Below are positions 1 through 49,022 of a stretch of DNA of 49,022 nt, in pieces. Source of the stretch: Opitutaceae bacterium. Lineage in GTDB: Bacteria > Verrucomicrobiota > Verrucomicrobiia > Opitutales > Opitutaceae. The notes under the pieces were generated by a model, which was given only the letters and a program-made list of their open reading frames with translations, searched no databases and was not told where the DNA came from. The translations under genes and the position numbers were made by a program. The DNA is taken from positions 1 through 49,022 of the forward strand of contig JANJTQ010000290.1 of NCBI GenBank assembly GCA_024711005.1, written 5' to 3'. The first letter of the stretch is position 1. Each line of letters opens with the position of its first letter.

Positions 1-2
1 GC

Positions 3-533
3 ATCGTCGCCGGCGTGGGCATTCCGCAGCTCACCGCGCTGTATGTCGCCGCGCAGGGCGCCAAGGCCCGCCGCGTCAAGATCATCGCCGACGGCGGCAT
101 CACAAAGTCGGGCGACATCGTGAAGGCGCTCACCCTCGCCGACGCGGTCATCCTTGGCAGCCTCCTCGCCGGCTGCCGCGAGGCCCCCGGCGAAATCATG
201 GAGATCAACGGCAAGCTCTATAAGCAGTATCGAGGCATGGGCTCGGTCAGCGCGATGAAGGCCGGCAGCGCCGCCCGCTACGGTCACGACAAAACCGACA
301 CGACCCGCAAGCTCACCGCCGAAGGCATCGAGGCTCTCAAGGAAGTCTCCGGCTCGACCGACGACGTCCTCTCCGGTCTCGTTGGCGGCGTGCAAAGCGG
401 CATGGGTTACCTGGGGGCGAAGAACCTCGCCACTCTCCGGGAAAAAGCCCGCTACATCCGCGTTTCGCCGGCCGGCCAAAAAGAAGCGGCGCCGCACGAC
501 GTGGTCGAAATCAAGACGCAGTCGAAGGGCTGA
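3..533 (+). CDS. guaB: IMP dehydrogenase, C-terminal part (5' end outside window)
   Basis: This is the 3' end of inosine-5'-monophosphate dehydrogenase, which oxidises IMP to XMP with NAD in the first committed step of GMP synthesis. The frame is open from the window edge. It shows the barrel-end signatures ADGGI and ILGSLLAG, the YRGMGS motif that binds the IMP phosphate, the mobile-flap style stretch with RYGHD, then [14 protein letters not shown] and a PHDV tail, all in the GuaB order. The catalytic-cysteine loop and CBS domains would lie upstream and cannot be judged. purA follows on the same strand, so the two branches from IMP (to GMP and to AMP) sit side by side, although a hairpin lies between them. 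Confidence 0.95.
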
Positions 534-561
534 TTTTAACGAACGGGCCCCCGAAGTGGGA

Positions 562-603
562 TTTTAACGCAAAGACGCCAAACTCGGCGTCCTTGCGTTA
601 AAA
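562..603. repeat. Hairpin between guaB and purA, possible terminator
   Basis: Two 18-base arms (562-579 and 586-603) are complementary except for one pair, around a 6-base loop. The arms begin TTTTAACGCAAAG and end CTTTGCGTTAAAA-like, so the right arm ends in A's and the left arm starts with T's. It could end guaB transcription, or it could be a dispersed verrucomicrobial intergenic repeat. The sequence does not decide between these. Confidence 0.6.
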
Positions 604-653
604 ATTCCGCGATTGAACCGCGCCCCCTCCCCCGCTTTCTTCGGCGGTTTGCC

Positions 654-2198
654 ATGTCCCTCCTTCCTTTTTCCAGCCAACTCATCGCAGACGTCGGTAT
701 CTCTCTCGGCGACGAGGGCAAAGGCCGCCTGATCCCCGAGGTCGTCCACGAGCTGCGGGACACCCCCACGCCCGTCACCATCGTCCTCAAGGTCAATGGC
801 GGCGCCAACTCCGGCCACACCGCCGCCGGCATCAAACTCAACCTGCTCCCGTCGGGCGTCGTTGAGAAATGCATCAGCCATCTCGCCATCGGCGCCGGCG
901 TCGTCGCCGATCCGCGCAAGGCATGGTGGGAGGCCCAGCCGCTCGAAAAGAAGGGCTACAACGTCCTCGCCCGTCTGGTCATCGACGAGCGCACCCTCGT
1001 CTCCGATCTTGTCCACCGCCTGCTCGACCTCGCGTGGGAAGACTACCGGGTCAACGTCCTCCACGAGGAGCCGCGCGGTTCCACCGGTCGCGGCATCACG
1101 CCCGCCTATCTCGACGAGGTGGGCCAATGGCAGATCACCTACGCCGACTTCCTGGGCAGCCGCGAGGTTTACGCCAAGAAGCTCGTCCAGCGCGCCGACC
1201 GCGCCATGGCCGTCATCCAGCATGTCTGTCGTGTGAGCGCCGAAACCTTCGCCGGTTTCTTCGACAAGCTCGGCGCCGCCGAATTGCGCGCCAACTCCGA
1301 GGCCCTCGAACTCGGCGTATTCGATAAAAACGAATTCGACTTCACCGTCTTCCGCGGCACTTCACCGTTCACGCTCAACCTCGAAACGCTCGTCGAGACC
1401 TACTGGCGGGCCGGCCAGCGCCTCGCGAAGAACATCGGCGAGGTTCGCGAACTCGTCCTCAAGGAAATCCGCGCCGGCCACTCCATCATCGGCGAGTTCG
1501 GCCAGGCCTACTGGCTCGACAAGCGCCATGGTTTTTCGCCCAACGTCACCGCGTCGCACACCTTCACGCCCGAGTTCTTCGAGAGCGCCGGCATTCCGGT
1601 GCAGGCGATCCACACGTTCGGCGTGGCCAAGGCCTACGACACCAAGGTCGGCACGCACGTCTTCATCACCCAGATGGACGACGCCCACCCGCTTTCCGCG
1701 TTGCTCAAGCAGCTCGAGTTCGGCACCAGCACCGGCCGCCAGCGCATGGTCGGCTGGTATGACGCCGTGGAAAAAGGCGACGCCCTCCGCTACGGCGGTT
1801 TCCAGGACGTGATGATCAACAAACTCGATGCGCTCACCCATCGCGGCGCATGGGACTCCGAGTTGCTCATCTGCGTCGCCTACGAAGATGCCTCCGGCAA
1901 ACGCCATCACCACGTCCCGCGCAACGACGCGATTCGCAAGAGCCTCAAGCCGGTGTACACGAAGCACGCGGGCTGGACCGAGGACGTTTCCCAGGTGCGG
2001 CATTTCGGCGACCTGCCGAAGAACGCGCAGCGTTATGTCGCCTCGATGGTGAAGGCATTGCTCGACGTCGCTTATCACGGCGAACCGCTTCCCGCCGCCA
2101 CCAAGTTGCCCAACCTGCGTTATCTCGGCGTCGGCCCCGAGCCGTCCCAGATCATCAAGGACGTCCCCTCGACGGCCGAACTCATCAAGCTGGTCTGA
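654..2198 (+). CDS. purA: Adenylosuccinate synthetase, long divergent form
   Basis: PurA joins IMP and aspartate using GTP to make adenylosuccinate on the way to AMP. The phosphate-binding loop GDEGKGR is near residue 20 and keeps the catalytic Asp. NGGANSGHT matches the NAGHT histidine loop, [11 protein letters not shown] matches the IMP-binding GTTGRGIGPAY, and [15 protein letters not shown] plus INKLDALT match the GTP/aspartate side. At 514 residues it is about 80 longer than the usual ~430. The central segment around [14 protein letters not shown] replaces the canonical EGAQGTLLD stretch. The retained Asp argues against the PurZ (2-aminoadenine) variant, which has another residue there. 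The start at 654 is the first ATG before the motif; no clear ribosome binding site is visible. Confidence 0.88.
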
Positions 2199-2235
2199 GT
2201 CGGGATCAGGTCGGACGGGAGTGGTGGGCCAGAAA

Positions 2236-2322
2236 GGTAGGGACGGACCGCCGGGCCGTCCGCTTCGTCGTCCAACAACCGTTGATCCACGCACCCGGCG
2301 GGCCCAGCGGTCCCGCCCTACC
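2236..2322. repeat. Imperfect inverted repeat element downstream of purA
   Basis: Arms 2236-2257 and 2301-2322 are 22 bases each and complementary with two mismatches (GGTAGGGACGGACCGC against GCGGTCCCGCCCTACC). The right arm family recurs at 34212-34238 in opposite orientation, and a 20-base core (2245-2264) recurs inverted at 5604-5623. It is an intergenic repeat that may also act as a bidirectional hairpin between purA and the convergent rhodanese gene. Confidence 0.7.
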
Positions 2323-2357
2323 TCAAGTGCATAAAAACGGTTGAGATCAACGCCGTC

Positions 2358-2693
2358 TCAGTACCGCGGCACCGTCGGGTCGATCTGTTGCGACCAGGCA
2401 TCGATGCCGCCGGCCACGTTGGTCACCGCATCGAAGCCGTTGGCCCGCAGAAACTGCGTCACCCGCATACTGCGACCGCCGTGATGGCAGTGGATGAGCA
2501 GGTGTTTGTCCTTGGGCAGCGTGCCTACCTGCTCGGGGATTTGACCCATCGGAATGGACTGCGCACCGGCGATCCGGCAGCGGGCCACTTCATCCGGTTC
2601 GCGCACGTCGATCAGCATCACGTCGGCGGGTGTGTCATCAAGCAGTCGCTTGGTTTCTTCGACTGAGAGTTCCAGTGGATAGGTGTCGGGCAT
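2358..2693 (-). CDS. Single-domain rhodanese-like sulfurtransferase
   Basis: This 111-residue protein is one rhodanese domain of the GlpE/PspE size, likely moving sulfane sulfur through a cysteine persulfide in the cytoplasm. It has the CH2A-like strand LIDVREPDEV near residue 27 and the active-site loop HCHHGGRSM with the expected Cys and closing Arg, followed by the VAGGIDAW strand typical of the family. The start at 2693 (MPDTYPLELS) is chosen because the longer frame upstream runs into the palindromic repeat at 2787-2906 and adds no rhodanese-like sequence. It converges with purA and diverges from the guanylyltransferase gene. The physiological acceptor is unknown. Confidence 0.88.
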   Translation of the reverse strand: MPDTYPLELSVEETKRLLDDTPADVMLIDVREPDEVARCRIAGAQSIPMGQIPEQVGTLPKDKHLLIHCHHGGRSMRVTQFLRANGFDAVTNVAGGIDAWSQQIDPTVPRY

Positions 2694-2786
2694 GTGCAGA
2701 AAGACAGCCGTTCGGCGCGGAGTCGCAAGTAAAGATGCTCGGGGCAAGAGAGCGACCGCCTCCAAGCCCACCCACACCTCCCAGGA

Positions 2787-2906
2787 GATGCACACCTGTG
2801 TTCCGACCGGAACAACCCTGTGCATCAATATTGAGGAGCACCTTTAGAACGGCATTCTTCTTCGATGCACAACTGTGTTCCGACCGGAACACAGTTGTGC
2901 ATCGAA
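2787..2906. repeat. Two adjacent long palindromes sharing a TGTTCCGACCGGAACA core
   Basis: The second unit (2861-2906) is a perfect inverted repeat with 22-base arms and a 2-base centre. The first unit (2787-2826) has the same GATGCACA...TGTTCCGACCGGAACA...TGTGCATC layout with a few mismatches in the right arm. They are about 34 bases apart, between the divergent rhodanese and guanylyltransferase genes, so they could be operator or attenuator elements, or REP-like repeats. Confidence 0.85.
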
Positions 2907-3000
2907 TGACGGGACGAAAGCGAAGGAAGCACCCGGTTTGGCGGACTCACGCCAAGGGAAGGGTTGCACCCATCTTTGCCCGCTGCACAAATCACCGTTC

Positions 3001-4089
3001 ATGCCACAACACTTTATCGTTATCATCGCCGGCGGCAAAGGTGAGCGTTTCTGGCCCCAGAGCCGCGCGCCCCGCCCGAAACACCTCCTGCCCGTGGTCG
3101 GCAGCAAACCGTTGCTCACGCAAACGATCGACCGCGTAAAGCCGCTCGCCCCCGCGAAAAACATCTTCGTCATCACCAGCGCCGTGCAGGAAAAAGCCGT
3201 GCGCGCCGTGTGCAAGGGCATCCCCGCCGCCAATATCATCGCCGAACCTGTCGGCCGTGACACCGCCGCCGCCGTCGGTCTGGCCGCCGCGATCGTGGGC
3301 GCCCGCGATCCGCAAGGCATCTTCGCCGTGCTGCCCGCCGACCATGTCATCCATGACAACAAATCCTATCAGTCCGACTTGAGGGCCGCGTTCGCCGCCG
3401 CCGAGGCCGAGGCCGTGATGGTCACGATCGGCATCACGCCGACCGAACCCGCCACGGGTTTTGGCTACATCCAACGCGGGAAAGAGTGGCGCGCGTTCAA
3501 CACGCGTCCCGTGTGCCGCGTGAAACGTTTCGTCGAAAAACCGAAGCAGGCAGTCGCCGAGCGGTATCTCGCCTCGGGCGACTACATGTGGAACGCCGGC
3601 ATGTTCGTGTGGAGTGTGCCCGTCGTCGAAAGCGCCCTCGCGCAACATGCAACCGAACTCGACACCGCGTTGAAACCGATCCGCGCCGCGCTCGCCAAAA
3701 AGCGCCCGCTCGCCGGCGTGCTGAAGAAGGTTTATCCGACACTGCCGAAAATCTCGGTCGATTACGCGTTGCTCGAAAAATCCACCAACGTGGTCGTGCT
3801 GGCGTCGTCGTTCGATTGGGATGACGTCGGCGCCTGGCCGGCGGTCTGCAAACACTTCACGCCCGACGCCGCGGGCAACGTTTCACGCGGCATCGCCGTG
3901 ATTGAACAGGGCGCCAACAACCTGGTGTTCAGCGAGGGCAAACACCTCGTCGCGGTAGTCGGCGTGGACGACTTGATCGTGGTGCACACGCCGGATGCAA
4001 CCCTCGTCTGTCCGAAGTCAAAGGCGCAGGAGATCAAGGCGCTCCTCAAACAAGTCGAGTCGCTGAAAGACGGCGCGAAATGGCTGTGA
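3001..4089 (+). CDS. manC: Mannose-1-phosphate guanylyltransferase
   Basis: The enzyme makes GDP-mannose from mannose-1-phosphate and GTP for glycans and polysaccharides. The 362-residue protein starts with the nucleotidyltransferase signature AGGKGERFWPQSR and PKHLLP. It then has VLPADHVI (metal/nucleotide Asp), GFGYIQRG, RFVEKP and the YMWNAGMFVW segment, and ends with SSFDWDDVGAW and a beta-helix-like tail. Length fits the single-function form without the fused phosphomannose isomerase domain. The start at 3001 is used because the longer frame begins inside the palindrome at 2861-2906. The gene stands alone, with no neighbouring glycan genes. Confidence 0.92.
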   Translation: MPQHFIVIIAGGKGERFWPQSRAPRPKHLLPVVGSKPLLTQTIDRVKPLAPAKNIFVITSAVQEKAVRAVCKGIPAANIIAEPVGRDTAAAVGLAAAIVGARDPQGIFAVLPADHVIHDNKSYQSDLRAAFAAAEAEAVMVTIGITPTEPATGFGYIQRGKEWRAFNTRPVCRVKRFVEKPKQAVAERYLASGDYMWNAGMFVWSVPVVESALAQHATELDTALKPIRAALAKKRPLAGVLKKVYPTLPKISVDYALLEKSTNVVVLASSFDWDDVGAWPAVCKHFTPDAAGNVSRGIAVIEQGANNLVFSEGKHLVAVVGVDDLIVVHTPDATLVCPKSKAQEIKALLKQVESLKDGAKWL

Positions 4090-4123
4090 TGATTTGACGC
4101 GATAAGCGACGGATTGAGCGGCA

Positions 4124-4166
4124 GGGCGTCTTCCCCCAGTGTTCCGATCCCATGGGAGGGACGCCC
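4124..4166. repeat. Short inverted repeat between manC and ruvX
   Basis: GGGCGTC at 4124-4130 and GACGCCC at 4160-4166 are 7-base complementary arms 29 bases apart. The remainder of the 126-base gap has no recognisable gene. The sequence resembles the other GGGCGT/ACGCCC-type repeats of this window (4706-4778). Confidence 0.45.
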
Positions 4167-4215
4167 CAGCCACGTTCGATCCATCGCCTGCACGCTCCTC
4201 TCCCCCCTGACCTCC

Positions 4216-4650
4216 ATGCGTTTTCTCGGCATTGATTACGGAACGCGGCGCATCGGTCTCGCCTATGGCGACGATCTTGGCATCGCCACTCCCCTGCCCG
4301 CGCTCACCGATGCGGAGCCGAAAAAACGTCGCGAAGGTCTTGCCGCGATCGTGAAACAGCGACGGATCACCGAGCTAGTCGTCGGGTTTCCCTACAACAT
4401 GGACGGCTCCGTCGGCTTCAAGGCGAAGGAGGTCGAGGGATTTGCCGAGAGCCTCCGGAAGGAGTTCGGCCTGCCGCTGCACTTCATCGACGAGCGTCTC
4501 ACCTCGCATATGGCGGAGGCGGGCATGAACCAGAAGCAGCTTCGCGAAATTCGCGCGCAAGGCATCGTCGATTCGCGCGCGGCAGCGATCATCCTCCAGG
4601 ATTACCTGGACCAACGTTTCCCGCCGCCGCTGCCCGGCGCGGAGATGTGA
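4216..4650 (+). CDS. ruvX: Putative Holliday junction resolvase / pre-16S rRNA nuclease YqgF (RuvX)
   Basis: A 144-residue RNase H-fold protein of the YqgF family, which in E. coli matures the 5' end of 16S rRNA and has been proposed to resolve Holliday junctions. Visible motifs are GIDYGTRRIGLA at the N-terminus (first catalytic Asp), VVGFPYNMDGS, DERLTS (second acidic site) and VDSRAAAIILQDYL (third acidic site). The start at 4216 places GIDYGT at the usual distance from the N-terminus; the longer frame upstream is repeat-derived. truA follows after a repeat. Confidence 0.92.
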   Translation: MRFLGIDYGTRRIGLAYGDDLGIATPLPALTDAEPKKRREGLAAIVKQRRITELVVGFPYNMDGSVGFKAKEVEGFAESLRKEFGLPLHFIDERLTSHMAEAGMNQKQLREIRAQGIVDSRAAAIILQDYLDQRFPPPLPGAEM

Positions 4651-4705
4651 TCGTGGCCCCGTTGATATTCCACGGATCAATTAAATCATGACGGATCGAA
4701 AAAAG

Positions 4706-4778
4706 TGCCATGGGCGTCCCGCCCATGAGACCGGATACGAACGGGTCCCGCTCGTTCATGGGCGGGATGCCCATGCCA
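4706..4778. repeat. Inverted repeat before truA
   Basis: Arms 4706-4728 and 4756-4778 (23 bases, two mismatches) have cores CATGGGCGTCCCGCCCATGA and TCATGGGCGGGATGCCCATG. Each arm is itself nearly palindromic. The element creates an open frame that artificially extends truA upstream to 4710. Confidence 0.75.
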
Positions 4779-4802
4779 CGCCGGTGGCCGTCCTCCCTTA
4801 GG

Positions 4803-5576
4803 ATGAAAAATCAAAAGCCGCCGATCGCTCCGTCCCGTTGGAAATGCACCGTCGCCTACGACGGCACGACGTTTGCCGGCTGGCAGATCCAGCCCAATGG
4901 CGAGACCGTGCAGATCGTGATCGAGCGTCGCCTGCGCGAGGTGCTCAAGGTCGAGACGCCCATCACCGGCAGCGGCCGCACCGACTCGGGCGTGCATGCG
5001 CGCGGACAGGTTTTTCACTTCGACGCCCACTGGCCGCACGATCCGGCGAAATTGCTCACCGCATTGCGCGTCGGCCTGCCGCCCACCATCCAGATCAAGA
5101 CCGCCCGCCGTGTGCCGGCGACCTTCCATGCGCGGTTCTCCGCCAAGGGTAAAATCTACCACTACGAGATCTGCCATGGCGGCTACGCCGATCCGTTCAC
5201 GCAGGCTTACACGTGGTCGATGGCCCGCACGCTCGATGTCGCCGCAATGCGGAAGGCGGCGAAGATTCTCACGGGCACGCATGATTTTCGCGCGTTCAGC
5301 GCAATCGCCGGCAGCGGTGTCGAGCGCGAGGACACCGTGCGCATCGTGCGCCGGCTGGACGTCGTGGAGACGCGCGGCAACCGCCTCCGCATCGTCGCCG
5401 AGGGCAACGGATTTCTCTACAAGATGGTCCGCAGCCTGGCCGGGGCGTTGGTGGACGTGGGCATCGGCCGGCTCACTCCGGACGACATCAAGGATATCCT
5501 CGCGAGCAAGACGCGCACGGAACGGGTGGTCACCGCCCCGCCTCAGGGACTGTTCCTGATGAAGGTGTTCTACTGA
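4803..5576 (+). CDS. truA: tRNA pseudouridine(38-40) synthase
   Basis: TruA converts uridines 38-40 of the tRNA anticodon stem-loop to pseudouridine. The 257-residue protein has VAYDGTTFAGWQ at the start, the catalytic Asp motif GRTDSGVHA, a YHYEI stretch, GTHDFRAF and the C-terminal FLYKMVRSLAG and APPQGLFL segments, all family hallmarks in order. The start at 4803 excludes about 31 residues encoded by the repeat at 4706-4778. Its stop overlaps the comF start by one base (TGATG), so the two are probably translated together. Confidence 0.94.
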   Translation: MKNQKPPIAPSRWKCTVAYDGTTFAGWQIQPNGETVQIVIERRLREVLKVETPITGSGRTDSGVHARGQVFHFDAHWPHDPAKLLTALRVGLPPTIQIKTARRVPATFHARFSAKGKIYHYEICHGGYADPFTQAYTWSMARTLDVAAMRKAAKILTGTHDFRAFSAIAGSGVEREDTVRIVRRLDVVETRGNRLRIVAEGNGFLYKMVRSLAGALVDVGIGRLTPDDIKDILASKTRTERVVTAPPQGLFLMKVFY

Positions 5577-6397
5577 TGAACGATGGGGGCGAAGCCATCT
5601 CGGAGCGGACGGCCCGGCGGTCCGGCTCCGGCCCCACCTCGGAATCGGAGGCGGTCGACGCGCCCGGTGTTGCGCGGCGACTTTTGCGTGGACTGGCCGA
5701 CGTCGTGTTTCCCCCGGTGTGTGTGCACTGCGGCGGATTGGTGGAAGGCGGTCGGCTGCGATATGTGTGCGCGCCGTGCGAACCGTTGATCCACCTGGTC
5801 CATCCGCCCCACTGCACCACCTGCGGCAGTCCTTTTTTTGGCGAAGTCGACGACGAAGGCCGGATGTGTCCGCATTGCGAAGGGTTGCACCCGCAGTATG
5901 GGGAAGGCCGCACGCTGACCTTGTTCAAGGGGCCGGCGCGGGCACTCGTCCATGCCTTGAAATACCACCATGGTCAGCACGTGCTCGCCGACATCGAACG
6001 GCTCGTGCGCGCCTCGTCCTCCATCACGGATTTTATCCGCAACGCCGTGCTCGTACCCGTGCCCTTGCATCCGCGCAAGCAACGTCAACGCACCTATAAC
6101 CAGACGATGTTGCTGGCGGAAGTGCTGGCGAAAGCCGCGGGCGGGACCACCCGGGTGGAGTCGGTTCTGCAACGGGTGGTGGACACCCCATCGCAAACGA
6201 CCTTCGACCGAAAGGAGCGCCGGGCGAACCTGAAAAATGCCTTTGCACTCGCAAAGGGGGCCACCATAAACCCCTCCTCACCCTATATTCTCGTCGATGA
6301 CGTCTTCACAACAGGTTCAACGCTTAATTCCTGCGCCGGCGTGCTTCGCCGTGCCGGTGCGTTGAAACTCGACGTCGTCACGTTCGGTCACGGCTAA
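5576..6397 (+). CDS. comF: ComF family phosphoribosyltransferase-like protein
   Basis: ComF proteins have an N-terminal zinc finger and a C-terminal phosphoribosyltransferase fold; in naturally competent bacteria they act in DNA uptake or recombination. This 273-residue copy has cysteine pairs CVHCG, CAPC, CTTCG and CPHC, the stretch [17 protein letters not shown] and the PRPP-binding loop [13 protein letters not shown]. The first ~35 residues are low-complexity and encoded partly by a dispersed repeat (5604-5623 matches 2245-2264 inverted), so the N-terminus looks recently acquired. The ATG at 5576 overlaps the truA stop, and no better start lies before the zinc finger. Confidence 0.88.
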
Positions 6398-6407
6398 TTT
6401 TTCCCGC

Positions 6408-7271
6408 ATGTCGCTATTCAGCAAACCGAAGTATTCCACGGTTGTGGTCAAAAAGAAGGACATCCCCAAGGGAATGTGGAGCAAATGCCCCATTTCCGGC
6501 GAGGTCGTCTTTAACAAAGAGCTGGAGGACAACCAGATGGTTGTCCAAAAATCCGGTTATCATTTCCCCATCGGGGCCCGCCAGCGCATCGCGGCGTTGT
6601 TCGATGAGGGCACGTTTGAGGAGATCGACGCGAGCATTCGGTCGGCCGATCCGCTCAACTTCGTCGATTCGCAGCGCTATCCCGATCGTATCAAAAAATA
6701 CGAACGGGACAGCGGTCTCACCGAGGCGGTCGTGTGCGGCACGGGTGCCATCCATGGGATCCCCGTTTCGGTGGCCGTGATGGACTTCCGCTTCTGTGGT
6801 GGCGCCATGGGATCGGCCGTCGGCGAGAAGATCACTCGCGCCGTCGAAGTGGCTCTCAAGAACAAGATCCCCTGCCTCATTTTCAGCGCCTCCGGCGGTG
6901 CCCGTATGCAGGAGGGTATTTTCTCGCTGATGCAGATGGCCAAGACCAGCGCCGCGTTGGGACGTCTGGCCGAGGCGAAGCTCCCGTACATCTCGATTCT
7001 CACCCATCCGACGATGGGCGGCGTGACCGCGAGTTTTGCGGTGCTGGGCGACGTCAACATCGCCGAACCCGGCGCCTTGATCGGCTTCGCCGGCGCGCGC
7101 GTCATCAAAGACACCGTAAAGCAAACGCTGCCACCCGGTTTCCAGACCGCGGAGTTTTTGCAGACGCACGGTCTCATCGACCAGATCGTGAGCCGTCTTG
7201 AGATGCGTGATCGCCTGCGCGACATCCTTCAGGCGCTGTATCTGAAGAAGCGACCGATCCCGAAGAAGTGA
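6408..7271 (+). CDS. accD: Acetyl-CoA carboxylase carboxyltransferase beta subunit with degenerate zinc ribbon
   Basis: AccD with AccA transfers carboxyl from biotin to acetyl-CoA to make malonyl-CoA for fatty acid synthesis. The 287-residue protein has the crotonase-like core: [29 protein letters not shown] and [14 protein letters not shown] are canonical. At the N-terminus the usual four-cysteine zinc ribbon is reduced to one Cys: WSKCPISGE has Ser for the second, and VVQKSGYH lacks the CPxC pair. The flanking ELEDNQ and the helix after it are retained. folC follows, as in E. coli. accA is not in the window. Confidence 0.94.
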
Positions 7272-7323
7272 AGTGAAGACCAATCCATGGGTCTAGGAGC
7301 TGTCTTCAGAATAAGTTTCTCAT

Positions 7324-7377
7324 GTAGGCTGCGAGCTTGCTCGCGCTCCGAACCGCGCCTGCAAGCAGGCGGCCTAC
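7324..7377. repeat. Intergenic repeat with GTAGGC/GCCTAC ends
   Basis: The element begins GTAGGCTGCGAGCTTGCTCG and ends CCTGCAAGCAGGCGGCCTAC, forming an imperfect hairpin between accD and folC. It makes the folC frame appear to begin at 7337. A TCCTATTGCTCCTAT stretch follows at 7470-7484, just before the preferred folC start. Confidence 0.55.
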
Positions 7378-7492
7378 TTCTGAAAACGGAGTCCGGATAT
7401 TTGTCCCGGAGACAGCGTCCAATGGGACGCAGAGAACCAATGGTTTCCCTGCCCGCATAAGTCGCATGAGTCCTATTGCTCCTATCGGCACC

Positions 7493-8785
7493 ATGCCCAC
7501 CGATTACGCGGCGACTCAGGACTACCTCTTTTCGCTCAAGGCCAAGGGCGTGAAGTTTGGCATCGATCGGATGCGGCTGTTGACCGCAAGCATCGGTCAT
7601 CCTGAACGCGCCACGCCCGCGATTCACCTCGCCGGGACCAACGGCAAAGGTTCGGTCGCCGCGATGCTGGAGGCGATTTTCTCCTCAGCCGGCTGGCGCA
7701 CCGGACTCTACACGTCGCCGCACCTCGTAAAACTCGGCGAGCGGGTGCAAGTCGCCCGCCACCTCCTCACCGAAGACGAAATCGTTGCCTACACCCGCGA
7801 ACTCCTGCCGATCGCGGAGTCCGTGAGCCACGGAAGCCCGGACGACCACCCGAGTTTTTTTGAGTTCATGACGGCGATGGCGTTCCTGCAATTTGCGCGT
7901 AAACGCTGCGACATCGCGATCATCGAGACCGGTCTGGGTGGGCGGCTTGATGCAACCAACGTCGTCACCCCCGAGGTCGCCGTAATCACGTCCATCGGGC
8001 TCGATCACTGCGACATGCTGGGGGACACGCTGGAACAGATCGCCGCCGAAAAAGCCGGCATCATCAAGCCCGGCAAACCCGTCGTCATCGGACGTCTCCC
8101 GCCGGAAGCGGAGGTGGTTATCCGAGGCGTGGCCGCCGGGCAGGGTGCGCCGGTTCATTCGGTGCGCGAAGTCTTTGGCGAGGACACCGCCGGTTACCCG
8201 ACGACCGTATTCGAAGGTGATCATCAGCGCTGGAACGCCGCGACCGCGGTGCTGGTTGCGCGGTGTTTCGATGCGCACTGGCGACTCACCGACGACGTGG
8301 TGGCGCGCGGATTGCGCGACGCACGCTGGCCGGGACGCTGGCAACGGACGATGATTGGCGGACGTCCGCTGATCCTCGACGCCTCGCACAACCCCGAGGG
8401 AGCGGGCACGCTCGACGCCCAACTGCGACGATTGGTGACCGATACCGGACGCGGGCCCGTCGTGGTGACGGGAGTCTTGGGAGCCGCGCGAGCACGGCCG
8501 TTGCTGGAGACAATCAGCCGATATGCGGCGGAGATTCACCTCGTCATGCCGCAACAGTCGCGAGCGAGTTCATTCGAGGAGCTGGAGGCGCTTGTCCCGA
8601 AGACCTTCGCCGGACGAATCGCACGCACGACCGTGGCCGAGGTGTTTCCCGATGCGAACACCTGCACGGTGGGAGGTCCGACCGACACCGTGGTCGTGAC
8701 GGGATCGATCTACCTGTTGGGCGAAGTCATGGCACGAATCGAACCCGCCCGGGGTCGGATCGAAAGTCGCTTGCAGGATTTCTGA
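7493..8785 (+). CDS. folC: Bifunctional folylpolyglutamate / dihydrofolate synthase
   Basis: FolC adds glutamates to folates and usually makes dihydrofolate from dihydropteroate. The 430-residue protein has the Mur-ligase-type ATP loop HLAGTNGKGSVAAML, GLGGRLDATNVV, TSIGLDHCDMLG, the carbamylated-Lys region AAEKAGIIKPGKPVV and the C-terminal LILDASHNPEG. The start at 7493 (MPTDYAATQDYL) is preferred because that sequence aligns with the family N-terminus. An ATG at 7466 is in frame but would add nine residues from a repeat-like region. The order accD-folC is also found in Proteobacteria. Confidence 0.92.
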   Translation: MPTDYAATQDYLFSLKAKGVKFGIDRMRLLTASIGHPERATPAIHLAGTNGKGSVAAMLEAIFSSAGWRTGLYTSPHLVKLGERVQVARHLLTEDEIVAYTRELLPIAESVSHGSPDDHPSFFEFMTAMAFLQFARKRCDIAIIETGLGGRLDATNVVTPEVAVITSIGLDHCDMLGDTLEQIAAEKAGIIKPGKPVVIGRLPPEAEVVIRGVAAGQGAPVHSVREVFGEDTAGYPTTVFEGDHQRWNAATAVLVARCFDAHWRLTDDVVARGLRDARWPGRWQRTMIGGRPLILDASHNPEGAGTLDAQLRRLVTDTGRGPVVVTGVLGAARARPLLETISRYAAEIHLVMPQQSRASSFEELEALVPKTFAGRIARTTVAEVFPDANTCTVGGPTDTVVVTGSIYLLGEVMARIEPARGRIESRLQDF

Positions 8786-8958
8786 GGCCCGAACGCGGCG
8801 CGCCTGGCGTTGCTCCAGCCTGTATTAAGAACCCTGAAGAGCGTTCTAAGTGTCCCAACTTCATGAGCCGTTCCAAGGCTTCCATCACGCTCGCTCACGC
8901 TCCCGGCTCGACGGAATGCAAACCGCTTCTCACGCTCTTCCTTTCATCTCAAAAAGTC

Positions 8959-10206
8959 ATGAGTACTCCCTCCAGCCCTGCTCGTCCCAAGAAAGTCGCC
9001 CTCCTCACCGCCGGTGGCCTCGCGCCCTGCCTCAGCTCCGCCGTCGGCGGACTCATCGAACGCTACACCGAGATCGCGCCCGACATCGAGATCATCGCCT
9101 ATCATGGCGGCTACAAAGGCCTCCTCCTCGGCGACAGCTACAAGATCGGCCCCGCCGAACGCGCCGCCGCTTCCATTCTCCACAAGCACGGCGGCAGCCC
9201 CATCGGCAATAGCCGCGTGAAGCTCACCAACGTGAAGGACTGCGTGAAACGTGGTCTGGTGAAAGAGGGTCAGGACCCGCAAAAGGTCGCCGCCGACCAG
9301 CTCATCAAAGATGGCGTGGATATCCTGCACACCATCGGCGGCGACGACACCAACACCGCCGCGGCCGACCTCGCCGCGTTCCTTGCCAAGAACAACTACG
9401 GCCTGAGCGTCATCGGCCTGCCCAAGACGATCGACAACGACGTGTTCCCGATCCGCCAGTCCCTCGGTGCCTGGACCGCCGCAGAACAGGGGGCCCGCTA
9501 TTTCCGCAACGTCGTCGCCGAGCACAACGCCAACCCGCGCATGCTCATCATCCACGAAGTGATGGGCCGCAACTGTGGCTGGCTTACCGCCGCCACCGCC
9601 ACCGAATACCGCAAGATCCTCGACCGCGAGGAGTTTGTCCCGGGGCTTGGCCTGTCGCGCGACAACCTCGATGTCCACGCCGTGTTCATCCCCGAAATGG
9701 CCGTCGATCTCGCCGCCGAAGCCGCCCGCCTGAAGACCGTCATGGATCGCGTGGACAACGTGAACATTTTCATCAGCGAAGGCGCCGGCGTGGAGTCGAT
9801 CATCGCCGAGATGCAGGCGAAGGGACAGGAAGTCCCCCGCGACGCTTTCGGGCACGTGAAGCTCGACGCCATCAATCCCGGAAAATGGTTCGGCGAGCAG
9901 TTCGCCAAGATGCTCGGCGCCGAAAAAGTGCTCGTTCAAAAATCCGGCTACTACGCCCGGGCCGCCGCGGCCAACGCCGACGATCTTCGCCTCATCAAGA
10001 GCTGCACCGACCTCGCCGTGGAATGCGCGCTCCGCCGAGAGAGCGGCGTAATCGGCCATGATGAAGACCGGCAAGGTATTCTTCGCGCCATCGAGTTCCC
10101 GCGCATCAAGGGCGGAAAGCCGTTCGATACGAGCGTCTCGTGGTTTGGCGATTTGCTCAACCAGATCGGTCAGCCCAAGGGCGCGGTCGTTCACGTGAAG
10201 CACTGA
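8959..10206 (+). CDS. pfp: Pyrophosphate-dependent 6-phosphofructokinase
   Basis: The enzyme interconverts fructose-6-phosphate and fructose-1,6-bisphosphate using pyrophosphate, giving reversible glycolysis. The 415-residue protein has GGLAPCLSSAVGG near the N-terminus, GGDDTNTAAADLA with Asp at the position that marks PPi rather than ATP use (ATP enzymes have GGDGS), the catalytic LPKTIDND and MGRNCGWLTAATA. These fit the spirochaete-type single-subunit PPi-PFK. The frame is open far upstream and overlaps folC in another frame, so the ATG at 8959, close to the conserved start, was chosen. An in-frame ATG at 8863 is possible. The 173 bases between folC and this start show no other gene. Confidence 0.93.
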   Translation: MSTPSSPARPKKVALLTAGGLAPCLSSAVGGLIERYTEIAPDIEIIAYHGGYKGLLLGDSYKIGPAERAAASILHKHGGSPIGNSRVKLTNVKDCVKRGLVKEGQDPQKVAADQLIKDGVDILHTIGGDDTNTAAADLAAFLAKNNYGLSVIGLPKTIDNDVFPIRQSLGAWTAAEQGARYFRNVVAEHNANPRMLIIHEVMGRNCGWLTAATATEYRKILDREEFVPGLGLSRDNLDVHAVFIPEMAVDLAAEAARLKTVMDRVDNVNIFISEGAGVESIIAEMQAKGQEVPRDAFGHVKLDAINPGKWFGEQFAKMLGAEKVLVQKSGYYARAAAANADDLRLIKSCTDLAVECALRRESGVIGHDEDRQGILRAIEFPRIKGGKPFDTSVSWFGDLLNQIGQPKGAVVHVKH

Positions 10207-10209
10207 TTG

Positions 10210-10339
10210 GAGCGGTTCAAATAAAGTTGTAGCCGCAGCCGTGTCGGCCGCGTGGTTCGGAATCAGGGTAGATCCCCGGAGCACGCCCGGCACGGGCGTT
10301 GCTACACACTACAACCAGACGGTCATGACTTTATTTGAA
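10210..10339. repeat. ~130-bp element with 12-base terminal inverted repeats
   Basis: TTCAAATAAAGT at 10216-10227 is the reverse complement of ACTTTATTTGAA at 10328-10339. Inside, TTGTAGC and GCTACA-type sequences form an inner imperfect hairpin. The left end GAGCGGTTCAAA (10210-10221) recurs at 34170-34181, also followed by GTAGCCG. This is a small non-coding MITE-like or REP-like repeat with no transposase. Confidence 0.6.
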
Positions 10340-10356
10340 ATCCTCTAAATCGTCGT

Positions 10357-10389
10357 GAGGCGGGGCCCGCATACGACGGGCCCCGTCTC
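10357..10389. terminator. GC-rich hairpin between convergent pfp and kinase genes
   Basis: GAGGCGGGGCCCG (10357-10369) pairs with CGGGCCCCGTCTC (10377-10389) with one mismatch around a 7-base loop. It lies between two converging genes, so a bidirectional terminator is plausible. There is no U-tract on either side, so confidence is limited. Confidence 0.4.
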
Positions 10390-10487
10390 AAACCTTGGAT
10401 CCAAAGTCGCTTCGCGCTTCCACCACAGCGGACTTCCATTCGGCACGTAGCGGAACGACGGAGTCGTTTCGGACTCGCGCTCCCGTA

Positions 10488-13229
10488 TCAGCTTTCCGAT
10501 ACAAAGGCCACTTCGATCAGGGCCAGGAGCTCCTTCTGCGTGAAGGGCTTCGTTAGTACGCCCTTCACATCGAGAGACTCCAATTCGTCAACCAGCTCGG
10601 GTGCGAGATGTCCGCTCACGACGACCACACGCAAGGGCGAGCCGGCCCTGCGCAGGCGGCGAACCAGCTCCAGGCCGGTGACTCCCGGCATGTTCTGATC
10701 GGTCACCACCAGATCAAATGCCCCCTCCTTGCCCTGGCAGTGAGTCCAGGCTTCCTCACCGTTTTGCGCATAAGTCACCGTGTGCCCTTCGCGGCTCAAC
10801 ACATGGTTCATCGTCGAAGCGACCCCGATGTTGTCGTCGACGAGCAGAATACGTCGGCCGGTGGTGTCGGCCCCGTCGGAAGTGGATGACTTGGCCGGCG
10901 GCACCGGGCCGGGGGTGGCGGTCGGCACCTCGGGTACGGGGAAATAAATATGGAATGTCGTTCCTTCTCCCGGCCGGCTCTCGATCTCGATCCAGCCATC
11001 AAGGTTCTTCACCACGTTCCACACGACAGCCAAGCCCAGCCCCGTGCCCCGCCCCGGAGGTTTGGTCGTGTAGAACGGCTCGAACACCCGGGCGCGCACG
11101 TCCGGTGTCATGCCCGCGCCGTTATCCACCACCGTCAGGCGCTGGCAATCCCGAAGCGGAGCCGTGCCCCGTGCACCTTCACCGGGAGGCGCCGACTGAA
11201 CGGACGCGGTGGATACCTCGATGCGGGGCAGCCAGTCTTTGATATCACGCTCACATTTCTCCAGCACCGCGTCGTGGGCGTTGAGCATGAGATTGACCAC
11301 GATCTGCGCCACTTGGGAGCGATCCAGCATGATCGGCCCCATCCCGGGCGTTAGTTTCGTGTCGAGTACGACGCGCCGGTCCATCGTGTGGCGCAACAAG
11401 CCCAGCGTGTCGTCCACCACGGGATTGAGCGTCAGCATCTCGCGTTTTTCGATCGACCGACGTCCCACGGCGAGAATGCGTTGATTGAGTTGCGCGGCCT
11501 GATCGATGGCATCCTCGATGGAACGGAGGGCGGCCAACAGGTCGGAATCTCCCGGCCTGTCGTGGCGGAGCATTTCCAACCTCAGCAGCATCGGAGTGAG
11601 CAGATTGTTGAACTCGTGCGCCACTCCGGCGGCGAGTTGGCCGAGCGATTCGATCTTCTGCGTCTGTCGCAGGTGCTTCTCCAGCGTGTCGCGCGCGGTG
11701 ATGTCCTCGCAATGCGAGGCCACGCCGACAATCCGTCCATCGTCATCGAATAGCGGCGTGTTATACCAATCGCACAAGATCACCCGGCCGTCTTTGGTCA
11801 GGTTTTCGTTCGTGCTGCGCGCGCCGCCCCGTGCACCGAAGATTTCGCTCCAAACGCGGTCAACCTGCTCGCGCGCGCTCTCGGGAACGATCAGAGGGAC
11901 GGTTTTCTTTCCCAGCACTTCATTCGCCGTATAGCCAAAGATCCGCTCGGCGGCCGGGTTCCAGGCGACGACCCGGAAGTCGACATCCCACTCGATGACC
12001 GCCAGCGGAGTCTGCCGCACGTGTTGCGCAAACCGGCGTTCGGATTTGCGCAACGCCTCCTCGGCATTCATGCGCTCGGTCAGGTCCACGTTGAGCCCAA
12101 GAATGCCCACCGTCCGCTCTCCCACCCGAACCGGCGCAATGATGTTATGAAAGGAGCGCCGCCGCCCCCCCATCTCCAGGAGGACCTCGCCGCGGACCAC
12201 TTCCCCGGCATAAGCTTGACGGTTGTTACGTTCCCACAATGCCCTCGTGTCGGAGGGGATATCGAGATCGGCGAGGGTCTTGCCAACACAGTCTCCCCAG
12301 TGCTCACGCGAAGCCGCGTTGGTCAGAATGTAGCGGCCCTCCGCATCCATCATCCAAATATCGAAAGGGATGCTGTCGATGGCGGTGAGCAGACGGGCCT
12401 CGCTCTCGCGCAGTCGGGTCTCGATCCGCCGACGGGTGCCAATCTCGGCCCGCAACGCCCCGGTCGTGGCCGTTGCAAACCCCAGAATCAACATCGGCAC
12501 CGCCATCAGCCAGATCATGCGTTCCCGGCCCAGCGCGATGGCCCCGACCCAATGTGCGGCCGGATAATCCACCCCGACCGCGCCTTCAATCCGGCCGGCG
12601 GCGTCACGCAACGGCGATTGGGCGCTCACCCACACGCCCCACTCGTCACGAACCGGAACCGCCGAAAACGTCTGCTCTCCTTTCAAGGCGAGCAGCATGT
12701 CGTCATCGGCCTGCGGATACGCCTTGCCGAGGGGAACACGTTGCTCGCGCGCGCCCTCGAACTTTCCGTCCCGGTCGTAATCCGTTTCGCTCGCCACCAT
12801 GAGCCGCACCTGGTCTCCCTCCTCCTGCCGGAAAGTGTACACATCGCTGATGATCGGATTGGCCTCCTTCCATCGCTTCGTGGCGTTGATCATTCGCAAG
12901 TAGTCGGGGTCGTCGGGCGGAGTTTTCACCGTCAGTTTCGCGTGCCCCATGCGCATGAGTTCCTGCGCATAGGTGGGCGCCACCCCTTGAAGAAACTCCC
13001 GGATGCGCAGGCTTTCCGCACGCCCGCCCGCATTCACCAAATAAAAGCCTCCAATCAACAATGCGCTCATCGCAGGCCAGGCGATCCACGGCAAACGGCC
13101 ATGCGGAGTCCGACGGCGCAGCCACATTTCCAGCAACCCGAACAGGATCAGGCACGCCAAAACAAAAAAGAGATAATCACGATTGTCCGCCATCCACCCG
13201 GGCATGCCCAGCAGGCAAAACACCCGCAC
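10488..13229 (-). CDS. Membrane hybrid histidine kinase (Cache-like sensor, two PAS, HisKA, HATPase, receiver)
   Basis: This 913-residue sensor kinase probably relays an external signal by phosphotransfer. Two hydrophobic segments (about 19-37 and 51-66) precede a periplasmic ~170-residue region resembling Cache/CHASE sensors, and a third membrane segment lies near 237-257. Two PAS domains follow (about 275-385 and 400-510). The H-box AAGVAHEFNNLL has His538. HATPase motifs are NLMLNAHDA, DNGAGMTP and GRGTGLGLAVV. The C-terminal receiver starts at RRILLVDDN and has the phosphoacceptor Asp844 in VVTDQNMPG and the Lys of LTKPF. No DNA-binding partner is adjacent. Upstream on the same strand lie two lipoprotein genes, probably co-transcribed. 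The start could instead be Met13 (13193). Confidence 0.88.
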   Translation of the reverse strand: MRVFCLLGMPGWMADNRDYLFFVLACLILFGLLEMWLRRRTPHGRLPWIAWPAMSALLIGGFYLVNAGGRAESLRIREFLQGVAPTYAQELMRMGHAKLTVKTPPDDPDYLRMINATKRWKEANPIISDVYTFRQEEGDQVRLMVASETDYDRDGKFEGAREQRVPLGKAYPQADDDMLLALKGEQTFSAVPVRDEWGVWVSAQSPLRDAAGRIEGAVGVDYPAAHWVGAIALGRERMIWLMAVPMLILGFATATTGALRAEIGTRRRIETRLRESEARLLTAIDSIPFDIWMMDAEGRYILTNAASREHWGDCVGKTLADLDIPSDTRALWERNNRQAYAGEVVRGEVLLEMGGRRRSFHNIIAPVRVGERTVGILGLNVDLTERMNAEEALRKSERRFAQHVRQTPLAVIEWDVDFRVVAWNPAAERIFGYTANEVLGKKTVPLIVPESAREQVDRVWSEIFGARGGARSTNENLTKDGRVILCDWYNTPLFDDDGRIVGVASHCEDITARDTLEKHLRQTQKIESLGQLAAGVAHEFNNLLTPMLLRLEMLRHDRPGDSDLLAALRSIEDAIDQAAQLNQRILAVGRRSIEKREMLTLNPVVDDTLGLLRHTMDRRVVLDTKLTPGMGPIMLDRSQVAQIVVNLMLNAHDAVLEKCERDIKDWLPRIEVSTASVQSAPPGEGARGTAPLRDCQRLTVVDNGAGMTPDVRARVFEPFYTTKPPGRGTGLGLAVVWNVVKNLDGWIEIESRPGEGTTFHIYFPVPEVPTATPGPVPPAKSSTSDGADTTGRRILLVDDNIGVASTMNHVLSREGHTVTYAQNGEEAWTHCQGKEGAFDLVVTDQNMPGVTGLELVRRLRRAGSPLRVVVVSGHLAPELVDELESLDVKGVLTKPFTQKELLALIEVAFVSES

Positions 13230-13275
13230 TCGTCAACGCAAGCCCGCCGCCGTCCTTATTTTACATCAACCGGTC

Positions 13276-13701
13276 TCAGCGCGAATCCTGCTCAATCGCC
13301 ACCACTTTGCCGTCACTGCCAAATACCACTTTAAAGTATTCACGCTCCCTACGGGCCGGATAGTTCAGATAATAGTACGGATAGAGATCCGAGTTGAGGT
13401 GATACCAGCCCCGGTAGAGCGGCCGGCCCATATCGTTTTCCCAAGTAACGTAGCTCCACACCTCGCTCGTTCCGGTCGCATCCGTCCGGGTCCATATCCG
13501 ATCCGGATTTCCCACGGCGAGTCGCACCGCATCGGGACCAAAACCGATCGCCACCTTGCCTTCCCGTACCAGCGCCTGGTGCTCGGGCGACAAACTCGCG
13601 AACAGTTCGGGCGATCGCTTGATTCGCGTGTCGGGCGAGGCGCAGCCGGCCAGCCCCGCCGTCAGTAAAAGCACCGCCAGAAGAATGGAGATCGATCTCA
13701 T
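13276..13701 (-). CDS. BamE/SmpA-like lipoprotein, paralog 1
   Basis: A 141-residue secreted protein with a lipoprotein signal peptide: hydrophobic stretch from residue 5 and lipobox LAGC near Cys20. The mature part has VREGKVAIGFGPDAVRLAVG and NPDRIW, a helix-then-beta pattern like SmpA/OmlA (BamE) domains, and it ends in KVVFGSDGKVVAIEQ. The same layout occurs in the next gene upstream (13715-14137), so they are tandem duplicates 13 bases apart. It is probably anchored to the outer membrane. Function is unknown; the BamE fold assignment is by pattern only. Confidence 0.75.
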   Translation of the reverse strand: MRSISILLAVLLLTAGLAGCASPDTRIKRSPELFASLSPEHQALVREGKVAIGFGPDAVRLAVGNPDRIWTRTDATGTSEVWSYVTWENDMGRPLYRGWYHLNSDLYPYYYLNYPARREREYFKVVFGSDGKVVAIEQDSR

Positions 13702-13714
13702 CGGAGAGGCGCGG

Positions 13715-14137
13715 TCACTTGGAAATTTGCTCCACCGCGGTCACCCGGCCATTCCTAAACACCACCCGCATCCGTTCGTCGGGAAATTCACGTCCGCCGG
13801 TGCTCACGCCGATGCCGGTCCCGACCGAATTGCCGCTCATACCGACACCCAATCCGAGTCCAAACCGTGCGTTCTTTTCGCGATAAATCCATATTTCCGC
13901 TACGCCCGCTTCGGTAGTCTGGGTCAACACGCGATCGGGGATATCCAACGCGAGCCGCACCTGATCGCGGGTGAACCCGATGGCGACTTCGCCCCGCTCG
14001 ATTATCGCGCGCTCCTCGGGCGGATAGGAATCGAACATCGCCCGGTTATGTTTGATGCGGGACTGCGGGGACGACGAGCATCCTCCGCTTAACGTCACAA
14101 CGGCCAGTGCGAGGCTGAGAACGAGAAACTTTTTCAT
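13715..14137 (-). CDS. BamE/SmpA-like lipoprotein, paralog 2
   Basis: A 140-residue lipoprotein starting MKKFLVLSLALAVV with lipobox LSGGC (Cys20). The mature region IERGEVAIGFTRDQVRLALD, then IPDRVL and a C-terminal VVFRNGRVTAVEQ matches paralog 1. A Gly-rich stretch GLGLGVGMSGNSVGTGIGV near residue 93 is absent from paralog 1 and could be a membrane-inserting or flexible loop. The ATG at 14137 is the only start placing the signal peptide at the N-terminus. It diverges from rpiB (102-base gap, which would hold both promoters). Confidence 0.75.
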   Translation of the reverse strand: MKKFLVLSLALAVVTLSGGCSSSPQSRIKHNRAMFDSYPPEERAIIERGEVAIGFTRDQVRLALDIPDRVLTQTTEAGVAEIWIYREKNARFGLGLGVGMSGNSVGTGIGVSTGGREFPDERMRVVFRNGRVTAVEQISK

Positions 14138-14239
14138 GAATCTGAAAGGATGAAGCCGGATAAAGCGTTTTGATTTGCCGCTCGCGAACGCCCGCAGAAT
14201 AACGAATTCCGAACATCGTCCGCCGCTAACAAATTTCAC

Positions 14240-14680
14240 ATGAAGACCTACTCCATCGCGATCGGTTCCGACCACGCCGGCTTCGCCTATAAGGAAGCCA
14301 TCAAAACCGCGTTGCTGGCCGACGGCCACACCGTCCGCGATTTCGGCACCTACACGGACGCCTCCTGCGATTATCCCGATTTCATTCGCCCCACCGCCGA
14401 GGCCGTCGCCCGCGGGGAGTTCGAACGCGGAATCGTCCTCGGCGGCTCCGGAAACGGCGAGGCCATCGTCGCCAACAAGGTCAAGGGCGTCCGCTGCGGA
14501 CTCTGCTGGAATGAACAGGTCGCGATCTGGAACCGCTCGCATAACGATGGCAATGTACTCTCGCTCGGCCAGCGCACCGTCACCGAAGCCGAGGCCATCC
14601 AGATCGCCCGCACCTGGCTCGCCACCGAATTCGAAGGCGGCCGCCACATCCCGCGGATCCAGAAAATCGAACCGGTTTAA
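14240..14680 (+). CDS. rpiB: Ribose-5-phosphate isomerase B
   Basis: RpiB interconverts ribose-5-phosphate and ribulose-5-phosphate in the pentose phosphate pathway. The 146-residue protein has IGSDHAGFAYKE at the start, GSGNGEAIVANKVKGVRCGL and SHNDGNVLSLGQR. The GSGNGE loop carries Glu at the base position, as in the mycobacterial-type enzyme, rather than the Cys of the E. coli type. Its C-terminus (GGRHIPRIQKIE) also fits that subfamily. It is a stand-alone gene followed by a repeat and two GYF-like genes. Confidence 0.94.
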   Translation: MKTYSIAIGSDHAGFAYKEAIKTALLADGHTVRDFGTYTDASCDYPDFIRPTAEAVARGEFERGIVLGGSGNGEAIVANKVKGVRCGLCWNEQVAIWNRSHNDGNVLSLGQRTVTEAEAIQIARTWLATEFEGGRHIPRIQKIEPV

Positions 14681-14691
14681 AGCGGGCGCGA

Positions 14692-14741
14692 ACGTAGCGG
14701 GGAGCGTGAGCGACCCGATCCGAACGGCCCCGGATCGCACC
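14692..14741. repeat. Repeat copy A (ACGTAGCGGGGAGCG ... CCGGATCGCACC)
   Basis: The 15-mer at 14692-14706 and the 12-mer at 14730-14741 both recur at 15283-15297 and 15314-15325. Each copy sits upstream of a GYF-like gene, so it may be part of the duplicated unit or an independent intergenic repeat. Confidence 0.65.
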
Positions 14742-14763
14742 CATTTCCTGCCTTCACCGCCCC

Positions 14764-15276
14764 ATGCCAACCGCGCTCCGTTATTTTCTCGTTGAGGAGG
14801 GTCGGCGAACCGGACCGCACAGTTGGGCCGTGCTTCGGCAAAAAGCGGACATCCACATCCTCACGCCGGATACCCCGATCGCCCCGGAGAACGACCCGGA
14901 AACATGGGCGCCGTTGCGGGATTTTCCGGCGTTGCGCAACGAGCTCCTGCCCGAGAGGCCGCGTTACATCCTCCGCTCCCGTGCCATCGAACCGGTGCAG
15001 ACCGAGAACCTCCCCGCCACTCCGTCGGTGACGGAAATGCTGCAGGCCAATCTCGTGCGGCAAAACGCGGCCGAGAGCGAGTTGCTCAAGCCCATGCCTC
15101 CGCGTTCCAATCGGCGCCGCAACGACTACTTCATTGTCGCAGGCCTGCTGAACGGTCTCGTGGTCGCCAACCTGCTCTTGGGACGCCCCTGGTATGATCC
15201 CTTCCTGCTGGGGTTTTTCGCCATGGGAAACATCAGCCTCGCGTGGGTGCTCTTCGGCGTGATGGACCGCTACTGA
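14764..15276 (+). CDS. GYF-like domain membrane protein, paralog 1
   Basis: A 170-residue protein with an N-terminal region like the bacterial GYF_2 domain (RYFLVEEGRRTGPHSWAVL, then TWAPL near residue 50), a polar linker, and two hydrophobic segments near 125-142 and 147-165. The domain probably faces the cytoplasm and could bind proline-rich or other peptides; no partner is evident. It is duplicated immediately downstream. Function unknown. Confidence 0.7.
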   Translation: MPTALRYFLVEEGRRTGPHSWAVLRQKADIHILTPDTPIAPENDPETWAPLRDFPALRNELLPERPRYILRSRAIEPVQTENLPATPSVTEMLQANLVRQNAAESELLKPMPPRSNRRRNDYFIVAGLLNGLVVANLLLGRPWYDPFLLGFFAMGNISLAWVLFGVMDRY

Positions 15277-15282
15277 CGGCGC

Positions 15283-15325
15283 ACGTAGCGGGGAGCGCGG
15301 TCTCCAAGAGATCCCGGATCGCACC
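15283..15325. repeat. Repeat copy B (ACGTAGCGGGGAGCG ... CCGGATCGCACC)
   Basis: Second copy of the element at 14692-14741, with a shorter spacer. It lies in the 204-base gap between the two GYF-like genes; the rest of that gap has no recognisable feature. Confidence 0.65.
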
Positions 15326-15480
15326 TGTTCACGCCATCCTTCGCGACAATTTCCATACGCCGTTAGACATTCGAGCTTCGCCACACATGTTCGTGCGTCG
15401 TCACCTCGACGCCCTCGACATCGTGTCACGCCGGCCCGCCCCGGCGCCCTCCGCCCCGCTCTCTTCCCCACTACCCCACC

Positions 15481-15996
15481 ATGCCCACCACTCCACGTTA
15501 TTTTCTCGTGGAAGACGGCCAGCGCACCGGCCCGCACAGCTTGGCCGTGCTTCGGCAGAAAGCCGACATCCACGTGCTCACCCCGAACACGCCCATCTCT
15601 TCGGTCGACACTCCCGAAACCTGGGCCCCGCTGCGAGACTCTCCGCTCTACGCCCAGCTTTTCCCGAACCGTCCGCGTTATACCCTCGGCGCTCACCCCA
15701 TCGAGCGGGTGAATGCCGACAACATTCCCGCTCCGCTGTCCGTCCCCGAACTGCTCCGCGCCAATAACACACATGAGAAGGCGGTTGAAAAACTGACCCG
15801 CAAACAAATCGCCCTCCGAACCTTTGATCGCTGGCGCGATTACGCGACTCTCATCCTTTTCGGCAACGTACTCGCCGCCCTCGCCTGGGAGTTTCTGCCG
15901 GTCGTCCGCGCCCACGTCGTCCCGCTCCTCTCCTTCGTGGCGATCTACAATATCGGCGTCCTTTGGTTTATTTTCAGCCGGAGGCACCGGAGCTGA
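15481..15996 (+). CDS. GYF-like domain membrane protein, paralog 2
   Basis: A 171-residue tandem paralog of the previous gene. RYFLVEDGQRTGPHSLAVLR and QKADIHVL are almost identical to it, while the linker and the two C-terminal membrane segments (about 122-138 and 143-162) have diverged. This suggests selection on the N-terminal domain and freedom elsewhere. Function unknown. The fused E1 gene follows after 89 bases. Confidence 0.7.
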   Translation: MPTTPRYFLVEDGQRTGPHSLAVLRQKADIHVLTPNTPISSVDTPETWAPLRDSPLYAQLFPNRPRYTLGAHPIERVNADNIPAPLSVPELLRANNTHEKAVEKLTRKQIALRTFDRWRDYATLILFGNVLAALAWEFLPVVRAHVVPLLSFVAIYNIGVLWFIFSRRHRS

Positions 15997-16085
15997 CCGG
16001 CCGAACGCGGCCCGGAACAGTTAATCGCCGGCAAAATCTATCGCTTGCCCACCCCGCGCGCGCTCCTCACCGTCGCGGGCTGGAT

Positions 16086-18125
16086 ATGGCTTTTCCCACA
16101 CCTCCCGCCATTCTTGCCGAACGCGATCTTCGCGCCGGTGAGTTCGATCAAAACCCGGCCGCGGCCCTCCTGCGCCTTTACGCGTGGATGCACCTCGCCC
16201 GCACCGGCGACAACCGCATCCTCGACCTGTTTCGCCAGGGCCTCATCAAGGGCACCGTCACCGGCGGCCAGGGCAACGAGGGTCTCATCATCCCCCTCAT
16301 CCTGCTCGCCGACAAAGCCATCGACGCGGTCTCCTTCACCCATCGCGATTTCGGCGGACACCTGATCTGGAGCGACCACCTCTGCGATCACCTCAACCAG
16401 TATTTCGCCAACGCCGGCAGCCCCACCAAAGCCCGCGAGGGCAACGTCCACCATGGCGACGTGAAAAACCGTTCGCTGCCGATGATCTCCCACCTCGGCT
16501 CCATGCTGTCGCATGTCCTCGGCGTGACCGACTCGCAGCGTCGCCACGGCAAACCCGCCGTCGGCTTCACGTTCTTCGGCGACGGCGGCTCCAGCACCGG
16601 CGACATCCACGAGTCCCTCAACCTCGCCTCGGTGCTCTCGCTGCCCGTTCTCTTCATTATCGAGAACAACAAATACGCCTACTCGACCCCCGTCAGCGAA
16701 CAGTTCACCGCCGGCACCGAACTCCACACCCGCGCCGCCGGCTATGGCATGGAAGGTTTTTCCCTCGATGCGACCGGCGACATCGAAACCATCACCCGCA
16801 CCCTCGCCGCCGCCATCGAAAAGGTCCGCACCACCTCGCGTCCCATCCTGATCGAAGCCCACACGCTCCGCATGCGCGGACACGCCGCCTACGACACCTG
16901 CGACTACCTCGCCCCCGGCGAACTCGACGCGATTCTCGCCCAGGATCCGCTCCCCAAATTCCGGGCCAAACTCGTCGCCGCCGGACACGCCGCCGCCATC
17001 GAGAAAATCGAGGCCGAGCTCAACGCGTTTCTCGAAGCCTGCATCCAGGTTTCGCTGGCCGTCGCCCGCCCGACCCCCGACGAAAGCCTGCTTGCCGACG
17101 TCTTCGCCCCCGAAGCCCCCGCGCTTCCGTGGCAGGCCACCCCCGCCGCGCCCGAACAGCTCACCAGCGCACAAGCCATCAACGCCGCCCTGCGTAAGAT
17201 TCTCACGGAACGCCCCGAGTCGCTCATCCTCGGCCAGGACATCGGCACCTACGGCGGCGCGTTCAAGGTCACCGACGGCCTGCTCAAAGACTTCGGTCGC
17301 CCCCGGGTGTTCAACACCCCGCTCGCCGAAAGCGCCTGCACCGGCTGGGCCATCGGCATGGCTCTCAACGGTCACCGCCCGATCGAGGAATTCCAGTTCG
17401 CCGACTTCTCCACCGAAGCCGTCACCCAGATCACCCTCAACGCCGCCACCTACCACTTCCGCTCCGGCGCCGCCGTCCCACTCGTCTTCCGCCTCCCTTG
17501 CGGCGGCGGCCTCACAATGGGCTCCTTCCACTCGCAGGAACTCGAGTCGCTCTTCCTCTCAATGCCCGGCATCAAGGCGATCTACCCGAGCACCCCGCAG
17601 GACGCCTTCAACGCGATCCTCGCCGCCTACGAAGACAACAACCCGGTCCTTATCTTCGAACACAAAGGCCTCTACCGCCGCGGCAAGCACCCCGTCGCCT
17701 GGGATGCAAACTACCGCGATGTCTGGCAGCCCAAGCTGCTGCGCTCCGGCACCTATGCGACCTTCGTCACCTACGGCGAGATGACCATCCCCGCCGCAGA
17801 GGCCTGCGAGTATTTGGAGACCGAATACGAAAAGAGTTTCGATCTCTTCGACCTTCGCGGACTCGCCCCGCTGAAACTCGACGCCATCAAGGCGTCACTG
17901 GAACGCACTCACCGCCTGATCGTGTTGCACGAAGGGCGCCGCACCCACGGCTTCGGAGCCGAGTTGGTGGCACGGTTGACCGAGGAGCATTTCTTCTCGA
18001 TGGAAGCCGCCCCGCTGCGCATCGCGAGCGCCGACATGCCTGTCCCCTTCGCCCCGGAGCTGGAGCTGGTTTACCGCCCCACCCGCGAAAAACTCATCGA
18101 GCAAATCGCGGCTTGGATCGGGTGA
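16086..18125 (+). CDS. 2-oxoacid dehydrogenase E1 component, fused alpha and beta subunits
   Basis: A thiamine-diphosphate E1 enzyme of 679 residues that decarboxylates a 2-oxoacid and passes the acyl group to a lipoyl E2. The alpha half (about 1-340) has THRDFGGHL and the TPP motif GDGGSSTGDIHE...ENNKYAYSTP near residue 164. A Pro/Ala-rich linker (APALPWQATPAAPE) near 345 leads to the beta half, with GQDIGTYGGAF, TPLAESACTGWAIGMALNG, EFQFADF and FEHKGLY. The layout resembles fused branched-chain or acetoin/pyruvate-type E1 proteins; the substrate cannot be fixed from sequence. No E2 or E3 gene is adjacent. The start at 16086 precedes a normal E1 N-terminus. Confidence 0.88.
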   Translation: MAFPTPPAILAERDLRAGEFDQNPAAALLRLYAWMHLARTGDNRILDLFRQGLIKGTVTGGQGNEGLIIPLILLADKAIDAVSFTHRDFGGHLIWSDHLCDHLNQYFANAGSPTKAREGNVHHGDVKNRSLPMISHLGSMLSHVLGVTDSQRRHGKPAVGFTFFGDGGSSTGDIHESLNLASVLSLPVLFIIENNKYAYSTPVSEQFTAGTELHTRAAGYGMEGFSLDATGDIETITRTLAAAIEKVRTTSRPILIEAHTLRMRGHAAYDTCDYLAPGELDAILAQDPLPKFRAKLVAAGHAAAIEKIEAELNAFLEACIQVSLAVARPTPDESLLADVFAPEAPALPWQATPAAPEQLTSAQAINAALRKILTERPESLILGQDIGTYGGAFKVTDGLLKDFGRPRVFNTPLAESACTGWAIGMALNGHRPIEEFQFADFSTEAVTQITLNAATYHFRSGAAVPLVFRLPCGGGLTMGSFHSQELESLFLSMPGIKAIYPSTPQDAFNAILAAYEDNNPVLIFEHKGLYRRGKHPVAWDANYRDVWQPKLLRSGTYATFVTYGEMTIPAAEACEYLETEYEKSFDLFDLRGLAPLKLDAIKASLERTHRLIVLHEGRRTHGFGAELVARLTEEHFFSMEAAPLRIASADMPVPFAPELELVYRPTREKLIEQIAAWIG

Positions 18126-18138
18126 TTCCTCCAAAACC

Positions 18139-18166
18139 GAGAACGAGTAAGAGAACGAGAACGATT
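18139..18166. repeat. GAGAACGAG direct repeats before kdsC
   Basis: GAGAACGAG occurs at 18139-18147 and 18151-18159, followed by AACGATTAC directly before the kdsC start. It is purine-rich, so it may supply the ribosome binding region or be a dispersed repeat. Confidence 0.5.
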
Positions 18167-18168
18167 AC

Positions 18169-18687
18169 ATGAAAGCCCTCATTCCTTCCGCCCGCTGGGC
18201 CGCCATTCGCCTGTTCGCGATGGATGTCGATGGCATCCTCACCGACGGCATCGTCGAGATCCACTCCGACGGCACCGAGAGCAAACGATTCTCCATTCTC
18301 GATGGCATGGGCCTCGTTCAATTGCGTAAACACGGCATCGAGACCGCCTGGATCAGCGGACGCGCCTCCGACGCCACCATCGTCCGCGCCTCCGAGCTTC
18401 GCATCCCGCACCTTGTTCAAGGTCGTATCGACAAGATCACCGCGCTCAAGGAGCTCGCCGCCACCCTTAATTTCAGGGCCGACCAGATCGTTTACATGGG
18501 CGACGACAACATCGACACCGCCGCCATCGAGTGGGCCGGCATCGGCGTGAGCGTGCCCGACGCGATGCCGGAGCCCTTCGCCGCCGCCGACTACATCACC
18601 CACCGTCCCGCCGGTCGCGGCGCCGTGCGCGAAGTCTGCGAACACATCCTCGCCGCCCGCGGTCACAATTCCACGCCGACCGCCTGA
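18169..18687 (+). CDS. kdsC: 3-deoxy-D-manno-octulosonate 8-phosphate phosphatase (KdsC-type HAD)
   Basis: KdsC removes phosphate from Kdo-8-phosphate in lipopolysaccharide core synthesis. The 172-residue HAD protein has the nucleophile motif AMDVDGILTDG, the substrate strand SDGTESKRFSILDGMG, motif II ISGR, the motif III Lys in IDKITAL and the motif IV GDDNIDTAAI followed by GIGVSVPDAMPE. Length and order are typical for the tetrameric KdsC clade with no cap domain. It implies an outer membrane with Kdo. Other kds genes are not nearby. Confidence 0.9.
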   Translation: MKALIPSARWAAIRLFAMDVDGILTDGIVEIHSDGTESKRFSILDGMGLVQLRKHGIETAWISGRASDATIVRASELRIPHLVQGRIDKITALKELAATLNFRADQIVYMGDDNIDTAAIEWAGIGVSVPDAMPEPFAAADYITHRPAGRGAVREVCEHILAARGHNSTPTA

Positions 18688-18808
18688 CCTGGCCGGCCCT
18701 TCCTCCGGCCCGCCGTCGCGTCGCGATCTCTTCGGTCCGCTGGCGAAAAGCCAAAGTTAAGATAAAGAATACCGAGCACGAGTCTCCGATCCACCGAACG
18801 TCCGCACC

Positions 18809-20044
18809 ATGGCCCTCTCTTCGCAACTCCGCATCGACTTTCCCACGCTCGACCAACACGTCGGCGGCAAACCTCTTGTCTACCTCGACAACGGCGCCAC
18901 CACCCAGAAGCCGCGCAGCGTGATCGACGCCCTCGCCCGTTACTACGAACTCGACAACTCCAACGTTCACCGCGGCCTTCACGCCCTTTCCATGCGAGCC
19001 ACCGATGGCTATGAGGCCGCCCGCGCCCGCGCCGCGAAGTTCATCAACGCCGCCGCGCCCGCCGAGATCATCTTCACCCGCGGCACCACCGAATCCATCA
19101 ACCTGGTCGCCCAATCCTGGGGCCCCGCCAACCTCAAGCCCGGCGATGTCATCCTCACCACCGAGATGGAGCACCACTCCAACCTCGTCCCGTGGCAGCA
19201 ACTCGCCCACCGCACCGGCGCGACCTTGAAATACGTGCCCGTCGCCGGTGCCGATGCCGAACACGGCCTCGACCTCGACGCGCTCGATGCGTTGCTCACG
19301 CCGCAAGTGAAGCTCTTCGCCTTCACCCACCTCTCCAACACCCTCGGCGTACTCAATGACGCCGTCGCGCTCTGCGCCAAGGCCCGCGCCGTCGGCGCCA
19401 TCACCGTGATCGACGCCGCGCAGTCCATCGGACACGAACCGATCGACGTGCAGGCCATCGGCTGCGACTTTCTGGCGTTCAGCGGACACAAGATGGCCGG
19501 CCCCACCGGCATCGGCGTCCTCTACGGACGTCGCAAGCTTCTGGATACGATGCCGCCCTACCAGACCGGCGGCGGCATGGTCGTGTCCGTGACCTACGAA
19601 GGTGCGACATGGAAACCCTCGCCCGAGCGTTTCGAGGCCGGCACGCCCAACGTCGCCGACGCGATCGGCCTGCACGCCGCGTTCGATTATCTCGACCAAG
19701 TCGGCCGTCCGGCAATCGCCGCGCATGACTTCGCCCTCGGTGAACGCGCCTGCGTCGCCCTCGCGGAGTTGCCCGGCATCCGCATCATCGGCCCCAAGCC
19801 CGGCAAGCCGCGCGGAGGCCTGGTGAGTTTCGCCTTCAACGAAGCGCACGCCCACGACGTGGTGACGTTCGCCGACCAGGACGGCATCGCGTTGCGCGGC
19901 GGACACCACTGCAACCAGCCGCTGATGCGCAAGCTCGGCCTGACCAGCACGACCCGCGCAAGCTTCTTCGTCTACAACACCGAGGAAGAGATCGACCTTC
20001 TCGTAAAATCGATGCGCCGCATCTTGAAGTTCTTCGCAGGCTGA
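18809..20044 (+). CDS. sufS: Cysteine desulfurase, SufS type
   Basis: SufS takes sulfur from cysteine for iron-sulfur cluster assembly using pyridoxal phosphate. The 411-residue protein has YLDNGATTQKP, the PLP-binding Lys in FSGHKMAGPTGIGVLYG and the active-site Cys in RGGHHCNQPLMRKLG, which matches the group II (SufS) loop. The usual sufBCD and sufE partners are not in the window, so it may be an orphan copy or act with distant genes. It converges on the MoxR operon; the short gap (20045-20076) has no clear terminator. Confidence 0.92.
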   Translation: MALSSQLRIDFPTLDQHVGGKPLVYLDNGATTQKPRSVIDALARYYELDNSNVHRGLHALSMRATDGYEAARARAAKFINAAAPAEIIFTRGTTESINLVAQSWGPANLKPGDVILTTEMEHHSNLVPWQQLAHRTGATLKYVPVAGADAEHGLDLDALDALLTPQVKLFAFTHLSNTLGVLNDAVALCAKARAVGAITVIDAAQSIGHEPIDVQAIGCDFLAFSGHKMAGPTGIGVLYGRRKLLDTMPPYQTGGGMVVSVTYEGATWKPSPERFEAGTPNVADAIGLHAAFDYLDQVGRPAIAAHDFALGERACVALAELPGIRIIGPKPGKPRGGLVSFAFNEAHAHDVVTFADQDGIALRGGHHCNQPLMRKLGLTSTTRASFFVYNTEEEIDLLVKSMRRILKFFAG

Positions 20045-20076
20045 AGCAGTTCAACTCCACGCCGGCCGCCAGTCAT

Positions 20077-20841
20077 TCAGACCCGCTCCCGATACAGCAC
20101 GTCCACCACGTTGCGGACCTGTTGCTCGTCGGTCAGACCATCCACCAGCGCATCCGGAATCTGACCTCTCCGGCGGAAGTGGGCCGCCATCTCCGCGTAA
20201 AGCGCCCGTCGCGCCGCCGGCTCAATTTGCTCCCGGCGTGCCAACGATTGCCAGGCCGCCCTCGCCTCCTCGGGTGACGATTCCCGGCGCAAGCGGGCCA
20301 CCAGCGCGGCCTGTCCTCGCAATGAGTTGTAACGTTGTTCGCCCATCACGGTCGCATCGGGCGCGGGCTCGAGCGCCTCATGCACCACGATCGTCCCCGC
20401 GGCGAGATCGCCCAGGCGCTGCCCTCGTGGACTCACCAGCGAGGCGATCCCGCCCACCGCGTAGGCGAAGGGCAGGCAATCGATAAACCGCAGCAGATTC
20501 CTCATCACACATTGCGCAAACGTGAGTCTTAATCCGCGGGCATCGACCACACGCAACCGCATCACTCGCTTGCCCACGGTTTGTCCGCGCCAGCTGTAAT
20601 CCATGACCACGTCATAGCCGCGCGAGAGCACAAAAAACGTGACGATCATCACCCCTTGCCCCGCATCCTGACTGATCAATTGGAGCGGTGTGAGGAGCAG
20701 TGCAACGAGACTCCATGCGGCCGAGATCAATGCCCAATCGATCATCAAGGCACCCAGCCGCAGGACCGGACTGGCGATGCGAAACGAAAACTCGACGCCC
20801 TCGGGAGTGGTCACCCGCAACCGTCTCACTCCCGTATTCAT
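20077..20841 (-). CDS. RDD family membrane protein
   Basis: A 254-residue protein with an RDD domain: RIASPVLRLGALMIDW near residue 21 with its Arg and Asp, hydrophobic segments around 33-53 and 60-80, then WRGQTVGKRVMRLRVVDA, FIDCLPFAYAVGG and QRLGDLAAGTIVV. The C-terminal ~90 residues are soluble and helical, rich in Arg and Glu. It is the last gene of a ten-gene operon and overlaps the SpoIIM-like gene by ATGA. RDD proteins are often linked to transport or membrane assembly, but the role here is unknown. The start at 20841 discards a longer frame inside the upstream gene. Confidence 0.82.
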   Translation of the reverse strand: MNTGVRRLRVTTPEGVEFSFRIASPVLRLGALMIDWALISAAWSLVALLLTPLQLISQDAGQGVMIVTFFVLSRGYDVVMDYSWRGQTVGKRVMRLRVVDARGLRLTFAQCVMRNLLRFIDCLPFAYAVGGIASLVSPRGQRLGDLAAGTIVVHEALEPAPDATVMGEQRYNSLRGQAALVARLRRESSPEEARAAWQSLARREQIEPAARRALYAEMAAHFRRRGQIPDALVDGLTDEQQVRNVVDVLYRERV

Positions 20842-21884
20842 GAGCCACCCTCCCGTCCGTTCGCGCCGGCTTCGCCCGACTTGACCACGACGTCCGCACC
20901 CGAGCGTGAGAGCCACCAGATCAATGCGGCCAGTTGCGCCGCGCCAAACGCGATCTTCGCGATATAAGGCACCGCCGGTTCATGATGCTGCGAAAGAAAC
21001 GATTCGATGATGCCCGCCCATACCAGCAGCAACGCCGCACCTCCGCACAGGGTGGCGACATCCGGCGCGGCATCCCGCAAGCGGACGGCGAGCGGCTTGC
21101 GCTCGCGCCGCCCGATCAACGCCCCCGCCAGAACGAAACCCGCCTGCCCGCCGATCAACATGGCGGGAATTTCCACCGATCCGTGGGGCAGCAGCCAGCC
21201 CGCCAAAAACACCGATTGGCCGGCACTCACATAATCCAGGGCCACCGCACCGAGAATCACGCCGTTATAGAACATCAACACCACCGTGCCCACCCCCGCG
21301 GTCAGCCCCAGCGCCATCGCATTGAGCGTTACCTGCGTGTTGTGCACCATGAGCGAACCGGCGAAACTCGCCCGGCGGCCTTCGCCTTCGTCCTCGCCTT
21401 CCCGCGCAAGCTTTTCCTCCTCCGCCACCCGCTCCGCCGGACTCCCCTGCAAATGCGAGAAGGGCATGATCACTTCCTTCGCCTCCGGATCGAATGCCAG
21501 CGCCGCCGCGCCAAAGATCGACCCCGACACCATCAGCGTCAGCGCAAACCAAAACGCCCTCGCACGCCGACGAAAGGCCTGCGGAAAACCGCGGGCCAGC
21601 CAGGCCCAGGGACGCACTCGCACACCGGAGGCCCGCTGACCGTGGATCTCCGCATACCCCCGCGCCACCAAACCCTCGAGATAGGCACGTACTCCGGGAT
21701 CGGCCGCATAGGTGCGCAACCGCGCCAGATCCGCGCAGGCGCGTTGATAAAGTCCTTCAAGTTCACGCGCCTCCGCCACCGGAAGTTCGCGCAGAGGGTC
21801 CTCCGATAGCCGGCGCAACACGGCGTCCAGCCGCTCCCACCGCGGTCGTTCTCCTTCGATGAATCGCTCCAGGTTAACAATCAT
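20838..21884 (-). CDS. SpoIIM-like (stage II sporulation protein M family) membrane protein
   Basis: A 348-residue integral membrane protein with an N-terminal soluble helical part (LERFIEGERPRWERL and LEGLYQRACADLARLR are typical) and about five membrane segments from residue 110 on. LMVHNTQVTLNAMALGL followed by GVILGAV and LLPHGSVEIPAMLIGG is the SpoIIM/DUF95 core. The family in non-sporulators is found with MoxR and DUF58 genes. It overlaps both neighbours by four bases (ATGA). The organism is not a spore former as far as can be told, so the name reflects homology only. Confidence 0.85.
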   Translation of the reverse strand: MIVNLERFIEGERPRWERLDAVLRRLSEDPLRELPVAEARELEGLYQRACADLARLRTYAADPGVRAYLEGLVARGYAEIHGQRASGVRVRPWAWLARGFPQAFRRRARAFWFALTLMVSGSIFGAAALAFDPEAKEVIMPFSHLQGSPAERVAEEEKLAREGEDEGEGRRASFAGSLMVHNTQVTLNAMALGLTAGVGTVVLMFYNGVILGAVALDYVSAGQSVFLAGWLLPHGSVEIPAMLIGGQAGFVLAGALIGRRERKPLAVRLRDAAPDVATLCGGAALLLVWAGIIESFLSQHHEPAVPYIAKIAFGAAQLAALIWWLSRSGADVVVKSGEAGANGREGGS

Positions 21885-23308
21885 AGCGCCTGCCTTTGCT
21901 TCACTTTTAAATACTGCGTCAACAACTCGGCCGCATACGGCTCGTCGCGTAGCAACTGCACCGCGACCCCCGCCGGCCTCAGCCGCTGCGCGAGCTCCCG
22001 CGCCTCGGTCCAGCGCAGGTGCCCCGCCAGCCGTCGATAAACATCCGCGGTCGACCCCGCCTCCACGCCCGTGAACAGCGGCGCCACTTCCGGCGGACAC
22101 AGTTGGTTCACATTCACCAGATGCTGCCGCGCGAGCAGTGGCAAATGCTTCGAAAAATCCTCCGCCACCACCGGATCACTCAGGTCCGTCAGAATAAAAA
22201 CCAACGCGCGTCGACGAAGCCGTTGCCGCAACGATCTCACCACCTCCGCCGCGTCGGGACTCGCCCGGCCCGGTTGCAACGCGTGTACCGCATCCCGGCA
22301 TGCCGCATAATGTCCGGCCCCTCCTCCCGCCGGAATGAACACGCGCACCCGATCATCGTAAACGACCAGCCCGAAGCGGTCGCCCTGCCGTTGCGCCGCG
22401 AGCAACAAGACCATCGCCGCCGTAATGCTCCGCTCCAGCGCCGTCACTTCTTTGCCGTCACGCAACAACGTGCGCGCGCTCAACCGCGAGGCGTCGATCA
22501 CCACATACACTTCCTGCGTGCGCTCGACTTGAAAAATTTTCGTCACCGGCTTCCCACGTTTGGCCGTCGCCTTCCAGTCGATCTCGTCGAAACCGTCACC
22601 CGGCAAATACTCGCGCAGCTTTTCAAACTCCCGCCCGCGTCCGACCTGTCGGCGCGCACGCATGCCCCACGGGCCGCGATCAAGAAACAGGACAGAGAAC
22701 GCCCGCCGCTCGGCGAGCAGGTTCGGCATCACCCGCACTTCCGTCGTCAGCTCCGTGTGCTGCCGCAACTCCCAAAATCCCCACGGGCTCGGCCGTGCCA
22801 CGCACGCCAATAGTCCGACGAACCGGCCGCGCCGTGCAGGCGTAATGCGCCAGGTGCCCATGGCGCGTGTCGTCCCCTCGGGAAACATCACATCGCGCTC
22901 CGCATCCTCGACCTCGAACACTGGCGGCACCGCCAGCGCGACCCGCACACCACCTCCGTGTCCATCCAGCCCGGAAAAAGTCACCAGTAACATGCCCACC
23001 CGGTCCTTGGTCAGACGCAAAACCGCCGGTGCCTCCACCTGCGGCCAATCGTCTCGTCCCAGGCCAAGCGCAAGGTCGATCAACACCACCAGCCCGAGCG
23101 CTCCGGAAGCGATCAACCAAAACGGAGTCAGCTCCGGCAACGGTCCCGCCAGCACCGCAAGCCCGAGCAACCCGCCCACCCACACGAGCGCGCGCGCCGC
23201 CGGCACCACCTTGGTTCTGCGGCGCGTCGGAGCGACAGCATGTTCGGCGGCGCGATGCGTCGCGTCGTCTTGGGTCTGCCGCCCGTCCGGAATTTCGGAA
23301 GCTGCCAT
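21881..23308 (-). CDS. DUF58 protein with von Willebrand A-like domain
   Basis: A 475-residue protein with two hydrophobic segments (about 36-55 and 60-76), then a beta-rich region and the DUF58 signature GREFEKLREYLPGDGFDEID plus WKATAKRGKPVTK near residue 245. After it comes VVIDASRLSA, a MIDAS-like DxS start of a vWA domain, and LVFILTDLSDP. DUF58 proteins work with MoxR ATPases, presumably as targets or metal-dependent adaptors. It begins 16 bases after the moxR stop and overlaps the SpoIIM-like gene. Confidence 0.88.
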   Translation of the reverse strand: MAASEIPDGRQTQDDATHRAAEHAVAPTRRRTKVVPAARALVWVGGLLGLAVLAGPLPELTPFWLIASGALGLVVLIDLALGLGRDDWPQVEAPAVLRLTKDRVGMLLVTFSGLDGHGGGVRVALAVPPVFEVEDAERDVMFPEGTTRAMGTWRITPARRGRFVGLLACVARPSPWGFWELRQHTELTTEVRVMPNLLAERRAFSVLFLDRGPWGMRARRQVGRGREFEKLREYLPGDGFDEIDWKATAKRGKPVTKIFQVERTQEVYVVIDASRLSARTLLRDGKEVTALERSITAAMVLLLAAQRQGDRFGLVVYDDRVRVFIPAGGGAGHYAACRDAVHALQPGRASPDAAEVVRSLRQRLRRRALVFILTDLSDPVVAEDFSKHLPLLARQHLVNVNQLCPPEVAPLFTGVEAGSTADVYRRLAGHLRWTEARELAQRLRPAGVAVQLLRDEPYAAELLTQYLKVKQRQAL

Positions 23309-23324
23309 CAGGTTGTCCTTCCGC

Positions 23325-24290
23325 TCACCGCGGCACCGCCACCTGTTCCAAAATGCGCGCCAGCACTTCCTCGACCGTGACACCTTCGATTTCAAACTCG
23401 GGTCGCAGCACGATGCGGTGCGCCAGCACCGCCGTCGCCAGGCTCCGCACGTCGTCCGGCGTGGTAAAGTCGCGCCCGGCGATCGCCGCCCGAGCCCGCG
23501 CACCGAGAAGCAGCGCCTGGGTCGCACGCGGACCCGCGCCCGTCAGCACGCTCTCGTGGGTGCGCGTCGCACGCACCAGATCGACCGCGTAGGCCGCCAG
23601 TTCCTCGCGCAACAGCACCTGATCCAACGTCGCCCGCAGCCGCGCCAGTTCACCGGTCCCGAGCACCGGTCGCACCGCGCCGCCGACCAGACATTTCTCC
23701 GGGCTATCTCCCGAAAGCATCCGGCGCGCGAGTTCGAGTTCATCGTCGCGTCCCGGCGCCTCCATGCGGATTTTCACCATGAACCGGTCTTTCTGCGCCT
23801 CCGGCAACGGATACGTTCCTTCGGAATCGGCGGGGTTCTGCGTGGCGAATACCGTGAACGCGTCGTCGAGCGAATGCGTTTCGCGATCAATGGTCACCAC
23901 CCGCTCCTGCATCGCCTGTAACAACGCAGCCTGCGTTTTCGCCGGCGCGCGGTTCACTTCGTCCGCCAGCAGGAAGCTCGTGAACACCGGACCGCGCACA
24001 AGGGTGAAGGTGTTGGCCTGAAGGTTAAACACGTTCGTGCCCGTGATATCCGCCGGCATGAGATCGGGCGTAAACTGCACCCGGCCCGACGGGACCCCGA
24101 GCACGTGCCCGAGCGTGCGCACCAAAAGCGTCTTGGCGACGCCCGGCACGCCTTCAATCAGCGCATGCTGACGCGTGAGCAGTGTGACGAGTGCGAGTTC
24201 GATCACGGCGTCCTGGCCGATGATGACCTTGGCGATTTCCGCACGCGCGGCGTCGAGGGTCCGGGTGGCTAAGTTGAGGTCTTCGTTCAT
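23325..24290 (-). CDS. MoxR family AAA+ ATPase
   Basis: A 321-residue AAA+ protein with Walker A GVPGVAKT near residue 48, Walker B LLADEVNRAPAKTQ, sensor 1 ATQNPADSEGTYPLPEAQ and a C-terminal lid with FTTPDDVRSLATAVLAHR. MoxR ATPases are chaperone-like and activate or mature partner proteins, often vWA-domain ones such as the DUF58 protein encoded next. It overlaps the DUF4350-like gene by ATGA. Here it is the only soluble ATPase of an operon otherwise made of membrane proteins, so it is the likely motor. Confidence 0.93.
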   Translation of the reverse strand: MNEDLNLATRTLDAARAEIAKVIIGQDAVIELALVTLLTRQHALIEGVPGVAKTLLVRTLGHVLGVPSGRVQFTPDLMPADITGTNVFNLQANTFTLVRGPVFTSFLLADEVNRAPAKTQAALLQAMQERVVTIDRETHSLDDAFTVFATQNPADSEGTYPLPEAQKDRFMVKIRMEAPGRDDELELARRMLSGDSPEKCLVGGAVRPVLGTGELARLRATLDQVLLREELAAYAVDLVRATRTHESVLTGAGPRATQALLLGARARAAIAGRDFTTPDDVRSLATAVLAHRIVLRPEFEIEGVTVEEVLARILEQVAVPR

Positions 24291-25561
24291 GTGAGTCGTT
24301 TATGGGAAAGGGTGCGTGTCGCCGCATTGTAGGCCGACACCGGATCGCCTGCGCCGGCCGAAGGCGGCGCGGCCGCGAGCCGGCGTCGATCACTCTCCGT
24401 GGCATGAGGACGCCAGGCGTCCAGACATGCGGTGAACAACTTCGCCGGGGTCACCGCGCGTCGCAGCAATGCCTCCAGCCCGGCCGTGGGCGTGAGAGAA
24501 AGGCGGATCTCCTCGTCTTCCGGGAGGATCGGCGCGAGCGGCGTGGCGCGGCGCCAGATCCACAGTCCCGCCAGAACGAGCGCGGTCAGTGCCGCCCCGC
24601 CGAGCCCATAGCGCCGCGCCAGCACCGCCACGCCCGACTCGACCTCCACACCGAGATGCGACTCCACAAAAATCACCCGCCGCGCATCCCCAAGCACGGC
24701 CGCCAGCACCGGCGTGGCGCGTTCGCGTTGAACCGCCTCGTTGCTCAGCAAGAAACTGTCCGCCAGCAGCATCACCGAACCCGCGCCACGCGTGCGCACC
24801 ACCATCACCGGCTCGGCCCCGCGCCGATAAAGCACTTTCCAGCCGTCACCCGCGCGCGGCATAAAAAACAGGTCGGACTGCCATCGCGGCAACGTCGCCG
24901 GCCAGAGGGCCGGCGCATCCTCGCCCCGGACCGCGTCCGCATCTTCGACGCGCTTCACCAGTTCACGGCGGGCAAGGCGAAATCCCCACCGACGCTCGAA
25001 GTCGCTTGCATGCACCGGAAGCGCCTCGTTGTCCAAAGACGGGAATTTCCCCCCCTTCCTGGATGGGGTGGCGTTGTCGTTCTTTTCCTTGGAACCCGCT
25101 TCAACGTCTTTCTTCGGCGTCGCTTCCTTCGGTTTCACTTCGGGCTTCAGCCAGGGATCGGTTCGCATTTCACGCACCGTATTCCAGTCCTCCGGCTGCG
25201 CGGCCTCCGCCCGCCACGCCACCACCACGCGCGCGCCCGCCACCGCCGCCCGATCCAACGCCGCCCAGCCGTCATCCTCCGGCGAACGTCCACTGCCCCG
25301 ACGCAGGCCGGCGACAAACACCACGTCGCCCGCCCCCGCCTGCAGGCGCTCAAGTGGACGCAGCCAGCGGACACTTTCGCGGCCCGGCAGTAATCCGGCG
25401 CCATCGTGCATCGCACGCACGCCCAGAGGATCCGCGCGCAGGCTCGAATATTCAGGGAACACGTCGCCCCGCGCGACGCGCAGTCGGTAGAGCCCCGCGA
25501 CTCCGAGGAAAAGCCCGAGCATCAAGCCGCCGACAATCAACCAGAGTCCGGCGCGCCTCAT
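24287..25561 (-). CDS. DUF4350-like membrane protein
   Basis: A 424-residue protein with one N-terminal membrane helix (about 5-24), an extracytoplasmic domain with YSSLRADPLGVRAMHDG (a DUF4350-like start), a Lys/Glu-rich low-complexity insert around residues 140-175, a second half with SVMLLADSFLLSNEAV, a second membrane helix near 325-342 and a cytoplasmic tail. DUF4350 domains resemble the glutamine-amidotransferase-like fold and are typical of MoxR/DUF58 clusters. The charged insert is unusual. It overlaps both neighbours by ATGA. Confidence 0.75.
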   Translation of the reverse strand: MRRAGLWLIVGGLMLGLFLGVAGLYRLRVARGDVFPEYSSLRADPLGVRAMHDGAGLLPGRESVRWLRPLERLQAGAGDVVFVAGLRRGSGRSPEDDGWAALDRAAVAGARVVVAWRAEAAQPEDWNTVREMRTDPWLKPEVKPKEATPKKDVEAGSKEKNDNATPSRKGGKFPSLDNEALPVHASDFERRWGFRLARRELVKRVEDADAVRGEDAPALWPATLPRWQSDLFFMPRAGDGWKVLYRRGAEPVMVVRTRGAGSVMLLADSFLLSNEAVQRERATPVLAAVLGDARRVIFVESHLGVEVESGVAVLARRYGLGGAALTALVLAGLWIWRRATPLAPILPEDEEIRLSLTPTAGLEALLRRAVTPAKLFTACLDAWRPHATESDRRRLAAAPPSAGAGDPVSAYNAATRTLSHKRLT

Positions 25562-27249
25562 GATGGTCCGTCTCCCTCCCGCTCCAGTTCCGCCAGCCAC
25601 GCGCGCACTTGGTCTTCCTCGGCGACAGCCCGCCCGTACCACACGCATTCAAACGACAGCCTTCGTGCGCGAAAACCCGCCACCACTTCCGTCTGGCCCG
25701 CCGCACGCCGCCCGAGTTCGCGCTCGTAGTCCAGGTTGGTCTTGGCCCGTGCAAGGTTCACCAACCCCCGCGCTCCCAAGCTCGCCAGCGATCCCAGATA
25801 AAGCGCGCGCAACGCCAGTCGCCACTCGCCGCATGCCAGCTGCGCCCGCGCCAGCTCCAGCCATTCGTGCGAGGGTAGTCGCGAGGCCTCCAGCTTTTCG
25901 TCATTCAGATCCGGCGGCAGCGCCGCCGTCGCCTGCGGCGAAAGCATTCGCGGTGCAACCGGTCGTTTTTTCCAACTCGTCCACAAAATCCACAAGAGCG
26001 CCGCCAGACACAGGCCCAACAGCGTGTAGAGCAACCCGCGCGCAAACGCGCCGACTCCCTCCGTCGACACCTTTTCCTTCGGCGTCTCCTTTACCTTGTC
26101 CTTCTTGCTTTTGAACAGGCCATCAAACCAGTCGCCCACGCTTCTAAAAAAGTCGCGTATATCCCGCCCCACTTGCGCGACCAATTCGACGCCTTGGCGC
26201 ACGAACCGTTTGACCCAACTGTCCGCCACGCTCTCCACTTCCAATGAGGGGACCGGTTGAAGACTCCACCGGAAATCCCGGTCGCGCAGCGCCTGGTCGA
26301 GCGCCTCGTCCATTTGCACCGGCGAGGGTTGTCCGGCTGTTTCCACCGCCGCCAGCAAGTTCCCCGGCCCCGCCCCCACTCCGGCAAGAAGGCCCAGCCC
26401 CAGCGTCAACATCACGATCCGCATCGCCTTCGCCAAAGATCCGCGCCCCGTCGGACGGCGTAGCTCCAACCGCAGGTCCTCTCCGGTATGTCGCGCCTCT
26501 CCGTAGAAGGTCCTCAGCACATGATAACTCTTCACCAAGGGATCGACCGCCAGCCAGGTCAGGATAGTGACCAGTGCCAGCAAAGTGCTGTTCATCGCCG
26601 ACCATCCCGAAAGTCCGAAGATATTGTCCACGGCGAACAAGGTGCGCGCGAGCCAGGGCACCGCATAAAAGAGCGTCGCGATGTTCAACCAGACGCAGAG
26701 CCATACGCCGCTGAAGAGCAACAAGGCAAGATGTGCGGGTCCCGGCCAGCGCATCGCCTCGCGCCGCGCCCGGCGTTCCAGACTTTCACCACCGACGTCC
26801 GGCGAACTCGCCAACGCGGTGACATTCTCAAAAAACATCCACGTCACCGCGGCCGGCAGCGTCAGCACCAAGGCCACCGGCATCAACGGCACAGCCCAGC
26901 CCTGCACGCTCGCCTGCCGTACCGCCGTCCTCACCAGAGCGCGCACCGAAAGCGGCGCCGGTTCCGCGCCAAACCGCACCGCGCGCAGACGTCCGCAAAA
27001 CTCCGCCTGCGCTACCTTCAGCACCACATAAAGTGCGGTAAGGCCGAGCGCCTTCCACAGAATCTCCTCGGGCCGCGGCGAAAACCAGGTCAGGGTCGCC
27101 CAGAAATATCCCAGCCCGAGCACCCACGGCACCGCGCCTGCGAGATAAAGCGCCCACGCCGCCGGTGGCGCCGCCCGCAACAAATGAACCGCCTCCTCGA
27201 TCAGCTCAATGGCGCCGGGGGCACCGGATTTTTTGACGATCTTGTTCAC
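25558..27249 (-). CDS. Large membrane protein with DUF4129-like C-terminus
   Basis: A 563-residue protein with several N-terminal membrane segments (about 30-50, 65-80, 120-145, 180-205, 215-240, 285-305), an extracytoplasmic part, another helix near 400-420 and a cytoplasmic C-terminal domain. This ends RLALRALYLGSLASLGARG, ELGRRA and FECVWYGR, the pattern of DUF4129 domains found in MoxR/transglutaminase clusters. The start is a GTG at 27249 that overlaps the previous stop (GTGA). Function is unknown; position in the operon suggests it is part of the membrane assembly handled by MoxR. Confidence 0.75.
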   Translation of the reverse strand: MNKIVKKSGAPGAIELIEEAVHLLRAAPPAAWALYLAGAVPWVLGLGYFWATLTWFSPRPEEILWKALGLTALYVVLKVAQAEFCGRLRAVRFGAEPAPLSVRALVRTAVRQASVQGWAVPLMPVALVLTLPAAVTWMFFENVTALASSPDVGGESLERRARREAMRWPGPAHLALLLFSGVWLCVWLNIATLFYAVPWLARTLFAVDNIFGLSGWSAMNSTLLALVTILTWLAVDPLVKSYHVLRTFYGEARHTGEDLRLELRRPTGRGSLAKAMRIVMLTLGLGLLAGVGAGPGNLLAAVETAGQPSPVQMDEALDQALRDRDFRWSLQPVPSLEVESVADSWVKRFVRQGVELVAQVGRDIRDFFRSVGDWFDGLFKSKKDKVKETPKEKVSTEGVGAFARGLLYTLLGLCLAALLWILWTSWKKRPVAPRMLSPQATAALPPDLNDEKLEASRLPSHEWLELARAQLACGEWRLALRALYLGSLASLGARGLVNLARAKTNLDYERELGRRAAGQTEVVAGFRARRLSFECVWYGRAVAEEDQVRAWLAELEREGDGPS

Positions 27250-27614
27250 GGCTTGAAGGTCTCCGTCCACACCGTGCCGTCATGCACATCGGCCGGGATC
27301 GCCGCCAACATCCGTCCCAACAGATAAATTCCCGTCACCAAACAGAGAAGCGAACCGGTCATCAACAGGGCCGTCCGCCAGCGGCGCCAGTCGAGCCGCC
27401 GCGCGCCGTCCCGCCGTCCCGCCTCTACGCGCACGGCAAAACAGGGTCCGCAATACAGACGATCTTCGTGCTCGGTGAGGCATTCGCGGCAGAATCCGCC
27501 CTTGCACACCACGCAACGCCCCACGGCCTCCCGCTCTTCGTGGCGTACGCAGCGGCGTCGCGGCGTGACGTGACCGCCCGGGATCACCGGCGGTATGACC
27601 GCGCCGTTTGTCAT
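27246..27614 (-). CDS. B-box-type zinc finger membrane protein
   Basis: A 122-residue protein with a cysteine/histidine-rich N-terminal region: CVRHEEREAVGRCVVCKGGF followed by CRECL, HEDRLYCGPC, the spacing of a B-box zinc finger. One hydrophobic segment lies at about 83-103. It probably binds zinc in the cytoplasm while anchored in the membrane. It overlaps its neighbours by four bases on both sides. No known function. Confidence 0.7.
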   Translation of the reverse strand: MTNGAVIPPVIPGGHVTPRRRCVRHEEREAVGRCVVCKGGFCRECLTEHEDRLYCGPCFAVRVEAGRRDGARRLDWRRWRTALLMTGSLLCLVTGIYLLGRMLAAIPADVHDGTVWTETFKP

Positions 27615-28132
27615 GTCACGACGGATACATCCGGCGCGCTTCCGGATGCCGCGGCGGAACCCGCCGCACCCGCTTGCACCTCGTCCCGCTGCGCATCGCG
27701 AATGAGCGGCTCAAGCCGGGCGATCAGTTTGCGGGCCTGCCGGCGTCGGGCGACGTTGGTCCACTCCGTCCGCTGCACCGCCGTGACCACATGAAAGTGA
27801 CAGTTCCGCGCAAGAAAAAGTCCGTAAAGCAGCACCAGCACGGCCAGAGACCCCAGGACGCCGAACACCACTCCGCCGCCACTCCCAAGCATTGCCAGCC
27901 CGCCAAAGAGCACGATCAAGCCGAGGCTCACCCCCGTCACCCAGCGCGCCTCGCGGCTCGGACGCACAAAGAACCCCTGCACATCGCGCAGCCATACGCG
28001 TTGATAACGCTCCGTCATCATGTTCGCCTCGACCTGCAGCACATGATCGGACGCGAGCCAAAGGCTGAAATAGGTCCCGACGCCGCCGCGGCGGCGCACG
28101 AGTTTCTGATAGAGCTTGGGGTTTCGAGCCAT
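27611..28132 (-). CDS. Small membrane protein, possibly PH-like
   Basis: A 173-residue protein. The N-terminal part (FSLWLASDHVLQVEANMMTE, then RYQRVWLRDVQGFFV) has the alternating strand pattern of bacterial PH-like domains. Two membrane helices follow (about 64-82 and 87-107), then a charged helical tail. Part of the MoxR operon. Homology could not be fixed by eye. Confidence 0.6.
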   Translation of the reverse strand: MARNPKLYQKLVRRRGGVGTYFSLWLASDHVLQVEANMMTERYQRVWLRDVQGFFVRPSREARWVTGVSLGLIVLFGGLAMLGSGGGVVFGVLGSLAVLVLLYGLFLARNCHFHVVTAVQRTEWTNVARRRQARKLIARLEPLIRDAQRDEVQAGAAGSAAASGSAPDVSVVT

Positions 28133-28155
28133 GGTTTGATCGATTTATTCGCGGC

Positions 28156-28743
28156 TCAATTATCCAGCCAAATCACCAGCCCAAAGCCGGCCCAGCCGGC
28201 GATCTGCAACGTGGCGATCAGGATTGCCATCACCAGGCGCCCGCTTCCCGGGCGCACCAGACTCCGCGGTTTCCGCCACCCGAAGATCGCCATGAAAAGC
28301 GCGGTGGGCGCGGTGACCACCGTGATCGGCCACATCAAGATCGGCAACAAGGCCAGGGTCGACGCGATCGAATCGTAGGTCACGATCTCATCGGCTTTTG
28401 CCACGACCTTTTTGCGCACCGCCGAAACACATGGGGGACACAGCTTCCGGCCGTCATCCCCGGACACCTCGCACACGACGCACAGGTAGCGACCGCAATC
28501 GTCGCACACCGCCGCCGCCTGATTCTGCGCATGAAAAAAACAGGTCGCCTCTCCATCCAGCGAACGCACCGCCCGGGCCACCGGCTTCACCCGATGACGC
28601 GCGGGAAACAGGACAAACTGCAGCACCGTCGCGCAGGCGTTGCACGCACCCTCGCCCACGTCACTGATCCCGGTGAGCGGCGCCTTGCATTTCGGGCAGG
28701 GCGGCGCGAGAGGATCGAAAGCGGGGGCGGAGGGCACGATCAT
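28156..28743 (-). CDS. Zinc-ribbon and B-box membrane protein
   Basis: A 195-residue protein with an N-terminal zinc ribbon (CPKCKAPLTG ... CNACA), then a B-box-like set (CFFHAQNQAAAVCDDCGRYL, CVVC, CPPC), then two membrane segments around 130-155 and 165-190. It resembles the 122-residue B-box protein two genes downstream and may be a paralog with an added ribbon. Spacings of 23 and 28 bases to its neighbours keep it within the operon. Function unknown. Confidence 0.68.
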   Translation of the reverse strand: MIVPSAPAFDPLAPPCPKCKAPLTGISDVGEGACNACATVLQFVLFPARHRVKPVARAVRSLDGEATCFFHAQNQAAAVCDDCGRYLCVVCEVSGDDGRKLCPPCVSAVRKKVVAKADEIVTYDSIASTLALLPILMWPITVVTAPTALFMAIFGWRKPRSLVRPGSGRLVMAILIATLQIAGWAGFGLVIWLDN

Positions 28744-28771
28744 GGCGGAGATCAGGCGGGGGCGGATGAAC

Positions 28772-29551
28772 TCAGCGTCTACGCACGTCGATCACGCGTG
28801 TGTCGGCGACACGGTCGTGCAAGGCGCGTCGCTGCTCCTTGTCGAAGGCGACCATCAAATAGCCGATGAGCAGGGTCATTGAGCTCAGCCACTCCGCGAA
28901 ATAGCGGCCGACGATCCGGCCCGAGCTCAATCTGGAGCCATCCGCACGCAAGAGGCGCAGCCCAAGCGCCATCTTCCCCGGGGTCGCATCATACTTCCGG
29001 ATAAAAAAGATCGCATAGCCCAGGGCGAGTGCGATGCCCGAGAGCTGAATCAGGATCTGAATCACCAGCGCCATGCCGACCGCGGCGCCCGGATCGGAGC
29101 CCTTGGGCGCGAAGGCCAGCATCATACCGAGGAGAAAAGCCACCACGATGTTGACCACGCCGACGATCACCAGGTCGATGAACTTCGCCAGAAAACGACG
29201 CCAAAAACCGGCGTAGACGACGTCCATGGGGAGATTCACGCCCTCGCGCAGTCGCTGGAAGAACTCCTCCTTGTGTTCCGCACCGACCCAGCGTCCCTCG
29301 AATTCGAGCATGTCACGCTTGGGTAGGCGGCGACCGCTCACGGCGCAAACAGCCGTGTCCGCATCGGACGCCGAAACAGCGGGCGTTCCGGGTGCGCCGG
29401 ACGCAACGGTGCTGTAAGGACGCCAGTCCGACCAACCCTCGGTGAAGACCAAGGTCTCCCGTCGTACGGTTCCGGATTGAACCAAGCGATTGAATTCATC
29501 GTCCGAAACAGGCCCCATCTGCTGACCGCCCACTGCGTAGTACCACGACAT
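28772..29551 (-). CDS. GYF-RDD fusion membrane protein
   Basis: A 259-residue protein starting MSWYYAVGGQQMGPVSDDE, a GYF_2-type domain (WYY, GPVS), then a linker containing a GRRLPKRDMLEFEG strand, then an RDD domain with FWRRFLAKFIDLVIV, three hydrophobic segments and YDATPGKMALGLRLLRADG. It is the first gene of the ten-gene operon. The longest frame begins upstream at 29734, but the GYF start makes the ATG at 29551 the natural one. The 265 bases upstream to the PIN pseudogene hold no gene and should contain the operon promoter; I could not pick it reliably. Confidence 0.78.
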   Translation of the reverse strand: MSWYYAVGGQQMGPVSDDEFNRLVQSGTVRRETLVFTEGWSDWRPYSTVASGAPGTPAVSASDADTAVCAVSGRRLPKRDMLEFEGRWVGAEHKEEFFQRLREGVNLPMDVVYAGFWRRFLAKFIDLVIVGVVNIVVAFLLGMMLAFAPKGSDPGAAVGMALVIQILIQLSGIALALGYAIFFIRKYDATPGKMALGLRLLRADGSRLSSGRIVGRYFAEWLSSMTLLIGYLMVAFDKEQRRALHDRVADTRVIDVRRR

Positions 29552-29790
29552 AATGCGACCAAGGAGTAGCGCACCCGCCCTTGTGGCAATCCTTTGCGTG
29601 ACCGTTTCACGATTTTTCCCGGCCGTTTCCAACCTCGGACAGGAATCGACACGCTCGTAACCTGATACCTGGCCCGGCATCACCCTCCGCCCCCCAATCC
29701 ACCGTCCCCATCCGCCTCGAACGCCGCGAACCAAGACTCAGGAAAACCCGATGTAGGCCGTCACCTCGTGCGACGCCACTCCGAACTGGA

Positions 29791-29811
29791 GACCCGACGA
29801 CTCGTCGGGTC
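29791..29811. repeat. Short perfect inverted repeat beside the PIN pseudogene
   Basis: GACCCGACGA and TCGTCGGGTC pair perfectly around one base. It lies just past the ancestral stop of the pseudogene (29817) and looks like one of the many dispersed palindromes of the window. It could also act as a weak terminator. Confidence 0.5.
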
Positions 29812-29816
29812 GGTTT

Positions 29817-30186
29817 CTACTCCGTCTGCCAGTTCTCCACCACAAGTCCCTCGACCCGTGAAAACTCGCGCACATTGCGCGTGACCAACACCGCCCCCCA
29901 ACGCCAACGCATGCGCCGCGATCAGCGTGTCACGATCTCCGATCTTGATACCCGCGCCCTCCAACTGACACCGCACCCGGGCATACCACGGCGCGACCGA
30001 CTCGCCCAAAGGCTCCACCTCGAGCAGGTCACGCAAACTCTCAACTTTCTTCACAAACCGCGTGTGCCCCAGCTCCCGCCGCGCCTTCTCCGCGCCAAAT
30101 TGCAGTTCCGCCAGCACCATGAACGACAGCCGCACTTCACCGGCGGCAACCGCCTCCGTCATCCTTTGCACATTCGAGGAAAGTCA
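29817..30186 (-). pseudogene. VapC-like PIN-domain toxin remnant
   Basis: The frame reads as a PIN-domain RNase (LSFMVLAELQFGAEKARREL, then IGDRDTLIAAHALALG), but both ends are damaged. The first strand with the catalytic Asp (the LLDTN motif) is missing: an in-frame stop lies a few codons before SNVQRM. In the 3' part the reading frame shifts at a run of six C's on the plus strand (29894-29899). Removing one base restores AVLVTRNVREFSRVEGL then VVENWQTE and a stop at 29817, the classic VapC ending. So this is a truncated and frameshifted toxin gene, or the shift is a homopolymer sequencing error. No antitoxin gene is visible beside it. Confidence 0.8.
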
Positions 30187-30517
30187 ACACCCCGGAGCGA
30201 CGGTGACCCCGCTAAGACACCGAACTACAAACATTGGGGTCTCTTCAGACACCGCACCTCGCCCGCCTCGACGCGCAGCCAAAAGACATCGACAGGTTAG
30301 CAGGCCTTGGGGCGCCCTGCCCGTCTGCGCAAGAGACCCGACGCCTCTCGCGGCAATGTTCGACACTTAGCCGTAACAATTCAGTTGGATTCAAGGTGGA
30401 ACACGATCTCCGGGCGCGTTTCGCAGGCGGACGGTCTCAACGGCACCGGGAGGTCGCCGTCCACCTTTTGGTTTTACCGGCAACGACGCTCTTTAGCCTT
30501 CGACTGAATCTTTTGGC
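30187..30517. other. 331-base gap with no recognised gene
   Basis: Lies between the PIN remnant and the TPR gene. Short frames here have no recognisable protein features. The missing 5' part of the PIN gene would be expected at its left edge but is not present. I see no convincing promoter or RNA. Confidence 0.5.
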
Positions 30518-31903
30518 TTAGTCGGAGTCGGGTCGACGCCGCTCCAACCAGTCACGGATATTGTCGGAAAAAGTCGCTATAAAAATCGGGACGAGGCCCA
30601 GCATGAGAGCCGTCTTGACCATTGGTTTCACCGAGGCGGCATCCATTCGAAGCGCCAAAAGAATCAAGAGAACGGAAAACACCGGCGTCAGGATGTTCAG
30701 CGCAGTCGTTCCCACCGCAAGCCAGGTCATGCGGCACCGAACGAAGCCCGGAGTGGATTCGAAGACCTCGGAAACCATTCTGACGATGCAGATGAAACCC
30801 ACGGCCATCATGAAGGGCGCGCGCGTTTTTTCGCTGGCCAGCCCCCACCACACACAGAGCAAGGCGGCTGCCATCAAGGCGAGATACCAGCGGGTCGCCC
30901 GCAGTTCGTCCGGGGATAACGCCTGGCGGCCGTCAGGATCGAAGCTCAACAGAATCTCGTAGAGCTGGTGTGCGATCATCGCGAGCAGGAAGCAGGTATA
31001 CACGATGATCTTGGCAGACGCCAAAACCGGAAGCCACATGGGATCGGCCTGCAGGCTTTTCTCGAGGAAGTTCAGTCCCATCCAAAAGCCCGCAAGAACC
31101 CCTGCCGTCGTCCAAAGACTGACGCGTTCCAATGCGATGAAAGCGCGAAGCAGGACGGCGAAAAGCGGACTCCGGGCCTTGAGGCTGGTGGCGAGTCCCT
31201 GGCGCGCGCCATCGTTTCGCGGATCAAGTCGCAAAGCCTCTTTGAAATGCGGTATCGCCTCGGCGGCGTGTCCACTGGCAATCAATTCGTAGCCGCGCAA
31301 CGAGTGGTTGTGGCTGTCGTCCGGATCGAGCTGGAGCAGGCGGGCGGAGATGGCGCGCGCCTCATCGCCGCGGCCCAACGCGAGCAGGGCTTGGGCGCGA
31401 AAAGTCAGGCAAAGATCGTCGTCCGGATCGAGGGCCAGACCCGTTTCGGTGGCGGCGAGGGCTTCGGCGGGCTTGTCCCGCTCCAAGTGGGCGCGAGCGA
31501 GCAGCCCATGAATCGAGGCATCGGCGGGATCAAGTGCCAGCGCCCGGGCGAAGGACTCCCGCCCTTCGTTCGCCAGACCGCGTTTCAACTGAACGAGACC
31601 CAGCGTGGCATGGGCGAACGCGTCGTCCGGATCTTCCGAGATCATCTGCTCGGCGATGGTCGTGCCCTCTTGCCCCCGGTCCACCTGCACGAGGGTCAAC
31701 GCGAGATCATGGGCAATGACACCCGACCACGGCGACTCGGCGCGGGCTTTGCGCAGAAGCTCCAGCGCCTCTGCATACCGGCGTTGGCTGATTAACTGCC
31801 GCGCCCTAAAATGGTCCTTGCTCATGCGCTTGGGGAAACACGAGCGAAGCCACCGCTTCAACCGCGAATCCGTCACGCCGCGCATCGCGCCGTCGCCGGC
31901 CAT
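30518..31903 (-). CDS. TPR-repeat membrane protein
   Basis: A protein of up to 461 residues with about five to six tetratricopeptide repeats in the N-terminal half (RRYAEALELLRKARAESP, DDAFAHATLGLVQLKRGLAN and AEAIPHFKEALRLDPRNDGA are typical units), followed by about five membrane helices from residue 250 on. It could be a scaffold for protein complexes at the membrane; no enzymatic motif is seen. The start at 31903 gives a basic N-terminal extension; an ATG at 31825 (MSKDHFRARQ) is equally possible. It follows the TonB receptor gene by 98 bases on the same strand. Confidence 0.72.
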   Translation of the reverse strand: MAGDGAMRGVTDSRLKRWLRSCFPKRMSKDHFRARQLISQRRYAEALELLRKARAESPWSGVIAHDLALTLVQVDRGQEGTTIAEQMISEDPDDAFAHATLGLVQLKRGLANEGRESFARALALDPADASIHGLLARAHLERDKPAEALAATETGLALDPDDDLCLTFRAQALLALGRGDEARAISARLLQLDPDDSHNHSLRGYELIASGHAAEAIPHFKEALRLDPRNDGARQGLATSLKARSPLFAVLLRAFIALERVSLWTTAGVLAGFWMGLNFLEKSLQADPMWLPVLASAKIIVYTCFLLAMIAHQLYEILLSFDPDGRQALSPDELRATRWYLALMAAALLCVWWGLASEKTRAPFMMAVGFICIVRMVSEVFESTPGFVRCRMTWLAVGTTALNILTPVFSVLLILLALRMDAASVKPMVKTALMLGLVPIFIATFSDNIRDWLERRRPDSD

Positions 31904-32001
31904 TGGATTTCACATGCTCCGAAAGATAAAGGGGAAGACATGCCCCCGTTACCGGCTTAAAGAGCAGCCCCCGGGGCTGAACGAGCCACCGATCGTCGGA
32001 A

Positions 32002-33999
32002 TCAAAAACGCCACATGAGTTTGCCGTAGATGCCACGCGGGACTTCGGTCGTGGGCAGGAATAACGTGGTGCCTTGTTCGAGGTGTTGATCTTGCAGCAG
32101 GTTTTGACCGACCAAGGAGAACTCAAGGCGATCGGTCGCTTGATAGGCAATACGCACGTCTGCAGTGATGTAAGCGGGCACCGATGGCAACGAGTCCGCA
32201 TAGCGGAACTGTACATCCAGGCCGAGTTTCGCCGTGAGATCGTGCGAGGAGCGCAACACGACTTGGTTGCGCGGCGCGCTTCGTTCAATCGCCTCCGGAC
32301 CCGCGCCCGCCGGTCCGCGGATGTCGGCGATCAGTAACGAATAGCTCGCGGTCAACCGCCACCACACGGAGGGGGACACGGTGACGGCCAGCTCACCGCC
32401 ATAGCTGTGCCCGCTCAGCATGTTCTCGTAGGGGTACTCCGCCGTGCCGACCGGAGAGCCCGGGGCGGGCGAAACGAACCGCGGTGTCTGCGCGAAGGAA
32501 ATCAGGTCGGTGTAGTCGTTATAGAATACCGCGATATCCACGTTCACCCGCCGCGTCGGTTGGATGCGGTAGCCCAGCTCGTAAGCCCAGAGAACCTCGG
32601 AGGCGAGGTCGGTGTTGCCGACCCGGCGCGGCACATATTGCAGTCCGCCCGGGCCCGCAAAAGGTCCGCCTGTGGCCAAGGCGGCGCTGTCCATGCCTTC
32701 GATAATCGAGGGCGTGCGCACGGCGCGGGACACCGCCGCCCAGAGCGTTTGACGGTCCGTCGGTTTGAACGCGGCGCGGAGGCTCGGTTGAATCTCCACG
32801 CCCGTGTAGTCGTTGTGCTCGATCTTCACACCGGCGGTCAGATCAAGCTTATCGGGAATCGCCTCGTATTCGTTCTGCGCAAACACATTGACGGTCTGCG
32901 TATAAAAGTTCCGCGCGCGCACCTCGATCGCCGGGTTCGTCTGCGCCGCCTCGACAGCGACGTGACGGTAACCCGCGCCCCAGATGACTTCGTTTCGTTC
33001 GGTCAGCGGGAAGGTGTGCTGTGCGGTGAAGTCGAAGGTGTCGATATCGACGTTCGCCCGCAGATCATCCTTGCGGGTCGCACGATCATAATAGGCCTGC
33101 ACCTCGAAGCTGGTTTCGTTTTCCATTTTCCGCTGCACGCGGCCCAACGTGTTCACGTTGTAGGCGTCCAACCGATGATCGTTCGTGCGCACCTGGGTCA
33201 ACCCGCCGAGCCAGATCATCTGGGTGTCATCGTCCGGGTGATGATCGAGACGAAAGGCTCCGTGCTGCGAACGCCAACCATCCTGCGCCGGTTGGCCGTT
33301 CGCCAAACGGAAATCGTCGCGCGACTGGTGGTTCACCACGACACGGTAATAGGTGTGCTCCGCCAACCGACCACCGTAACGGGCGCCTCCACCATTTTCC
33401 TCGACGTTGCCAACCGAGCCGTAAACAAGCCCTCCTTGGGTGTCTCTCGCGCTGCGCGTGACAACGTTCACCACGCCGTTGACCGCGTTGGCTCCCCAGA
33501 CCGTCGCACCGGGCCCGCGGATGATTTCAATGCGGTCAACGTCTTCGAGCAGGAGCTGCTCCGCGTCCCACAAGACTCCCGAAAACATCGGCGTATACAC
33601 CGCACGACCGTCCACCAATACCAGTAATTTATTGGCATACAGACCGGCAAAACCGCGGGCTGAAATCGACCATTGATTCGAGTTGACCGAGCCCACATTC
33701 ATCCCGGGCACCCACCGCAAGGCATCGGCCACGGTCGTTACTCCCGACCGGCGGATCTCCGCGTGGGAAAGCACCGTCACCGCGGTAGCCGTATCATTCA
33801 GATTCTGAAGCCGTTTGGAGACGGAGGTCACCGTGATCAATTCGTCCATCAACTCCTCAAGGCTCAGGTCGCCGAGGGCGAGCACGCCCGTCGTAGGTTC
33901 GGCCCCTATCAGGCCGATGGAACCGGCGAACAGGACACACAATCCAAGGAATGCCGACTGCCTTTTTTTCAAGATGGAGGGGAGTGAAAACGAAAACAC
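32002..33999 (-). CDS. TonB-dependent outer membrane receptor
   Basis: A 665-residue outer membrane receptor that would import a scarce ligand (siderophore, vitamin or sugar) using TonB energy. The signal peptide is residues ~10-33 (KKRQSAFLGLCVLFAG). A TonB-box-like stretch ELITVTSVSKRLQNL follows, then a plug domain with VADALRWVPGMNVG, RGFAGLYANKLLVLVDGR, VDRIEIIRGPGATVWGANAV and NGVVNVVT, and a beta-barrel ending in RGIYGKLMWRF with C-terminal Phe. The size is like BtuB or CirA. The ligand cannot be read from sequence. The start may be the GTG at 33999 or a TTG at the KKR segment. A structured region lies upstream (34062-34140). Confidence 0.9.
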   Translation of the reverse strand: MFSFSLPSILKKRQSAFLGLCVLFAGSIGLIGAEPTTGVLALGDLSLEELMDELITVTSVSKRLQNLNDTATAVTVLSHAEIRRSGVTTVADALRWVPGMNVGSVNSNQWSISARGFAGLYANKLLVLVDGRAVYTPMFSGVLWDAEQLLLEDVDRIEIIRGPGATVWGANAVNGVVNVVTRSARDTQGGLVYGSVGNVEENGGGARYGGRLAEHTYYRVVVNHQSRDDFRLANGQPAQDGWRSQHGAFRLDHHPDDDTQMIWLGGLTQVRTNDHRLDAYNVNTLGRVQRKMENETSFEVQAYYDRATRKDDLRANVDIDTFDFTAQHTFPLTERNEVIWGAGYRHVAVEAAQTNPAIEVRARNFYTQTVNVFAQNEYEAIPDKLDLTAGVKIEHNDYTGVEIQPSLRAAFKPTDRQTLWAAVSRAVRTPSIIEGMDSAALATGGPFAGPGGLQYVPRRVGNTDLASEVLWAYELGYRIQPTRRVNVDIAVFYNDYTDLISFAQTPRFVSPAPGSPVGTAEYPYENMLSGHSYGGELAVTVSPSVWWRLTASYSLLIADIRGPAGAGPEAIERSAPRNQVVLRSSHDLTAKLGLDVQFRYADSLPSVPAYITADVRIAYQATDRLEFSLVGQNLLQDQHLEQGTTLFLPTTEVPRGIYGKLMWRF

Positions 34000-34061
34000 C
34001 GAACTCGTGCGGGGATCGGATTGAAAGTCTGTAAACTTTTTATGCGAAGCAAACCGTATTA

Positions 34062-34140
34062 CCCCCCAATCAGCGCTGAGGTGAACCGCTCAGCAGTCGG
34101 GTCACCGGTAACCGATGAGCGGGATAGCCGGGAACCTTAA
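34062..34140 (-). promoter_or_regulatory. Possible structured leader RNA of the TonB receptor gene
   Basis: On the minus strand, CCGCTCA (complement of 34116-34122) can pair with TGAGCGG (complement of 34086-34092), enclosing an imperfect palindrome (34100-34113). The second arm of that helix shares bases with a hairpin GCTGAG/CTCAGC (34075-34080 with 34089-34094), so the two foldings exclude each other, the layout of a switch or attenuator. It does not match the cobalamin, c-di-GMP or fluoride consensus that I know. The rest of the 368-base gap (34000-34367) has a repeat (34170-34238) and no gene. Confidence 0.35.
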
Positions 34141-34169
34141 AAGACGCGCCGCCCGAGGTCGTTCGACCA

Positions 34170-34238
34170 GAGCGGTTCAAAGAAAACCGTAGCCGTTATC
34201 TGAGGCTTGAAGGTGGGGCGAGGCCGCTGGGCCCGCCG
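34170..34238. repeat. Two dispersed repeat pieces upstream of the TonB receptor
   Basis: GAGCGGTTCAAA at 34170-34181 recurs at 10210-10221, also followed by GTAGCCG. The 27 bases at 34212-34238 match the reverse complement of 2296-2322 with three differences (shared core CCGCTGGGCCCGCCG). Confidence 0.65.
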
Positions 34239-34367
34239 TGAATCCACAGAGGGGAAACGCTTCCAATCCGGCGCGCCCAACGGTCAGAGGGCGACGAGGG
34301 GGCCGTTTTACTCTTTACCTTTCGCAGTATTTGAAACCAACGCACAGACCACGAATCCTGTCGCGTT

Positions 34368-35093
34368 TCAGCCACTCCGCTTCGTGAGTTCGCGCAACCG
34401 CCGCACATGCAGCTCTGGCTCCAGCACATCGTAATGACTCGGGATCACCCCGCTCAAATCCATCGCAGCCACCTGCCTCAGGCTGGCGCGCACGCCGTCC
34501 TGCTCACGATTCAACACATGCGGCGGCAGATGCACCGACCACCGATAACTCGCAAAGACATCTCCGCTCAGAAGCCAGCCCGTGCGCTCGCAGAAAAACC
34601 CGCAATGCCCCGGCGTGTGCCCCGGCAGATGCACCACGCGCAACCCGCCCCACCACGGCAGCCGCTGTCCATCGCCCAACTCGTCGGTGACCTCGGGAGG
34701 ACTGAACCGCAGCGCAAATCTCCCCACGCTTTCCAACAGACCACAGCCACGCGCCCAGCCCCGATACTGCACGCGTCCGGCGACGTGTTCTCGGTCCGCC
34801 GGATGAACCCACACCGTCACGTCCGTTTCTCTCTGAATCCGACTCGCCCCGCCCGTGTGGTCCAAATGCCCATGCGTGAGCAAAATCGCCGTCATCTCAC
34901 GTGGCGATCGGCCGATCTCCCTCAGCAAGCGCCAAAGGTCATCCGCGACGCGGACCAACCCGGTATCCACCAAAATCATACTGTCGTCATCGACCAGCAG
35001 ATGCGCCGAGACCAGCGCTCCGCCAAGCCGGTATATCCGCGCGCTTCCCGCCTCCAGATGTTGAACGTCCTCACCCATTGTCGTGCGGGTCAC
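34368..35093 (-). CDS. Metallo-beta-lactamase-fold hydrolase
   Basis: A 241-residue zinc hydrolase with the full metal site: THGHLDHTGG (HxHxDH), LPGHTPGH, SGDVFAS (bridging Asp) and PSHYD near the C-terminus. The family includes thioesterases, glyoxalase II and lipid phosphodiesterases; this one could cleave a thioester or lactone of the pathway product. It is the last gene of an eight-gene operon. Its GTG start overlaps the ligase stop (GTGA), so it is probably co-translated. Substrate unknown. Confidence 0.88.
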   Translation of the reverse strand: MTRTTMGEDVQHLEAGSARIYRLGGALVSAHLLVDDDSMILVDTGLVRVADDLWRLLREIGRSPREMTAILLTHGHLDHTGGASRIQRETDVTVWVHPADREHVAGRVQYRGWARGCGLLESVGRFALRFSPPEVTDELGDGQRLPWWGGLRVVHLPGHTPGHCGFFCERTGWLLSGDVFASYRWSVHLPPHVLNREQDGVRASLRQVAAMDLSGVIPSHYDVLEPELHVRRLRELTKRSG

Positions 35094-36652
35094 CCGCCGC
35101 CCAGCCGCCTCCGCAACTCCGGATAATCCACCTTCGCGTTGTGACGCTTGTCCACCGGCAGCGTCGCCATGAAGCGCACGTCATCCACCTGCGCCCACGC
35201 CACCGCCGCGGACAAGTCCGCCGCCAATCGCTCATCGCGCTCCGCCTCCACGACGAGCACGCGTTTGCCGTTTAGCGCCACCATCGCCGCGCGGCGCACC
35301 ATCGGAAACGTCATCGCCACGCACTCCACGCCAAAGGGATAAAGCACCCCGCGCACATCCTCGATCCGCGCCGCGCAGCGCCCCGCCAACCACAGCCGCC
35401 CTTGTCCGTCCAGCAACCCTGCGTCGCCTGTGCGGTGCCACACTTCGCCCGCCACGCGAAACTTCGTCTCTTCGTCGCCGATTCCGCCCAGATACCCCGG
35501 CAACACGTGGTCGCCCGCGACAACGATCTCGCCCGTCTCGCCCGCCTTCAGACACTCCGCTGCAAATTCCTCCGCGTTCAACGCGCCTCGCACCACGCCC
35601 CAGCGGTCGCGCACCACGCGCAGCTTCACCTCGTCCACCGGCACGCCCGCCAATAACCCGCGTCCGCCGCGCATCGCCGCCAGATCGTCCGCCCCGATCT
35701 CATGCGCGCCCACGTGCGCGATCGGCTCGGCCTCCGTCGATCCATATACCGCCACCACATCCGCCTTCGGAGCCAACGCCTGCAACGCCTCCAGCAACCG
35801 CGGAAACACCGGTGCCCCGCCCGTGTGCAGTTTTTTCAGTCCGTCCAACGTTGCCCCGCGCGCCCTCCCCTCCTCGATCAACCGCTCGAAAAACGCCGGG
35901 GACGCCGTGATGCGATTCACCCCGCGCCGCTCGATCTGCGTCCACACCCGTGCCGCATCCACCGCGCCCGGTTTTCGCAGATCCACATCCGGAATCACCG
36001 TCGTCACCCCGGCCGCGAGATTGGCCAACGTGAACACCGGCAACGTCGCCAGGTCCACGTCGCCCGGCTCCAGCGCAATGCTCGGCGCCAACGCTCGATA
36101 CTGTGCCAGCAAAAATCCCTGCGTGCGCACCGCGCCCTTTGGCACGCCCGTGCTGCCGCTCGTGAACGTCACCAGCGCCGCGTCCTCCGGTCGCGCATCA
36201 CTCATCGTCACGCGCTCCGCCGTCACGCCCGCCAGCCACCGCGTTGTCCCCGGCAGCCAGCCGCCCGTCGTCACCTTTAGCGGAATCGCCCGCAACGCCC
36301 GCGACCGCAGCCGCAGCAGATGCGCCTTCGGAATCGCCAGCAACGCGTCCGGCGTCCAACGCGCACAACACCGCTCCAAATGCTCGCGTCCCGCCGACGG
36401 ATCGAGAAACAACGCCACCGCCCCGATTCGGAAAAGCGCCAGCAACACCACATACAAGTCCGCCGACATCGGCACAAACACCAGCACCGCCTCGCCGCGT
36501 TTCAACCCGCGCGCCCGCCACCACGCCGCCGCCTTCGCGACTTCTTCATCGAGCTGCGCAAACGTCAACGTCCGCCCCGCAGCGTCATCGATCAACGCCA
36601 CCGTTTCCGGTCGCACCCGCGCCTGTTCCGAAAGTTTATCCCCGATGGTCAT
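35090..36652 (-). CDS. Acyl-AMP ligase, OleC-like AMP-binding enzyme
   Basis: A 520-residue member of the adenylate-forming superfamily, expected to activate a carboxylic acid as acyl-AMP. Motifs are TFTSGSTGVPKGAV (A3), VAVYGSTEAEPIA (A5, like OleC), WHRTGDAG (A7) and the C-terminal PVDKRHNAKVDYPELR with the Lys of A10. The order matches fatty acyl ligases such as OleC, which handle beta-hydroxy acids; the exact substrate is inferred only. The ATG at 36652 is chosen; a TTG at 36697 would read through a dispersed repeat. Seventh gene of the operon. Confidence 0.86.
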   Translation of the reverse strand: MTIGDKLSEQARVRPETVALIDDAAGRTLTFAQLDEEVAKAAAWWRARGLKRGEAVLVFVPMSADLYVVLLALFRIGAVALFLDPSAGREHLERCCARWTPDALLAIPKAHLLRLRSRALRAIPLKVTTGGWLPGTTRWLAGVTAERVTMSDARPEDAALVTFTSGSTGVPKGAVRTQGFLLAQYRALAPSIALEPGDVDLATLPVFTLANLAAGVTTVIPDVDLRKPGAVDAARVWTQIERRGVNRITASPAFFERLIEEGRARGATLDGLKKLHTGGAPVFPRLLEALQALAPKADVVAVYGSTEAEPIAHVGAHEIGADDLAAMRGGRGLLAGVPVDEVKLRVVRDRWGVVRGALNAEEFAAECLKAGETGEIVVAGDHVLPGYLGGIGDEETKFRVAGEVWHRTGDAGLLDGQGRLWLAGRCAARIEDVRGVLYPFGVECVAMTFPMVRRAAMVALNGKRVLVVEAERDERLAADLSAAVAWAQVDDVRFMATLPVDKRHNAKVDYPELRRRLGGG

Positions 36653-36710
36653 ACGCTTGGTCCGACTTTCGTGTCTTTTTGTGTGTTTCGTGGGCAAAAC
36701 CCTTCCTTGA
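36653..36710. repeat. Intergenic repeat between GNAT and ligase genes
   Basis: The 58-base gap contains CGTGTCTTTTTGTGTGTTTC followed by GTGGGC on the plus strand; on the minus strand it reads CACGAAACACACAAAAAG and ACACGAAAG. Similar strings are familiar between genes in related genomes, and this is the only junction of the operon without overlap. Confidence 0.45.
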
Positions 36711-37625
36711 TCACGCCGTCAGTCGCTTCGAAAACAACGTATACCTCCGGATCGTCTTCGCATAATGCGCGCTCAGGTTCCGCGACTTGTTCGTCTCATG
36801 CATCAGCGCGTGGATCGCCCGCGTGAAACCCAGCTCCCGCGCCGCCGCGTGCGCCTCCGCCAGCAGCCACGCTCCGAGTCCGGCATGCTGTCGCCCGGGC
36901 AGCACCGCGAGCGTCTTCACGATCACCGTCGTCACCGGCAGCCCGCGCTGCGCTTGCGCGTAATCCGGCACCGCAAACACATACCCGACCGGCTGCCCCG
37001 CTCGCTCGGCCAGCAACACCAGCTCCGGCCTCACCTTATCTCGTATCGCCCGATATTGCGCCAAAAACGCCTCCCGCGGCAGCGGCGTATAAAGGTAATT
37101 CGCCTGAAACGAGACCACCGATACCTCGTAAATCCGCTCCAGTTCCTCCTCGAAGCGCGCCGGATCGATCGGTCGCACCCTCACGCCCGCCATCGCCATG
37201 CGCGTCGCCACCGCATCCACCCGCGGATCACGCGCCGCCAGATCGTCCGTCGCCGAGGAATAATATTCCGCCAGCGGACCAAACCCCGCCGCCCGCCACC
37301 AACCCGGCCACTCCGGCGGATTCGTCGGCTCCAGCAAAAACGGTGGCTCGTCACTCGCATCCGTCACCAATCGGTAACTACGCCACGTGTTCCCGTTCAT
37401 CGGCCCCACCGCCAATGTACAACCGCGCGCCTTCAACTCATCGCATGACCGTACCAACAGCTTCGCCGCGTCCTCCGCCGCATCGGGTGATGCCGAAAAC
37501 CCGCCGATCACTCCGAGTCGTTCGCCTTCCATCGGCGGCACGTGCGTCCACCACAGTGACGCTTCCGCGCCGCCTTCTTGGAGTCGGAGATCTTCACCCA
37601 GGTCCGCTTTCGTGGAGTTGCTCAT
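36711..37625 (-). CDS. GNAT family acyltransferase
   Basis: A 304-residue protein with an N-terminal extra domain (LWWTHVPPMEGERLGVIGGF, then GPMNGNTWRSYRLV) and a C-terminal GNAT core: ELVLLAERAGQPVGYVFAVP, then VIVKTLAVLPGRQHAGLGAW, which carries the acetyl-CoA-binding R/QxxGxG/A signature (GRQHAGLG), and helices ending ARELGFTRAIHALMH. It would transfer an acyl group to an amine or hydroxyl of the pathway intermediate. The ATG overlaps the kinase-like gene stop (ATGA). Specific substrate unknown. Confidence 0.85.
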   Translation of the reverse strand: MSNSTKADLGEDLRLQEGGAEASLWWTHVPPMEGERLGVIGGFSASPDAAEDAAKLLVRSCDELKARGCTLAVGPMNGNTWRSYRLVTDASDEPPFLLEPTNPPEWPGWWRAAGFGPLAEYYSSATDDLAARDPRVDAVATRMAMAGVRVRPIDPARFEEELERIYEVSVVSFQANYLYTPLPREAFLAQYRAIRDKVRPELVLLAERAGQPVGYVFAVPDYAQAQRGLPVTTVIVKTLAVLPGRQHAGLGAWLLAEAHAAARELGFTRAIHALMHETNKSRNLSAHYAKTIRRYTLFSKRLTA

Positions 37626-38944
37626 AATAAAAAAATCATCCCGCCGGCGACCGAGGCTACGAACGCCGTCGCCCCCTGTTTCCACCAGCGGGCGGTCAGG
37701 TCATCGGGCAGTTGCAGATTCCGTTCAAACGCCACGAATCCCGCCGTTGCCACCGCGACGCACGCCAGCCCCGCCGTCATTGCCACGACCGAAACCATGC
37801 GCCCGCGATCCAGCAGTGCGAACGCCGCGCCTTGCAAAACCACCGCCTGCGCCACACCGGCCATCCACCACGCCACGCGTGACCAACCGGGACGCCCTTG
37901 AGAATACCGCACCGTTGCAATCATCGCCTGATGCGCCGCAACCCCGAGGGTAAACCACCACAGCCAAGGCTGTTCGCCCGGCGCGAACGCTTGAGCCACC
38001 GTCCACACCAGTCCGACCGATCCCACGCAAATCACCGCCACCAGGTTGTGACGCGGAATCCCATTCGGTCCCGCCGGCATCAGGCGCACGTAGCTCGCCA
38101 AAAGCACCACCGGCGCGACCAACCACGGCCACCCGCCCACCGCCCAGAAAAAATACAGCGTCAGCGCCCCGCCCAACCGCGCGCAATCATCGACCACCCC
38201 CCGCCGCCGCCAGATCCAAGCCGCCACCGTGATGGCAACCAACACCACGAATCGCACGCCCACCGCCGAAAGCGGCAGCCCCAAATAAATGCTGATCTGC
38301 GCAAACGCCGCCAGCGGCAGAAACACGTTGTCCAACCCCCGCCACGAAATCGCCTCCACAATCATTCCAAACAAACCGATCACCGCCCCGATCAACAGGC
38401 TTGCACGCCAGTCATGGCCAGCGAGCAACAGCGGCCCCGCCACGCACAATAGACCGACCGCTCCCACCGCCAGCGAACCCTCAAAACTCTTCCGTCCTTC
38501 CAGCGTATCATAAAAACGCCGGCCCCACCGCTTGCCCACCAACGCTCCCGCCGCGTCCGCAAACGTGAGCAACGCCACCGGCACGCCAAACGTCAGCGCG
38601 TCGCCCCGCGCCAGCGTGAACACCACCGCCACGCCCAGCGGAAAATACATTTCTCCCAGCGACGTGCGCTTCACGTCGTGCAACACTCCACCAATCCCGC
38701 GCATCAACACCGGCACCGCCCGCAGCGCTCCGAGCACCACCACCGCAAGTCCCGCTAGCGCCCACACCGGCCACGCCTCCGTAAACAGCCACGGAAACAT
38801 CAGGCAAATCATGCCCATGCCCACATGCACCGCCTTGCGCGCCGCCTCCGGGCCGAACATCCCGCCCTCCTGCGCCACCTTCACACCCGCGAGCAGCCCA
38901 CCGAGCGCCCCCAGCACGATCGCGATTGCCGCCAGCGGATTCAC
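37622..38944 (-). CDS. SEC59/DGK1/VTE5-like CTP-dependent polyprenol/phytol kinase family membrane protein
   Basis: A 440-residue polytopic membrane protein. The N-terminal half has AARKAVHVGMGMICLMFPWL, TSLGEMYFPLGVAVVF, TFADAAGALVGKRWGRRFYD and EGRKSFEGSLA, hallmarks of the dolichol/phytol kinase and phosphatidate cytidylyltransferase family, which phosphorylate a lipid alcohol with CTP. The C-terminal half (from about residue 220) has another six or so membrane segments without a known signature, making it about twice the usual length. The GTG start at 38944 overlaps the BtaA-like stop and has GGAGG four bases before it. In this operon it may phosphorylate an isoprenoid alcohol. Confidence 0.82.
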   Translation of the reverse strand: MNPLAAIAIVLGALGGLLAGVKVAQEGGMFGPEAARKAVHVGMGMICLMFPWLFTEAWPVWALAGLAVVVLGALRAVPVLMRGIGGVLHDVKRTSLGEMYFPLGVAVVFTLARGDALTFGVPVALLTFADAAGALVGKRWGRRFYDTLEGRKSFEGSLAVGAVGLLCVAGPLLLAGHDWRASLLIGAVIGLFGMIVEAISWRGLDNVFLPLAAFAQISIYLGLPLSAVGVRFVVLVAITVAAWIWRRRGVVDDCARLGGALTLYFFWAVGGWPWLVAPVVLLASYVRLMPAGPNGIPRHNLVAVICVGSVGLVWTVAQAFAPGEQPWLWWFTLGVAAHQAMIATVRYSQGRPGWSRVAWWMAGVAQAVVLQGAAFALLDRGRMVSVVAMTAGLACVAVATAGFVAFERNLQLPDDLTARWWKQGATAFVASVAGGMIFLL

Positions 38945-40083
38945 AGCACCTCCTCCACGACAAAGGCGCTGTAGAAAAACGCCTTGTCCTGCGCGAAGAG
39001 CGGCCGTGCGAGGTCCTCGCGCGAACGCAGCCGTTCCGCCAGCGATTCCGGCCGCCGCCGCGGCGCCAGCATGTTCCAATACGCCAGACGCCCGCCCGGT
39101 GCGCTCGCCTGCGCCAACGACGCCAGAATCGCCGCCGTGTTCTCCTCGGACATGTATTCAAAAATATCCGACAAATTGAACTTCAATACCCGCTTCGACG
39201 CGCCCGCCGCCGTCTCGCGTTCCAAAAACGCCTCCAGCGTGAGTTCGTGCCATTCCAGCCGGTCGAGCCGTGACCGGATCTTCTCAAAGTTCTCTTCGCG
39301 CAACGCCCAAGGCAGCGCCTCGCCATGGATGCCGGTCAAAATCCAGTGCAGATACGGATTCTCCGCCGGATTCAGCGCCACCAGCGCATGTCGCGTCCGC
39401 TCCAAAATCCGGTCCGCCACCGAGCCCTTCACGTATTTGAAAAACGCCGGATCGCGTCCCAGCCGTCCCATCATGAACCGCGAGAAGAACACTTTGAACA
39501 GCAGCCGCCACCGCCAGTTATTCCAGCACTCCTCATAAAACCGCTCCCGCTCGGACAACGAGCCACCACGCAACAGTGCCTCGACGGTCGTTCGTCCGTG
39601 CACCAGCGGCAGCACGCGCGTCCGAAACAACCGAAAGTAGTTCTCAAACTTGCCCGCTGCGCCAGTGCCGCCCGTCACCGACTCCGGCTGCCCGTCCCAA
39701 AACGCCCGTACCGCGGACGATAACCGCCCGCGACACCGCGCATAAAGAGCCGCCCGCTCCGCCACCGCGCCCGGACGCGATCCCATGAGCACCAACAACT
39801 CCGCGTGGCTCAGTTCGCGATAAGCCGCGACCCGAAGTTCCAAGCAGGCCAGTTGCGAAGGGTTTAAATCCAACGCAACCACCCGCTCCGCCCCCGCCCC
39901 AAGCAGCGCGAGCGCGTTATCCCCCGCCGACGAAATCGACACGACCGTATCCGTAGGTTGGATATCCAGCGCTTCGACCAGAATATCCGCGTCCTCCCAC
40001 ACCTGCGCATAACGAATCCGCGAAAAATCCGCCCGCGTCGCCGCCTCCGTGGTCAGGGGCTGCCTATCCGAATTAGTGCCCAT
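38941..40083 (-). CDS. BtaA-like (DUF3419) S-adenosylmethionine 3-amino-3-carboxypropyltransferase
   Basis: A 380-residue DUF3419 protein. BtaA moves the 3-amino-3-carboxypropyl group from SAM onto diacylglycerol to start betaine-lipid (DGTS) synthesis. The N-terminal part has RYAQVWEDADILVEAL, VVSISSAGDNALALLGAG and the acidic strand VVALDLNPSQLACLELR (SAM site), all typical. The C-terminal half has FNLSDIFEYMSEENTA and RLAYWNML. No BtaB methyltransferase follows, so the product may be an unmethylated homoserine ether or a different acceptor may be used. Its ATG overlaps the dikinase stop by one base (TAATG). Confidence 0.87.
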   Translation of the reverse strand: MGTNSDRQPLTTEAATRADFSRIRYAQVWEDADILVEALDIQPTDTVVSISSAGDNALALLGAGAERVVALDLNPSQLACLELRVAAYRELSHAELLVLMGSRPGAVAERAALYARCRGRLSSAVRAFWDGQPESVTGGTGAAGKFENYFRLFRTRVLPLVHGRTTVEALLRGGSLSERERFYEECWNNWRWRLLFKVFFSRFMMGRLGRDPAFFKYVKGSVADRILERTRHALVALNPAENPYLHWILTGIHGEALPWALREENFEKIRSRLDRLEWHELTLEAFLERETAAGASKRVLKFNLSDIFEYMSEENTAAILASLAQASAPGGRLAYWNMLAPRRRPESLAERLRSREDLARPLFAQDKAFFYSAFVVEEVL

Positions 40084-42680
40084 TAGTGTTCATTAGTGGT
40101 TAAAATCTCCGTCTTCCGCACCACGCCCGTCGCACCGTCCATCTCCAGCCATTCGCCCGTCTTCACCCATGCCGTCACCCCGCCGATCGACACGATCGCC
40201 GGAATGCCCATCTCGCGCGCCACGATGGCCGAGTGCGACAGCAGACTCCCGTGCTCCACGAGCAACCCCGCCGCCGCCGGAAACAACATGATCCAGCCCG
40301 GGTCGGTGCGCGGCGCCACGAGGATTTCGCCCGACTCGATCACCGCGTTGCGCGGATCCGTGATCACGCGAGCCCGCGCCCGCACCACGCCCGGACAGCA
40401 TCCGATTCCCTTCAAGACGTCGCCTTCCGGCACCACCGCCGCCCGTGTCGCCTTGAATACATTGCCCAAATGCACGGCTCCACGCGTTTCAAAGCGGTTC
40501 GCGGGCTCGGGCTTTTCTCTGAACCCTGCGAATTCTGTTTTCCGCAATGTCACCAATCCGGCGAGGTCGGTCATCGCCGCCGTTCCTTCGATAAAACCGA
40601 GCGTCTCTTCCGCCGTGAGATAAAACACATCGCGCGGCTCGGCCAGACGTCCCGCCGCGTGCAGGCGCTTCCCCAACTCGACAAAAACACGCCGCACCCG
40701 CCCAAACAACCGCGTGCGCTCAAACCGCAGATTCTCCCGGTCGCACACCCGCGCTCGCGTGTGCTTGAGCACCCAGCCAAACACCGCGCGCCGCAACCGA
40801 CGCCCCGCAAGCGTCTCCGCCACCCGCGCCTCCGCTTGCGCGCGCAGCCTCGTATCCGTGCCACTTTCCGCAGCAAGGCCGGTCGCGCCGAAGCGTCGCG
40901 CAAACTGTCCCACCGAACGCAACAGCGTCAGCGGTTCGTCATGGAGCGTGAGGCTCTCCAACTTCAATTCCTCCAAACAGCGGTCGCCAAATTTCTCCAG
41001 GTACTCTGCATAAAGCGCGCGGAATTTCGGCGCCGTCTCCAGCCAGCGTTCGATGGCCGGCAGCGTACCCTCGCAAAGAATCGTGATCGCATCCGCGTCA
41101 TCCGCGACCAAGACGGCCATTTCTCGCACCCGTTTCGCCGGTTCCGCACTGATCATCCCGCCTTCCGCGCAGAGCAGGTCGTTTTGCAGCGTACCGTCGG
41201 TGTCGCCGCACCACTTCGCCGTGAGCTTGCGCGCCACGCCGTAGAAGATCATCGCAAAAAAGTCGTTCACCAGCGGTGCGTCCCACTTGAGCAACAGCTG
41301 TCGTTCCAGATCACGGAAATGTGCCGCCAGCTCATCCGGCCGCATCGTCTCCAAGGGAGGTTCACACGGACGCAGCGCTTCATTCAGCCGTTCGTAGAAT
41401 CGCGCAATTTGACCCGGAAGAGTAAAATGATTTTTCACCAGCCCCAGACACGCTCCCGCCAGGGCAAAACCATCACGCACCTTCGCCCAGCGACCGACCG
41501 GCGTGAGCTTCGCGAGCACCTCCTCCGGGAGTCCTTCTTTGACGCCCATCATCTGCTCCATAAATCCGCGGTTCACCGAAAAGCCGGGTAACAGCGCAAG
41601 CAGCCGATACCAACTGATGAGGTTGTAGTAGATGCGCCCCTCAATGAGTCCGAGCATCCGCGGAAACAAATCGCGATTGTCCTCAATCCGCGCCGTGCCC
41701 ACGCCCATCATCCGTGCAAACTCTCGGTAAACCGCCTCGTAGATTCCCCGCGCAAAGGAAAATGTAAGCGGAGTCGTCACCCCGCTATAACTCTCCGCGA
41801 TGTTGGCGTTGTCCCACAGGTTCAACTCGCCATCCGGATCGGCCAGCCCCGCGAGCGAGGTGATCGGACGCGACTGGAGAAGCCACAGCTTTCCGTTCGC
41901 CCGCGCCCACTCGATGTCTTGCGGACGCCCAAAATGTTTCTCGGTCGCCCGCGCCAGCGCAGCCACCTCGGATGCCTGCGCGTTGGTCAGCGTCGCCGTC
42001 GTCGCCTGCTCCGCCGACACCGGCCGCGAAATCACGCCTTCTCCCTCACCCGGCGCCGCGCGGTGAGCGGCGTGTTTATCGACCAATGCACGCGTCACCA
42101 CATTTCCACTACGGTCGATCGTGAACATGTCCGCGTCCGCCTCACCCGAGACGAGCGCCGATCCCAAACCGAACACCGCCGACACGACCGCGTGACCGCG
42201 TCGCCCACTCACCGGATCGGCGCTAAACGCCACCCCGGCTGTCTCCGCGTCGACCATGCGCTGCACGAGCACGGCGGGGGGTTGCGGCTCACCGGCCAGC
42301 CCCCGCTCACGACGATACGCGAGGATGCGCTCGCTGAATCCCGACCGCCACACCGCGGCGACTTTTTCGGCGATCCGCTCCGGGGGCACGAAGAGAAAGC
42401 TGTCGAGTTGTCCCGCAAACGAATGCTCCGCCCCGTCCTCGTCGAGCGCCGACGAACGCACAGCAAAAAAGGCGGCCCCCCGCGCGACTTCGCCTGCCGT
42501 GGTGACAATCTCCGCCGCGAGTTCCGCCGGCACGCCATCACACGCATACGCGGCCGGCGTCACCACGAACCACTCCGGAATCGGCAGCTTGGCCGATGCA
42601 AGCCGTGCGAGTGCCCCCGCCTTTCCGCCAAGCGGCGCGTCGGGAGGAAATTCGTCGGTGTGGCGGATAATTGTCGTCAT
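40083..42680 (-). CDS. Dikinase of rifampicin-phosphotransferase layout (PEP-synthase-like)
   Basis: An 865-residue protein of the PEP-utilising/dikinase superfamily. Residues 1-275 form the ATP-grasp part (LGGKAGALARL, FFAVRSSALDEDGAEHSFAG, then QRMVDAETAGVAFSADPVSG and LLQSRPITS). The middle (about 285-740) has a helical region starting NIAESYSGVTTPLTF, like the drug-binding domain of rifampicin phosphotransferase (RPH). The phospho-His domain is at the very C-terminus, GSLLSHSAIVAREMGIP with His816. Real PEP synthases end in a PEP/pyruvate barrel, absent here; the length of about 865 also fits RPH. It probably phosphorylates a hydroxyl substrate from ATP (giving AMP and Pi). The ATG at 42680 overlaps the ubiA stop. 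Confidence 0.88.
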   Translation of the reverse strand: MTTIIRHTDEFPPDAPLGGKAGALARLASAKLPIPEWFVVTPAAYACDGVPAELAAEIVTTAGEVARGAAFFAVRSSALDEDGAEHSFAGQLDSFLFVPPERIAEKVAAVWRSGFSERILAYRRERGLAGEPQPPAVLVQRMVDAETAGVAFSADPVSGRRGHAVVSAVFGLGSALVSGEADADMFTIDRSGNVVTRALVDKHAAHRAAPGEGEGVISRPVSAEQATTATLTNAQASEVAALARATEKHFGRPQDIEWARANGKLWLLQSRPITSLAGLADPDGELNLWDNANIAESYSGVTTPLTFSFARGIYEAVYREFARMMGVGTARIEDNRDLFPRMLGLIEGRIYYNLISWYRLLALLPGFSVNRGFMEQMMGVKEGLPEEVLAKLTPVGRWAKVRDGFALAGACLGLVKNHFTLPGQIARFYERLNEALRPCEPPLETMRPDELAAHFRDLERQLLLKWDAPLVNDFFAMIFYGVARKLTAKWCGDTDGTLQNDLLCAEGGMISAEPAKRVREMAVLVADDADAITILCEGTLPAIERWLETAPKFRALYAEYLEKFGDRCLEELKLESLTLHDEPLTLLRSVGQFARRFGATGLAAESGTDTRLRAQAEARVAETLAGRRLRRAVFGWVLKHTRARVCDRENLRFERTRLFGRVRRVFVELGKRLHAAGRLAEPRDVFYLTAEETLGFIEGTAAMTDLAGLVTLRKTEFAGFREKPEPANRFETRGAVHLGNVFKATRAAVVPEGDVLKGIGCCPGVVRARARVITDPRNAVIESGEILVAPRTDPGWIMLFPAAAGLLVEHGSLLSHSAIVAREMGIPAIVSIGGVTAWVKTGEWLEMDGATGVVRKTEILTTNEH

Positions 42681-43612
42681 TGTAAAGTCATCCGGCACGC
42701 CACCACCAACGGCACCGCGCCAAGCATCAGATAAAGCGCCAGCGTCCAGATTCCCGACGCCGCCTCGATGCCTTTCGCAAGACGTCCGTTCTGCGTTCTT
42801 AAAAAGGAAAGTCCGAGAATGGCTGCACCAATCCATGTCGTGCCAAGCACCCACGCCACTTCTTGTTCAAATCCAATACGCCCCGCCGCGACGATCGCAC
42901 AGGCAAAGGTCGCCGCGATCGCCGTCAACCAAGCCGCCACCGCGACTCGCCGCCCCCAAATAAATGAATACGTCTCCACGCCCGCCTCTTCCTGCTCGGG
43001 CGAACGAATCTTGCGGCCGAGCTCGATCACCACGCCGTTGCAAAAACTCGCCGCGAGAAACCAAAACAATCCCGCCGGCATCCCGCCACCCGCCGGCACC
43101 CAATCGCATCCCGTCGCAAACCAGTCCACCAATGGCATGATCGCCATGTGACTGAAGAGATACACCACCGGCCGCGCCTTGAGCCACGACCGGGCAAAGA
43201 ATTCTTTGCTCATCAGCCCGAAGTAAACCCACGTCACCGCGAGCAATCCCAACAAGCGCAAATCCAGGAACCCCGCCCGGCCACCCAGCCAGCCTGCCAA
43301 CGCCAGCTGTCCCATCGCGACCGCCACTCCGATCCACGCCAACTCTTTCAATTTCACCAGCCCGCGCGGGACCGGTCGATACGGACGATAACGCGCGTCT
43401 TCCTCCGCATCTTTGAATTCGTCAGCAATCCGTAGCAGCAGAAATGATCCGAACGATACGAGGAATGCCACGAGGTAGGACTCCGCCCGTGGATTGACGT
43501 CCTGCCTCAGCAACGCCGAGTAGCTCACCGCCGATGCGCTGAACGCCGCGATCAACGGGCCGTGCGCCACCAGCGGAAACCGCTCCTTCTGATAAATCCA
43601 CCAGCGGTTCAT
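42677..43612 (-). CDS. UbiA family prenyltransferase
   Basis: A 311-residue integral membrane protein with about eight hydrophobic helices. The first Asp-rich motif is LRIADEFKDAEEDARYRP (DxxxD, with acidic residues that bind Mg-diphosphate), followed by YRPVPRGLV. The second region is VIELGRKIRSPEQEEAGVET, where the usual DxxxD is replaced by E and EE-rich residues. UbiA enzymes transfer an isoprenyl group onto an aromatic or phospholipid acceptor. The acceptor here is unknown and the altered second motif is notable. The ATG overlaps the HMG-CoA reductase stop (ATGA), so the two are probably translated together. Confidence 0.87.
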   Translation of the reverse strand: MNRWWIYQKERFPLVAHGPLIAAFSASAVSYSALLRQDVNPRAESYLVAFLVSFGSFLLLRIADEFKDAEEDARYRPYRPVPRGLVKLKELAWIGVAVAMGQLALAGWLGGRAGFLDLRLLGLLAVTWVYFGLMSKEFFARSWLKARPVVYLFSHMAIMPLVDWFATGCDWVPAGGGMPAGLFWFLAASFCNGVVIELGRKIRSPEQEEAGVETYSFIWGRRVAVAAWLTAIAATFACAIVAAGRIGFEQEVAWVLGTTWIGAAILGLSFLRTQNGRLAKGIEAASGIWTLALYLMLGAVPLVVACRMTLQ

Positions 43613-44934
43613 ACGCGCGTCGGGCGTTCTTCGACTCCGGTGTCCCCGCCTGTCGCCTGATTCGGCTTCCGCCCTCTCGCCAGCCGTTCATGCGCACTGG
43701 CAAACTGCCCTGCGCTCAACGCCGCGATGATCGACAGCTCCCCGGCCAGCGCCAGCGCCGCACACACTTCGGCGAACGCCCGCGCCTTGCCCGCGCCCGC
43801 GAGCCCCAGCACATCCAAGCACGCCCGCTGACTCGGCAGCCCCGTGCCTCCGCCCACCGTGCCGACGATCAAATTGGGCAGCGTCACCGACGCATACAGC
43901 TCGCCTTCGTCACCGACCTCGAAACGCGTCACGCCGACCGCCGCCTCCGACACACACGCCGCGTCCTGACCACATGCGATGAACAACGCCGCCAGCCCGT
44001 TCGCATAGTGTCCCTGCACGCCGATGGTGCCGCTGAGCACGCCGCCGAGCGCCGACATGCGCCAGTAATCCACCATCTTCTCCGCCGTCGTGTGCAGATG
44101 ACGCTCGACCACCTTGCGCGGCAACCGCACCTCGGCGGCGACTTTCTTGCCGCGCACCGACAGGAACGACTGCGCGCTCGCCTTCTTGTCGCCCGACAAA
44201 TTGCCCTCAACGAAGAAATACGCCGGTTTCACCGGACACTCCGCCGCGATGAAGTCGCACACCGCCTCGGTCGCGATGGTCACCATGTTCTGCCCCGCCG
44301 CGTCTCCGGTCGTGAACTCCAGCAACACATACACATGGTTTCCCTCGACGGTGAAGCGCACATCCTTGAGCTTGCCGAAGCGCGTGGTCGCCTCCGCCTT
44401 CTCGCGAACCTTTTCGGTGTTCGCCACGCACCACTGCACGAAATTCCCCGCTTCCAACAGCGAGTGAAACGCGAAGGCTGGCGCACGTCCCACGCCCTCG
44501 CTCAACACCAGCGTCGTGCAGCCACCGGCCAACGTAATCACGCTTGCGCCGCGATGATAACTCGCCACCAACGCCGCCTCGGTCGTTGCCAGAGGCACGT
44601 AATAATCACCCTGCGCCGCGATGCCGTTGATTCGTAGTGGACCAGCCAAGCCAACGGGAATCTTCACTGTGCCGATAAAGTTCTCGATGTTTCGGGCAAA
44701 CAGCTCGTGTCGCTCCAACGTCAGCGCATCGGCCACCTCGTCCCTGACTCCGGTCGCCTGGGGCAGGAGCGCCCAGCGCTTATCGATCACACCAGGATCG
44801 GTCTGGGTCGCACCAGGCACACGGGGCGCGGAGGGATGCATCTTTGCGCTCAGCCGGAAGGCGATGTCCGCAGGCTCCAAGCCGGCCGTGATATTCAGAA
44901 GATGCTTTCTGGCTCCATCGTGAGTGGCAGACAT
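43609..44934 (-). CDS. HMG-CoA reductase, class I type
   Basis: A 441-residue enzyme that reduces HMG-CoA to mevalonate with NADPH. Catalytic residues are all present: Glu119 in PLATTEAALVAS, Lys250 in SGDKKASAQSF, Asp324 in ACGQDAA and His415 in SAGQFASAHERL. NADPH-binding TTGDAAGQNMVTI and VGTVGGGTGLPSQ, and ENFIGTVKIPVGLAGPL in place of the class I ENxIG motif, also match. No membrane domain is present, as in archaeal enzymes. An ATG at 44934 is preferred over a TTG at 44955. First gene of the eight-gene operon. Most bacteria of this type use the MEP route, so a mevalonate enzyme here is unusual; it may work on HMG-CoA or a related thioester. Confidence 0.93.
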   Translation of the reverse strand: MSATHDGARKHLLNITAGLEPADIAFRLSAKMHPSAPRVPGATQTDPGVIDKRWALLPQATGVRDEVADALTLERHELFARNIENFIGTVKIPVGLAGPLRINGIAAQGDYYVPLATTEAALVASYHRGASVITLAGGCTTLVLSEGVGRAPAFAFHSLLEAGNFVQWCVANTEKVREKAEATTRFGKLKDVRFTVEGNHVYVLLEFTTGDAAGQNMVTIATEAVCDFIAAECPVKPAYFFVEGNLSGDKKASAQSFLSVRGKKVAAEVRLPRKVVERHLHTTAEKMVDYWRMSALGGVLSGTIGVQGHYANGLAALFIACGQDAACVSEAAVGVTRFEVGDEGELYASVTLPNLIVGTVGGGTGLPSQRACLDVLGLAGAGKARAFAEVCAALALAGELSIIAALSAGQFASAHERLARGRKPNQATGGDTGVEERPTRV

Positions 44935-45253
44935 AGGGTTAGGCGACAAAGACAATCAGTGGCGTCTCCACTTACAAGCCTCGGCTGAGCCATGTATGTG
45001 CCCTCGTCTGCTACGTTCGGCCTCATCGCTTCGGCCGAGATCTCAGGCCGGTGGCGCCGCGCTCTTTTTTAATCAGGAACGCGTCCTCGGCCGCCGGCAT
45101 TCCGGTTCCGACGTCCCGTCTGTTATTAACGCCGCTTAAGCCCCGCAATATCCGCATACACTACGCCAACTCGTGCGCAGCAGGGCTACGCGTTTTTTGG
45201 CATCTTTGAAACCGCTCCGACCGGCCAAAACCGCCCGTTCGCCGCCTTGTCCC
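44935..45253. promoter_or_regulatory. 319-base divergent promoter region between HMGR operon and nifJ
   Basis: Must hold the promoters of both the HMG-CoA reductase operon (leftwards) and nifJ (rightwards). CGGCCT (45018-45023) and AGGCCG (45045-45050) form the base of an imperfect hairpin with an inner TCGGCCGA palindrome; a run of six T's follows at 45065-45070, so a rightward attenuator or terminator upstream of nifJ is conceivable. No operator or riboswitch that I recognise. Confidence 0.4.
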
Positions 45254-48200
45254 ATGAAATCATCCGGATCCGGCTCCGCCTCCTCCAAACCCCGTTTTAT
45301 AACTTGCGACGCCAATGAGGCCGTCGCCTCCGTAGCCTACCGGCTCAACGAGTTCATCGCCATCTACCCCATCACGCCTTCATCCGCGATGGCCGAGTCT
45401 TGCGACGAATGGGCGGCCGCCGGCAAAAAAAATATCTGGGGCCAGGTCCCCCGCGTCACCCAGCTCCAATCCGAGGCCGGTGTCGCCGGTGCCGTTCATG
45501 GCGGGCTCCTCGGCGGCGCCCTCACCACCACGTTCACCGCATCGCAGGGCCTCCTGCTGATGATCCCCAATCTCTACAAGATCGCCGGCGAACTCCTCCC
45601 TCTCACCCTTCACGTCTCCGCCCGCGCCATCGCCGCGCAGGGCCTTTCCATTTTCGGCGACCATTCCGACGTCATGGCCTGCCGCGCCACCGGCTGCGCC
45701 CTCCTCTGCTCCAACAACGGCCAGGAGGCCCAGGACCTCGCCCTCGTCGCCCACGCCGCCAGCTACCGCGCCCGCATCCCGTTCATCCATTTCTTCGACG
45801 GCTTCCGCACTTCCCACGAGGTTTCCAAGATCGCCACGCTTTCCGACGACGACATCCGCGCCGTCATCAGCGAACAGGATATCGCCGACTTCCGCGCCCG
45901 CGCCCTCTCCCCCGACCGTCCCGCCATCCGCGGCACCGCCCAGAATCCCGACGTCTATTTCCAAGGCCGTGAATCGGTCAACCGGTTCTACGATCAGCTT
46001 CCCGCCATCGTCCAGGGCGAGATGGACCGCCTCGCCGAGGTCACCGGCCGTCAGTATCGTCTCTACGAATACCACGGACACCCCCAGGCCGACCGCGTGA
46101 TCGTCGCAATGGGCAGCGCCATCGAAACCATCGCCGAAACCGTCGACTGGCTCGTCGCCAAGGGCGAAAAAGTCGGCGTCCTCGCCGTCCGGCTCTTCCT
46201 CCCGTTCCACGTCAAATCCTTCCTCGCGGCGATCCCCCCGACCGTCAAAGCCATCGCCGTCCTCGACCGCACCAAGGAGCCCGGTTCCCTCGGCGAACCG
46301 CTTTATCTCAACGTCGTCGCCGCCCTCGCCCAAGGCCTTTCCCCGCTCGCCAACTCCCCCCGCGTCGTCGGCGGCCGCTACGGACTCGGCTCCAAGGAAT
46401 TCACTCCCGGCATGGTCCGCGCCGCCTTCGACAACCTTGCCCGCTGGGAACCGCTTTCCAAGTTCACCCTCGGCATCCTCGACGATGTCACCGGCAGCTC
46501 CCTCGGCTACGACGAGGCGTTCGATCTCGAAGCCTCCGATGTGCGCCGTTGCGTGTTCGTCGGCCTCGGCGCCGACGGCACCGTGGGCGCCAACAAGAAC
46601 TCGATCAAAATCATCGGCGAACAGACCGACAACTTCGCCCAAGGGTACTTCGTCTACGATTCCAAGAAATCCGGCTCCGTCACCACCTCCCACCTGCGTT
46701 TCGGCCCGCGTCCGATCAAGGCCCCTTACCTCATCCGCCACGCCGACTTTGTCGCGTGCAGCCAATACAACTTTGTCGGCCGCCAGAAGATCCTCGATTA
46801 CGCCGCCGCCGGCGCGACCGTACTGCTCAACTCTCCGCATTCCGCCGCGGACACTTGGGCAAAGCTCCCTCGTGAATGGCAGGAAACGCTCATCGCGAAA
46901 AAGCTCCGTCTCTTCGTGATCGACGCCACCCATGTCGCCCAGGCCGCCGGCATGGGCCGCCGCACCAACACCGTTCTGCAGACCTGCTTCTTCGCCCTTT
47001 CCGGCGTGCTTCCGCAGGCCGAGGCCATCAAGCAGATCAAGAAGGCGATCGAGAAAACCTACAGCCGCAAGGGTGACAAGGTCGTCCAGATGAACTACGC
47101 CGCCGTGGACGCCGCCCTCGCCGGCCTGCAGGAGGTTGCGCTTCCCGCGAATGTCGACGCCACCGCGGTCGCATCGATCAAGCCGAGTTATCCGGGCGCC
47201 TCCGAATTCGTCCAAAAGGTCACCGTGCGTCTGCTCGCCGACGAAGGCGACAACCTCCCCGTGAGCGCCATGCCCTCCGACGGCTGCTGGCCCACCGGCA
47301 CCACCCGTTTCGAGAAGCGCAACATCGCCCTCGAAATCCCCTCCTGGGACTCCGCGCTCTGTATCCAATGTAACAAGTGCGCGATGGTCTGCCCGCACGC
47401 CGCCATCCGTCCCAAGTTCTACCCCGACTCCGCCCTCGCCGGCGCCCCCGAGGGTTTCGCCTCCACCGCCTTCCGCTCCAAGGAACATCCAGGCTATCGC
47501 TACACCCTCCAGGTCGCACCGGAGGATTGCACCGGTTGCTCGCTCTGCGTGCAGGTCTGCCCGGCCAAGGACAAAACCAACCCGCGCCACAAGGCCATCG
47601 ACATGGTCTCGCAGCCCGAGCGCCTTGTCGCCGAACGTGCCAACTGGGATTTCTTCCTCACCCTCCCCGAGGCCGATCGCTCCAAGGTCGACACCACGAG
47701 CGTCAAGGGCACGCAGTTCCTGCAACCGCTCATGGAGTTCTCCGGCGCCTGCGCCGGCTGCGGCGAAACGCCCTACCTGAAGCTCCTCACCCAGCTCTTC
47801 GGCGACCGGCTCATCATGGCCAACGCCACCGGCTGCTCCTCGATCTACGGCGGCAATCTCCCGACCACTCCGTACTGCCAGGACAAGAACGGACGCGGTC
47901 CCGCCTGGGCCAACTCGCTCTTCGAGGACAATGCCGAGTTCGGCCTGGGCCTGCGCCTCGCCGCCAATCAGCGTCTCGAGACCGCCCGCACGCTCCTGCA
48001 ACTCCTCGCCCCCGAGGTCGGCACCGAGCTCGCGACGGCCATCCTTGAGGCCCCGCAAAGCTGCGAAGCCGACTACGCCGCCCAGCGCGAACGCGTCATC
48101 GCACTGCGCGCCGCGTTGAAGGGTAACGTCACTCCGGTCGGTCTTCGCCTCTCCGCCCTCGCCGACGACTTCGTCAAAAAGACCGTCTGGACCATCGGTG

Positions 48201-48883
48201 GTGACGGTTGGGCTTATGACATCGGCTACGGCGGCCTCGACCACGTCCTCGCTTCCGGTGCCAACGTCAAGATCCTCGTCCTGGATACCGAGGTGTATTC
48301 CAACACCGGCGGACAATCCTCCAAGTCCACTCCGATGGGCGCCGTCGCCAAGTTCGCCTCCGGAGGCAAAGGCACCGCCAAAAAGGACCTCGCTCTCATC
48401 GCCGCGCAATACGGCCACGTCTACGTCGCCAAAGTCGCTTTCGGCGCCAAGGACAGCCAGACCGTGCAAGCCCTCCGTGAAGCCGAAGCCTATCCCGGCC
48501 CCGCACTCATCGTCGCGTACTCACATTGTATCGCTCATGGCTACAGCTTGGACCGCGGTCTCGATCAGCAGAAGCTCGCCGTCGACACCGGCTATTGGCC
48601 GCTCTTCCGCTACGATCCCCGCCTCGCCGAGGCCGGCCAGACGCCGCTCAAGCTCGACTCGGCCGCACCCAAGACCGAACTCGCCAAGTTCACGGCCAAC
48701 GAGACGCGCTTCGGCATCTTGAAAAACATCGACCCGGATCGCGCCGACTCGCTCGCCGCGCAAGCCCAGGCCGAGGTCCTCCGCCACTACGCCCACTACC
48801 AGCACCTCGCGGAGCCCGCGAAAGCCAAACCCGCGCCTGCCGCCGCCCCCGCACCCGTCGCACCCGCACCCGTCGCCAACTAA
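45254..48883 (+). CDS. nifJ: Pyruvate:ferredoxin (flavodoxin) oxidoreductase, single-chain
   Basis: A 1209-residue fused enzyme that splits pyruvate to acetyl-CoA and CO2 and reduces ferredoxin or flavodoxin. Domain order is canonical. The N-terminal pyrimidine-binding domain has YPITPSSAMAE and QSEAGVAGAVHGGLLGGA. The ferredoxin-like region at about 700-770 has two clusters, CIQCNKCAMVCPHA and CTGCSLCVQVCPAKD. The C-terminal thiamine domain has CAGCGETPYLKLL, NATGCSSIYGGNLPTTPY, GGDGWAYDIGYGG near 982 and YSNTGGQSSKSTP. It ends in an Ala/Pro-rich tail (PAAAPAPVAPAPVAN) of unknown role. It implies anaerobic or microaerobic pyruvate use. The start at 45254 fits the family N-terminus; the frame is open further upstream. 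Confidence 0.95.
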   Translation: MKSSGSGSASSKPRFITCDANEAVASVAYRLNEFIAIYPITPSSAMAESCDEWAAAGKKNIWGQVPRVTQLQSEAGVAGAVHGGLLGGALTTTFTASQGLLLMIPNLYKIAGELLPLTLHVSARAIAAQGLSIFGDHSDVMACRATGCALLCSNNGQEAQDLALVAHAASYRARIPFIHFFDGFRTSHEVSKIATLSDDDIRAVISEQDIADFRARALSPDRPAIRGTAQNPDVYFQGRESVNRFYDQLPAIVQGEMDRLAEVTGRQYRLYEYHGHPQADRVIVAMGSAIETIAETVDWLVAKGEKVGVLAVRLFLPFHVKSFLAAIPPTVKAIAVLDRTKEPGSLGEPLYLNVVAALAQGLSPLANSPRVVGGRYGLGSKEFTPGMVRAAFDNLARWEPLSKFTLGILDDVTGSSLGYDEAFDLEASDVRRCVFVGLGADGTVGANKNSIKIIGEQTDNFAQGYFVYDSKKSGSVTTSHLRFGPRPIKAPYLIRHADFVACSQYNFVGRQKILDYAAAGATVLLNSPHSAADTWAKLPREWQETLIAKKLRLFVIDATHVAQAAGMGRRTNTVLQTCFFALSGVLPQAEAIKQIKKAIEKTYSRKGDKVVQMNYAAVDAALAGLQEVALPANVDATAVASIKPSYPGASEFVQKVTVRLLADEGDNLPVSAMPSDGCWPTGTTRFEKRNIALEIPSWDSALCIQCNKCAMVCPHAAIRPKFYPDSALAGAPEGFASTAFRSKEHPGYRYTLQVAPEDCTGCSLCVQVCPAKDKTNPRHKAIDMVSQPERLVAERANWDFFLTLPEADRSKVDTTSVKGTQFLQPLMEFSGACAGCGETPYLKLLTQLFGDRLIMANATGCSSIYGGNLPTTPYCQDKNGRGPAWANSLFEDNAEFGLGLRLAANQRLETARTLLQLLAPEVGTELATAILEAPQSCEADYAAQRERVIALRAALKGNVTPVGLRLSALADDFVKKTVWTIGGDGWAYDIGYGGLDHVLASGANVKILVLDTEVYSNTGGQSSKSTPMGAVAKFASGGKGTAKKDLALIAAQYGHVYVAKVAFGAKDSQTVQALREAEAYPGPALIVAYSHCIAHGYSLDRGLDQQKLAVDTGYWPLFRYDPRLAEAGQTPLKLDSAAPKTELAKFTANETRFGILKNIDPDRADSLAAQAQAEVLRHYAHYQHLAEPAKAKPAPAAAPAPVAPAPVAN

Positions 48884-49022
48884 CAGCCCCTCCGCGGTGG
48901 GGGTGGGGGAATTTATAGTAAAAATAATTGAGGGATATCTACAACACCAACCGGAAAGAGAAAACGAACATCATAATAAGAAACCAAAAAAAAAAAAACA
49001 ACACCAAAAAAAAAACCGGCCA
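48884..49022. other. Abruptly AT- and A-rich window end
   Basis: After the nifJ stop a short CCCC...GGGG hairpin-like stretch is followed by A/T-rich sequence with long A runs (for example near 48988-49000 and 49006-49015). This is unlike anything else in the GC-rich window. It holds no gene and is probably a low-quality contig end rather than real chromosome. Confidence 0.55.

Follow-up and report, generated by a model that had tools for sequence, protein, structure and literature searches.

A Conserved Seven-Gene Cassette with an FcrA-Type Reductase Signature and a Putative Role in Long-Chain Lipid Synthesis

Results and Discussion

Organization of the locus in Opitutaceae

The window analyzed in this study is a 49,022-nucleotide stretch of contig JANJTQ010000290.1 from an Opitutaceae bacterium (assembly GCA_024711005.1). 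Inspection of its open reading frames, start codons and junctions showed eight collinear genes that are all located on the minus strand (Table 1). Successive genes overlap by 4, 4, 1, 4 and 4 bases, followed by a gap of 58 bases at the GNAT/AMP-ligase junction and a last overlap of 4 bases, so that six of the seven junctions overlap by 1 or 4 bases exactly as an earlier sequence-only reading had described. A scan for sigma-70 promoters returned 0 sites against 1.8 expected, and a terminator scan returned 7 against 11.8 expected.

Table 1. Genes of the operon, listed in the direction of transcription
Gene product	Position	Strand	Basis
HMGR-like protein, best read as FcrA-type fatty acyl-CoA reductase	43609..44934	-	PF00368, residues
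UbiA-superfamily membrane transferase, altered second motif	42677..43612	-	model, fold match, motifs
RPH/PEP-synthase-like phosphotransferase or ligase (ATP-grasp and swivelling His domain)	40083..42680	-	family, structure, His
BtaA-like (DUF3419), putative SAM-dependent aminocarboxypropyl transferase	38941..40083	-	PF11899
SEC59/VTE5/CdsA-like putative CTP-dependent lipid-alcohol kinase, extra C-terminal membrane half	37622..38944	-	motif columns
GNAT N-acyltransferase, N-terminal extension	36711..37625	-	PF00583
Acyl-AMP ligase, PRK09274/OleC type	35090..36652	-	NCBIfam, RHNAK lysine
MBL-fold hydrolase, 4-base overlap with ligase gene, outside conserved cassette	34368..35093	-	PF00753

Distribution and co-inheritance of a seven-gene cassette

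The first seven genes, from the HMGR-like gene to the acyl-AMP ligase gene, constitute a conserved unit beyond what chance would produce, because they recur collinearly across phyla. All seven occur together at 46 of the 87 distinct loci listed (window counted), always on one strand and in three gene orders. As these loci derive from the best 80 of 489 confirmed relatives, the real distribution is at least this wide. One duplicate was removed to give the 87 distinct loci, as L032 and L109 lie on one contig; the row counts of 57, 56, 69 and 68 used below may contain both. Loci with the complete set span at least eight groups that range from Verrucomicrobiota to Gammaproteobacteria, Acidobacteria and Cyanobacteria. 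The earlier proposal that the genes form one unit, for which a lack of co-occurrence in relatives had been named as the refutation, is therefore sustained, and the same set is found well outside of Verrucomicrobiota. Many of the loci are from MAGs, as judged by their titles, and all seven genes are also present in cultured Methylomonas sp. SURF-1, Desulfobulbus rhabdoformis DSM 8777 and cyanobacterium FACHB-471.

The cassette is nevertheless rare within the groups that were sampled. Within the family of the window, the cassette UbiA (above 400 bits) and HMGR are found in the same 3 of 61 genomes, while the cassette HMGR is present in 9 of 240 Verrucomicrobiota genomes and a high-scoring HMGR in 3 of 194 cyanobacteria. 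Since the set stays together across phyla though rare in these groups, it very likely represents a genuine pathway whose product is useful. A search of the open-access literature (PubMed Central only) found no description of this seven-gene set.

Two additional observations address co-inheritance. Gene-by-gene distance matrices, built only from loci where all seven genes are long enough (40 rows, one a duplicate), correlate with r values of 0.61-0.87; for example, HMGR and BtaA correlate at 0.74, whereas permutations reached no more than 0.35. Presence and absence were then tallied at “full” loci, defined as those with at least 6 kb before and at least 4.5 kb after BtaA (51 loci), a definition that leaves out 37 of 88 BtaA loci as well as plasmid locus L120 and L034, which is without BtaA. 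Across the 50 distinct full loci HMGR and VTE5 are both present at 39, both absent at 8, and found singly at only 3 (VTE5 only at 2, HMGR only at 1), with a Fisher p of 7e-7 in a test that ignores relatedness. HMGR and VTE5 thus appear to be gained and lost together, as consecutive steps would predict. At two of the eight loci with neither gene (L079 and L114) BtaA stands alone, the set being simply split.

Some loci keep the core genes without HMGR and VTE5. A PigE-like gene adjoins the core at two such full loci and at a truncated third, and possibly provides an alternative route for acyl-thioester reduction, while at L101 no replacement was seen. This variant cassette carries the PigE-like gene along with a second RPH-like gene. 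Some hosts, among them Calothrix sp. NIES-4105, combine a core of UbiA, RPH, BtaA, GNAT and ligase genes with a radical-SAM set in place of HMGR and VTE5. Genes judged by eye to encode a P450 and a sulfotransferase adjoin some loci.

An eighth gene had been included in the unit by the sequence-only reading, but this extent does not hold. The MBL-fold protein is a clear Lactamase_B member (PF00753, E 1.1e-26); however, its gene occurs at just 3 of the 51 full loci, window counted (E 1e-5), and the copy at L080 is on the opposite strand. Three near relatives whose contigs extend beyond the ligase gene (L042, L043 and L044) do not have it either (E 0.01), a fourth that was searched, L040, ending before the ligase. 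We therefore rejected MBL as a cassette member. Clustering the open reading frames of 80 loci revealed no other conserved eighth gene, the remaining families occurring in 8 loci or fewer; large antisense clusters were taken for putative shadow ORFs of cassette genes.

The HMGR homolog has the signature of a fatty acyl-CoA reductase

The first gene product is a strong match to HMG-CoA_red (PF00368, E 4.5e-120), with the profile matching class-I structures at E values from 1.2e-119 to 5.2e-84. The four catalytic residues (E/K/D/H) are kept in 57 of 57 cassette rows, but residues that bind HMG are lost. In the window protein, human S684 corresponds to Glu, K735 to Met and L862 to Phe (F411, invariant in the alignment). 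Among cassette rows longer than 380 aa the S684 position is Glu in 57/57, the K735 position is M, V, I, A or L in 57/57 (mostly Met or Val), and the L862 position is Phe in 56/56, a count that excludes the window, which was scored separately and also has Phe. Lower-scoring Verrucomicrobiota HMGRs have S, K and L at the three positions in 21 of 21 cases; an initial comparison used 11 plus-strand sequences and a later one all 21 with loci, which are about half of the lower-scoring matches, the rest having received no locus. The lysine printed as residue 795 in the FcrA paper is taken by us to be residue 735.

These substitutions match the signature of FcrA, a relative of class-I HMGR that was shown to reduce fatty acyl-CoA instead of HMG-CoA (PMC11948995). 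The signature residues given for FcrA are at the S684 position, the lysine that forms the salt bridge to HMG, and L862; the lysine position is said to generally hold small residues, and N. pharaonis has Trp at the L862 position (PMC11948995). Both groups of proteins are class-I HMGR relatives with the same catalytic residues, Glu for Ser684, a lost Lys and an aromatic residue at Leu862, and both occur in genomes that either are without HMG-CoA synthase or have a second HMGR. On these grounds the cassette “HMGR” looks like an FcrA-type enzyme that would convert fatty acyl-CoA to a fatty alcohol. There are also differences, as the cassette reductase resides within a seven-gene set, the window protein has no match to an extra N-terminal domain, Met or Val instead of a small residue mostly occupies the Lys position, and cassette genomes are usually without a match to wax-ester synthase. 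The Met at K735 and the Phe in place of Trp at L862 suggest that the cassette enzymes could be a sub-branch of FcrA with a different acyl substrate.

Mevalonate and wax-ester synthesis are poor explanations for the reductase

The sequence-only reading had proposed an isoprenoid product, in which HMGR would supply mevalonate for a prenylated lipid. The protein is a class-I HMGR relative whose catalytic residues are intact, which agrees with this proposal, as does the UbiA-superfamily enzyme of the cassette, but Ser684 and Lys735, which bind HMG, are present in 0 of 57 rows. Pathway partners are also missing. The genome that contains the window (96.6% complete) has IspH, no match to HMG-CoA synthase, and a best mevalonate kinase match of 68.2 bits against a cut-off of 163. 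Of 31 other cassette genomes, 30 gave no HMG-CoA synthase match, the one with a synthase being the genome of L048. Additionally, HMG-CoA synthase is present in five of the nine Verrucomicrobiota genomes with a cassette HMGR, and exactly these five carry a second putative HMGR elsewhere. Based on the lost HMG-binding residues and these missing partners we rejected the mevalonate reading, which we regard as very improbable; the broader suggestion of synthesis outside of the normal isoprenoid pathway is upheld.

FcrA is reported to serve wax-ester synthesis in Halobacteriales (PMC11948995), and a similar use of the cassette reductase for wax esters or neutral lipids would follow this precedent. 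However, a wax-ester synthase scores above cut-off in only 1 of 40 cassette genomes, with a 19-bit match in one more, and the remaining cassette genes would have no explanation. Wax esters were consequently rejected as well, and we hold such a product to be highly unlikely.

Two divergent integral-membrane-type proteins

Searched singly, neither the UbiA nor the VTE5-like protein of the window matched any Pfam model. At E up to 1, PF01040 is matched by 24 of the 25 UbiA rows in the alignment, the exception being the window row. The structural model of the window UbiA (pLDDT 95.7) aligns with a Z of 21.1 to solved UbiA 4od4 and of 18.9 to the archaeal DGGGP synthase 6m31. The cassette UbiA shares with this superfamily its fold and first Asp-rich motif (DxxxDxxxD in 69 of 69 rows), but not the first Asp of motif 2, where 64 of 69 rows have Arg and none has Asp, the motif position having been set by its spacing to a conserved Gly. 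The usual substrate of UbiA enzymes is an allylic diphosphate.

The family assignment of the VTE5-like protein is made at the level of motifs and is weaker than that of UbiA. Ten columns (R, K, H, D, G, K, E, G, D and N) are invariant in 68 rows. PF01148 is matched by 1 of 23 rows (best E 0.00054) and DUF92, weakly, by 8 of 23 (best E 0.0097). Residues 15-224, in the first half of the protein, align to the CDP-DAG synthase CdsA with a borderline Z of 7.6, unrelated rows being at 7.2 (VIA-align), and Foldseek returned no match to the fold at E 0.001. The C-terminal half has no family assignment.

The BtaA-like protein belongs to a distinct subfamily

The BtaA-like protein matches DUF3419 well (PF11899, E 1.1e-68), and among solved structures it has only a weak methyltransferase match (E 0.0065). 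It is 26% identical to a rhizobial homolog that is unannotated and not a proven BtaA, and 39 of 90 conserved columns are common to the two. Many conserved N-terminal residues are kept in the rhizobial protein, while most of the C-terminal FNLSDIFEY region is not. By sequence, the cassette protein is a distinct subfamily.

A betaine-type glycerolipid would fit the DUF3419 assignment, as this family has served as the marker for algal DGTS synthesis (PMC6642084). BtaA would in that case modify diacylglycerol or alkyl-acylglycerol, as it does when DGTS is made, and the methylation step would be encoded outside the cassette. The BtaA/BtaB pathway shares with the cassette a putative aminocarboxypropyl transferase of this kind, but no methyltransferase family that could supply a BtaB is among the eight genes, and the cassette instead links its transferase to a reductase, a kinase and UbiA. 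The low identity and altered C-terminal motif relative to the unannotated rhizobial homolog also argue against it, and HMGR, VTE5, UbiA and GNAT would be left unexplained. A betaine-like lipid had been suggested for this locus, but a strictly defined betaine lipid is thus improbable.

The RPH-like protein, GNAT and acyl-AMP ligase

The RPH-like protein contains PPDK_N and PEP-utilizers domains, and its catalytic-type His is present in 68 of 68 rows. Its best solved relative is 5fbs (E 9.5e-68), deposited as a phosphoenolpyruvate synthase and presumably the rifampin phosphotransferase. In NCBIfam it scores highest against a generic “phosphoenolpyruvate synthase” model, with 781 of 883 bits. Rifampin phosphotransferase, RedH and PigC share the ATP-grasp and swivelling His domain with the RPH-like protein, which nonetheless misses each of their equivalog cut-offs (RedH 337.8/1350, PigC 292.3/1300, rifampin phosphotransferase 307.8/999 bits).

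The order of these scores, with RedH above the rifamycin phosphotransferase model for the window protein, raises the prospect that the cassette makes a specialized metabolite instead of a membrane lipid. The RPH-like protein would then be an ATP-dependent ligase of the RedH/PigC type, joining two halves that the other enzymes supply, much as prodigiosin is assembled. The variant with a PigE-like and a second RPH-like gene is in line with this, as are the P450 and sulfotransferase genes beside some loci. However, the generic model scores well above RedH, the RedH and PigC scores are far beneath cut-off as is the PigE score of the variant's PigE-like gene, and the integral-membrane-type UbiA and VTE5 along with the FcrA-type reductase point to a lipid. 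We consider a specialized metabolite rather unlikely, though a better candidate than a betaine lipid.

GNAT matches PF00583 (E 1.8e-8). Two loci (L038 and L119) have a formyltransferase-like gene and no GNAT was found there, the L119 contig ending 1.3 kb after BtaA; five full loci (L045, L070, L071, L079 and L114) have neither gene nearby. The acyl-AMP ligase is an AMP-binding protein with the RHNAK-motif lysine in 57 of 57 rows, and its best NCBIfam match is PRK09274 followed by two OleC models, all under cut-off. It shares the PRK09274 group with the OleC beta-lactone synthetases, but scores 257.2/900 and 223.5/850 bits against the OleC equivalog cut-offs, and no OleA-, OleB- or OleD-type family is among the eight genes.

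A proposed pathway for a long-chain lipid

The analysis shows which genes make up the set, that they are conserved and inherited together, which signature residues they carry, and that mevalonate-pathway partners are absent. From these observations we propose that the seven genes encode a self-contained, horizontally spread pathway to a long-chain lipid not derived from mevalonate, with a rough probability of 0.6 for this reading with its steps as follows. The acyl-AMP ligase would activate a fatty acid (step 1), the FcrA-type “HMGR” would reduce acyl-CoA to a fatty alcohol (step 2), and the VTE5-like protein would phosphorylate the alcohol with CTP (step 3). The RPH-like enzyme may carry out a second, ATP-driven phosphoryl transfer (step 4), after which the UbiA-like membrane enzyme may transfer the activated chain to an acceptor (step 5). 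The BtaA-like enzyme would add a 3-amino-3-carboxypropyl group from SAM (step 6), and GNAT, or a formyltransferase elsewhere, would acylate the amine of that group (step 7). Each of these reactions is one that we infer, step 2 alone being based on a characterized relative; the sequence of steps 4-7 is a guess, as is the identity of the product. Several points count against the pathway: UbiA enzymes normally take an allylic diphosphate and this one has lost the first Asp of motif 2, the VTE5-like assignment is made at the level of motifs, the residues at K735 and L862 deviate from those described for FcrA, core genes persist at some loci that have neither HMGR nor VTE5, five full loci have neither GNAT nor the formyltransferase nearby, and one cassette genome does have HMG-CoA synthase.

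That the operon looks lipid-related agrees with the original proposal for this locus, and the product is probably an undescribed long-chain lipid that bears a SAM-derived aminocarboxypropyl group. More tentatively, it might be a new lipid class, found patchily in bacteria of at least eight groups, in which a fatty-alcohol chain is activated as an alkyl phosphate or diphosphate, coupled by UbiA, and then capped by a SAM-derived head group of the homoserine type that is N-acylated. The UbiA coupling might then resemble archaeal ether formation but with straight chains, a suggestion that we hold just as tentatively.

Conclusions

A bacterial protein annotated as class-I “HMGR” should not be equated with isoprenoid synthesis until its three pocket residues have been checked. 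FcrA-type enzymes likely have a role beyond wax esters, as was foreseen by their discoverers (PMC11948995). If the cassette does make a lipid, then this lipid would be detectable now in the cultured hosts that carry all seven genes. If the new lipid class is real, the mobile cassette would encode one more way of making ether or aminolipid membranes.

Organization of the operon and its gene families

All eight open reading frames of the sequence-only reading were verified at their positions in the window, as were their tight junctions. Reading along the operon, the first five junctions overlap by 4, 4, 1, 4 and 4 bases, the sixth leaves 58 bases between the genes, and at the seventh the genes again overlap by 4. 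Seven of the genes (HMGR-like, UbiA, RPH-like, BtaA-like, VTE5-like, GNAT and acyl-AMP ligase) constitute a conserved minus-strand cassette, with the eighth, an MBL-fold hydrolase gene, lying outside of it. A divergent neighbor begins ~240 bases from the operon start (Table).

The family assignments largely held. Pfam and NCBIfam models back HMG-CoA reductase, PPDK_N/PEP-utilizer, DUF3419 (BtaA-like), GNAT, AMP-binding and Lactamase_B, while UbiA is backed by its relatives (PF01040 is matched by 24 of 25 rows) and by its fold (Z 21.1, rmsd 3.1, 262 aligned against 4od4). Of 69 UbiA-like rows, 64 carry Arg in place of the first Asp of the second motif. The RPH-like protein has as its top NCBIfam model a generic "phosphoenolpyruvate synthase" (781 of 883 bits) and as its nearest solved chain 5fbs, deposited as phosphoenolpyruvate synthase, which we take to be rifampin phosphotransferase. 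The BtaA-like protein has 39 of 90 conserved columns in common with a rhizobial homolog encoded on a Sinorhizobium sp. RAC02 plasmid, which carries no annotation in that record and is not proven to be BtaA, and its C-terminal FNLSDIFEY region is mostly different from that homolog. The VTE5-like assignment is the least certain of the set: Pfam is nearly silent, and unrelated rows score nearly as high as its first half does against CDP-DAG synthase (Z 7.6, rmsd 6.0, 173 residues). The residues of its motif do not vary across 68 rows. Short copies, one of 260 aa at locus L119 and a second, shorter gene immediately upstream of HMGR at L116 (Table), suggest that the N-terminal half may be the catalytic unit.

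Distribution and co-inheritance of the cassette

An HMGR search of 240 Verrucomicrobiota genomes gave a match in 49, with a high-scoring group of nine that includes the window's genome (G000) and eight others from different families at 50-58% identity. HMGR, BtaA and VTE5 genes occur together in the fetched regions of seven of these eight; in the exception, G189, HMGR is solitary in the fetched stretch and the cassette UbiA is on a separate contig. When the BtaA alignment was run against a collection of bacterial and archaeal species, 80 of 489 confirmed relatives were listed, which makes the distribution a lower bound. Together with the window and the seven fetched Verrucomicrobiota regions these give 88 loci, or 87 distinct ones since one contig appears as both L032 and L109. 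The expected co-occurrence was borne out, as all seven genes are collinear and on a single strand at 46 of the 87 distinct loci listed (47 of 88 raw), in at least eight groups. The window's order is found at 34 of these (35 with the duplicate contig), GNAT and ligase are shifted to the front at 10, and a third order occurs at two.

The set also extends beyond Verrucomicrobiota, for example to Gammaproteobacteria, Cyanobacteria and Desulfobulbus. Hosts among the loci listed, labeled from record titles in which some MAG names are doubtful, additionally include Burkholderiales, Planctomycetota, Acidobacteriota, Rhodothermales/Bacteroidota, Trueperaceae and others. Among the named cultures, the complete set is carried by Desulfobulbus rhabdoformis DSM 8777 (L084), Methylomonas sp. 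SURF-1 (L059), Cyanobacteria bacterium FACHB-471 (L067) and Alkalilimnicola ehrlichii AK92 (L052). A complete circular plasmid of Roseinatronobacter sp. S2 (L120) carries genes annotated as UbiA, PEP/pyruvate-binding, DUF3419, two hypotheticals and AMP-binding in cassette order, a stretch matched by all seven queries (HMGR only partially). This location hints at mobility of the cassette, despite the plasmid being typed as non-mobilizable.

Of the 61 genomes covered from the window's family, G000, G497 and G501 alone contain cassette UbiA (>400 bits), and the same three alone contain cassette HMGR; five further genomes have UbiA matches of at most 26 bits, and the other searched member of the window's genus has neither gene. 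Cassette UbiA is present in all 12 genomes picked for a split or incomplete-looking cassette or as comparison. Over 40 rows, the seven proteins give distance matrices that correlate pairwise with r of 0.61 to 0.87, the value for HMGR versus BtaA being 0.74 against a maximum of 0.35 in 1000 permutations.

The HMGR-like protein is probably not a mevalonate enzyme

The HMGR-like protein is of class I, with 6hr7, presumably archaeal, as its nearest solved chain. The four catalytic residues are invariant in all 57 cassette rows (56 distinct, window included). Glu stands at the position of human Ser684 in 57 of 57; Lys735 is replaced by Met (41), Val (10), Ile (3), Ala (2) or Leu (1), and Leu862 by Phe in 56 of 56 and, as F411, in the window. 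Lower-scoring Verrucomicrobiota HMGRs that became loci have Ser, Lys and Leu at these positions (21 of 21). Cyanobacterial HMGR-like proteins at L125-L129 have Asp, Ala and Phe at the same three positions of the pocket, and look like another non-mevalonate subfamily.

We take the residue given as Lys795 in the description of FcrA, a fatty acyl-CoA reductase, to be the position numbered 735 here. That description presents FcrA as a class-I HMGR relative that makes fatty alcohol from long-chain acyl-CoA, leaves HMG-CoA unreduced, is insensitive to simvastatin and is changed at Ser684, Lys795 and Leu862, with roles beyond wax esters expected by its authors (PMC11948995). The cassette residues fit these three changes. 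Our Ser/Lys argument preceded knowledge of this description, and the Leu862 test followed it. The sequence-only reading had named an isoprenoid as one possible product; the loss of Ser684 and Lys735 in every row, together with no HMG-CoA synthase match in a search of G000, speaks against a supply of mevalonate by this protein, which is probably not a mevalonate enzyme.

Genome context agrees with a non-mevalonate HMGR. G000 has IspH of the MEP pathway, and its best mevalonate-kinase match reaches 68 bits versus a cut-off of 163. HMG-CoA synthase occurs in five of the nine Verrucomicrobiota genomes with cassette HMGR, and it is these five that contain a second HMGR elsewhere. IspH is found in three of the remaining four, while neither enzyme was found in G132 (~91% complete). 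Among 31 other cassette genomes searched, the synthase occurs only in G242, the genome of L048, where the cassette HMGR keeps the FcrA signature although the synthase is present. Wax-ester synthase exceeds its cut-off in one of 40 cassette genomes.

The putative reductase-kinase pair, its possible substitutes and other neighbors

Of the 50 distinct full loci (51 raw; at least 6 kb before and 4.5 kb after BtaA), 39 carry both HMGR and VTE5, eight carry neither and three carry only one of them (VTE5 two, HMGR one), an association with a Fisher p of 7e-7 that ignores the relatedness of the loci. Among the loci with neither, L079 and L114 have BtaA alone with UbiA elsewhere in the genome, and L101 has a five-gene core with no substitute seen at the locus. 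Three cyanobacterial loci (L076, L112, L115) have, in place of the pair, two genes for membrane proteins and one for a radical-SAM/SPASM protein upstream of UbiA; at L037 and L116 the radical-SAM/SPASM set stands alongside HMGR and VTE5. HMGR and VTE5 were likewise not found at L055, L056 and the truncated L087, which carry a second RPH-like gene and an aminotransferase of class III that also matches a KR-type reductase weakly and has PigE as best NCBIfam model (338 bits, under the cut-off of 850). PigE-type enzymes convert an acyl thioester to an amine, and therefore a different acyl-reducing function may take over where the alcohol-making pair is absent.

The formyltransferase-like gene at L038 and L119, where GNAT was not found (the L119 contig ends 1.3 kb after BtaA), suggests that GNAT acts on an amine; five other full loci with neither gene nearby count against this reading. 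By eye, a sulfotransferase adjoins the cassette at three full loci (L048, L049, L094), and a cytochrome P450 occurs at five (Table).

Table. Coordinates of genes accompanying the cassette
Feature	Locus	Position
Radical-SAM/SPASM gene, membrane protein, second small membrane protein	L115	3314-5931
Same	L076	
Same	L112	
Radical-SAM/SPASM gene, membrane protein	L116	1030-4254
Same	L037	5055-7354
PigE-like, second RPH-like and SnoaL-like genes before BtaA	L055	4658-9941
Same	L056	4662-9931
Same	L087	
Formyltransferase-like gene	L038	16574-17314
Same	L119	3732-4478
Cytochrome P450 and sulfotransferase (by eye)	L048	2453-4869
Same	L049, L094; L081 and L102 (P450 only)	
Second VTE5-like gene	L116	4262-5089
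Pyruvate:ferredoxin oxidoreductase (by eye)	window	45173-48883 (+)

A proposed pathway

The individual enzymes come from described families, and gene clusters for lipids have precedent; to our knowledge, neither this combination of seven families nor its product is known. Searches of open-access full text yielded no description of the set, which may be in print elsewhere. In the pathway that we propose, the acyl-AMP ligase would activate a fatty acid, the FcrA-type reductase would convert it to a fatty alcohol and the VTE5-like protein would yield an alkyl phosphate. The RPH-like protein would either transfer another phosphoryl group or act as a ligase, the UbiA-like protein would transfer the chain within the membrane, the BtaA-like protein would add an aminocarboxypropyl group from SAM, and GNAT would N-acylate. 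A characterized relative underlies the reductase step only, and we infer the others from family knowledge. Because of the Asp to Arg change, the UbiA-like protein may take a donor other than a regular prenyl diphosphate, and because of the divergent FNLSDIFEY region, the BtaA-like acceptor may be other than plain diacylglycerol.
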